A stretch of DNA of 64,000 nt. Source: Ptychodera flava. Its lineage: Eukaryota > Hemichordata > Enteropneusta > Ptychoderidae. The position numbers and the translations under genes were made by a program. This document shows, piece by piece, positions 1 to 64,000 of the stretch. The stretch covers positions 27,265,832 to 27,329,831 of the forward strand of contig NC_091944.1 of NCBI RefSeq assembly GCF_041260155.1. The letters are read 5' to 3'. The notes under the pieces are model-generated. The model saw nothing but the letters and a program-made list of their open reading frames with translations. It was not told where the DNA came from and ran no database searches. How positions within the stretch are numbered: position 1 is the stretch's first letter; every line of letters starts with the position of its first letter.

Positions 1-1462
1 ATTTTAAACTCCTGACACAGAGGGCGCCAATCAATGAATAAATGATTGTCCCAGTATGTTGGACAAAAATGTAAACTCTAGGGCAAGGCTGAAGAATTAC
101 TGGGCCCGTGTTAAACTGTTCTGCAATTTAATATTATTTTCTGCAATTTAATATTATCTTAGAGGTATTTTGTGTGTAGTCATCATTTATCATTAAAAGT
201 GCTCTTAGACAAGCAATAATTTTGATGTCAGGAGAATATGGCCCAGTTTTTTCCAGGTGTGTCCACTCCATTATTAATGTCTTGATATAACTCCAAGCAC
301 AGATGAACAAGTGCACTGTAATGGCAAAAATTATATTTCTCTACCGTGGGACTTTGTAAAAGTGTAATGCTACATACCTTTAGGTAAGTGGATAAAACAA
401 CCCGTGTTTCATCGAAATTCCAACATACCGATGGAGAAATATTCTACTTTTCGTTCAAACTTTACAGTTTTGGTCACCAGAGGTTATCGAGAAAAACACA
501 TGGCTACCTATTCAACTCTTATCGGTACCACATACGTTGCGAAAGAATTGTGTAGAATCGGTCACGTTTTGCTTACTGTTGCAAGTTTTTATTCAAAAAA
601 TTTAAAAAAATACATGATTGATACAATTTGATTGCTTATTTTGAAAGCAAATGCATGCACCAGATCTAGAGTGATTATTAAGATGCCGAGATTGGTTTTA
701 CCTCGTGTTTGTCCTTATACCTTCTCTGACAGTACACCAGAATGGTATCTTTCACTTTATACTTGATACTTGGTGATTTAATAAAGCATCTGTTGAAACA
801 ATACAGTTTCAGTTTAACTTATTTCAAGATGTCCATTCTCACTATATTTAATGTTTGAAAATCTAATGATGATCTATTTCAAAGATTAATTACTGGATGA
901 CAACGTAGTGACGCTGACTGACAGAAAATTTCCAAGTTGTTTCGCAGTGCCTTTCATTTGCAGAGCCTACAAGTTTCTATCAGCGTTCCCGTTTGGTAAC
1001 GTTTCCGGCAAATGGTACACATTTTTGTCTGAGTAAATTTGATAGGGTAATGTATATCTCACGTAAAGTTCATCCAATAATGAATGTGAGTCATCGCCTG
1101 GCCCACTGCATCTTCAACAGCGTTCAGAGCAAAGAAATGAAATCAAAATGGTTTTTCCTCAATCAAAACGTTAGTTTTCGGAGAAGCTGGTTCCGATAAA
1201 ACCGCAAAACAGATGTTGTAATAATGTTTTAGGATGCCCCCGCCAAATGTGCAGAACTGTGAATGAAAATTACATAAAAAATTGCAAGGTTTTGTAAATG
1301 AGTGGCGAGACGTTTAGTTACACTTAATTACGCGTACGTCTTAACTACAAATCCTGAATGTGCTTTGGAGGAAACGGATTCTAAATCGACATCGAAGATA
1401 AGTTTGAAGTTGTCGATGCGGTAAATGACAGAGGACACAATGATGCAATGCCTGTCAGCGTA
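1..1462. other. non-coding flank, no gene seen
   Basis: AT-rich DNA with only short random ORFs. No recognisable exon, RNA gene or match to other parts of the window was found here. It lies outside the inverted duplication, whose left arm begins near 2,600. Confidence 0.5.
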
Positions 1463-1465
1463 TTA

Positions 1466-1722
1466 GGGACGGACCATAAGATCTTGGGAGGTAGGAGTGG
1501 TCACAATCAGATTGTGAATATTTTTTACAATTGTAAAAATTTTAAATTTTTTTTCTTAGTGAGTCATGATGTGCTATTTTTTTCAAAGTAAACTGTCAGA
1601 TTTATCAGTTTTTTGCGTTCAGATTTTTTTAATTTGCAAAGTAGTCTGAAGATATTTCCCCTATTTTCTTGCTTTAATTTTTTTTTTGTTTTTGACCACC
1701 CCAAGATCTAATGGTTCGTCCC
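1466..1722. mobile_element. 257-bp MITE with TTA target duplication
   Basis: The two ends are imperfect inverted repeats of about 35 bp. The left end reads GGGACGGACCATAAGATC, and the right end is its near-complement. The element is flanked by TTA at 1463-1465 and 1723-1725. The interior is T-rich and codes for nothing. A 3-bp TTA duplication and G-rich ends fit a non-autonomous PIF/Harbinger-type element (inference). A related end (GACCACTATCTCGAAAGATC) occurs near 6,857, with its mirror near 52,300. Confidence 0.65.
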
Positions 1723-2797
1723 TTAAAAATAAATAGAAGCCAACGCTCTTGTTCATTTCAGCTATAAATAACGAGCCGAATGCATTTTGAATTTGGAAAT
1801 AATTATAAAAACGAATAATTATAAATGTCTTTACTTTCACGTTGGTGATGTATGTTCACGTTTTATGACAGAGAGAAATGGAATCATAATTACATTTTCA
1901 ATCATTGTCAAAAAACTTTTCACGGTGTTGTGAATCCCGCCGAGGAACATCGATCAGAAATAGCTACATCAATTTTGATCTTTTTTTTCTCTGTTTGTAA
2001 TAATACTTCAGTTTCCCATTTCTTCTGTTTTCATTTCTGAAAGTTGTCGATTTCGTATTGATTCTGTCTGATATGAACGCAAAAAACGTGACATTCTGTT
2101 CCAAGTGTTTCACTTCTGTTTAACAGTGGCGATAATCGAACCAGCGGGGGCACATGTTCGTGTAAGAATGACATTCAGTCTCGACTTTTTAAATCAACTT
2201 TAGGCATGATTGAGTATGTAATCCATCTGAACGTCGTCGAATTGCAAACCCACTCTTGAAACTCTTCTGAAAATTCGAAGTATTACTTTAGTGGTTGTAG
2301 CGTTTGAATGTTTTCAGGTACAATGCTCAAAGCTTGCAATTGAAAAATCAAACAAACAAAAGACAAAAAAACCCAAAAAATAAAAACTGGGATGATGCCT
2401 TGACAGTGAGAAATTCCAAATTTCAATTTCGTACGAATTTGCCATATGTTTAATCCATATGGATACCTTAGAACTGCACTCCTCGTGATGACATTAAAAC
2501 TACTCTTCCGTTTGTGCTAAAAATCACCAATGTAAGAAGTAGAAACGGATATTTTTGATAATTTCACAACAAAGCGTAACAAAAGGAATTGATACATTTC
2601 AAAGTCTTTCACAACAACGATGACTCTACCTGGATGATGTTTCAGATATTTTGCTCTTAATATCACAGATCAATGAACTTTACAGAAATCAATGACAACT
2701 TGATAATTTCTTTGGGAAAGTCATTTCTATTGAGACTTAAATTAGGAAATATATCAGCTGTGCCTGTGTAGTACTATATAGTCGCCGTTGATTTGTG

Positions 2798-2916
<119 letters not shown>

Positions 2917-3170
2917 AGCCCCGTATGCAAATCCATAGCGAGCGTACCTGCAAATCGTTAAAGTGATGTATGCGCTGTGTGAACGTGTCTGTTATTCACT
3001 TGAAACAAATGAATCAAATGAATGTATAAAAAAGCCTTGGTCATCTAACACTCAAACGAAAACTGACAACGATAAATCTTTGCAACTAAAACACTGATCT
3101 GTTAAGATATGCTTTCTTAAAAGGAGCAAAACTAAGATCCAGAAATTTTGATCCTGCAGGAAACTTTCCT

Positions 3171-3529
3171 TTAAGGTAAACGCGCCTAGGGGACATATAT
3201 TCGAACTCTCAAACTTTTACAATTATTTCCTGATCTACCACTTGTGGGGGTTCATTTTAAAGATCTTGGTGTAAGAAAATTTTTTACCGGCTTAGTTTTT
3301 TGAAATTTGAAAATTTTATTTTTCTCCTCAGGGTTAACACAGGGATGGCCACCATTTTGAATTTTAAATATCTGTAAATCTTTGGTTATTTGTTTCTCTA
3401 GTACCATAATTTGCTCAGTGACCCCTGATTTTTATTCTTGATTTTGAAAGAGAATCGTTGAGAGATTCCTTAAGGAACATTTGAGCAAAAGTTTAAAGTC
3501 TTTCACTTTCGAGGCGCATACTACCTTAA
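3171..3529 (+). mobile_element. TTAA-flanked MITE, family A
   Basis: About 360-bp element bounded by TTAA, with inverted ends of the form GGTARNNCGCGCCTC. The interior carries the family hallmarks CCACTTGTGGGGG, GAGTTAACACAGGGATGG and CATTTTGAATTT. The mirror arm has a shortened copy at about 53,472-53,743, so this insertion predates the duplication. Confidence 0.8.
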
Positions 3530-3996
3530 ACGGCAACTGTGTGGTTGATTTCTTGTGAGAAGGATGATTTAGACGAAGATGGCACGAAGGAAGTATCAGC
3601 TTCATAGTATCAGTTCAAGTCATCAAATATGAATTCACGGTTTCTTTCTTTCAACTGTGTCTAATTGATTGCTTTAAAATATTTTTAGAAAGATCACTAC
3701 TTTTAAAATCGGGAGCATAAACATGGCCTTCAAACATCTTAAAGGGAAGTGGTCGTCGGAACTGCGCATGTGCAACTTTCTTGTTACAAACAATGTATTT
3801 CATGCACTATATATAGATGCATCGTGTTAAAATAGCTGCGACATTTAAATTTTACGGTGTACATTATAAGACAAACATGTTTTAACTTTCATCAATCGCC
3901 AACGTAGCTTGGATACAGTGTTTATATCGGTCGTGGGGGTCCCTAGCGACCTTTGAGCGCCATTCCGACGACCACTGCCCTTTAATACATGTACAA

Positions 3997-4296
3997 TTAA
4001 GGTTGAATGCACCCGGGGACAGTTTTTCGGATAACCAATTGTCATAATATTTTAGAGTCTTCTGCTCATTTAGACTCATTTCGAAAAAAAAAATTAAAGA
4101 AAATGTTCTTTTCACCGTCCGATTTTGTGCAAATCGAATGTTTAATATTTCTCAACGGAGGCAATGCAGGAGATGGTGGCCATTTTGGATTTCCAGCGTC
4201 GGTGAATTTGCCTGATGATCTCTGGTGTTTATATTCTTTACTTTGAAAGGGGATGGGTTAGAGCCAAACTAGGTTTCGAGGCCTGTATAACTTTAA
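3997..4296 (+). mobile_element. divergent family A MITE
   Basis: Starts TTAAGGTTGAATGCACC and ends near TTTAAAG. It keeps the central GGTGGCCATTTTGGATTT motif but is much diverged. The mirror copy is at 52,775-53,094. It is one of the oldest copies here. Confidence 0.5.
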
Positions 4297-5780
4297 AGTT
4301 TCTGATGAGAATAGCTTCCCAACGTGTCAACGTGTCTCGTTTATATCCTTTGCTTAATGTGGACGGTGAATATTTTTACTGCAGAAATGACACTTGGTCT
4401 TTTGTAGCGACAGATTCGACATTGGCAAGTTAACATCAAGGAGTTTTATTACAAGGCCGCCCTTGTGCACGGGTAAAATGTGTGTGGTTACAAAGAGCTA
4501 TCAAGCACAGACTACCGAAGAGGTACAATGACATTAGAATTCATTTTAAAACAGTCACTGACATAGAGACATGGCACTAACCATTTCAATTTGAAACGCC
4601 TTGTGAATATGTTCATTTCCACGGATGAAAAGAAGCACGTTTACTGTCTTCAGTTACGAATCTGTTGTACATTTTAGCTTCACGCACCAACCTGGTGTTC
4701 AGTCAGTGTAGATAAATGCGATTTCCATTCGTCGTTCACAGATTATTGACGTTGCCATAATGTGTATTTTATGAAACAAATTATACACAAATATCAAGAA
4801 TATGTAAAATTGTCATTTTAATTCATTTGCACAATATGTAAATATTATATTAATATATTAAGTATCCTAAAACACAGTAATAAAAAATAATTCCCTCAAC
4901 CGGACAAAGCGTTGTAAATTCTTACAAGCTTAAAATCATATCATAAATGTTATACCTCTGTGGTCTGACCTAAATATGTGTAGAATATGTACATGCAAAA
5001 ATCTCTCTGTTTATTGTTTTGCTGTGTTTACAATTTACACTTTTTGTTTCAACTATAGACTAACATTATATGATTTTCCTTTTATACCATAAATCCATAT
5101 CAGTGCGAGCAATATAAAATATGAATCTATACATGTTGCAGGCATTGAATACGCTCGAAAATTCTTTTCAACACATGTGCTTTTTCATTTGTAAAGCTAC
5201 AAGCAAATTGACAACAATGTGTTAGCTGTTCGGTTTGGATTCGGTTCCATTAATTTGAAACCCGTTTCCGATCGAAGTTTTAGACAATAGAGGTCAATTT
5301 TTACTTAAATTTAAAGTGTTTGCCTTATGTATATTTCCGCTCACTGCGCCAAAGTGCGAAACAACTGCAACTATGGATGTTATTTTTTAAAGAAAGGGCT
5401 ATGTGATCAGTGGTCACTGTACCTATAGGCTGGACTTTAGAAACTCAGGTCACGACTGTTCTGTTCGCCGTGAAGGCTACTCTGGTGACCCGCCACCCAG
5501 TATTGTGAAGAACATTACTGAATATTGATCAGTTAACAGAATTAGCGAAATTCTGAAGCGGATACTTATACATTAATAAAATATCTGTTTTGAAGGAATA
5601 AAATTGAAAGCAAACATCATTTCCTATCATAGAATCATTTATTTCATAAATCTGTCCATAAATATATTTTATGTGTACGCATATATATTACTACTATGTA
5701 AATTATCGATCAATGACAAGCAGCAATCGCCTGGATTTCCGCTGAATGGGCCCTAAGCTAAACTCGAATATCTAGTAAGG

Positions 5781-5783
5781 CAC

Positions 5784-5812
<29 letters not shown>
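5781..5812 (+). repeat. (CAAAA)n microsatellite
   Basis: Six CAAAA-like units in the left-only stretch between 4.74 and 6.82 kb. Confidence 0.9.
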
Positions 5813-5814
<2 letters not shown>

Positions 5815-6204
5815 AATGCGCAGATGTTACGGAAGGACAGCAGACGTGTTTTTCATCAAGCACAGGTGTAATCTGATTTGATTTCATATTTAAAATATTC
5901 ACTAGATTTATCCCACGAAATGATGAATTCTTGCCTTACCATGCAGAAATTCTGTCCATGCGATTATATAGACCGTTTTATTTACAATACACTGTCATTT
6001 TGTTCATCTCTGTTATAACTATTGACTTCTTCAACTATTGGTAACAAAATAATAGATTACCGCATTATAAAGTGAGACGCACAATTTTACGCAACGTCCC
6101 ATTACAGAAAGATATTAAGTGGGAGGAATATAAAACGATTGACTCCATGATTGTGAGAGAGCCCCTCATAAGTTTCACATTTGCGTCAACTCTGTAAGAT
6201 GTAA

Positions 6205-6565
6205 GCCATAGATAGTTCGCGCCCCGCAAATGAATGTCTGAAACTTTTACTCAAACTTTCCGTAGGAAAACCTTCAACCATTCTCTGTTTCAATTTAAGA
6301 ACATAAATCAGAGGTCACTGTGCAAAAGTTGGTACTAAAGAACAAAGTACCCAATATTTCTCGACATTTGCAAATTCACAATGGCCGCCATCCCTGCCTT
6401 AACTCTATGCAGAATATTAACTTTTGATTTTCACAAAAATAATCCGACGAAAACTTAATTTCCTTTATGAGCTTCAAAATGAATCATCACAAGTGGTAGA
6501 ACAAATATGTATCATGAAAGTTCGAGTGTCCAAATATCTGTCCCCCAAGGCGTGATGGGTGAACA
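6205..6565 (-). mobile_element. family A MITE, left arm only
   Basis: Reverse-oriented family A copy. It starts near GTTCGCGCCCCGC, has AATGGCCGCCATCCCTG in the middle, and ends near CCCCCAAGGCGTGATGG. It lies inside the 2-kb stretch that is absent from the mirror arm. Confidence 0.65.
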
Positions 6566-7995
6566 GAAACCAAATCAAAACCATATTGGAATATTACGTA
6601 TTCGTCCAATCCATCAATTTTATCACTGTAATTCAACTCAAAGTTATGGTATGAAACAGCATTTCAACCAGTAGCACTTTTCGCGTTCCAAATTTTGCTT
6701 TCTGATTTCGCATTGCATACTCTTTTCCCGAACGCTTTCACACTTTTTCTGGCCGACCTTCTCATTAATGTTTTTATCTTTAAACATTAACATGGCTGAA
6801 AATTATTTAGCATTTTTCTTTCTGTAGTGTAGATGTTTTCGTTTACAAAATTTGACCACTATCTCGAAAGATCTAATGGATGAGCCAAAATCGGGTACAT
6901 TGCAAGCATTAGGTTAACTATCGCAATGATTTCCAAAATTTCAGTGCTAGCACTGTCAAACCATTGCTTTGATTCGAAAAAGCAATCATGTTCTGTTCTA
7001 TGTTTTAAAATCGTTAGAACTTTGCGATGTATATATCCCGCCCAGTTTGAGTTCCCTCACTTTGCTAATTTCGCGATCAGAGATTCATTAGCTTATTCGC
7101 TGTTTTCTCAGTGAACGTGTGATAATTCCAAAATATTAGTGTAAATCGGCCATCAGAATCGTTGATCACAATTGCACAGTATTTTACGTGTTTTCTTTAA
7201 TTTAGTGTCATAGGTTGAGATTGACACCGAGCAGGTAACACCGACGAAAACGAAAAACATGCGGTGCAAATCGCAAGCATATTTCAAGTTTTCTAGGCAC
7301 GGCCAAAGTTTTTTTTAAAAATTATAAAAGAAAAATATTAATGATACACAGACACACACATATTCATATTTCAGAAATAAAAACGGCAAGCTTTAACTTA
7401 ACATTTCACATCAAGATAAAATAAATAAATAAATAAATTAATTAATTAATCTGAACTCTACAGCTTTGGACTTTTTCTTGCGTAAAGGTGTCCAATTTCC
7501 CATGTGAATTCAAATGTTACATGTAATTTGCATTCTTTGTCTGGGGACTCGCCCACAGCGATCACTCAATACCATCTGGACGCTATCCACATCATCGAGT
7601 GTTTGATTGATGGAGCTGGGGCTGGTAGATTCTTGAAAACATGAATATTCACGAAATGTCTTCAATTTTCTCTAATTTTACTTCCTAAAGTGACAATGAT
7701 TTCCATATGTTTTATTTACCCTTTCAATCGATGTCAAAATGCGCCCATGACGGTACGGATCCCGCTGCGCAATACGCGACACTCTTATTTTATGATGTCT
7801 CTTAAGTTGTCCGTTATTCAGTTTTTGTTTGTTGTTAATTCGATTTTTACGAAATGATTTGATATGCAAATTTTGAATGCCTGCTAGAGTTCGAGGGTGG
7901 TGGTAATAAAACCAGCGGTATATCAGAAGTCACGACATATTAATTGAAAGAAAACAGCGCCCATTTATAAATGCGGTGGTTGACGTACAGTGAAG

Positions 7996-8002
7996 TATAA
8001 AA
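7996..8002 (+). promoter_or_regulatory. TATA box of GH9 copy A
   Basis: TATAAAA lies 108 bp before the ATG at 8110, leaving room for a start site near 8,026-8,032 and an 80-nt leader. The surrounding sequence is conserved, in reverse, at 51.2-51.3 kb, far from GH9 copy B. Confidence 0.7.
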
Positions 8003-8490
8003 GGAGAAGAGTTATCACCAGAAAGTGAACAGAGACCAAACTTGGTTAACACTACTGACTGAGAGCCAGCTTCTCACTGGACAGTGGTTGGTATACAAGC
8101 AGCAGGATCATGAATTGGATCTTCCTCGCATTGCTCGCTTTGATGGTAGCATTGGCGAGTTCGGTCTTCACAGAGTCCGACGAATTATACGAGGCTAGGA
8201 CTCGCATGGAATGGGGTGATGAGGAGAGAGACGACGATGGCGAAGATGACAGTTACAGTCCCGTAAAACGAGACCTGGGAAATTGTGATGAGTACACGAT
8301 ACAAACAAGGCCAAAAAGTGAGTTTTTAATTTTTTTTCAATTTGCTGCATCAACTTCGCATCATGTAAAGTCTGCTTCATTTGTTTAGTAAAACTGTGAG
8401 ACGTGTATCCCTAGTTTCAGATTCTAAAGCTCTAAGGCGAATATTTTGTATTTTTCTTCCACGAGGATAACTGCCCTGAAAAGTATCCAT

Positions 8491-8846
8491 TTAAGGTAGA
8501 ACGCGCCTCGGGGACAGATATTTGAACTCTCAAACCTCTACAATTTTTTTCTGATATACCACATGTGGGGGCTCATTTCAAAGCTCTTGGAGAAAGAAAA
8601 ACTTTCACCGTCTTAGTTTTTCGAAAATCTAAAATTTTATTTTTCCCCATAGAGTTAACACAGGGATGGCGGCCATTTTGAATTTCAAAAATCGTTAAAT
8701 CGTGGGTTATTTGTTTCTCTAGTTCCACAATTTGCACGGTGACCCCCTACTTTTATTCTTGATTTTGTAAGAGAATGGTTGAAACATTTTTAGAGGAAAG
8801 CTTAAACAAAAGTTTGTCTTTCACTTTCGAGACGCATACTACCTTA
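8491..8846 (+). mobile_element. family A MITE in GH9 A intron 1
   Basis: Full-length copy starting TTAAGGTAGAACGCGCCTC and ending GACGCATACTACCTTAA. GH9 B intron 1 shows the empty site (on its sense strand GTATCCATATTAAAAGGG, near 44,170). The insertion therefore came after the duplication and used a TTAA target. Confidence 0.85.
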
Positions 8847-11773
8847 AAGGGGCTCTATTTGGCTGTCTCTAAATCATGATGTGACAACATTGACTCAAAA
8901 TGGAGGCGTAAGGCGTATGTGATTAAATTAAGCAGCTCGTACCGTACGCTAAATCTTGCACAGTGGTCGTAGTACCTTTAGCTAATCAGCATATATTAGC
9001 ATACATAAATCTAAGTTGTTGGTTGATGGAAGAACTTATCTCATTTATCTGTTGATTGAACTGTACCTTTGTCGACAAGCCCTCCGAAATGTGACTTCTA
9101 CAAAATCTACAAAATTCAACATACCACATCATTCTATAGAGAGCGAGCAACAGCGACAGGTCGGTGAATAGTTGTATTATACTTCCACAGTATTCCAAGA
9201 AATGTACATAAATTCAAATTCCACCGAAGGCTCAATAATAACAGAAATAAATTCGACTGTGCGTTCTCGCTGTTTGGATTTTCTCTTTGGTTGTTTGACT
9301 TCCATGTGTCACAGATGTGAAAAACGAGAATTGCAATGCTCGACTTTATATAGCGAAGTCTGTAAAACCTTACGTACGAGAATGAAAACCTTTTCTTTAC
9401 GCAGAATGTGGGAGTTCTATCCCTAGAATGTATGACCTATATATGATCAGTATAATGTGCAGTACTTGAACTTTCCACTGTTCTGTTTTTATTTGCCCCT
9501 ATTAATTGCAACCATTCTCTTTTGAGAGTTGTGTCGCCATCGTTCAGCAACAAGCGTATGATGAAAACACTGAACCCCAAAACGAATACTTGTCGATGTT
9601 GTTCCGCAAGCTGCAAGTACATCGCTAGTTTGCTGACAATGGCCCCCAAATGGTACATATCACGTACGAGGCAGGATATATATGTCAGAAATTGGTCATT
9701 TCACGTTTTTTCTTGATTATGTGGGATTTACTGACGAGCATGCAGATAGAAAACGGTGCGCATGCGGACTGAATTACTGACACGTTCTTACTTAGGCAGG
9801 GAATGAGGAATATGTACAGTCGATTGTGGGCCATGGCTAGAGAAGGTCACCATCCGTCGACAGTTACAAACCCAACGACAATGACAATTATGTTTCCATT
9901 CTGTCAACAGAATTCCACCACAACTTCGGTGAGCTCCTCAATTACTCGCTACTGTTCTTTGAAGCGCAAAAGTCGGGCAAGATTACCAAGTCGAAACAAA
10001 AGCTTCCATGGAGAGCCAGTTCGTGTCTGTCAGACAGCGGATTAGAAGGCGAGGATCTGACCGGCGGGTGGTACGACGGTAGGCAAGGTTTAACTATAAA
10101 CGTGTGGCAAACCGTCAAAACGATGTTGTGGCGAAATATGGGATATAGCAATTCGAAATCAATTGATATATCATACCTCTTTATATGCAAACGTTCTATC
10201 AATCAATCAATCGATCGATCAATCAATCAATCAAATCATAAATAAAATCCAAAAAAGTTTATTATAAGAACAGATCTATTTGTAGTTACATTTGCACTAT
10301 GAGGGAAGATATATTTCAGATAGTTCTGTTCAGTGACCGTAGAGTGCGCTTCATTGCAGGAAAATATACTTATGATTGTGTGATCTAACTTACCGTTTTC
10401 TGCATAGACTTGTGACCCACAACAACACAAAGTATCGATGGAAATTTGATGATAATTGTCCTTCGAATTTCGTTCCATGCCTTTTTTATAATATTGGTCC
10501 TTTGCCCTGTTGGTTTAACTTTTTTAGCCGTTTGCTATTGTCGCAGTGTGCTACATTTCGAAAGTCCAACGCTCGTTGCTGAAAGCCCTATTAGGTGTAT
10601 CTTTTGCACTTTGCTTACCAAAACATCACCCAATCTCCAGAAAAACGTTTTGGATTCCCGTTATTAAGCAGTAGTGTCTTTGAAAATGTCACTTTTCCAA
10701 TCCTTTGTTCTGGATTTAATTTAATTAAATTCAGGCGCCTAACACGCGTACGGCGTGTACATATTGGAAATGCAACTCGCGAATAATATTTATTTGTTAA
10801 AATTTAAGTTGTGCGTCGGATCGCCAATGTTCGTAAAACGTTCTGTGGTCCCACCTAGGTCACTACTTTTACATAACTTGAATTTGACATCAAAGAATCT
10901 TATCGAAAAATGATGGAAAAATATGATACAGCTAATGGGGCCTTAATGACTTAATCTTTATGCCAATTGCCTGCCTCTTTTCTTCACCGTTCCAGCCGGA
11001 GACAACGTGAAGTTCAACTTTCCGATGGCATTTTCTTCATCGGTGTTGGCATGGAGCCTCATCGAGTTCCCAGGATGCATACAAAGACGCGGGCGTGTAC
11101 AACGACATGCTCAGCGCCCTCAAGGGAGTCTGTGAATATTTCACGAAATGTCACACCGGCCCAAATGAATATTACTACCAGGTAAAAACTTCGTCTTAAT
11201 GTTCAGGAGAGCTGACAACTTTATCGAGTGAGAGACAGTCATGTTATTGAAAACCCTTTAGCAGAAAATGACGCGGTTTTTCAGATTGTCGGTGTGGTGG
11301 CTATAAAAAGATATTTTTTTTGCTGAACTGAAATTTCTTCTTATCTTTTAAGAATGTAAGCTTCTTTTTTGGATCCCCCTCTTGGGACACAGCTCTGAAT
11401 TGATAATGTTGCCAAAATGCGTAATCCTAGCAGAACAATGTGGTAATTTTGTAGGTAGCAGACGCCGGTCTTGATCACCGCTCCTGGCAACGACCAGAAG
11501 ACATCGTGTACAACAGAGAGCCGTTCCGAGTCAACGATACCGTGCCGGGTTCTGATGTCGTTTCTCTCGCTGCAGCGGCCCTCGCGACGTGCTCCGTCGC
11601 CTACAAAGACGCTAGAAGTAAGTTAACCATGCGATCCTAGTAGAGGCTGTATCTCTCTGCCCCCTTGCGCCGCAGGGAAAGTTTCCTCATTTACACATCA
11701 GTTGATCTTTCCAATCGCGTGTGCCGAAAATGCAAAGGGAAGGAAAAATGAAGCAGAGAAGATTTTATGTCAT

Positions 11774-12122
11774 GGTAGAACGCGCCTCGGGGACACAAAT
11801 ATGGACTCTCAAGCTTTTTCAATTCTTTTCTGATCTACCTCTTGTTGGGGTTTATTTTAAAGCTCTTTGTATGAGAAAACTTTTCACCGGCTTAGTTTTT
11901 CGAAATTCGAAAATTTCATTTTTCTCCATAGAGTTAACACAGGATGGCGGCCATTTTGAATTTTAAATATCGGTAAATATTGACTTGTATCATAGTACCA
12001 AAATTTGCACGGTAACCCCCAATTTTCATTCTTGATTTTGGAAGACAATGGTTGAAGGATTCCTCAAGGAAAGTTTGAGCAAAAGTTTAAGTCTTTCACT
12101 TTCGAGGCTCGACCTACCTTAA
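11774..12122 (+). mobile_element. family A MITE in GH9 A intron 4
   Basis: Starts GGTAGAACGCGCCTCGGGG and ends near GGCTCGACCTACCTTAA. It carries the usual central motif AGGATGGCGGCCATTTTG. I did not see a matching copy in GH9 B intron 4. Confidence 0.75.
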
Positions 12123-12584
12123 ATATAAATTTAAGACGATTCACAGAAACGAGGTTTTTTTGTCGATATCTAAAAGAAAATTATGCTGTAGAGTTGTAAA
12201 GAAGAATTTGAAGATGAAAAAGTTCACAGTGACTACCCATACTCTGCTAAACAAACATCAAAACACCTCAAAACTATACCAAAAGCCTATACTTCAGGTT
12301 CTGAACACTGTCTAGGGAATTGCACAATACACACGTTTACGTTACTACAGCCAGTCTAACCTATACAAAATCTTCCCTATCTAATGAATGAACCTGTTTT
12401 TTTTCTAGATAAACTAATCATGCCGACAAAATATCGTGTTTTTTATGGAAGCGAACATTTCGAACTTGTTAAATGTTTCTCGGTATCATCCATCTGGCAT
12501 TTTGATACCGTACAGTGTGCGACAACAATTTGGAACACTTCCATTGGTCGATTAAGTCAACGTGACTGACCATTTATACGCGTT

Positions 12585-12776
12585 AAAGGTATACAGCCAC
12601 CTGTAATCTAAATATGCCCACATATGGTCAAAGGGGCTTTCCTTGGTATTCAAAATGCCCATGTGAGGGCGCTGTTTTTAAAAAGCGGCCACCCGCTTAA
12701 AATTTGTGATTGGTTAGATTTTCTCTTTCCATGGTAACTGTAGCAAAATAGGAACAGGTGACAGTATACCTTTAAT
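12585..12776 (+). mobile_element. family B MITE in GH9 A intron 4
   Basis: About 190-bp element with inverted ends TTAAAGGTATACAGCCACC and GTGACAGTATACCTTTAA. The interior has GAGGGCGCTGTTTTTAAA and AGCGGCCACCCGCTTAAA. No such element is seen in GH9 B. Confidence 0.75.
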
Positions 12777-13688
12777 GGTGCACGTGTCGCCCTTTATTCC
12801 TTCAGTCACAGACAAATAGAGGACAGACTAGCAACGCAGCATGCCTTTTGTTTCATGGTCGTCTCGGTGGACTATTGCCTTTTCATATTAAAAAGAGTTT
12901 CAAAGATGTTAGACTTTTTGGAGACTTGTTTATGGTTGATAATTGCACGAAATTATGCAAAAAGTACGACGAGATGGCATTTTGCTGCAAGTCGCGTAGC
13001 AACCATACCTACTTTGTGAGCTCTCAGGGCAGAAACACTGCTTCACGCGAATCGAAACATAACACGCCACCAGTTTCATAAACACGTTCTTCCATGACCA
13101 ACTTGTAAAAGACGATATGTCTGACCGTAAAACATTGACCGTAACCAGAGAGTATCGATTAAAGACTTTCAAATTTTGTTCAAACACGTGCACACACATT
13201 ATGTATTCATAAAAATGTGAGAGGAAATTTTAAAATGGTAAAACACATCTCCCTGAAGCTTAAAACTTTCCTGTTTCGCCAGCACGCCAATTCCGCTTAG
13301 CACCAGACGACAACAACAACACGAAATTTGCCGAACATAATTCCGCTTCAAAATTTGCGAAAATACGGAAACTACCGAAGGATGCATGGTCGGCACTCTT
13401 CGGAAAAGAGAGGCGAGAGCTACTTGAGGCGAGGCGTACATGGAGGGCTTACGTAACCGCTCCAAACCTTGAACAATACCCGTTGCAAGTCTGTCTCTTA
13501 TTTGTCTGTGCTTCAGTGCATCCCCTGGATACGTGTCCAGAGGGCGGTGTTTCTTTAAAATATTAAAAGGTGTTTGTTTTCATTTTTTGCAGAAGGAAAT
13601 CGAGCGCGGATCTTCAGGGAAGAGGCAGTGGATTTGTACAGATTTGCGACGACCAATATCGGCACATATCCTCTAACGGGTACTATAT

Positions 13689-13812
13689 GTAAGTATTGCG
13701 CCTCCGGAGCGGATATTCGGACTCGCAAACTTTTACGATGCTTTTTTGGCTAACCACTTGTGGGGACTCGTTTTTTAAGCTTGAAACCTCTGATAATTTG
13801 ATTTCTCCATAG
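13689..13812 (+). mobile_element. remnant of family A MITE filling GH9 A intron 5
   Basis: The 124-bp intron consists largely of a deleted family A copy: GCGCCTCCGGAGCGGATATTCGG, in two parts, then CCACTTGTGGGGACTCG. GH9 B intron 5 has a fuller copy at about 39,395-39,727. Intron size at this position therefore tracks decay of one old insertion. Confidence 0.6.
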
Positions 13813-14178
13813 CAACAACAAGATTGGCGACGAACTTTTGTGGGCGGCAACGTGGTTACACCTCGCGACAGGCGAAGAGCAGTATCTCCAAGACGCGGAG
13901 GAATACTTTGAAGAGTACAAACTCAGGGGAAGTGCCTATTCCTTCGGATGGGCAGACACCAGAGAGGGGTCAAAGGTGAGACAACGACATCTAAGTATAT
14001 TCACAGGATCAAATTGAAATGGGCATCATATTCAAGATTATAGAATTACTTCCAACGATTCTAAAGCAGTGAAAAAGATATCTCTGAGTTAACAATGGCA
14101 GAGATGAGGTGATTTTTCACGTGCTCATTGAATGACTTGAGCTAAGTGTTCTTAATCACTCTCAATCTTTCGGCCCTT

Positions 14179-14548
14179 TTAAGGCTTTGTGCGCCTCGAA
14201 AGCGAAAGATGTAAAGTTTTGGTCAAATTTTCCTCAAAGAATATTTCAATGATTAGGGGGGGGGGGCTATCCTTCAAAATCAAGAATAAAAATCGGGGGG
14301 TCACCGTGCAAACTTTTGAACTAGAGAAACAAATTACTCAAGATTTACTGATATTTGAAATTCAAGATGGCCGCCATCCCTGTGTTAACTCTATGGAGAG
14401 AAAATAAAATTTTCGAATTTCGAAAAACTAAGCGGTGAAGTTTTCTTACACCAAGAGCTTTAAAATGAACCCCACAAGTGGTAGATCAGAAAAAATTGTA
14501 AAAGTTTGAGAATCCGAATATCTGTCCCCGAGGTGCGTTCTACATTTT
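14179..14548 (-). mobile_element. family A MITE in GH9 A intron 6
   Basis: Reverse-oriented copy, TTAAGGCTTTGTGCGCCTCG to GAGGTGCGTTCTACATTTTA. GH9 B has the empty site, CCCTTTTAAGTCACCGTG on its sense strand near 38,880. This is direct evidence of insertion after duplication. Confidence 0.85.
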
Positions 14549-15267
14549 AGTCACGGTTGTAACAGAGCTCATACTTAGCTACGTTGCAGAATCACAAGAG
14601 ATTACTGTCATAGAATGCAGAAACATGTTCTGTTGCTTACGCCAAATAAAATATATTATGTATTTCTGGTAACCGGGCCTACTCTTTTTAAAACCCTCCG
14701 ACCCTGAACTGTTTTCGCATTTGCAAAAGTCAGTAATAATTTTGCCGAATTTATGCGGTTTTGTCATAGGTCACAATCATATGAAAATACAAAATAAAAA
14801 CCTTTACCGACCTTTATAGTATCTTATTTCCCTAGGGCTTGTTAACGGAAAACGCAATTTATTTTGTTACGCATTATTGCGCTAGGTTCGGTCATGGTAT
14901 AATACCAAAATATTGTGTATGTCCCGGTAAGAAGGCAGGCCGTTGGCAACTCCATTTTTTTAGGACGATTAAAACCCAACGAAAAATCGGGCGTTGATTT
15001 GGCAAAATGTCTAAATTTAACGGGACTTTACTGTAAAAAACCATTAAGTTGTGAACTATTTTCTCTATTATGCCTCAGTTACTGCTGTATAAAATTACGG
15101 GAAAGACGACATACAAGGATTCATTCACGAAATACATGGACACTTTGTTACCTATGAACAGCCCTGACATGTACACAGACGGAGGTTTGTACTTCAGGAA
15201 TGAGTGGGGATCCTTACGATACGCAGGTGAGGGCGCTGACGTTGTTGTCAACGTCGCAAAACCGCAT

Positions 15268-15460
15268 TTAAAGGTATACAGTCACCTGTAATCTTAATAT
15301 GTCCATATATGGTCAAGGGGCGTTCCTTGGTATTGATAATGCTCATGTGAGGGCGCTGTTTTAAAAAGCGGCCACCCGCTTAAAATCTGTGATTGGTTAG
15401 ATTTTCTCTTTCCATGGTTACTGTGGCAAAATTGGAATAAGTGACAGTATGCCTTTAAGC
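15268..15460 (+). mobile_element. family B MITE in GH9 A intron 7
   Basis: Ends TTTAAAGGTATACAGTCACC and GTGACAGTATGCCTTTAA, with the same interior as the copy at 12,585. The GH9 B intron at this point (about 36,400) reads straight across without the element. Confidence 0.8.
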
Positions 15461-17010
15461 AGACAAGTAAGACGCGATCGTTTGGTTTTGCGGGGCTTTG
15501 CGCAGTATCAGTAGTGTTGAAATCTCTTGTGTTCGCGATGACGCAATATTCATAAACTGTGTACCCACAATTGGTTAAAGTTACTATATCTTGGTTACCC
15601 ATAGAACGGTGCTGGCACTATACAATACCGTCGGCGCGATAGTTTTGCTTTTCCACCGGAGCAAAAAGCAGTAATTCGTGAAGTTTGTATATCCAGATGA
15701 CAAACTTCGCCCTTCACCTGACCTAATAAGCCTTGAAGTAAATCCCGGTTTCACAAGAGCGCAAATAATTTGACCGACCAAGACTAAATATTGCCCAATG
15801 TTTCATGAATCTTTTGGTTCTATCCGTGAAATTTGTGCCAAACTTTAAGCAGTTCTCAGCATTTCGTCCATCATCTAGATATAAAGTTTCGTCATCCATT
15901 TCGCAGTTCTTGAAATCGTTCAAATACAACACACAGTGAGTGCATAAATACAGGGGATGCCCAGTGCATTTCACACGGCAAGCAAATAAAGCCAAACATA
16001 TCTGGCAAAAAGTGGTTTTTTAAAAATGCCAGATAGACACGTGATTCATGACACGTCACAAGTTCCCAGTTATGGATATTTCGGTACTATATGTGTTGGC
16101 CAGCAAAGAAGACGACAAAGAAATTTCTATTTGACGTCAAAAAATGTATCCAATAATAATGCCTTGATGATGTGTGACCGCTTTGCATTGTGGAAGACTG
16201 CCAAAAACCTATAATGGGGTCCTCAAATGATATTCCGTTACGCACATGTAGGCAGTAAATAAAATACTGCTCTTAAATTATTTCTCAGTGCCTCAACCTC
16301 AACTACAAAATTAGGGTTTTTAAATGGAAGAATTTCCTAAGTAGCTGTTCTGAGACACAAATACCAAACCTCTACGTGTTGTAGTTTGACGTCTCCAATG
16401 AAAAATCAAACCGATATATTTTGTTTGTGTTTTCTTAACAGCCGGAGCTTCGTTCGTTGGTTTGGTGGCCGCTAAGTACGGATTGAGACCAAATATCTAC
16501 CGGGAATTTGCTTGCAACCAAACAAACTACATGCTCGGCGACAACACAAGGCGAAGTTACGTCGTTGGGTATGGTGTAAACCCACCTTGCCGACCTCACC
16601 ACCGAGCAAGGTATTTCAATATTTGTACTATAAGACATGTATACTGATACAGCGCCCTCGGTGGCGTTAATAATCAAACATCTTTTAGCGTCCAGGTATA
16701 GGGGATGGGCTGTCAACCGAGTCTATTCATTGTGTTGTCTTCGATTTCTAAAATATAATAACAACAAAATTTGACGGTTTTCATTTATCCAGTTCCTGTC
16801 CAGAGCTTGACATTCCTTGTACGAACAAGAATAGCTGGAAGAACCCTGACTGCAATCACCACGTGCTAATCGGAGCCTTGGTCGGCGGACCAAACAAAAC
16901 CGACGACTGGGTTGACAATCGTAAAGACTACATTCACAACGAGGTGGCTTGCGATTACAATGCTGTATTCCAAGGAACAATAGCGGGTAGGTTCACAGTA
17001 GTGCTTGCTA

Positions 17011-17201
17011 AGAGGTATACTGTCACTTGTTCCAATTTTGCCACAGTTACCACAGAAAGAGAAAATCTAACCAATCACAGATTTTAAGCGGGTGGCCGCT
17101 TTTTAAAAACAGCGCCCTCACATGGGCATTTTGAATACCAAGGAACGCCCCTTTGACCATATATGGGCATATTTAAATTACAGGTGACTGTATACCTTTA
17201 A
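17011..17201 (-). mobile_element. family B MITE in GH9 A intron 9
   Basis: Reverse-oriented family B copy running from GAGGTATACTGTCACTTG to GTGACTGTATACCTTTAA. Its right TTAA is also the left TTAA of the family A copy that follows. GH9 B has only the family A copy at this site, so the family B element landed in the flanking TTAA of an older element. Confidence 0.8.
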
Positions 17202-17508
17202 GGTAGAATGCGCCTCGGGTACAAATATTCGAACTCTCGAACTTTTACAATACATTTTGGCCTACAATTTGTTTGGGGCACATTTCGGAAGCTCACAGTG
17301 TAAATACATTTTTCACCTACTTATTCCCATAAAGTCAAGAAAGGTTGACTGTCATTTTAAATGTCAAGTGTCGGCAAATATTGGGTAATTTGTTTCTGTA
17401 TGCCAAACTTTGCACAGTGACTCACTTTTTTTATTCTTGAGCAAAAGTTTAAACCACAGTCCCGGACTTTATTTAAATCTTTCAATTTCAAGGCGCGAGC
17501 TACCTTAA
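17198..17508 (+). mobile_element. family A MITE in GH9 A intron 9
   Basis: TTAAGGTAGAATGCGCCTCG to GGCGCGAGCTACCTTAA. The mirror copy in GH9 B intron 9 is at about 34,648-34,943, so this insertion predates the duplication. Confidence 0.8.
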
Positions 17509-18249
17509 GACCGATGGGTGTTTCAACGATGAACTTCCGTAGACCGCACGGGATTTTGAAATTGAAAGTGTAGATGATCAGCATTCCTCACTCCGAGAGA
17601 TCCGGATGTTGCAATTTTGAAAATACACTTTATGCTCTTCTAAAATGTGAATTGAATGTTAGATTGCTATATCTTTGGCGTGACAATAACTGTTACTGTC
17701 ATCGTTTTCTGCTTTAGAAAATAAGCATATTCGTCCTCTTTTTACGAAATTATGAAAGTATTAATGTTAGTCTTGTAGACATAATACATAGTGAGTAATA
17801 CATATCAATATATACTATTTCTAGACTACAAATTCATTGTCAGGGGTAACTCTGGATATAACACATAGATCCGGTTGGCGAGTTGAATGATATGAGTTTT
17901 AGCATGTTAGGGAGTCACTAAGTTTAATACTGGAAAACACAAGATACATTTTGTAGAACTCTAACAAGTCATTGATTGCGTCTTGTCAGGTCTTGCTCAG
18001 GCCAGCATAGACGGACAACTTCCACCAGCCTGTTACGTCCTCAGCCACGAACTGTGAATCACGGAACAAAGTCTGGGCACGTCGCGAATGAAACGGCTGA
18101 AATCCGAAATGACAATTTCCAACGGATGACGATACCTACCATGCATCTATACTTACTACTTCTAGTTCGTCATGTAATAGAATGCATTTGTTTTATCTTC
18201 TGTGATACATCTTCAACTTAGTTAGCTTTTATCTTCTGAATGAAGAAAC

Positions 18250-19094
18250 TAAACGTGAATTACAGATTTCAACACGACCAAATTAGATACACAATGTGCA
18301 AAGTAACGATGAAGAATGTCCTTTCATATGCCACTCCATACAGGCATTTCATGTGATGTATTAATTTACCTATACTTAAACATTCAATACATTTGTCTCT
18401 TTAAATCATTTTAAATTGTATCTTGTTTCTTATCAGGAAGCTATGTTGTATATTTTACCCTGGCAAATAAAGCATTAAAAATTAAAATTATATCAAAATT
18501 TCCCATCAGTTCTTGTTTGTTTGAAATTGCGTCTGATATTTGACTTTCGAGGTGACAAAAATAAAATGACCACAGTAAGTCCAGAGAAACATGCAAAACT
18601 AAAGCGCACTACAGCTTGTGTTACACATCAGGCTCCTTTCGTGTGCCAAGGAAACTGTTTGCTATTCTTCTCCAGTAGACGTCTTTGTTAAAAGTACTGT
18701 AACCTCCGGCAACTTAATTGTCATGCAAGCCATTAGCATAAAAGGCTAACGAGATCTACTCCTAAAACACATCTTAGTACCATGTTCCATTCCTGTCAGT
18801 GTAACCAATGTCGGGATATCGAACCTACAGACAGACAATTATGGAAACACTCATAGATAGACTAGACAACTGTTAGACATGAGTCTGCATCAAAAAATAA
18901 ACTGTTCAGTATTTTCATGCAACAGAAGCTTCTTTAAGTCATGAAATTTTATCTATACATTTTCACGAAAATTCTATATTTAGGTCTTTGTGACATAGTT
19001 TTCGCATAGCAGCATTTTCCTGTATTAGGTTGAAAGCTGCTTTATTGTCTTCAATATAGACTCCCTCTAAGTCCAGTTTTGGCGTACGTCGGTT
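18250..19094. repeat. GH9/MCT intergenic sequence, three copies in window
   Basis: The stretch beginning near GAAGAATGTCCTTTCATA recurs in reverse at about 33.1-33.75 kb and in the same orientation at about 55.79-56.8 kb. It holds the 3' UTR of GH9 (left part) and of the opposing MCT gene (right part). It is the best evidence that a tail-to-tail GH9/MCT unit was copied more than once. Confidence 0.75.
18466..18471 (+). terminator. polyadenylation signal of GH9 A
   Basis: AATAAA in the context AAATAAAGCATT, 409 nt after the stop codon. The mirror of this signal is present downstream of GH9 B at 33,575-33,580. Confidence 0.6.
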
Positions 19095-19274
19095 TCATTC
19101 GTTTCACTTGTGTGCCACCTTCATGTCTACGTCTGTATCTCCCGATTACAACTTTCTTTCACATTGACCTCGCTTGCTAATTCGATCTACTAGTGGAAAT
19201 GTCACAGATGCAAGTATTTCGAATCCTCCCGCTAACCAGTAATATCCATCGTAAATGTTGGAAGTATCGAGTAG
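19095..19274 (-). pseudogene. MCT copy C, remnant of last exon
   Basis: The reverse strand matches exon 6 of MCT B from about SNIYDGYYWLAGG onward, with similar 3' UTR beyond it. The acceptor AG and first bases of the exon are lost (the sequence reads TTTTTTGGCTACTCGATAC), about 15 bases of the last membrane helix are deleted, and AAGTTGTAA gives a stop earlier than in MCT B. Intron-like homology continues to about 19,645 and then ends at a junction. The rest of the gene is missing. It is non-functional. Confidence 0.8.
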
Positions 19275-19543
19275 CCAAAAAAGCGGGGAAAAGGGATATC
19301 ATCGAACGTGCAAAATCTTATTGTCCGTAAAGTTGACGAAAGGATGTTAGTGTACATAATGTAGGTTGGTTGGTGAATAATATAAAATTTCTCGTATTGC
19401 GCAAGAGTAGACAAACCCGTCGTGGCTATGGTTTTACGCTTCAAACAGTGGTGGCGGCCGCACTCAGACGTTTTCAGTTAGATCTTAGGACACCCATGTT
19501 AATCTTGGATTGCCCAAACTGATTGCTGTGAAGTGTTGGAGGA

Positions 19544-19645
19544 TATACGCACCTCGGGGACAGATGTTCGAACTCTCAAATTTTAACAATAGTTTCCTGG
19601 TCTAAAGCTGTTGTGGGCTCATTATAAAGCTCGTTAAGTAAGTGA
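19544..19645 (+). mobile_element. truncated family A MITE at the duplication junction
   Basis: Starts ATACGCACCTCGGGGACAG, as in MCT B intron 5 at 57,245. It is cut off at about 19,645, where the sequence switches to the reverse complement of MCT B intron 1 (about 62.1 kb). Confidence 0.6.
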
Positions 19646-20221
19646 ACATACAGATACAAATAACACATGCAGAGTGCAAGTGGAACTAAGGCTCCTTGCT
19701 AAAGCTCTCGGTATGTACCAAATATGGTTCCGCTAGATATGACGAGGTTCTATGAACTTTGGTCCACAGGACATTTTGTTTTTTCGTGAAGTTAGTCATT
19801 TTCAAGGTGCATATGTGATTTTCAAAGGAATTGCAGACATCTCTATACCATTTGGAGCTAAAGTCTCTCAAACTGGGTTTCATTATTCAGCATCACAACT
19901 CTGAAATAATCTACCATGTAGCATCAGGAATGTTGTCTCGAATTGTGCCTCAGAAACGAAAAGTGAATAACTATTTACACAGTGTTCTTGTCACAATATC
20001 AAACAATGAGTTCCGTTAGTTTTGTCCCGTGTTTTGGTAATCTTTCTTGGATTATTTTGTTTCTCTATTAATTGTCAATTTTGCGTGTGTTTTGTTCACT
20101 GTCATTTGAAGTCGTGTAAGTATTATTTTGGACCACAATGAAAATAAGTCTGTAGACTTTTCAGCGTTATCCATCCATTGGACAAAAAGTTTTTCATCGT
20201 GAGTATTGTTAATCCGTGTTA

Positions 20222-20544
20222 GGCCAAAAAAAAGAAAGAAAGTTTCTGGTCAGGTCCTTCTTTAAAAAATGGTGCGGCGACGCGCATTTTATTTTATTTT
20301 ATTTTTTTTTTTTTTCTCTCAAGGGAGGGAGAAGGGTCAGTTTTATAGTTTTATCAATATAGTCACATATATACTGTTCATGCAGTCACTGATCATGCCC
20401 CCAAAGAATTTTCTCTTTCTCTTCAGCCATTTTGGTTTGGTGTCAGCCACGGCCGCCGGCCACAAACAGAAAAAAAAGGGTGACGCGCTGTTGTTCAAGT
20501 GACGCGCGCGCTGACCAGAAACATTTCTTTTTCTTTTTTTGGCC
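20222..20544. mobile_element. 323-bp MITE with TTA target duplication
   Basis: Inverted ends GGCCAAAAAAAAGAAAGAAA and its complement, followed inward by TTTCTGGTCAG on both sides. Flanked by TTA at 20219-20221 and 20545-20547. MCT B intron 1 lacks it. GGCC ends and a TTA duplication fit a PIF/Harbinger-type non-autonomous element (inference). ORFs read across it are low-complexity artefacts. Confidence 0.75.
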
Positions 20545-20678
20545 TTAGCATTTTTTATACTTTTTTTTACTATTAAGTGCAAAATTAATAAGTAAATAAT
20601 ATAAAATGAATAAATAATACATAAACAAATTGTAAAGAAATAAATGAATAAAAATCGAAGTTTACGCTGCTATTACTT

Positions 20679-21017
20679 TAAGGCAGGATGTGCGTCCCTG
20701 GACGTATATTCGGACACTCAAATTTTACAATACTTTTCTGATCTACCACATGTGGGATGGTAGCCTCATTATATTGCAGCAAGGAGTTTCACAATTTTTA
20801 TTTTTCCGAATATCGAAAATTAATTTTTCCCCACAGAGTTAACATAGGAATGACGGCCATTTTGAATTTCAAATCTTGGTAAAAGTCGAGCGATTTGTTT
20901 TTCTAGACCCATAGTTTTGACGATGGCCCCTCACTTTTATTCTTGACCTGGTAATAGTTTTCTTAAGAAAAGTTTGAGAAAACGTTCAAGTCTTGTTTTG
21001 AATCGCGTCCTACCTTC
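20679..21017 (+). mobile_element. family A MITE upstream of MCT A exon 2
   Basis: Starts TTTAAGGCAGGATGTGCGTC and ends GAATCGCGTCCTACCTTCAA. The mirror copy in MCT B intron 1 is at about 61,515-61,858. Confidence 0.7.
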
Positions 21018-24000
21018 AAAGAACTCACCCGACTTAGCGCTGCATTTCCTGTTTGTGTCTAGATATGGCAGAATGGGGACAACTTAATTCCTTTAGCTAA
21101 TAGAGCATGTTGTACGTCTTTCTTTTTATCGTGTGCAGCATGGATAATGGAAATATATCGCGTGGTTTGGGTGATATCTACAAGCTATGGAGTTGCCTTG
21201 GCTAAAATATTCGGAAATAGGAAAACTGCTATTGCAGCAGGTGTTGCGTCATTAAGAATTTTTGCCAGCGCTTTCATGACAAAGCACTATCAATTATACA
21301 TCACTTATGGATTGATTACGGGTGAGAATACATTTACAGTTTCCGATATCAGAGAGTGCGATCTTCAAATCTACATACCGTTTGCAATTAGAAACCCTAA
21401 CCAAATATTTTTCTTTGCAAAGAAACAGTTTATTGTGCCCATTTTCTATAAACGCGATTGGAACTTATTTGGGATAATCGGACTAACATATTTTTCAAAT
21501 TTCTCAAAAGCGTTAGATGCCATATAGCTGAATGTTGTAACATTAAAAGTTACTCATGAAAGCAAGTGTGTAACGTTAAAAGAAAAGCAAATGAGCTTAC
21601 ATCTGCAGGTTAAAACGACCTTACTTTACCATCCAATTATCCCAAATTAGTTCCAATCGTGTTTATAAACACTTGCATTTGGAATCAACGATAGTTCGCC
21701 GCTGTGACATTGCAATAAAGTGTATTACAGGCAAAATCGCTGTCTGAAACGGGAATACTATCCAAGACATACAACCAATGTATGTCAATAAATCACACGA
21801 ATGAGTGATCCCCGAACCACAACAACATCGAAAAATTGCCAATTATTCTTCTTCTGGTGCAGCCCAAAAAAAGACGAATGTAGATTTCATTATATGCATT
21901 TGAATATTTTGGTTACTTTAGAGCCCCATTAGCTATAACTTTAGATGTATTATCAATAATTTTTGCGCAGTTTGCAAAATACAATTTCTTATTATATACA
22001 CCCAACAACCAAATTGCAGTGCCTAATATTGTTAAACTTGTCAAGACAGCGTGTATGTGTATAAAGCTTAATGTAATTGATGAAAGCCGAATCCGAATTC
22101 TAGTCCGGACTAGAATTCATTTGTCAACAACAACACGCCATACTGTGTACAACGTGTCATCTTTTGAAGCCTAATACATTGTATTTAAACATACGTTTGT
22201 GCGGAGAACAAGAATTTTTTTTGTTTTCTGCAACAATAATAACAAAAAGATTATCAAAAGTTACAGTGAAGTAAAAGAAATTCGCTGTTATTTTTTTGTT
22301 TTCTTTGATTTTTTTTACATTTAATTCTCTATAACGAAAGAGGCATTAATTTAATTGTCTGCTTTATCATACAGGAATAGGACTTGGTCTCACGAATGTG
22401 GTTTACATTGAAATTGTGAGCATGTATTTTAACAAGCGTTTATCCGTTGCTATCGGACTAGCCTTGCCAGGGACCGGCGCTGGGCAGTTATTTTTCAGCA
22501 TCGTGACTCAAATATTGGTCGACCAATACAGCTGGAGAGGAACCCAGCTGATTCTATCTGGAATAATGTCAAATGCGTGTGTGGTTGGCGCCCTCCTGCG
22601 ACCGTTGAAAAATGGACATTCCAACATGTGACATGTCAGCTGGAAATAATGATGTGACCGATTCAGGATCTAACAGAACTTTTCCAGGCTGCTTGAAGTC
22701 ATGTCTGATTGCAGTATACGATTTTTCATTATTCAAATCACCAACGTTTGTAGTAATTGGTATTATATCAATCACACTGGGTTGTGGAACAACTGCAGGT
22801 AACATACATCTTGTAAGTACAGTCACCATTGTGATTATTTTAGAGACAGAAACTCTTTTTTCTTAACCCGACCAAGGCAATAATATTGCAACCCAAAAGT
22901 TACCCACTCGAAACAGGAAGATGTAATTTCTCCCCCTTGGTTTTTTCGCTTTTACACTTTAATAATCACTATTTTGTAAGGGGAATTTTGCCTCTGTGCC
23001 AGTTACTCTGCTTTTATGACTTCTTTTATATTATTAAAGGAAATCAACAGCAGTACCTAAAGTAGCCAACAACTGACTTTCATTTTGCTGGTCACGAAAA
23101 ATCAAATGTGCCATCAACAATCCCTCTGTATTAATGGTATAACTGACGTTCTGTAAGCAAACATGGCTGACACGCCACTGTGCCCTGATGTGGATTTATG
23201 GAAATATTCGGTGACATAGTAAGGGTTATAAAGTTAGCAAATTTGAAAGTTGTACATGGCATCTGACTGTTACTCCCTTATAATTTACGGATTGTAATAT
23301 CAGGCATAAAAATATTGGATGCCATCTATGATCATATTCAAATTAATTACATTGATTGAACAATTTTCTCGAGGTAAGGCGAGCACGTGATTACGGTATC
23401 TCTGACACCCAAAGTGCATACATACCGGCTGTCATGGGATTGGCGCTGATGATAGGTCAAACAGGTGTAGGTGCTGTTAGTCACATGAAAAATCCCTCCG
23501 TTTATACCCTATACTCTGTGCATGTTTCTGGCCCGTATATCCTTAATATTTAGCATTTACATAAGAAACTTTACAGGTAAAAAATTGATTAACTTCCTTT
23601 ATGTTGAATGGTGCGTTGTACGTCGGGAGATATAATGCCATCGGTTATCTTTTACAAACGTGTTGCACAAAGCACAAACTGGTCTCACAGTGATACATTG
23701 AAACAAACCGACCCACCCTAGACAACCAACTCGAGAGCTGAATGCGTTGGATGGTCGTCACTGTTTCGTAATCAGCAGAACACGTTCCGTCGTAGCAATG
23801 TTACTTCAGATGATCACTTGGAAATAACGGTACAATGTCTTCTCACTGTAAATTATAAACCCTTTCCTCAGCGAGGTACTTGATAAAAAAGCCATTGGGT
23901 GGGCAGAGAGTGTGGTTTAGTTATCTCGGAGTTTACCGATGGGGAGGGCAAAGCGGTTGACATAATGGCAGTGGCAGGTTTTACTGTTATAAACTCAAAC

Positions 24001-24765
24001 AAAGAGTTATTTGAAAGACATCTCTGTTTACAATATCTCGAAATCAATTGACTTACTCTTCCCGACCTGTATGTGTACGTGTAAAACGTATATGTGCATT
24101 CCTGACAGTGTACACCCGTAAATATACATTTATCCTCTATATGATTTGTCAATATATTGTATCTTATCACAAATTATAAGATCAAAGGAAATTTCTATCG
24201 ACCATTTATTATTGTTATTTTTTTCCTAAGAATGCCTTCCACAACAAAGAGAAAAAAACCTCTCTTCATTATCAACAATCTATTCTCGTCATATTCCGTA
24301 CGCAATTTTCGTCAATCATTCCCGAATAATCGTTGTTTCGTGCCTTCTAACGCACAGCCCAGATCGTCTCCATCGCCATATTTGGTATATGTAACGGTGG
24401 ATATGTGGTACTCAGTTCCATCATGGTGAAGTAATCCTTCGGAAGTGACAGACTGGGGCATGCCATGTCTCTACTAAAGTCATGCAAGGAATGATGACGC
24501 TATTTTTCAGTCCGCCAGGAGGTAAAATTATCGTCTTAATGTTGAGAGATCGACACAAGTGTGTTGGGACAGACAGCGCCACGCATTTGCTAAAGTATGT
24601 ATGCACCTTTTTGACGAGTACAATGACAGCATTGCTACATTGAGCGAGTGACATATTATTCTCTAACATTTTTTCAGAAAAACAAATGTGTGCCCCCTCC
24701 CGAGCATTGCCATGGTTACCGTCATTTCTCCGTATCAGTGAATGATTTCCACAACAGAATGTCCT

Positions 24766-24905
24766 TTTAAAGTTGTACGCGCCTCGAAACTGAAAGATTT
24801 AAAATTTTGCTTGAATTTTTCCTAAAACAAACTTTAAATCATTGTGTGCCAAAATTAACCCATAGAAATCAGAGCTCATCTCCTAAACTTTTGGTGAAAC
24901 AATTA
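24766..24905 (-). mobile_element. partial family A MITE in MCT A intron 5
   Basis: Begins TTTTAAAGTTGTACGCGCCTC and is recognisable for about 140 bp. It corresponds to the insertion seen at 57,245-57,575 in MCT B. Confidence 0.5.
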
Positions 24906-24914
24906 ATTCGTTCT

Positions 24915-25053
24915 GCCGATCAAAGCGGAGGCTTATCGCCTTGACCAAATAACTCGTTAGTAGCTCATAAGGTTGTGTCCGCCTTTTACCTTATGACCTG
25001 CTAACGAGTTATTTGGTCAGGGCGATAAACCTCCACTTTACGGTCAATGAATA
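24915..25053. repeat. foldback element in MCT A intron 5
   Basis: Two arms of about 60 bp, including TTATCGCCTTGACCAAATAA and CTCGTTAG, pair around a short centre (TGTGTCCGCCTTTT). No such hairpin is seen in MCT B intron 5. It is probably a small palindromic MITE. Confidence 0.75.
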
Positions 25054-25510
25054 ATGAAGCTTTTGCACGTTCGATGATATCCTTTTGTTTTCTGTAGGTT
25101 GGAGACGCGATAGTTCAAACATTTACGATGGATATTATTGGTTAGCTGGAGGAATCGAAACACTTGCATCTGTGCTAGCTGCGATACTTCCACAAGTGGA
25201 TCGAATTAGCAAGCGAGGTCAAAGTGAAAGAAAGTTGTAATCGAGAGATACAGACGCAGACATGAAGGTGGCACACAAGTTAAACGAATGAAATCATCGC
25301 CAAAACTGGACATAGAGGGAGTCTATATTGAAGACAATAAAACGGCTTTTAAAGTAACACAGGAAAATGTTGCTGTTGGAAGAGTCCTTATGTGAAAATA
25401 AGTCAAAATGATATATTGCCTTTAAATCTGTACACTGTGTTCCCAACATCAATGTCCCAAGAAGACTGACACGGAGACCGTGAACGTGACAAACAACTGT
25501 CACACTTGTT

Positions 25511-26400
25511 TAGTCAGGTGGCTTAACAAAAATATCGTTACACGGATGACAAAGTGCAAAATTTGCTACAGGTGTTCGCATATATGTGTAGATTAATATT
25601 AGCTATTGCTCCAAAAATTTTGGTCACCGGAAAGGCTCGATGACGTCATAAATTCAAAATGGCCGCCATTATAAGGCCTAAAAATGGTAAAATACGTCTA
25701 ATTCAGGCAGTTTCCAATGTTTTTTGAATAAACCGACACAAACATCCAAAAATTACAAATACAACATACAATTGATGCAAATCAATTATTATGATGACGT
25801 CATAAAGCCAAAATGGCTGACCAAATTCAAAATATCCCCCACATTATCATCTGATAATGTTCAAATACTCTTAATTAAGCCTGTTTCAAGCATTTTATCC
25901 CTATACTGAAATGAACACCCCAAATTATAGACAAAAACATATAATTGATTCAAATTCATTATTGTGATGACGTCATAAAAGCAAATGGCGACCGAAAATA
26001 ACACAATGACCTATTATGAAGTTCACTGTGCTTAGTAAAATAGCCAATTTACGTGACAAAATAATACTTTAAAGGTAATCTACAATTTGTCTTGATAATC
26101 CATAAACTCAAAATAAATGATAAATGTACTAAAACTTAGCCAATAAGCCCAACACAAATTACAAACTATTATAAAATTATTTATTTTTAACAATGACCTC
26201 TGTCTGAAAAACTGAACCAATATAAAGGAAATAAAGTTATCTTTACCCATAGGTTCTACCTTTGAAAGTGTTACGTTATAGTGAGTAGATCAATAGTGAT
26301 GTGATTTCATGATAACGAAAAACATGGCGAGAAACCGGTAAATAAATCATGCCTTGACCCTGGTCATGTGACCTTGGTCCCTGAAAAAAGGTTTTATGTT
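25511..26400 (+). repeat. left long inverted repeat with TGACGTCA palindromes
   Basis: Contains three copies of a roughly 165-bp sub-unit, each with ATGACGTCATAA (about 25,641, 25,792 and 25,966) next to CAAAATGGC. TGACGTCA is the full cyclic-AMP response element palindrome. Confidence 0.75.
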
Positions 26401-26494
26401 TGTGATTTGGTCTAGACTTTTGCTTCCTTTGTTTCAGAAACCTTTTTCGTTTGAATGTTCTTGGATTTTTATGTCTCGATGTGTGGTGACATAG

Positions 26495-28847
26495 TGTAAC
26501 GCCCCTCGCTGTAGAGATTTTATCTCGAAGCGTCCCTCACGTGGCCAAGACGTGTGAAGGTCATTGACTCAGATCGAACGAGAAGCAGATTAGAGATAGT
26601 GTGATAGTTTAATTAATTATTGGTTAAGATTTCATTGAGAACAATCGAGAATGGGATATTCCATGGTGTGATCTTATTTAATCTTAAGAATCTATCAAAG
26701 ACTGGCGGGAAAATTACCACGTGATAACTTTTGTAATTATGTAAGTTTGAAGATGTATTTACCTTTGTAGAGAGCTTAGACTAGAGACGACTTGAGAGCA
26801 GACCTTGGATGGTGAACGACACGGTAGCCATCTTGCAATAAAGTACAAGGTTGTGTTACAATCTAGATCTTTGTGTGTCGGCTTCAGTTACTGAAAGCAT
26901 TACGATCCAGACTGGTACCTCAACTCTTAATTCCCCTAACTACGAGCGCAACAATTTGGTGGAGAATCCGGGCATACTGAAGCAGCACGGATATAGGATT
27001 CTGAGATCTGGTGGTGGAGTCAACGAGGGGCGTGTACGAGAGATGGCAGACCCGGCTGAAGGACCACTGAACCAGCAGCACGAGCGACTGTATGGTGATA
27101 TGTAGGCGGTTGATCGAAGATGCACCGCAGCGGATGAAGGTGAACTATGACCGGAGAGACGAGGTCGGCTTGCAGACATTGACGTCCGAGGTAGGCAATG
27201 TGACATTATTTATGTTGGTGCTAACGTCATGCCTCGAAGATACACTGGACGAGAGAGTGGTTGTCTACAGAAATGGCTCAAGAAGTTTGAAATGTGTGTG
27301 AGTTTAGAACAAGTACGACCAGCCAACGTCAGCGATGCTTGTGGTTCACCTTCCAGTCGGCTTTGTAATACACGGACTGATTACGTGACGAATGAACTGA
27401 CAATGATAAGAAGCAGAATTTCGGAATACACCTACCATAAAGTGCGACGACAACGTACAAGATGCATGACTTTTCAGTTTTGTTGACTGTATTTTCTGGT
27501 ATTTTGGAAACCACTCTTTTATTAGGATAATACTCTGGACTTGTATGCAAACGAGGCGTCTTTCTTTTTGAAGTGTTGTTTTGTTTTGTTTTGTTTTGAT
27601 GAAGTTGAAGTTATGTTGTTGTTAGAGAAGTAAGTTTAAGGAGTGTGGATGTTTTGTTGTGTATCTCCCCTCAGTTGGCTAGGAATGCCAGTGCTAGTGA
27701 TCCGTAAGTGATACAATGGTCCTTAGTTTTGACCGATGGCCTGAGGAATTGAGTTTCTGGAGATAGAGCGATAGTGAGGTTTATCGCGTTTTTTGGAGTT
27801 TTTGAAGTTGTTGAGGAGGTTTTGTGTTGATGTTTTTGTTGTTTTATGTTTTATGAAGATTTTGGAGATAGAAAGAGCCCCGAATGTTGGCACGGAAGTT
27901 GCTATTTGCTACAGTCTAGTGATGCCTAACGGTCGTTACTATGGTTACCTTGAACCTTTGACCGTGATATCAGAATACACCAAGCAAAATTACGTCATCC
28001 TTCTCAATGTACACCCCCTTCCAGTTAACCCACCCTTTCAGACAAATTCAAGAAAATTATCAATGATACATGTTACGATTTTCGAATGATTTTCGTCGAT
28101 TGTATTTTATGTAGAATAGTTGAACTTTGAGTTTGTAGTTTGATGTATTTTAGTGATTTTATTAGTATTTATGTATTTTAGATGCGTTAATGTTAGTCTG
28201 TAATTTTGTAGGTGCACGAATAATGAGTTTATGCTAACTTGTAAAATATGTGATTTATGCGTATTTTAACCACACTGCCTTACGATTAATGTATTTTTTA
28301 TTTTAAGTAGATTGCAACTGTCCGCTATCGCCATGCTTCGTCACTCGTTTTGACCAGCGAGGACGCTGGTTATAAAAAAGGTGGGAGAGTGTAACGCCCC
28401 TCCCTGTAGAGATTTTATCTCGAAGCGTCCCTCACGTGGCCAAGACGTGTGAAGGTCATTGACTCAGATCGTACGAGAAGCAGATAAGAGATAGTGTGAT
28501 AGTTTAATTAATTATTGGTTAAGATTTCATTGAGAACAATCGAGAATGGGATATTCCATGGTGTGATCTTATTTAATCTTAAGAAACAATCAAAGACTGG
28601 CGGGAAAATTACCACGTGATAACTTTTGTAATTATGTAAGTTTGAAGATGTATTTAACTTTGTAGAGAGCTTAGACTAGGGACTTGAGATCAGACCGTTG
28701 ACGGTGAACGACACGGTCGCCATCTTGCAATAAAGTACAAGGTTGTGTTACAATCTACATCTTGGTGTGTCGGCTTCAGTTACTGAAAGCATTACGATCC
28801 AGGCTGGTACCTCTCAACTCGTAATTCCCCTAACTACGAGCGCAACA
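26495..28847 (+). mobile_element. small LTR retrotransposon, Gypsy-like, non-autonomous
   Basis: Near-identical direct LTRs at 26,495-26,953 and 28,390-28,847, each TGTAACGCCCC...GCAACA, flanked by ATAG at 26,491-26,494 and 28,848-28,851. Directly after the 5' LTR is a primer-site-like TGGTGGAGAATCC (26,957), and before the 3' LTR a purine tract AAAAAAGGTGGGAGAG (28,374-28,389). The 1.4-kb interior has only broken gag-like pieces (for example MADPAEGPLNQQHERLYGDM near 27,043). No protease, reverse transcriptase or integrase is seen. The few LTR differences suggest a fairly recent insertion. Confidence 0.85.
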
Positions 28848-29387
28848 ATAGTTTTGTGCTACAGTTTCTGTAGTTATCTTTTTGGAGGATGTGCTGGCCT
28901 GAAAAAGATCGTTCGGTTAGGGTTTTATGAACCAAAAGAAGACTATTTTTTGCTTCTTGAATCTAGCTTAGCTTACTTTTTTGCAGTTTTCGTGAATTTT
29001 ATGAAAAGCGTCTTTGCCTTTCGTTGTTCACTTACCAGACTGGTTAGGAATTCAAAGATGAAGGAAACTGCAAAAAACGTGACCAGACGAGTTTTGCTGT
29101 TTGGAAACCCAAAACATAAAAACATCAAAAAACACGAGGAAGAAAATAAGCAGAAATGGAAGGTTAAACAAAGATAAGAACTCAGAAAGATTCTCAGATT
29201 CATCAACAATCTTGCAAATCAAACCTTAATCAAAGCATTAAGTAAAGCTTGATATTTATTCCCACTCCGGAGTGTCTAGAAAAATTGTCGTATGAGATAT
29301 CAACAAATTTATTCGCATCATAAGATTATGCGATATCATGAGAAACAATCAATCAATCAATCAGACATCTGTTCTAAGATAAGTACA

Positions 29388-30720
29388 TGTTCAACACTAG
29401 TAACCGCGGAAAACCCAAAAATTGTAAAACTGTCTCGAAGCAACTTAGATCGATAGAGGAAATTCCATTCGCAACCCACTTCAGAAAGAATATGACTCTG
29501 GCAGAAAAGACTGCCCTGAACAATCTGTCTAAAAACAAACAAATCTTAATGAAACCCATCAATAAAGGATGAGGCATAGCAATTATGAATAAGATAAATG
29601 ACATTAAAGAAAGTTATAGACACCTGTGAATTGAAAAATGTTCACTAATACACTAGACGACATTGACTATACAGTGGATATTGTATACGAAATCATTTAT
29701 CTGCGACAAGAAGATCATTGACGAAGTGATTTACAGTTTCCCCATTTCCATAAGTAGAATAATTTGTACACCATGATGGTATCTCCTGCCAAAAATACAC
29801 AAAACCAAAGCAGAAGAAACAATCATCACCAAAAGTCTCAATAGAAATGGCTGCTCAACCCAATAAAACAAATGTCGGAATTTCTAGACCTTGTTATAAA
29901 ACCAATCGTGCAAAACGACTTATATATGCCAGGGACACAAAAAACTTCATTCTCTAGTTAGAACCAATTAAAAAAACAAGCAAACTCTATTCTGGTAACA
30001 TAAGACGTGGTATTAATGTAGGAAAACATGCCAAAAATGAACCCATAAATGCAGCGATCGTAGCGTTGGACTCTGAAACAGTACTGCCAACTGGTATGAT
30101 TGGTTTTGGTTTATTTACCCGATTTGAAAAAAAAAAGAAAAAAGGTCAATTACATGACACATGAACTCAAGAGCAACCATCAATGTACATGAAAGCCTTA
30201 ACTGTCGATTATTCTGAAACGCAACATATTTTAATTCAACTTAGAAAAATACAAACGAATCTATGGATGCAGTATGGGCTCACCAGAAATAGCTGATATC
30301 ATATACCATGAAAAGGAGAAAGTTATATTAAATCCCAAATCTGGTCAAATATTCGTATGGAAATTTAAAAGGTGACATGTTCATGGTTTACACAGGAATT
30401 GAACATCAACTTTTAACATTCAGAACATTTGTCGAGGAGTGCAACACCCTGTACTCTACGTTCAACTTGGGAATTCATAATTGAACATTCTATCGACAAA
30501 ATCTCATACCTTGACGCAATTGACAGAGATGGCTCGATTTTAAAACCCACAAAAAACCATCTGACGATATTTATCTGCCACTGACTTTCAAATGCTTCAT
30601 TGAAGGTGAATTACTCAGATATGTACATGCAACAACAATATGGACTTCAAAAAAGGTAAATTTCTCAACGCAAAATCTTCAACAAAGAGATTACAAAAGA
30701 AAGACATAGCTTGTATAAAA
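29388..30720 (+). pseudogene. decayed Penelope-like element reverse transcriptase
   Basis: Broken reading frames resemble the Penelope-like RT family: an N-terminal block ALNNLSKNKQILMKP then NKG (29,507-29,571), followed by IAIMNKINDIKESYRHL after an in-frame stop. A later block resembles FLDLVIKPIVQ (about 29,880), and a MGSPEIADI block (about 30,270) sits where the family has its palm motif region. Many stops and frameshifts. The order of blocks is what supports the call. It is inside the long-inverted-repeat element and is inactive. Confidence 0.65.
30073..30249 (+). repeat. 177-bp direct repeat, copy 1
   Basis: From CTGAAACAGTACTGCCAACT to CTTAGAAAAA. Almost identical to 30,741-30,919. 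It interrupts the Penelope-like sequence. The two copies are probably fragments of the same inserted element. Confidence 0.85.
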
Positions 30721-30740
30721 AAGGATGTAACAAAACAGTA

Positions 30741-30919
30741 CTGAAACAGTACTGCCAACTGGTATGATTGGTTTTGGTTTATTTACCCGATTTGAAAAGA
30801 AAGAAAGAAAAAAGGTCAATTACATGACACATGAACTCAAGAGCAACCATCAATGTACATGAAAGCCTTAACTGTCGATTATTCTGAAACGCAACATATT
30901 TTAATTCAACTCAGAAAAA
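30741..30919 (+). repeat. 179-bp direct repeat, copy 2
   Basis: Second copy of the 30,073 repeat. It runs on directly into the non-LTR-like 3' end that follows. Confidence 0.85.
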
Positions 30920-31483
30920 GTCCTTTGTTTTAAGGAGGGTATGGAGTACAATGTTAATAATTATTTTACATTATGTTCTTATTTTAAACTTTCGCCTCTT
31001 TTTATCGTCGTCAAGTTTTAGATCTTTGTTTTATTCACAAGTGTGTCAATTTCATTACCGATTGTCCAGATATTAATAGCTCCTTCACTGTCTTTGTGCC
31101 CCAAAGGCGTCTCAGGTCTTCTTACCTTTTCCGGATACCAAATCACCGCGTTAACCTGTCTAAATATTGTTTTCGTCTCGGGCAATGTCACTTTTAAATA
31201 GTGTCTATCGTTTGATATTGATTTGTTTACCAGTCTTAGTGCTTTTAAAACACAAGTGTCATCTGTTTTATTATCTCTTGCTGATAGTCATTTTACTATC
31301 GAGAGTTTTTGATGTTTGTCAGTCTCTGTGTTACTTGTTTAGCGCCTTTTTTAAAATTAGTTTCTGCATATTGTAATTTGTCTTTTCATGTTTTAATTTT
31401 TCTCTGTTTGCATCCAGTTATTGGGCTATGCCTGTTGGATGTCAGAATGAATGTATAAATAAATAAATAAATAAATAAATAAA
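30920..31483 (+). mobile_element. non-LTR retrotransposon 3' end with (AAAT)n tail
   Basis: Non-coding sequence ending CTGTTGGATGTCAGAATG followed by TATAAATAAATAAATAAATA (to about 31,483). A short tandem AT-rich tail is typical of CR1/L2/RTE-type elements. No reverse transcriptase is left, so the clade is uncertain. Confidence 0.5.
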
Positions 31484-31840
31484 ACGTCAGTCATCCTTCA
31501 TCAAAGAAAGTAAGAGTAATGATGTAACAAAATACTTGTCAGCACAACCTCATCAAAACCAGCCTAATCAAACAATGTGATAAGAATCTGGAAAATTATG
31601 AAGGGCGATTAAACGCTGGCCATGGCTTTCCAGAAAACCTAAAATAACGTATAAAAGGAAGAAAACATACAATATATCCTCCTTCAAGCAAAATAAAAAC
31701 ATAAGTGGAGTACAAATGAACGGTCTGAGCAAAAATTCACGCAAAAATCTGACCAAAACATAATGATTTTAGCATCTCTCTTTGATGAACAATGGCTACC
31801 ATTAAAATGAGCAAGTGGGAATACAAAACCATTTAAGTGA

Positions 31841-31871
31841 CTGAAGAAGGGACCCCACTTTGGCCCGAAAC
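31841..31871 (+). ncRNA. hammerhead-like core of a Penelope-like terminal repeat
   Basis: CTGAAGA, a short GGGACC/GGCCC hairpin and CGAAAC follow the hammerhead core pattern CUGANGA...GAAA. Penelope-like elements are known to carry hammerhead motifs in their terminal repeats, and a decayed element lies just upstream. Stems I and III were not confirmed, so self-cleavage is only a possibility. Confidence 0.35.
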
Positions 31872-31889
31872 GCCGCTTGGAGGAATAAC

Positions 31890-33089
31890 CAACATAAAAC
31901 CTTATTTCCGAGACCAAGGTCACATTACGAGGGTCAAAGCACTATCGATTCACTGGTTTCTCACCATTTTCCCTTATCAGGAAACCACATTAATCTACCA
32001 ACTATACCGTATCACTGACAAGCAAAGGTAGAACCAGTGTGTGAAGTTGCCTTCATTTCCTTTATATCGATTCGATTTTCAAACACAAACCCATTTTTAG
32101 TAATCAATAATCTCATAAGAGTTTTTTACATGTGTTTAACTTATTGGCTAAGTTTTGATACATTTATCTTTTATTTTAAGTTTATGGAATATTAATGCAA
32201 ATTGTACATTACCTTATACTATCATTTTGTCACGTAAATGGGTAATATACCAAGCAAAGTAAACTTCATAATCGTCCATTTTGTAACTTTCGGTTGCCAT
32301 TTTGGTTTTATGACGTCATCTTATTAATTAATTTGCATCAACTATCTGCTTTTGTGTTATTTGGGGTGTTCATTTCAGTTCAGGTGATAAAATGCTGAAA
32401 GCAGGCTTCATTAACAGTGTTTTAACATTTTTAGACATTTTTGAACCATAAAAATTATGATTTTATGCAAGACCTTTAAAAACTAATCAATATACTCGAC
32501 AGTAGTATTTTACTTTAATGATCTGTTACAATAACGATCCCTTGGGGATAACATTTTACAATTGCAAGCAGTGTTGCGTTAAGGTAATATGCGCCTCCAA
32601 AGTGAAAGACTTACACCATTACTCAAATTTCGTCAATGGAACTTTCAACCATTCTCTTACCAAAGTAAGAATAAATATCATGGGTCACCGTGCAAATTTT
32701 GGTACTGGAGAAACAAATTACCCTTGATTTAACTATATTTGAAATTCAAAATGTTATGGCGGACATTTTGAATTTGGTTGGCCATTTTGGCTTTATGACG
32801 TCATCATAAGAATTAATTTGCATTAATTCAATGTTTTATTTATGATCGAGAAAGTTTGAGTCACTTTATTTACAAGAATAGTGAAAACTGGCTGAATAAT
32901 TACCATTTTTAATCGTTTTAATGGCGGCCACTTTGAATTTATGACGTCATCGAGCCTTTCGGTGGCCAAAATTTTTGGAGCAATAGCTAATTTTAATCTA
33001 CACACATATGTGAACCTCTGTAGACAATTTGGCACTTTTGTCATTCGTGTAACGATCTTGCTGTTTTTTGTTGCTAAGCCACCTGACTA
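31890..33089 (-). repeat. right long inverted repeat with TGACGTCA palindromes
   Basis: Reverse complement of the left arm. Three ATGACGTCAT palindromes (about 32,310, 32,797 and 32,941). It contains a partial family A MITE at about 32,578-32,755 (AAGGTAATATGCGCCTCC), which the left arm lacks. Confidence 0.75.
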
Positions 33090-34020
33090 GTTACTGTGTG
33101 CAAACTATGTCACAAAGATGTAAATATTGAATTTTCGTGAAAATGAATGGATAAAATTTCATGACTGATTAAAGAAGTTTCTAGATGCATTAAAATACTG
33201 GACAGTTTTTATATGCAGACTTATGTCTTACCGTTATATGTTTATCTCTATGTGTTTACATAATTGTCTGTCTGTAGATTCGATATCCCGATATTGGTTG
33301 CACTGACAGGAATGGAACATGGTACTCAGATGTGTTTTAGGAGTAGATCTCGTAAGCCTATTATGCCAGTGGCTGGCATGACAATTAAGTTACCGGAGGT
33401 TACAGTACTTTTAACAAAGACGTCTATTGGAGAAGAATTGCAGACAGTTTCCTTAGCACATGCAAAACCTGATGTGTCACACAAGCTGTAGTGCGCTTTA
33501 GTTTTGCATGCCTCTCTGAATTCAAACAAACAAGAACAGATGGGAAACTTTGATATAATTTTGATTTTTAAAGCTTTATTTGACTTCTGCCAAGGGTGTG
33601 AAATATACAATATAGCTTCCTGGTAAGAAAAAAGGTATAATTTCAAAATAGTTGAAAGGGAAAAATCTGTTGAATGTTTAAGCATTGGCAAATCAACACA
33701 TCATATTGAATGCCTGTATGGAGTGGCATATGAAAGGACATTCTTCATCGTTTCTTTGGATATTGTGTATATAATTTGGTCGTGTAGAAATCTGTAATTC
33801 ACGTTTAGTTGCTTCACGCAGATGATAAAACCTAACTAGGTTCAAGATGTATCCCAGAAGATAAAATAAATGCATTCTATTATAAGACGAACTAGAAGCA
33901 GTAACTAGATGCATCAGGTATTGTCATCCGTTGAGAGTTGTCATTTTGGATTTCAGCTGTGCTCCATAAATTCACCGTTTCATTCGCGACGTGTACTTTC
34001 CCCAGACTTTGTTCCGTGAT
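33090..34020. repeat. shared 3' flank of MCT A and GH9 B
   Basis: 33.09-33.5 kb continues the MCT A 3' flank on the plus strand after the insertion, and 33.5-34.02 kb is the GH9 B 3' UTR on the minus strand. It is the mirror of 18.06-19.0 kb. No coding exon is seen. Confidence 0.7.
33575..33580 (-). terminator. polyadenylation signal of GH9 B
   Basis: Reverse-strand AATAAA, 441 nt beyond the stop codon and at the mirror position of the GH9 A signal. Confidence 0.6.
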
Positions 34021-37000
34021 TCACAGTTCGTGGCTGAGGACGTAACAGGCTGGTGGAAGTTGTCCGTCTATGTTGGCCTGAGCAAGACCTGACGAGAAGC
34101 AATCAATGACTTGTTAGAGTTCTACAAAATGTATCTTGTGTTTTCCAGTATTTTGTCCGATTTCTAACATATTGACTCCCTAACATCATGCTAAAACGCA
34201 TAGCGTTCAACTCGCCAACCGGGTCTGTGTGTTATGCCCAGTGTTACCCCTGACAAATGAATTTAGTCTATAAATAGTATATATTAATATATTATATTTA
34301 TATATTAATATATTATATATTATATTATATTATATATATTATTCTCACTGTGTATTATGTCTACAAGACTAATATTAATACTTTGTATATCATCATAATT
34401 TCATAAAAAGAGGACGAATATATGCTTATTTTTTTAAAGCAGAAAACGATGACAGTAAGAGTTATTGTCCCGCCAAAGATATAGCAATCTAACGTTCAAT
34501 TTGCATTTTAGAAGACCATAAAGTGTACTTTCGAAATTGCAACATCCGGATAATCTCACGGACTGAGAAATGTTGATCATCTACACACATTCAATTTCAA
34601 AACCTCGTGCTGTCTACGGAAGTTCATCATTGAAACACCCATCGGTCTTAAGGTAGCCCGCCCCTCGAACATGAAATATTGGGACTGTGGTTTAAACTCT
34701 TGCTTAAGAATAAAAAAAGTGAGTCACAGTACAAAGTTTGGCACTACAGAAATACATTACCAACTATATTTGTCGACACTTGACATTAGAATGACAGTCA
34801 ATCTGTCATGACTTAATGTGAATAAGTCGGTGAAAAATTTATTTACACCGTGAGCTTCCGAAATAACCCCCCCACAAATTGTAAGCCAAAATGTAATGTA
34901 AAAGTTTGAGAGTTCGAATATCTGTAGGCGCATTACCCCTTTAAAGCAAGCACTGTACTGCGTACTTACCCGATATTGTTCCTAGGAATACAGCATTGTA
35001 ATCGCAAGCCACCCTATTGTGAATGTAGTCTTTACGATCATCAACCCACTCGTCGTTTTTGTTTGGTCCGCCGACCAAGGCTCCGATTAGCACGTGGTGA
35101 TTGCAGTCAGGATTTTCCCAGCTATTCGTGTTCGTACAAGGAATGTGAAGCTCTGGACAGGAACTAAATAAATAAAAACCATCAAATTTTGTGGCTATAG
35201 AAATTGAAGACAAAATAATGAATAGACTCGGTTGACAGCCCATCCGTTATCTGCACGCTAAAAGATGTTTGGTTATGAATGCTACCGAGGGCGTTGTAGA
35301 AGTATGCATGTTTTATAGTAGAAATACCTAGCTCGGTGGTGAGGTCGGCAAGGTGGGTTTACACCATACCCAACGACGTAACTTCGCCTTGTGTTGTCAC
35401 CGAGCATGTAGTTTGTTTGGTTGCAAGCAAATTCCCGGTAGATATTTGGTCTCAATCCGTACTTAGCGGCCACCAAACCAACGAACGAAGCCCCGGCTGC
35501 AAAGAAAACACAAAAAACCAAATCGGTTTGATTTTTCATCGGATGCATCAAACAACAACACGTAGAGGTTTGGCATTTGTGTCTCATGGAACAACTTATT
35601 AGACTCTTCAATTAAAAAAAACCTTGATTTTGTAGTTTCAATTAAAAGAAATTACAGTCCTGTGGTTGAGGGATTGTGGAATAGTATACCAATATTTTAT
35701 TTCTTTTCTACATCATGTGTGTAATTGAATTTCACTTCAGGATTATGGATTTCTGATTTTTCCCACGATGCAAAGCGGTCACATCATCTCATCATAGCAT
35801 CATGATGATACATTATAAGATCATTATGATATACATATTTTGACGTTTCATAAAATTTCTTTGTGCGTCTTTCTTGCTAACAAATGTAGTACCGAAATAT
35901 CCATAAATGGGATCTAGCGACGCGTCATGAATCACGTATCTATCTAATCCCCCTAGCTAACCCCCCTCTAAAAACACTTACAGAATTAACATTTTATTCG
36001 ACATCGTTCCTTTGACGTTGTGCTTAATATCAGGGTTTTCGAGCGATTCCGAAACCTTATGTTAAGGGACAGGTTCAAGGGCTCAATTCCCGCGTCATAT
36101 TGGTATACAAAATTACTAATTTAATACTGCTTTTCGCCCCGGAGAAAAAAGCAAAATAGATTATAAATAAAACTGCAAGAGTATAGTGCAAGAGCTATTC
36201 TGTTGGTAAACGCGGCTGATGTGCTTGTGTTTGCCATATATGGGTATATGCAAAAGACAACAGAGTAACCAATAGACCACAGACGAGAGTATGCAGCGTA
36301 TGTATATTGCATCAATGCAAGCTAGAGCTTTCAACGCTGCTTACACTGAGCAAAGCGCGGCAAAGCCACGCGACCACGTGTTACTTGTTTACTCAAAGCA
36401 ACCGGTTTTGCGACGTTGACAACAATATGAGTCATGGAAACGCGCCCTCACCTGCGTATGGTAAGGATCCCCTCTCATTCCTGAAGTACAAACCTCCGTT
36501 TGTGTACATGTCAGGGCTGTTCATAGGTAACAACGTATCCATGTATTGCATGAATGAATCCTTGTATGTCATCTTTCCAGTAATTTTATACAGCAGTAAC
36601 TGAGGCAAAATAGGGAAAATAGTTCAAAACTTAATGTTTTTCACAGGTGAAGTCCCGTGACATTTAGAAATTTTGCCAAATCAACGCTCATTCTTCGTTG
36701 GGTTTTACATCGTCCTGAAAAACAAAATGAGGTTGCTAACTGCCTGCCTTTTTAAAGTGACATATTCTTTTTTAGTCCCCGCGGACGAAGTCCGGCGGGG
36801 ACTTATAGATTGGGTCCCGTCTGTGCGTCCGTCCGTCCGTCCGTCCGTCCGTCATCAACAGTTTCTCAGACACTGCTGAACCAATTTTGTTCAAACGTGG
36901 CACAAAGGCATAGCACTATGACCTACAGATGCACGTCGATTTATTTTGTGATACGATCCAATATGGGCGCGAGGCGGCCATTTTGTTGCGATTTTTCATG

Positions 37001-40000
37001 TCTTTGGACCATAACTCAGACATCCTTGAGCAGATTCTGTTCAAATTTGGCACAAAGGCACAACACTATGGCCTACAAATGCATGTCAAATTATATTGCG
37101 ATACGATCCAATATGGGCGCGAGGCGGCCATTTTGTTGCGATTTTTCATGTCTTTGAACCATAACTCAAACATCCTTGAACCGATTCTGTTCAAACTTGG
37201 CACAAAGGCATAACACTATGGCCTACAAATGCATGTCAAATTATATTGCCATACGATCCAATATGGGCGTGAGGCGGCCATTTTGTTGCGATTTTTCATG
37301 TCTTTGGACCATAACTCAGACATCCTTGAGCAGATTCTTTTCAAATTTGGCACAAAGGCATAACACTATGGCCTACAAATGCATGTCGTATTATATTGCG
37401 ATACGATCCAATATGGGCGTGAGGCGGCCATTTTGTTGTGATTTTTCATGTCTTTGGACCATAACTCAGACATCCTTGAACCGATTCTGTTCAAATTTGG
37501 CACAAAAGCAAAACATTATGCCCTTCATATGAACACCAATTTATTTTGTGATATGATCCAATATGGCCGACAGGCGGCCATTTTTTTGCGATTTTTTCAT
37601 GTCTTTGAACCATAACTCAAACATCCTTGAACCGATTTTGTTCAAACTTGGCACAAAGGCAAAACACTATGGCATACATATGCATGTATCAATTAACCTT
37701 GCGATAGGATCCAATATGGCTGCAGAACTGCCATTTTGTTGGAATTTTGCATGTCTTTGAAGCGTAATTCAAAGGTCATTACTTCCCATTTTGTCCAAAC
37801 TTGGTACCAAGATCAAGCACTATGGCACACATATACATGTCAATTTACTTTGTGACATGTTCCAATATGGCTGCCAGATTGTCATTTTTTTTCAATATCG
37901 CTGCCAGATGGTCATTTTTGGGTTTTTTCATGTCTTTGAGGCTTAATCATATGCAAATATTCCTTAACCAATGTTGTTGAGACTTGGTACAAAGATAAAG
38001 TACTATGGCATACATATGCATGTCTACTAATTTTGTGCTATGATCCATATGGTCAATAGACAGCCATTTGATTTCAATTTTGGTGTGATTTTTTATGTCT
38101 TTGAAACATAAACATAGGTCACTGTCCCTCGTTGGACTGATTTTGTTCAAACGTGATATGAAGATAAAATACTATGGCTGCATTCTTGTGCACATTAATT
38201 TGTTTCATTATATGATCCGAAATGGCTGATTACAACAACATACCCGATCCCATACCATTTCGAAAATTCCACCAAACCATGTGTATAGCATGTGCCGTCA
38301 TGACACTAGAGGCAGTGAGGGCATCGTTATGTGTGATGTAATCAAAAGTTCCTTCAGTGGTCATTACCGGCAGAGATGAGTCATTTATTGAACGTTCCTC
38401 AGATTCAAGTCACAGGCCTGATGCACCCGTTGCATCAATGTCATGTCAGCTATCTAGACCACAGCTACCTAGAAACCAAAGATTATAACAAAATGGACAA
38501 GCGGGGACTGTGTCATCAACGATGACTTGTTGTATTATAGAGTGACTGATCCTAGCGCATAATGCGTAACAAATAAATCGTGCGTTTCCGTAAAAAAAAA
38601 CAAAAAAAACCAGGGGAAATAAGACAGACAAGTCGCCATTATTGTTAATTTTTCATTTTCTTGAGAGTGTGACCAATAAAAAAAACCCTGCAAAATTCGG
38701 CAAAATCATGACTTTTTTTGTATGATCTTTGAAAATGCGATTTCAATTTTAATAGAGTAGGCCGGGTTACCAGAAATACACATTTGGCGTAAGCAACAGA
38801 ACATGTTTCTGCATTCAATGACAGTTATCTCTTGTGATTCTGCAACGTAGCTAAGTATGAGCTTTGCTACCACCGTGACTTAAAAGGGCCGAAAGATTGA
38901 GAGAGAGAACACTCGGCTCAAGTCATTCAACGGGCACTTGAAAAATCGCCTCATTTGTGTCATTGTTTACTCAGAGATATCGTTTTCACTGCTGTAGAAT
39001 ACTTGGAAGTAATTATATAATCTTGAATCTGATGCCCATTTCAATTTGATCCTGTAAATATACTTTAGATGTCGTTGTCTCACCTTTGACCCCTCTCTGG
39101 TGTCTTCCCATCCGAAGGAATAGGCACGGTCCTTGAGTTTGTACTGTTCAAAGTATCCTTCCGCGTCTTGGAGATACTCCTCTTCGCCTGTCGCGAGATG
39201 TAACCACGTTGCCGCCCACAAAAGTTCGTCGCCAATCTGGTTGTTGCTATGGAGAAAAAAAATCAGAGGTTTCAAACTTTCGGTCTTATTTTAGAAACGT
39301 GGCCCTTTTTGAGGATGACAAAGCACATGTTTTTAACCTTTTCACAATCTATTAGATTTTAACAGATTCACACTTATCATCGATTATAATTAGTTTGGGC
39401 CCAACCATGATTGTGAAAGTGTTAATTATTGCAAAGTCAACTTTCTCTTTCGAAACAAGGAATAAAACCAGGGTTCGCCGCGCAAATTTTGGGACTACAG
39501 AAACAAATTACCCATATTTACCCATATTTGACATTCAAAATGGCTGCAATGCCTGTGTTATCTTTAGGGGAGAAAATTAAAATTTTTGTTTTTCAGAAAA
39601 TCTAAGTCAATGAATACCATTTTTACTCCATGAGCTTCAAAATGAGCCCCCACAAGTGGTAGGCCAAAAAAGCATCGTAAAACTTTGAGAGTCTGAATAT
39701 TCGCCCCCGAGGCGCATTATACCTTCTGGTCAGTAGCTATACTTACATATAGTGCCCGTTAGAAGGATATGTGCCGATATTGGTCGTCGCAAATCTGTAC
39801 AAATCCATTGCCTCTTCCCTGAAGATCCGTGCTTGATTTCCTTCTGCAAAAACAATATTAAACACTCCGTATGTAATCAGAATTTAAAACAATGCTTTTT
39901 ATAAAAAAAAATCACTGCTGACATTTATTTGAGACATGCACTGAATAAAGGAAGACACACTCAGTAAAGAGTATCAATGGTCAGTCACGTGGACTAAATC

Positions 40001-43000
40001 GACCAATGAAAGTATCTCAAGTTGCAATCGCGCACTGCACCATGTCAAAATGCCAGATGGATTCAAGATGTCTTAGAAACGTGTATTTACTATCATTGTC
40101 TCTTGTGTCAGCGTGCAGGAAGCATTGCTGCATCGGTGACGTCATACAAATTGTATTCAAAGATTTGCTTAAGGCTGGTTTTTATTTTATCGCTAATACC
40201 AAGAAACATTTAACAAATTCGAACGTTCGGTTCCTCTCAAGAACAATATTCTGTCGGAATTACGAGCTTCTCTGAGCAAAAGTTGGTTTCATATTATTAG
40301 ATTGACCCAGAAAGACTGTGTAACAGTTTTCCTGGCTGTACTAATATGTGTGTTTTGCAATTCTCTGGACGGTGTTCAAAGACTGAAATATAGGGTTTTG
40401 GTAGAGTTTTTAGGTGTTGTTAATATTTGTACACGCGAAGGTAGCGTTTCTGTTGAGTATGGGCAGTCACTGTGAATCTTTTCATCTCATTGGTCTTACT
40501 GACTTTCTTTGAAATATTATCGAAATGAAAAAAAATCTGCGAATCGTGTTAAAGTGATTCTTCACAAACAATCCTCCATTATTTCATTTTCCCATGTCAC
40601 TTATATCTTCAGCTCACGTGATTAGAAAGGTCAACTGATGTGTAAATGAGAGAAAGTTTCCCTGCGGCGAAACTTTCCCTGCGGTTGCAGAGAGATACAT
40701 CTTCTACTAGGCTTGCGTGGTTAACTTACTCCCAGCATCTTTGTAGGCGACGGAGCACGTCGCGAGGGCCGCCGCAGCGAGAGACGCGACATCAGAGCCC
40801 GGCACAGTGTCGTTGACCCTGAACGGCTCTCTGTGGTACACGATGTCTTCTGGTCGTTGCCAGAAACGGTGATCAAGATCGGCGTCTGCTACCTAAAAAA
40901 ATTACCACATCGTTCTGTTAGGATTACGCAATTTGGTAACACTATCAATTCAGAGCCGTGTCCAAAAAGGGGATCCAAAATAAGAAGCTTACATTCTTCA
41001 AAGATTAGAAGAAATGTCAGTCTTAGCGTGTCCACGGAAATCTCAGGTGTTACCGATTCAAAATGATGGCATTGAGCTTGACCTTCAGGACGAACCTTCA
41101 ATGTTTTTGGTGGGAGAACGATTTTTCTTCGTGATTCAAAGAAAGGATTTCCCCTTTTGCATGTCTTACATGATTCTGAAGGTAATATTTCAGATGGAAT
41201 TTAATGGGATAAAAAAGTAATATTTTCAGAGAAAAACAAACTTGGGTTTGTAAATAATGCATTAGATAGGTTTACAATTTGCTTTTTCCATACAAGCTAT
41301 TTATGAATTTATAATTCTCAGCTTTTTTCCTGATTAAGTTTCGCAGATAGCCTCCAAATACAACCAAGATTGCAAGGCCCCAATGCGTTTCTTTTATTCA
41401 CTCAGCAGTTAATATTGTTTGTGTTGTACAAGCAAAAGAATTTCTTTTTATAGCTAGCCCGACACCGACAATCTGAAGATCCGCGACAATTTCTGCTACT
41501 AGGGTTTTCAATAACATGACTGTCTGTCACTCGATAAAGATGTCAGCTCTCCTGAACATTAAGACGAAGCTTTTACCTGGTAGTAATATTCATTTGGGCC
41601 GGTGTGACATTTCGTGAAATATTCACAGACTCCCTCGAGGGTGCTGAGCATGTCGTTGTACACGCCTGCGTCTTGGTATGCATACGGGAACTCGATGAGG
41701 CTCCATGCCAACACCGATGAAGAAAATGCCATCGGAAAGTTGAACTTCACGTTGTCGCCGGCTGGAACGGTGAAGAAAAGAGGCAGCAATTGGCACAAAG
41801 ATTAAGTCATTAAGGCCCCATTAGCTGTGTCATATTTTTCCGTTATTTTCCGATAAGATGTTTTGATGTCCAATTCAACTTACGTAAAAGTAGTGACCGA
41901 GGTGGACCACAGAACATTGGCGATCAACGCACAACTTAAATTTTAACAAATAAATATTATTCGCGAGTTGCAATTCAAATATGGCCGCCGCAAATGTACG
42001 CGTGTTAGGCGCCCGAATTAAATTAAATTAAATCCTGCACAAGGGATTGGAATGGTGACATTTTCAAAGAAAATAACGGGAATTCAAAACATCTTTCTGG
42101 AGATTGGGTGATATTTTTGATAAGAAAAGGGCTTTCAGCAACGAGCGTTGGACTTTCGAAATGTAGCACACTGCGACAATAGCAAACGGCTAAAAAAGTT
42201 AAACCAACAGGGCAAAGGACCAATATTATAAAAAAGGCATGGAACGAAATTCGAAGGACAATTATCATCAAATTTCCATCGATACTTTGTGTTGTTGTGG
42301 GTCACAAGTCTATGCAGAAAACGGTAAGTTAGATCACACAATCATAAGTATATTTTCCTGCAATGAAGCGCACTCTACGGTCACTGAACAGAACTATCTG
42401 AAATATCTCCATTTCATAGTACAGATGTAACTACAAATATATCTGTTCTTATAATAAATTTTTTGGATTTTGTATATGTTTTAAATGATTGATTGATTGA
42501 TTGATTGATTGAAAGTGTGCATGTAAAGAGGTATGATAAATCAATTGATTTCGAATTCCTATATCCTCTATTTCGCCACAACATCGTTTTGGCAGTTTGC
42601 CACATGCTCAGGGTTAAACCTTGCCTACCGTCGTACCACCCGCCGGTAAGATCCTCGCCTTCTAATCCGCTGTCTGACAGACAGGAACTGGCCCTCCATG
42701 GAAGCTTTTGTTCCGACTTGGTAATATTACCCGACTTTTGCGCTTCAAAGAACAGTAGCGTGTAATTGAGCAGCTCACCGAAGTTGTGGTGGAATTCTGT
42801 TGACAGAATGGAAACATAACTGTCATCGTCGTTGGGTTTGTAACTGTCGAGGGATGGTGACCTTCTCTAGCCATGGACAACGGTTGGCTTCACATATCCC
42901 CCATTCCCTACCCAAGTGAGAAGGTGTTAGTAATTCAGTCCGCATGCGCACCGTTTTCTATCTGCACGCATATCAGTAAATCCTACATAATCCAAAAGAA

Positions 43001-44582
43001 AAACGTGAAAATAATCATTTTATGACGTATATAGCCTGTCTCGTACGTGATGAGAACCAATTTTGGCCATTGTCGGCAAACTAGAGATGTACCCGGCCGC
43101 AGCTTACAGAACAACATCGACAAGTATTCATGTTTAGTTTCAGTGTTTTCACTATACGCCTGTTGCTCAATGATGACGACACAACTTTTAAAAGAGAATG
43201 GTTGCAATTGATTGAGTAAAATAAAAACAGAACAGTGGAAAGTTCGAGTACTGCACATTATACTGATCATATAGGTCATAAATTATAGTGATATAACTGA
43301 CTCTTGACATTCTGAGTAAAGAACACTGCATCTAGGTCAATTTTCATTTCGTTACCACAGAGCCAAATTATGAAACAATTTACCAGCTACTATAAAAAAT
43401 ATAGAAAATAGATATCAGTTTAAACAAGCTCTTAAATCTTGGATTTCAAACCACGAATAGTGATCTTTTTCTCATTTTACCCTCCGTCCTCGTATAATTT
43501 AGATTTTTTGTTTATTTCATTCTTAGTTACCACCCACCAGACCCTAGACACTCATTAGCTTTGCATTAGCTATTTTCTAGCACACTCATTCCTCTTTCAA
43601 AAGAAAAACATCCTCATTCTAGTATACGTAAGGTTTTACAGACTTCACAAAATGAAGTCTAACTTGCAATTCTCGTTTTTCACATCTGTGACACATGGAA
43701 GTCAAACAACCAAAGAGAAAATCCAAACAGCGAGAACGCACCCTCTGTTATTATTGAGCTTTAGGTGGAATTTGAATTTATGTACATTTCTTTGAATACT
43801 GTGAAAGTATAACAACTATTAACTATGTTAACTATTAACTTGTAACTGTTGCTTGCTCTCTATTGGTGTGGTTTGTTAAATCTTGCACATTTTTTATAAG
43901 TCAGATTTCCGAAAGACTGGTCAACAGTTTAATCAAAAGATATATAAGATCGGTTCTACCATCAACCAACGACATATGCTAATTTATGTATGCTAATATA
44001 TGCTTATAAGCTAAAGGTAATACGACCACTGATCAAGAATTGGCGTACGGTACGACCTGCTTAATTTGACACGCATCATAAGCTTATCTTATGCCGCCAT
44101 TTTGAGTTAGTGTTGTTCAAGAAAAGGTTGTCATACCTTGACGTTAAGACTGCTAAATAGTCCCTTTTAATATGGATACTTTCCATGGCGATTATACTCA
44201 TGGAAGAATATTACAAAATATTCGCATTTTAAAATCTGAACCTTGGGATGGATACACGTCTCATAGTTTTACTAAACAAATGAAAAACCTTAACACGATG
44301 CGAAGTTGAAGCAGCAGGTTGAAAAATGTAAAACTCACTTTCTGGCCTTGTCTGTATTGTGTACTCATCAAAATCTCCTTGGTCTCGTTTTACGGGGCTG
44401 TAACCGTCACCTTCGCCATCGTCGTCGTGTCTGTCCTCATCAACCCATTCTATGGGAGCCCTAGACTCATATAATTCGCCGCCAATGTCAGCTGCCTCTT
44501 CGTCCTCGTCTGCGGAGTCTATGGAGACAGAATTCGCTGATACCGCCATCAAAGCGAGCAATGCGAGGAAGATCAAATTCAT
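34021..44582 (-). CDS. GH9 endoglucanase-like protein, copy B, catalytic Glu replaced by Arg
   Basis: Ten exons on the minus strand: 44582-44339, 42796-42629, 41761-41577, 40892-40730, 39843-39747, 39246-39084, 36599-36452, 35496-35328, 35163-34970, 34088-34021. The phases join into 532 codons plus stop, with no break. Signal peptide about 1-19; very acidic pro-region to YSPVKRD (61-67), a possible dibasic cleavage site; GH9 domain about 82-532 with LTGGWYDAGD (131-140) and the first GH9 signature at 428-444. In the second signature the sequence is [19 protein letters not shown]: residue 496, the general-acid glutamate of the family, is Arg (AGG, 35013-35015), while Asp487 remains. If the base calls are right, hydrolysis should be lost or very weak, leaving a binding or regulatory role or a gene in decay. 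Typical animal GH9 length; no cellulose-binding module. Confidence 0.9.
34648..34943 (-). mobile_element. family A MITE in GH9 B intron 9
   Basis: Starts TTAAGGTAGCCCGCCCCTCG and ends AGGCGCATTACCCCTTTAA. It matches the GH9 A copy at 17,198-17,508. Confidence 0.75.
36774..36803. repeat. GC-rich hairpin at the head of the 150-bp repeat element
   Basis: AGTCCCCGC and GCGGGGACT arms with an inner GGAC/GTCC pair around GAA form an almost perfect 30-bp stem-loop. It is followed closely by (GTCC)n. Confidence 0.85.
36774..38240 (+). mobile_element. mobile tandem repeat, 150-bp units, Helentron/HINE-like
   Basis: Order: hairpin, (GTCC)n at about 36,825-36,852, then about nine tandem units. The word ATACGATCCA or its variants recurs at 36,951, 37,101, 37,251, 37,401 and 37,551 (exactly 150 bp apart), then less regularly to about 38,211, with sequence decay rising toward the right. 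Inverted repeat, microsatellite and 150-160-bp core repeats resemble the HINE/pearl elements of invertebrates (inference). It sits in GH9 B intron 6 and is missing from GH9 A intron 6. Each unit is 50 codons, so open frames run through it; they are not genes. Confidence 0.75.
39395..39727 (-). mobile_element. family A MITE in GH9 B intron 5
   Basis: Contains TCGCCGCGCAAATTTTGG, ATTCAAAATGGCTGCAATGC and CCCCGAGGCGCATTATACC. It corresponds to the deleted remnant in GH9 A intron 5. Confidence 0.7.
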
Positions 44583-44644
44583 GATCGTGCTGCTTGTATA
44601 CCAACCACTGTCCAGTGAGAAGCTGGCTCCTTGTCAGGGCCGGG

Positions 44645-44652
44645 TATAAATA
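44645..44652 (-). promoter_or_regulatory. possible replacement TATA box for GH9 B
   Basis: TATTTATA on the minus strand, 63 bp before the ATG, within the inserted sequence. Its spacing would put a start near the conserved leader. Its use is inferred from position only. Confidence 0.35.
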
Positions 44653-45071
44653 GCTAGCTGCCCCCGTTGGAGTTAGTTCATGCATGAAGGTAGGAACCAT
44701 GCAAAGCGTGGCTGGGGTGGCGTCACGCTCGATCGCTCCGTAAAAACCATGCCAAAATGGTCACAGGCGAAGAAATTTAGGCGTCCATGCACCTATACCT
44801 AACTATGAATGTCTAGTGATTGAATGTATCGATAAAATTTTATGATTTGAGCATAAATAAAGCCGATTTTGATCGATCGATGAAGGTATTTCTCTTTGTC
44901 TTCAACTAGCGTGGCAAGCGGCCGTAACAAAGGTCTGCAAGCTGTCACTCAAAAAAGGACGCGATACAGGTGTGAAGCGGTAAACGTTTGCGATGCCAAC
45001 ATGTTAGATGTTAGATACGCCACATCATTGTAATTAGATGGAGCGACCGCAGTGCAGACCCCCGCAAGCAC

Positions 45072-45258
45072 CGGCGCTCTGTAGCTTGGGAATCTGCTCA
45101 TAGATCGATTTTCGGCTCGATCTATTGATCCGTAGTCGATATGTCCACGACTGCAACCTAAACACTCATTTAGGTTGCAGTGCAGGCATGTCGATTACGG
45201 GATCGATAGACCGAGCCGAAAAGCGATCTATTTAGCAGACTACCCAGCTCGAGCGCCT
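45072..45258. repeat. foldback element, about 185 bp
   Basis: Arms of about 85 bp (GCAACCTAAA, GATCGATTTTCGGCTCGATC and GGCGCTC on the left; complements on the right) meet at a short centre, CACTCA. It is a near-complete palindrome, probably a foldback MITE. Confidence 0.8.
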
Positions 45259-45699
45259 GTGCCCACTAGTATGTCACTCATAGCGCGTTCTTGCGTAGAC
45301 GCCGTACCACGACACGCCGCTCTCGTTTCGTCCACAGAACTGTCATGTAAAGTTCAGATTCAAGTTCTTTTAGATTTTGCTGTCGTGAAAAGTATTATTA
45401 TTATCGTCTTGCCGTATTAAAATATTTTTGAGGACCTAAACGACATCGTGTGTTGCTCCATTGCCATGGAATCCGATGTCAAGGAAAAGCGGTGACTTTT
45501 TTCAAGTTGAATATAATTTCCTTTCTGTTTGCATTAGTCAATTAATCGAAATACTTTTGTTCACAATTGATTAAACTATAGACAGTGGACTGTCTCGATT
45601 CTCTCGCCTATGATTCGATATTCACTGACTCATTCTTTTTCTCCTTTTTGTCGATCGATGAAAGTATTTTCATCTTCAATACTCTGTCCTAATAGTCCT

Positions 45700-47005
45700 G
45701 TTTCAAAATGACCTACATTACACGTCCTACACACATGTACTCCATGCTCTGATTGGTTAATCCGCTTCTCTAAGGTCCACTTTCGGAGCAGTCATTGGAG
45801 GGACCTCATGTGTTAGGTCTCATTATTATGTATTATTCAATTTACAGCTTCCTGATTGGTTAATGTGTAGTTCCGGTCCTCCAGTGTTCACTGCCTCATT
45901 ATGCAATGTCCCATGTACTTTTGGATGATGCCTGCACTTGGTCGCAGCTCGATCCCAGTATGTGAAGAAAGGTACTCATGCCGAGTATTTGTCAAAATAT
46001 CTAGTTAGATTTGACCTTGTTCGAGAGTTCCTTCACTATTCACGGCATTTTATGTGATACTGTGAATTATACATGAATTAAATATTGTCAGGAGAAATTT
46101 TGTCCTTTTCCCTGCAGGAGTTGGTTGAAATGAGCTACCGACGGCTGAAACTGTTACGTAATTTTTGTTACGTAATGCCTTGAAGCTCTATTGTTTCCTC
46201 TTGTCATTCACAGGCCTCACTGTTGTCGATGCGGCCAATGCCCCCGTCAAATCAAAATGAAAATGAAAAGCGTGTACTTTGTACGTAACCAACAATTGGA
46301 AAACAAAGAGCCAACATGCCTGTAATGCTATATTTGGTTCAAGTCGATGAATTTAAAAAAAATAAAATCATTTATAATAGTTTCTCTTGTGTCTGTCCAA
46401 TTTCGTACAAAACTATTCGGAATTTGGTAGCCCAGGCCATGTTTTTCCCAGCGATTGAATGCGCTACCTTTGAGTCTGCGCAGTATAGTGAGTTAGTTTC
46501 TGCCGGATTCCGGGTGAAGCTCCCCTGGATAGCGTTCACCCGACTCATCGCGTCCACTCCACTCACGCGCGCGTTTCACACGAAAGCAAAATACATATCG
46601 TTGCGTTCACTCCTCTCAAACATTAACAAATCACAGACTTGAACCGAGTCTACTTAATGCATAAAGGGACAGAGATAAGTAAAAACATGGATATTTAACG
46701 TATGAAGGTTTGTCGGGCATTTTTCGTTGTAACTTTCGGCCGATCCGTGAACATCACGAATAACGTATTACTTCAGCGGTAGCCAGGAAGCACGTGGGAC
46801 ATTGCATAATGAGGCAGTGAACACTGGAGGACCGACCTACACATTAACCAATCTGGGAGCTGTAAAGTGAATAATACATAGTAATGAGACCTAACACATG
46901 ACGTCCCGCCAATCAATGCAAAAGGACCTTAAATTACCACATGAATCAATCACTGATGTTGGTACATATGTCATGGACATGACTTATGAAACAGGACTAA
47001 TAGAC
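45700..47005. repeat. inverted repeat pair inside the insertion
   Basis: About 45,700-45,930 and 46,795-47,005 are inverted copies. Each has the word GTTCACTGCCTCATTATGCA or its complement, plus CATGTGTTAGGTCTCATTA. They enclose about 850 bp without a recognised gene. Confidence 0.75.
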
Positions 47006-49128
47006 GTATACCATTTAGGACATAAATTTGTGTCCTAAACCCCAGCGTCGCTCACGTTGATTGGTAGGTCTTATGTCCCTATGTCCCATCTGCGTTCATT
47101 CATTGGCTGCCTTTATGTCCTCGAGTCTCATTAATATTTACGGTTCCGAATGCAACTCATTCATTGGCCGCCATATGTTCTTGTCCCTGCCTCACTTTCG
47201 AGTGTTTCTTGTCTCGTTCGGCCATGTGCTTATTACTGTAACGCATCTGCGAGCCTAGCCAATCATTAACAGACAGCTAGAGCGTAGGCACAACGTTTGT
47301 GAAGACACACGGTTTTCTTTGCACCTGCGCTTCACTTAATCTCATTGTCAGGAAGCTCCGGCATCAAAGTTGTCTGCATTCCCCTGACACGTTGACATGT
47401 GACACGTGAAAATATTGGTCTTATTAGCTGTAAATATTTCTGTCAGTAAAAATACGCTGCTTCTTACCATATGAAAAATATACAACTTTGTAGTTACACT
47501 CTTCAGCTACAGGTTCATTTGTAAAACAAAATGCTTGCCATCGGATTGTGTATTAAAGCTCCATTGGCTGCCCCATTTAGCTTTTTTCGGTATTTTTCTC
47601 CGTTTTGACTCCAGTTTCTGGTGTTAATCCCTGGGCTATGATGAAATAAATACCAAGTGCATACCTTGTCGATGCAGTCTAAATGGATATAATCAGGCAT
47701 TATTGTTGAATGCTGTATTCAAGTCCGGACTAGAATCATTTATCAACAATAACAATGGTCATTACACATGTACTGGGTGTGTTGACAAGCAGAGTAATGG
47801 ACACTTTAAATTAGCATAGCACAGGTATTAGGATGAGAAACTATAGTAGATTTACAGAATCAAAATACTGAAAAAATAGTCAAAAGTTACAGCTCATGTC
47901 CCTATAATTCCGAATCGACAATAACGGACTGCATCATTGATTCCAGATGATCCATGTACATGTAGAACGTAGTCATTATCTTTACTTAGACTAGCTCTTT
48001 AGTTTGTTCGGACATTCACGTCTGTTGATGATTATTTTCGCAATCGTCTACAGATCCAATGTTGGTGTACATATATCATCGAAATGATCAAGGTAAATCT
48101 GCTTGTGATCCGTTCGATGCGAAACAAAGATTACAAGACATTAGCTGTGGAGGGCAATTCATGCGCCTGTTGTGCACCTGTTTGAAGTTACTGTGACAAA
48201 ACTCCGGGCAATCAGAAACAACCCTGCTAGATGCCGCGCGTTTCCCGAATAAACTTGAGACTTTGAAAAAGAACACGATACCTTCAACGGAGGAATTCTT
48301 TTTAATTTCTGGCGAATGTTGCTGCCCCTGTTATATTATTGTTGATACTTCTGTCTTTTAACCACGTTGGTTTATGCCTATTATGGTTGAAGTATGCACA
48401 TTCCTAGCCCAACGACATATCAGATTGTATCGTGTCTTGCGTTGACTTCTGACGCAAATATACAAGCGAAGGCCTTTGAAATAAATCATGACATATTTTC
48501 CGTGTATTTTGTACTATTGAAGTAAGCAACTACGCCGACATTGTGTGTGTGTGTGTGTGTGTGCGCGCACACAAACAGAAATTGGTATTATAGAGGTCAT
48601 GCAGTAATACGATTTTCTTTTTTTCGTTATGTTGACTATGCTTTTGGTAGAGGAGCTGCGGTAACCACAGAGACAAACAAAGACGGGGGTGGGATTATAT
48701 GACCATTTAGAAATCGTAAAGAGGTGCGTATTTGACCTAAGAGTGTCATGGTGATACGTTGTGTTTGAATCCATCATAATTGGCGGCTTCACAAAGGTTA
48801 CTGCCAGTCATTGTTCGAAAGTGATGAATGAAATAACACCTGGAGTCTGGGACTGCTTTGCTAAGCGCGCAGATACATTTGTACATTACAGTAATACGCA
48901 CATGGCAGAGCGAGACAAGTAACACTCGAAAGTGAGGCAGGGACAAGAACATAAGGCGGCCAATGAATGAATTGGATTCGGAACAGTAAATATTAATGAG
49001 ACTTGAGGACATATAGGCAGCCAATGAATGAACGCAGATGGGACATAGGGACATAAGACCTACCAATCAACGTGAGCGACGCTGGGGTTTAGGACACAAA
49101 CTTATGTCCTAAATGATATACGTCTAAT
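47005..49128. mobile_element. 2.1-kb element with about 250-bp inverted ends
   Basis: The ends begin TTTAGGACATAAATTTGTGT and TTTAGGACATAAGTTTGTGT reading inward, then CCTAAACCCCAGCGTCGCTC on both. The arms lie at about 47,005-47,260 and 48,870-49,128. Outside them GACGTATACCA and GACGTATATCA also pair, so the true ends may be slightly further out. The interior shows no transposase. It is a non-autonomous long-TIR element nested in the 6.6-kb insertion. Confidence 0.7.
48542..48572. repeat. (GT)n-(GC)n-(CA)n tract
   Basis: Alternating purine-pyrimidine run of about 30 bp, a form that can adopt Z-DNA. Confidence 0.9.
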
Positions 49129-50282
49129 ATGACAGATGTAATATCCAAACCTATATTCTCATTTATTTTTGACCAACGTACAAAACTTGGTCCGTTCGCC
49201 AAAGCACATATCTGACGAGATGTTTTGCGAAACAGTGAATAAATATATTGGACGAACAGCCGTACTCTATGCATTAGGGGATATTCATGTTGCAGTCTCT
49301 CCGAAAAAAAACCGTGGATGTTTAGGCGATAACAAAGGCGATGACTCAGTATATAGTTGAATAAAAAAAAAAATTTCGGACATCATATTTTTATGTAAGC
49401 GAACACTTGTCGGTTTGATGTGCGACCGTACGGAGATCGCCCATATTCTCCTTAAAACAAGTCAAAACAATTCTGCGTCAATGATCGTGTCTCTCCGTGA
49501 ACGTCCTTGAACCCGTACCCGCGACCATCGGTTTTTTTTGTGTTCCGTCGTTGATGATTGGTAGAATTCATGTATCAAAATTTGAAGACACACGTGTTGA
49601 ATCCTGTCAATGTTAGGCAACTGACGGTGTGTAGGGACGCAACAGTCCACGGACCATGGGAGTGTCAGCAGTACGCAGTACATTGCATGCTTCCTAAGAA
49701 TGGACAGCGTGTTTCCATAGCTACCGTGCGAAATCCGACTTTGACCAATGTTCCTGTCCTGTCGTAGGATAACTTTCGAGCTGCGTAGCTACTGTTGAGG
49801 TTCAGATATCCGAATCTTTCGTGTTCGAAAGGCTTATCGATTTACAGAAAATGCTAAACTTTTGTTATTAGTTTACATGTACATAACCCAGCACACGGGG
49901 CAAAGCTAAATACCAGGTTGGAAAATTTCTGCGAGTCGCTCTCACCAGCGGTCGCGAGGAAAAAATACGTCGATATCATTGATCCGCCATGTTTATTGTT
50001 GTTTGTACGTCTAGTTTGAAAGTCATAGACTTTCTCAACGGTGAAATTCATATTGCAATTCAATATTTTACGCACGAAGTCACCTGTGCATTTAAATACG
50101 TCCATTCGGGAGCAGAAACGTTTACAGACTTTCGATGGTGATAACTAGCTCCATGTCGTGACATGTCTCCAGTTACGAAGTTTACCCGGTAAACTTCGTA
50201 AATCGAAATCGACATTAACATTGAGCGGTGATCGTGAAGCGTTAAATAAATGTCGGCAAAATAAAATATCAAATGGCTAGAC

Positions 50283-50285
<3 letters not shown>

Positions 50286-50363
<78 letters not shown>
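50286..50363. repeat. (GA)n microsatellite
   Basis: Uninterrupted GA repeat of 78 bp. The Arg/Glu-rich reading frame across it is an artefact. Confidence 0.98.
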
Positions 50364-50366
<3 letters not shown>

Positions 50367-51194
50367 TGGTTTATGCACTCGCGAACTGATCATGGTCTAT
50401 AGGATGGCTGGATGCTGTGTCGGTTTACACATTTGCGCTGCACAGATATCGAAAATGTACAGATACTTTCCCGAAATTTGACTTATTTTATAACAAGAGT
50501 AGAACAAAATCAAAAGTGTGAAGATTCTCTTCAGATGCTTGATTCGCAAGTTTGCTAAAGTTACATTATACTTACAGAAAATAGTCGCTATAGTCTTCTG
50601 TTCAAAGAAATATGTTCTTCAACACCACGTTTCTTATGATCGGTGATGTTTCATTTTATTATTTCTGTTAATAATATTTTATAGATTAATGCACCACGGT
50701 GTTAATTTCGGTTTAATTCAACTATTTCAAACCGTAATTACTTTTTTAGTGAGAGGGCTTTTAGTAGTTCTGTAGACGAAACGATCGGTAATAGCAGAGT
50801 ATCTTGGCAATGGCACGACGTCTACGCTATCGTTTAGCTGCAGCGATTGTACAGGTGCAGCCCCGGGTAGGCCTAATTCGGAACGTAATAAAGCCGTCAG
50901 TTGCAGCGTTGTCGTGCTGTACCTTTGTCATTACTGTTGAAGTACCCCTGTTATTGCTACAAGCTTGGCGGGCCGCTTCATGAAATGTTTCTCTGTCTGC
51001 TCAGTGTAAAAACTGTACTGGCATGGTCTCGCCGTTATATTCAGTTACGTATAATCTGTTGTTTGCATGTCAACACATTGGTCTGTTTACAACCTCCTGT
51101 GCACACTAATGGTGACCGTAATTTACAAAGACATAAACATTCGATCCCGCCCGTGAATGTCAAAGGTGAACGGGATTAACTTGATCCCGGGTAT

Positions 51195-54100
51195 CAAGTC
51201 CTGCCTTTAACCAAGTTTGGTGTCTGTTCACTTTCTGGCGATAACTCTATACTCCTTTTATACTTTACTGTACGTCAACCACCGCATTTATAAATGGGCG
51301 GGTTTTTTTCTTTCATATATATCATGACTTCCTATATACCGCTGGTTTTATTACCACCACCCTCGAACTCTAGCAGGCATTCAAAATTTGGATATCAAGT
51401 CATTTCGTAAGAATCGAATTAACAACAAATAAAAACTGAACCATGAACAACATCATAAAATAAGATTGCACAGTGGGATCCATACATGCAGTCATGGGCG
51501 CATTTTGACATCGATTAAAAGGGTAAATAAAACAGATGGAAATCACTGTCACTTTAGGAAGGAAAAATCAGAATTTTATAAGTAAAGAGAAAATTGAAGA
51601 CATTTCGTAAATATTCATGCCTTCAAATATCTTCTTACGCCAGTTCCATCAATCAGACACTCAGCGCCCGCAGGTATCGCTGTAGGCGAGTACCCGAGAC
51701 GAAGAATGCAAATTATCATATTCCAACCTTTCATTTCACATGAGAAATTGGGAGAAATTGAGAATTCCGATTTCTTATTATTTTATTTATTTCATTATTT
51801 CGATGTGAAATTTAAGTTAAAGCTTGCCCCTATTATTTCTGTGGTATTAGTGTGTGTGTTTGTGTATCATGCATATTTTCCTTTTATACTTTTCAAAAAA
51901 ACTTTGGCCATACTTAGAAAACTTGAAATGTGCTTGCGATTTGCATCGCATATTCTTCTTGTCGTCGGTGTTACCTGTTCGGTGTCAATCTCAACGTATG
52001 GCACTAAATGAATGAAAAACACGTACAATACTGTCCAACTATAATCTGATTGCCGAGGTACACTAATATTATGGAATTATCACACGTACAGAAAACAGCG
52101 AATGAGCTGTGGAATCTCTGATCTCGAAATTAGCAAACGGAGGGGAATCAAGTTGGGTGGGAAATATACATCGCGAAGTTCTAACTATTGCAAAATGTAG
52201 CACTTGAAGACGGGTGCTCCGACAATCAAAGCGAATATGCAAGAACTGAAATTGCAACATTCGAATGCTTACAATGCACCGATTTTGAGTCAACCGTTAG
52301 ATCTTTTGAGATGGTGATCAAATATTGCAAACGAAAACATCTACACTACGGAGCGAAAAATTCTGAACAATTGGCAGCCATGTTACTGTTTTACTGTTTT
52401 ATTTACATTGACTGCACACTAGGTTGGCGAAGACAATAAACGTGCTTCTTTTCATCCGTGGAAATGAACATATTCATAAGGCGTTTTCAAAGTGACATGG
52501 TATAGTGTCATGTCTCTATATCAGTGACTGTTTCAAAATGAATTCTAATGTTTGTACGTCTTCGGTAGTCTGTGGCTGATAGCTCTTTGTAACCACACAC
52601 ATTTTACTCGAGCACACAAGCAACCTAGTAATAAAACTCCTTGATGTTAACTTGCCAATATCGAATCTGTCGCTACAAAAGACCAACTGTCCTTTCTGTT
52701 AAAATATTTATCCGTCCACGTTAAGCAAAGGATATAAACGAGATGACACGTTGGGAAGTTTTTCTCATCAGAAACTTTGAAGTCATACAGGCCACGAATT
52801 CTAAAGTTTGGCTCTAACCCATCTCCTTTCAAAGTAAAGAATATATACACCAGGGATCATCAGGTAAATAACCTTGGATTATGAAAGGAGTCATCGAAAA
52901 TTTACCGACTCTGGAAATTCAAAATGACCGACAGCTCCTGTGTTGCGTCCGTTCAGAGATATCAAACATTCGATTTGCACAAAATCATTTTCTTTACATT
53001 TTTTTCGAAATGAGTCCAGATAAGCAGCAGACTATAAAATACTATGACAATTTGATTGTCCGAAAAACTGTCCCCGGGGTGTACTCAACCTTAATTGTAC
53101 ATGTATTAAGGTGTTTTAAGGAAGGCCATGTTTATGCTCCCGCTTTTAAAAGTAATTGTCTTTCTAAAATATTTTAAAGCAATCAATTAGACACAGCTGA
53201 AAGAAAGAAAGAAAGAAATAGTGAATGCATATTCGATGATTTAAACTGATACTATAAAGCTGATAAGTTTAACAGCAGTTCCATCAGTCGGCGAAATCGG
53301 TATCATGGTAATTCTTGTGTTAAAGATGTACGGGTAGTAAGCAGTGCTCGAGATGAATGTAATCAAAGTGTTACTATAACATTAGTAAAACGACTGACAC
53401 GGTCTAAATACTTCCTTCGTGCCATCTTCGTCTAAATCATCCTTCTCAAAAGAAATCAACCACACAGTTGCCGTGTACGCGCCTCGAAAGTGAAAGACTT
53501 TAAACTTTTGCTCAAATTTTCCATGTGGAATATCTCTTTTGATACTAGAGAAACAAATTACTCAAGATTTTCTGTGTTAACCCTATTGAGAAAAATACAA
53601 TTTTTGAATTTCGAAAACTAAGCCGGTGAAAAGTTTTCTTACACCAAGAGCTTTAAAATAAGCTCCCAAAGTGGTATATCAGAAAAGAAATGTAAAAGTT
53701 TGAGAGTCCGAATATCTGTCCCCGAGGCGCATTTTACCTTAAAGGAAAGTTTCCCGACCAAAATTCCTGGATCTTAGTTTTGCTACTTTTAAGAAAGCAT
53801 ATCTTAACAGGTCAGTGTTTTAGTTGCACAGATTTATCGTTTTCAGTTTTCGCCTGCGTGTTACATGACCAAGGCTTTTTATACATTCATTCGTTTCAAG
53901 TGAATAACATAAACGTTCTCGACACACAGCGCATGCACAACTTATTGCAATTTGCAGGTACGCTCGTTATGGATCTACATGCGGGACTATCGGACTCTCT
54001 CTCTTCACACAGCGCGGCTATATTACTTCACAGGCACATTCAAATTTTATCTATTTCTTAATTTACGTCTTGATAGAAATGACTTTCTTACAGAAGTTGT

Positions 54101-54195
54101 AAAGTTGTCATTGATTTCTGTAAAGTTCCCCGATCTGTGATATTAAGAGCAAATATCTGAAACATCATCCAGGTGGAGTCATCGTTGTTATGAAT
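51195..54195. repeat. right copy of the GH9 upstream region (inverted repeat with 2.6-8.06 kb)
   Basis: Reverse complement of the left upstream block. It includes family A MITEs at 52,775-53,094 and 53,472-53,743, and lacks the 2-kb stretch found on the left at 4.74-6.82 kb and the (GA)n tract. No exon was recognised. Confidence 0.75.
51256..51262 (-). promoter_or_regulatory. orphaned GH9 promoter (TATAAAA)
   Basis: The minus-strand TATAAAA and its surroundings match the GH9 A promoter, but GH9 B exon 1 is now 6.7 kb away. It may be dead, or may drive a transcript with an extra 5' intron. Confidence 0.6.
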
Positions 54196-54225
54196 GACAT
54201 TTAAATGTAACAGTATACGCATATT

Positions 54226-54408
54226 GACTGGCCATGCGAGGTGACTCACAGTCCCTGTATCCCAGTCCCTGTATCCCGAGGGACAGTGAGTCACCCCCCA
54301 AAACAGACTGTTTCCCTCGGCCTACGGCCTCGGGAAACAGTCTGTTTTTGGGGTTGACTCAGGCCCGAGGGATTAAAGACGTATGCTGTTGCCAGCATGG
54401 CCAGTCCA
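54226..54408. repeat. foldback element with strong hairpin
   Basis: The inner stem pairs CCCCAAAACAGACTGTTTCC with its complement across CCTACGG (about 54,296-54,354). Outer words ACTGGCCATG and CATGGCCAGT also pair. A palindromic MITE is likely. Confidence 0.8.
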
Positions 54409-54763
54409 ATAATGTTTTTATACACACCTCATCCGTAGCCATGCATAAGAACGTACTTTATTACATGTCTCGAGGTGACTGCATATCTGTGCATTGATTT
54501 GAATAGGAACATCCGGGATGTTAGCGGGCCGGTGAACGATGTACTGACCGGTTTCCATGGTTATCCGGGCCAGTGAAGCCTTTCGATGTTTTCGACATCA
54601 AAGTAGACGCTTAACGCCAAATGTAAAATATCCATGCGCGCACTGCTATTTGGACTTGCGTTAAAAATCTGTTTGATGCTGGTCGATAATGGTAAAATCG
54701 TTTGAAAATACCCTGCATGTAACTAAATGTTATTTATAGCATTGTGAAGAGGCATGCAATAAA

Positions 54764-54888
54764 ATATTATTGCGTGAATACATGGGTTTATGTGCCCTCG
54801 CAGCAGGAGACAATTTGCCCTTCTGGCGTCGCGCAAATTGTCAACTGCTCTCGGGCACCTAAACCCATGTATTCAGGCAATAATATAT
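54764..54888. repeat. foldback element, about 125 bp
   Basis: TATTATTGCGTGAATACATG, GGTTTA and GTGCCC pair with the complement on the right, with an inner ACAATTTGC/GCAAATTGT stem. Confidence 0.8.
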
Positions 54889-54966
54889 AATACACAAAAG
54901 TTGTCGCATGAATGATGTAATATGTTGAAGTGGTTCGGCAAAAAATAGGTTTTTCCCGACAGGGTC

Positions 54967-55350
54967 TCAATACTTCTGCAAAACGTTCACTGCACCTTTG
55001 ATTATCGTTTTCATTCTTTTCGAGTCCTTGTTGGAAACCAGAGCATTCAGTTCTTCTTGACAAAATAGGATAAACCGAGAAATTTCTCGACTATCGTTTC
55101 GCTCGGCTGCAGACGACATCTTTGTTTTCATTCCAGTTCGCGTATGCGCAAATGTTTTTTGGACGTCAGCGGACATCATTTGTCGGAACTGTTGCCTAGC
55201 AGGCAACAGTTTTAGCAGGCAACTCTTTTGGTCATTCGTAATGTATACTGTGTAGCCAGATGCAGAGATGGTGACGTTTCCATCTTTAACTTGCTTGCAA
55301 TCTTTGTTATTCTTAGTAAAGAACAGAAAGGGGGACAGGTTGGTCGCCAT
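54967..55350 (-). CDS. small ORF of unknown function, 127 codons
   Basis: Continuous frame from ATG (context CAGATGG) to TGA, with protein-like composition: mixed hydrophobic and charged residues, basic pI by eye and several Cys. It begins MATNLSPFLFFTKNN and ends NVLQKY. I recognise no family, signal peptide or domain. It sits in a 1.6-kb stretch unique to the right side, next to two foldback elements, so it may be a fragment of a transposon protein or an exon of an unseen gene. Length alone is not decisive. Confidence 0.35.
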   Translation of the reverse strand: MATNLSPFLFFTKNNKDCKQVKDGNVTISASGYTVYITNDQKSCLLKLLPARQQFRQMMSADVQKTFAHTRTGMKTKMSSAAERNDSREISRFILFCQEELNALVSNKDSKRMKTIIKGAVNVLQKY

Positions 55351-55650
55351 CTGATTGATTTCTTAATCACCGTATGTCACCCACGTCAATAACGAAAAGG
55401 GAATACTCATCTTACAGGATACAAGGTACTCACCTGTAAGACGAACGATGTGCCGTAAGACAAGCGACTGTTGAATGGCATCAAAATCAAAGCTATACCT
55501 TGTATTGATCGACTTATTATAAACCGCTAGGCTGTTGGTCGGCTTATCTGTTCAAATGCACCCGGGTCAAAAGCCACGAACCCAACCTCTTTCTCTCAAG
55601 ATTTGATCAACGGATGGCACGTCATTGTTTTCTGACCGAGAATATGCTAA

Positions 55651-55751
<101 letters not shown>

Positions 55752-55789
55752 GTCTTATTTGCAAGATTCCTTAGAATCCACAATTAAAG

Positions 55790-56811
55790 ATGAAGAATGT
55801 CCTTTCATACGGTGTAAATATTGACATAATGGCATAAAGCTCACCAATTTAAATTGATTTCATTGATCAGTGACTCTACCACTCCATGCAGGCACTTCAT
55901 GTAATGTATTGATTTGCCTATACTTAAACATTCAATAGGGTTTTTTTTGTAAACCAAGTATTGTGTATCCTACCGGGATGCCATCTTGTATATTTCACAC
56001 CTAACAGAGGTCAAATAAAGTATGATAAAGTCGAAATATCAAGTTTTCGCATCCATTCGTTTGGTTTGAAATTGTGTCTGATATTTGACTTTCGACGTGA
56101 AAAAAGATGAAATGGCCTCAGTGCCCACTTACGAACTTAAAATTATGAGGGACATGCAAAACCAATGCGCACTACAGTTTGTGTGACACATCAGGTTCCC
56201 GTCATGTACCAAGGAAACTGTCTGCAATTCTTCCCCGTTGTAGACGTCTTTGTGAAAAATACTGTCACCTCCTGCAAGTTCGTTGTCATGCAAGTTGAAG
56301 ACAAGAAAGTCTAATGAGATATAGCTATTCCTAAAATGCATCTGAGTACCAGGTTTCATTCCTGTCAATACTGCCCCTCGGGATATCGAATCTCTAGACA
56401 GACAGACAGTCATGTAAACACAAAGATAGACAGATAACGATAAGACATAAGCTTAAGTCTGCATATGCAAAAAATGAACTGTCCAGTATTTTAATGCAAA
56501 TAGAAGCTTCTTCAAGTCATGAAATTTTATCTATACATTTTCACGAAAATTCTTTATTAACGTCTTTGTGACAGTTTTCGCACAGCTGCAAGTGTGACAG
56601 TTGTTTGTCACGTTCACAATCTCTTTGTCAATTTTTTTGAGGACATTGATGACGAGAACACAATACACAGATTCAATCAGGCGATATATAATTTTGATTT
56701 ATTTTCACATAAGCGCTCTTCTTACGGCAACATTTTCCTGTGTTACTTTGAAACCCATTTTATTGTCTTCAATATAGACTCCCTCTATGTCCAGTTTGGC
56801 GTACGTTGGTT
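55790..56811. repeat. third copy of the GH9/MCT intergenic sequence
   Basis: Same orientation as 18.25-19.09 kb. It holds the 3' UTR of MCT B, but the GH9 gene that should lie to its left is absent. Confidence 0.75.
56698..56703 (-). terminator. polyadenylation signal of MCT B
   Basis: Minus-strand AATAAA 109 nt after the stop. A second AATAAA lies at 56,553-56,558. The second one is altered in MCT A. Confidence 0.5.
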
Positions 56812-63179
<6,368 letters not shown>

Positions 63180-64000
63180 AATTGCGAACTGAAATCAAGT
63201 AAAATTTATGACATTGGCATTGTTACGTTGTATTTACATCTGTGGACCTGCAGAGAGTGTAGAACTAAGAATCCTTTCACTTCCGTCTGTCTTAAGATTG
63301 CAGGATGCATGAAACTTAAGTAACAGATATTATTAATTTGTACTTTGTAATTAAGGTAATTTGTATATATATATATATATATATATATGAGGCAACTACC
63401 ACGAACAGCATGATAAAATTTGACTTTCACAAAGAATGCTGTGTTTGCGTTTATAACAACATGGAGGAAAGAAAATTCACAGAGAAAGTGACGCCTTATG
63501 TATTGTAAAGATTCAGAGAAAATAGATTGAATGAAACAAGCTGAAATTGCAGCAGGTTTTACGAATTATTATACTCCCTAGTAAAGCATTTGCACGGACT
63601 CAAGACGTTACAATATACATTACAAACGTGCAAAGGGTTCATATATTGGCACATCTGACAAGCACTGGACCACATCAACGGGGTATGTATATTATGAATT
63701 GTACTTGACATTGATGTCTTGGGCGCGTTCGAAATAGTGTAAGCCTTTTCATGTAATTGAACCTTAGACCACAATGTCGACTCTAATTCATACACGTTCA
63801 GTGAATTATCGAGTACATCTGAGGAGAAAGGAAGGTCAAACCTGATGCAATACAAAACTGGTTTCATTGATGATAATTTTTTTCGTGATATGATCTTTAT
63901 ATCATATTTCGCAGACTATTTATTCATAGTTTGTCTGTTGTCTCTACAGAGTAAAATGTCACACCATACGTGGGCAATGCAATGCAATGCAATGCAATGC
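63180..64000. other. MCT B upstream region
   Basis: Presumed 5' UTR and promoter side of MCT B. It contains an (AT)n tract (63,364-63,388) and a GCAAT pentamer repeat running off the window end (63,976-64,000). No TATA box at a convincing distance and no other exon was seen. Confidence 0.4.

What the first reader, a model, noticed from the sequence alone, without database searches (positions are those of the whole stretch)
34970..35163. Intact GH9 gene with the catalytic glutamate changed to arginine
Copy B reads open through all ten exons, keeps the first GH9 signature and the DAGD motif, yet its second signature reads [13 protein letters not shown]. The invariant general acid (Glu) is Arg496 (AGG, 35013-35015). 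Copy A has GAG there, two or more base changes away. An intact frame with a dead catalytic site could mean a pseudoenzyme that binds glucan, or early decay. Intact frame and lost residue are seen directly; loss of activity is inferred from GH9 enzymology.
Basis: partly seen in the sequence, partly recalled or inferred. Interest (0 to 1): 0.8.

Follow-up and report, generated by a model that had tools for sequence, protein, structure and literature searches.

The report
Acorn-worm cellulase copy without catalytic acid
One of two mirror-image cellulase gene copies in an acorn worm has an unbroken reading frame but an arginine where the enzyme needs its proton-donating glutamate, and related acorn worms carry an older, well-conserved group of cellulase-like proteins that lost the same residue separately.

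Summary
Copy B, on the minus strand, is a ten-exon GH9 gene (44582-34021, 532 residues, GT-AG at every junction, no internal stop). Residue 496 is Arg (AGG, 35015-35013). Copy A keeps Glu but has two frame-breaking 1-base indels in this sequence. The animal is the hemichordate Ptychodera flava; NCBI's model of copy B also reads Arg. Copy B also lost cleft residues W383 and R387 (E4 W313, R317). Its frame was kept by selection for most of its life: 10.7 frameshifts expected if neutral, 0 seen, P=2e-5. Yet B took 18 polarised replacements to A's 6. Copy B almost certainly cannot cut cellulose. Kept non-hydrolytic protein or early decay remains open; I lean slightly to the first. The wider result is an older, 100/100-supported GH9 clade, in species of three enteropneust families, that lost the acid independently (Ser or Lys). 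Overall it is about as conserved across species as its Glu-bearing sister. The acid was lost at least five times on the tree examined. Pseudoenzymes are known in other glycoside-hydrolase families; my library searches found none reported for GH9.

The parts
34021..44582 (-). GH9 copy B, whole gene, ten coding exons: 44582-44339, 42796-42629, 41761-41577, 40892-40730, 39843-39747, 39246-39084, 36599-36452, 35496-35328, 35163-34970, 34088-34021
   Evidence: 1599 nt, 532 aa, GT-AG at every junction, single terminal stop; Pfam PF00759 E 2.5e-118 (run on an earlier model with 24 wrong residues at the exon 1/2 junction and without the last exon)
34970..35163 (-). Exon 9 of copy B, second GH9 signature [13 protein letters not shown]
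35013..35015 (-). Codon 496, AGG (Arg) where the catalytic acid Glu is expected
   Evidence: column survey; aligns with Glu412 of termite 1KS8 (numbering counted from the alignment)
36471..36473 (-). Codon 383, AGG: W383R (T. fusca E4 W313)
   Evidence: E4 numbering
36459..36461 (-). Codon 387, CCA: R387P (T. fusca E4 R317)
   Evidence: E4 numbering
42630..42632 (-). Codon 137, first Asp of DAGD, kept
41754..41756 (-). Codon 140, second Asp of DAGD (catalytic base), kept
8110..18057 (+). GH9 copy A, ten exons in the same layout; keeps Glu, Trp and Arg at the three positions but is frame-broken in exons 3 and 5
16793..16986 (+). Exon 9 of copy [11 protein letters not shown] (GAG)
10996..11181 (+). 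Copy A exon 3, one base longer than in B; frame lost from here
13593..13688 (+). Copy A exon 5, one base shorter than in B
56700..61500 (-). Transporter-like gene region beyond copy B in the inverted duplication (318-aa open frame 59446-60402, MFS_1)
   Evidence: Pfam PF07690 E 2.4e-08, just above its cut-off
21000..25400 (+). Counterpart of the transporter-like region on the copy A arm; one exon lacks about 128 bases

Best explanation
Copy B is one half of an inverted duplication of a GH9 cellulase gene in the acorn worm Ptychodera flava. On the B branch the active centre was dismantled: the general acid became Arg496 and the cleft residues Trp383 and Arg387 were lost, while the reading frame and most of the rest of the domain were kept. 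In GH9 the glucan bond is cut by Asp activating a water while the Glu protonates the leaving oxygen (inverting mechanism). Arg cannot do the second step, so the product should be unable to hydrolyse glucan. I think it most likely persists as a non-hydrolytic, probably secreted GH9 protein: a weak glucan binder, helper or inhibitor decoy beside Glu-bearing paralogues such as P0002. This repeats what an older hemichordate GH9 clade did before. Shown: gene structure, residue changes, selection on the frame, and independent acid losses in relatives. Inferred: loss of activity, secretion, any binding role, and continued usefulness today.
For: Arg496 in an intact ten-exon frame, also in NCBI's P. 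flava model P0001, identical to copy B in 475 of its 476 residues, the other being the exon-skip junction. Three of the seven active-centre columns I listed changed on the B branch (P=0.0017, but the list was drawn up after seeing the changes). No frameshift in B against 10.7 expected under neutrality, P=2.3e-5. GH9-domain dN/dS A versus B 0.35 (95% 0.22-0.58); rough branch value for B 0.55, neutrality one-sided P=0.046. Precedent inside the same animals: an acid-less clade, 100/100 support, with members in Ptychoderidae, Spengelidae and Harrimaniidae, and cross-family identities like those of its Glu-bearing sister clade (73.0 v 71.8%, 66.6 v 64.9%). A CelR active-site mutant, whose chain reads Gln at this column, was crystallised with bound cellohexaose, so a GH9 without the acid can still hold substrate. 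AlphaFold model of the NCBI copy-B isoform keeps the GH9 fold (pLDDT 82.7; top hit 1ks8).
Against: B took 18 of 24 polarised replacements (P=0.023). Seven of its 18 fall in the 118 near-invariant columns (six are new departures; at column 452 copy A departs too), about what chance placement gives (4.7 expected, P=0.17), which is the mark of relaxed constraint. Selection on the frame may all predate the Glu loss. S94T, Q506L and A510S are not among the active-centre columns I listed, so the damage is not confined to the active centre. NCBI's isoform X2 skips exon 2 and with it the first Asp of DAGD. No expression, binding or activity data were available.
Confidence: 0.5

Rival explanations
1. 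Early decay: copy B is a redundant duplicate that recently lost constraint and has not yet picked up a frame-breaking change; the Glu-to-Arg change is one symptom.
For: More protein change on the B branch, 18 v 6; replacements in near-invariant columns at about chance frequency, 7 of 18; the sister copy A is frame-broken here and its transporter-like neighbour lacks about 128 bases, so the locus as a whole may be dispensable.
Against: No frameshift or stop in 1599 nt where 10.7 frameshifts are expected if neutral since duplication; rough B-branch dN/dS 0.55, below 1; splice sites intact; three of the B-branch changes sit in the listed active-centre columns (list made afterwards).
Confidence: 0.38
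2. Altered rather than lost catalysis: copy B acts on another bond or on activated glycosides, with the acid step done by water, the substrate or another residue.
For: Both catalytic Asp are kept, unlike three of the four members of the older acid-less clade. Acid-less GH mutants can cleave activated aryl glycosides (recalled, no call).
Against: No new acidic residue beside the lost one in the motif. W383 and R387, recalled as subsite residues, are lost too.
Confidence: 0.06
3. The Arg codon is an assembly or sequencing error, or RNA is edited back.
For: Copy A and the similar NCBI model P0003 each carry 1-base frame breaks that the other lacks, the kind of error long-read consensus can make.
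Against: The change is three adjacent substitutions with no length change, and NCBI's model P0001 reads the same Arg (it may or may not come from the same assembly). A-to-I editing of AGG gives Gly, not Glu.
Confidence: 0.04

Closest known systems
GH9 endoglucanases of animals (termite NtEgl 1KS8, earthworm 3WC3, ragworm 4ZG8)
   Same: Same fold, GH9 domain, both catalytic Asp, first signature; 1KS8 is the best PDB match by sequence of exon 9 and by fold
   Different: Copy B lacks the catalytic Glu and the Trp and Arg equivalent to E4 W313 and R317
GH28 polygalacturonase pseudoenzymes of leaf beetles (PMC6549527; abstract and passages read)
   Same: Inactive paralogues in an expanded animal plant-cell-wall glycoside-hydrolase family; they have substitutions at functionally important sites and matter for digestion when silenced
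   Different: Different family, insects; a role was shown by RNAi, which is lacking here
GH45 paralogues of leaf beetles without catalytic acid or base (DVI4, LDE9; PMC6509783, passages read)
   Same: A single catalytic carboxylate replaced (acid to Val, base to Asn) in a duplicate, with presumed loss of activity
   Different: GH45, not GH9; the passages I read do not describe a kept acid-less clade
CelR GH9 active-site mutant 7V0I with bound cellohexaose
   Same: Chain reads Gln at the Glu column and still holds a glucan chain
   Different: Laboratory mutant; the cleft residues lost in copy B were not compared between the two proteins

Membership tests
Glycoside hydrolase family 9 (fold and descent) | Match to PF00759 over the whole domain | tested here: met
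   E 2.5e-118, profile 1-443 of 444 (earlier gene model; GH9 domain the same except the last exon)
Glycoside hydrolase family 9 (fold and descent) | GH9 fold | tested here: met
   model of P0001 (copy-B isoform lacking exon 2); the 25 best PDB matches are GH9 cellulase structures, 1ks8 TMt 0.84
GH9 cellulase (active enzyme) | Two Asp of DAGD | tested here: met
   D137 and D140 present
GH9 cellulase (active enzyme) | General acid Glu in the second signature | tested here: not met
   Arg496; Glu in 165 of 175 relatives
GH9 cellulase (active enzyme) | Cleft residues equal to E4 W313 and R317 | tested here: not met
   R and P in copy B; W in 163 of 175 and R in 164 of 175 relatives
GH9 cellulase (active enzyme) | Hydrolysis of beta-1,4-glucan | not testable with these tools
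   needs expressed protein
Glycoside-hydrolase pseudoenzyme | Catalytic residue lost in a folded homologue | tested here: met
   fold by prediction only
Glycoside-hydrolase pseudoenzyme | Maintained by selection after the loss | tested here: inconclusive
   frame selected over the branch as a whole, but the order relative to the Glu loss is unknown
Older hemichordate acid-less GH9 clade (P0009, P0011, P0023, P0065) | Falls inside that clade on the tree | tested here: not met
   copy B pairs with copy A (100/99), then P0002; separate origin of the loss
Processed or dead pseudogene | Intron loss, stops or frameshifts | tested here: not met
   nine introns, open frame

The most novel reading that the evidence does not exclude
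Acorn worms repeatedly turn GH9 cellulases into non-hydrolytic proteins. One such class, with Ser or Lys in place of the acid and in three of four members without the second Asp, has been kept since before three enteropneust families split and is about as constrained as its Glu-bearing sister clade. Copy B is a second, independent and recent entry into the same state, so one chromosome may hold old and new GH9-derived binding proteins.
Probability: 0.45. Interest if true: 0.65.

Novelty: new member of a known kind. Interest (0 to 1): 0.5.

Why it matters
Dead paralogues of plant-cell-wall enzymes are known to matter for digestion in beetles (GH28; PMC6549527), but my library searches found no report of this for GH9, a cellulase family present in many animal phyla (hits). 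Here there is an older acid-less GH9 clade that is still well conserved and, in the same species, a fresh independent loss beside a close copy that still has the acid. The pair allows a direct test of what a cellulase fold is kept for when it no longer cuts: binding, inhibitor decoy, or helper of active paralogues. It also warns that gene names such as 'endoglucanase A-like' may overstate cellulolytic capacity in hemichordates.

Tried and rejected
A 22-base micro-exon between exons 1 and 2 was my own error.

A supposed five-residue deletion or hidden micro-exon between exons 6 and 7 was dropped: relatives P0002 and P0004-P0006 share the spacing.

That Glu and Trp383 are lost together: Fisher 3.7e-7 ignoring descent (6 of 8 acid-less rows against 5 of 164 others; one of those five is an alignment gap). 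Among five independent pairs, however, Trp goes the same way in 3, the other way in 1 and does not differ in 1, and so few pairs cannot reach significance. Not claimed.

That the triple base change is a special event: runs of three adjacent changes occur twice in coding and 20 times in introns between the copies. Not claimed.

That B's replacements avoid or seek near-invariant columns: 7 of 18 against 4.7 expected, P=0.17. Neither claimed.

Copy A as a settled pseudogene: its two breaks are absent from the similar NCBI model P0003, which instead ends early in exon 7. Length errors in the consensus, segregating lesions or a third copy are all possible.

Whole-genome search was not possible (no genome held). 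Library searches for GH9 pseudoenzymes or hemichordate GH9 gave nothing on the point (listings, plus passages of PMC12198962, PMC6509783 and PMC6011409); most subscription journals are not in that library.

Limits of the survey: each protein search listed only its best 120 hits (of 1423 and 1912), so 175 distinct proteins were examined. Some come from unnamed metagenome sources (jgi, lgn, ena). For one search, four incomplete rows were left out (P0001, P0003, P0024, P0166). P0001 and P0003 were left out of the near-invariant columns.

Full report
What is there. The window lies in the genome of the acorn worm Ptychodera flava. The closest proteins to the spliced copy B are NCBI P. flava models. 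P0001, 'endoglucanase A-like isoform X2', is identical to copy B in 475 of its 476 residues; the other is the junction left by skipping exon 2. The window holds a large inverted duplication. GH9 copy A is on the plus strand (8110-18057) and copy B on the minus strand (44582-34021), each with a transporter-like region beyond it (Pfam MFS_1, E 2.4e-08, just above its cut-off).

The finding checks out exactly. Copy B has ten coding exons with GT-AG junctions, 1599 nt, 532 residues and one terminal stop; residue 496 is Arg, AGG, at 35015-35013. Copy A has GAG at the same codon. The difference is three adjacent bases, two of them in the codon. By alignment the residue corresponds to Glu412 of termite NtEgl (1KS8; numbering counted). 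The catalytic roles, two Asp for the base side and one Glu as acid, are stated for GH9 in PMC4221708 (passages read) and, for another GH9 enzyme, by homology in PMC6096475 (passages read).

More of the active centre is gone. Polarised against the paralogue P0002, copy B also changed Trp383 to Arg and Arg387 to Pro. In T. fusca E4 these are W313 and R317 (numbering from the 1JS4 alignment); that they line the +1 side of the cleft is recalled, not from a call. In 173 relatives, 118 columns of the GH9 domain are at least 90% conserved. Copy A departs at 16 of them and copy B at 22. The six new to B are S94T, W383R, R387P, E496R, Q506L and A510S; column 452 also changed on the B branch, but copy A departs from the family there too. 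That makes 7 of B's 18 polarised changes in near-invariant columns, against 4.7 by chance (P=0.17).

Is the frame kept by selection? Over 4340 alignable intron bases the copies differ at 14.0% and by 71 indels, 58 of them not multiples of three. Coding sequence differs at 6.4% with four indels. If copy B had been neutral since duplication, about 10.7 frame-breaking indels would be expected on its branch, and none is seen (P=2.3e-5). The test assumes half the indels fall on each branch, and counts only intron stretches that align at 70% or better. GH9-domain dN/dS between the copies is 0.35 (95% 0.22-0.58). Of 39 replacements in the domain, 18 are on the B branch, 6 on A and 15 unpolarised. The 18:6 skew has P=0.023. 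Rough branch values are 0.55 for B and 0.18 for A, found by sharing nonsynonymous changes 18:6 and synonymous ones equally; B differs from neutrality at one-sided P=0.046. So B was constrained for most of its life but more loosely than A. These data cannot say whether constraint outlasted the loss of the Glu.

Copy A is the mirror case. It keeps Glu, Trp and Arg, but in this sequence it has one extra base in exon 3 and one missing in exon 5. A similar NCBI model, P0003, lacks both breaks yet ends early in exon 7. A transporter-like exon on the A arm lacks about 128 bases present on the B arm. Whether A's breaks are real, segregating or consensus errors is open. A published P. flava genome was built from PacBio reads of one male (PMC11175523, passages read). 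I could not tell whether the window is from that assembly or whether P0001 is an independent reading of Arg496.

The acid has been lost before. Among 175 relatives (120 listed hits from each of two searches, overlapping) the column reads E in 165, S 3, K 2, R 1 (P0001 itself), A 1, N 1, gap 2. A tree of 59 rows built without the catalytic columns gives a 100/100-supported clade of P0009 (P. flava, Ser), P0011 and P0065 (Glandiceps talaboti, Ser and Lys) and P0023 (Saccoglossus kowalevskii, Ser). Its sister clade P0124, P0123 and P0125, from the same three species, keeps Glu, though P0124 has other changes near it. These species belong to Ptychoderidae, Spengelidae and Harrimaniidae. Three of the four acid-less members have also lost the second Asp of DAGD. 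Copy B sits elsewhere, with copy A and then P0002. On a 172-row tree the fewest changes at this column is five: that clade, copy B, Saccoglossus P0008 (Lys), Lingula P0070 (Ala) and Pinctada P0122 (Asn).

The old acid-less clade does not look like decay. P0009 and P0011 are 73.0% identical over the domain, against 71.8% for their Glu-bearing counterparts P0124 and P0123; P0009 and P0023 are 66.6%, against 64.9% for P0124 and P0125; P0011 and P0023 are 63.9%, against 65.5% for P0123 and P0125. Against this reading, P0065 is less conserved (60.7% to P0009, 63.7% to P0011), and at the 118 near-invariant columns the acid-less members depart more often (P0009 9, P0011 11, P0023 19, P0065 29) than the sister clade (P0123 4, P0124 8, P0125 8) or the family median (4). 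So overall constraint is similar, but it has moved away from the family's conserved sites, as expected if the job changed. P0009 is modelled with high confidence as a GH9 fold (pLDDT 89.5; best PDB match TMt 0.97).

How it probably works. Without the acid, GH9 inverting hydrolysis of an unactivated glucan should stop. Binding can survive: the CelR active-site mutant 7V0I, whose chain reads Gln at this column, was solved with bound cellohexaose. Copy B also lacks two cleft residues, so any binding is likely weaker or changed. The protein begins with a signal-peptide-like stretch and an acidic, KR-containing region (sequence; my reading, not tested), so it is probably secreted. My preferred reading is a non-hydrolytic secreted GH9 protein that binds glucan weakly, helps or shields active paralogues, or is on its way to such a role (0.5). 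Early decay is close behind (0.38).

Place among known things. By descent and fold it is GH9; by residues it is not a GH9 cellulase. Pseudoenzymes are known in beetle GH28 (PMC6549527: abstract and passages), and GH45 duplicates that lost a catalytic carboxylate are described in beetles (PMC6509783: passages). Searches for GH9 pseudoenzymes or hemichordate GH9 returned nothing on this point in their listings. PMC12198962 mentions hemichordates once in a list (passages), and PMC6011409 has none of the six searched terms. The library lacks most subscription journals, so absence there is weak evidence.

Noticed in passing
P0009, P0011, P0065, P0023: Older hemichordate GH9 clade with Ser or Lys for the acid and, in three of four, no second Asp of DAGD; overall about as conserved between species as its Glu-bearing sister, but with more departures at family-conserved columns.
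   Followed up: partly
P0008 (Saccoglossus), P0070 (Lingula), P0122 (Pinctada): Further separate losses of the GH9 acid (Lys, Ala, Asn); P0139 (Haliotis) keeps Glu but has lost the second Asp.
   Followed up: partly
window 1-64000: Large inverted duplication with blocks of uneven identity, e.g. 285 bases at 99% (10308-10592 and 42125-42409) where most listed long arms are 83-97%, which may mean patchy gene conversion.
   Followed up: no
21000-25400 (+) and 56700-61500 (-): Transporter-like regions (MFS_1) flank both copies; one exon on the A arm lacks about 128 bases present in the 318-aa open frame of the B arm.
   Followed up: partly
9259-9336 (+) and 43664-43741 (-): Stretch inside intron 1 whose translation is identical in both copies over 26 residues, ending in an acceptor-like site; possible regulatory or exon-like element. 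Not used in P0001 or P0003.
   Followed up: partly
36865-37759: Tandem array of a 150-base unit (5.9 copies, 87% match) inside intron 6 of copy B.
   Followed up: no
P0001, P0002, P0003, P0009, P0124 (contig length 40,314,384) and P0004-P0006, P0011, P0065, P0123 (24,582,668): GH9 genes with and without the acid share one contig length in each species, suggesting one chromosome or cluster.
   Followed up: no
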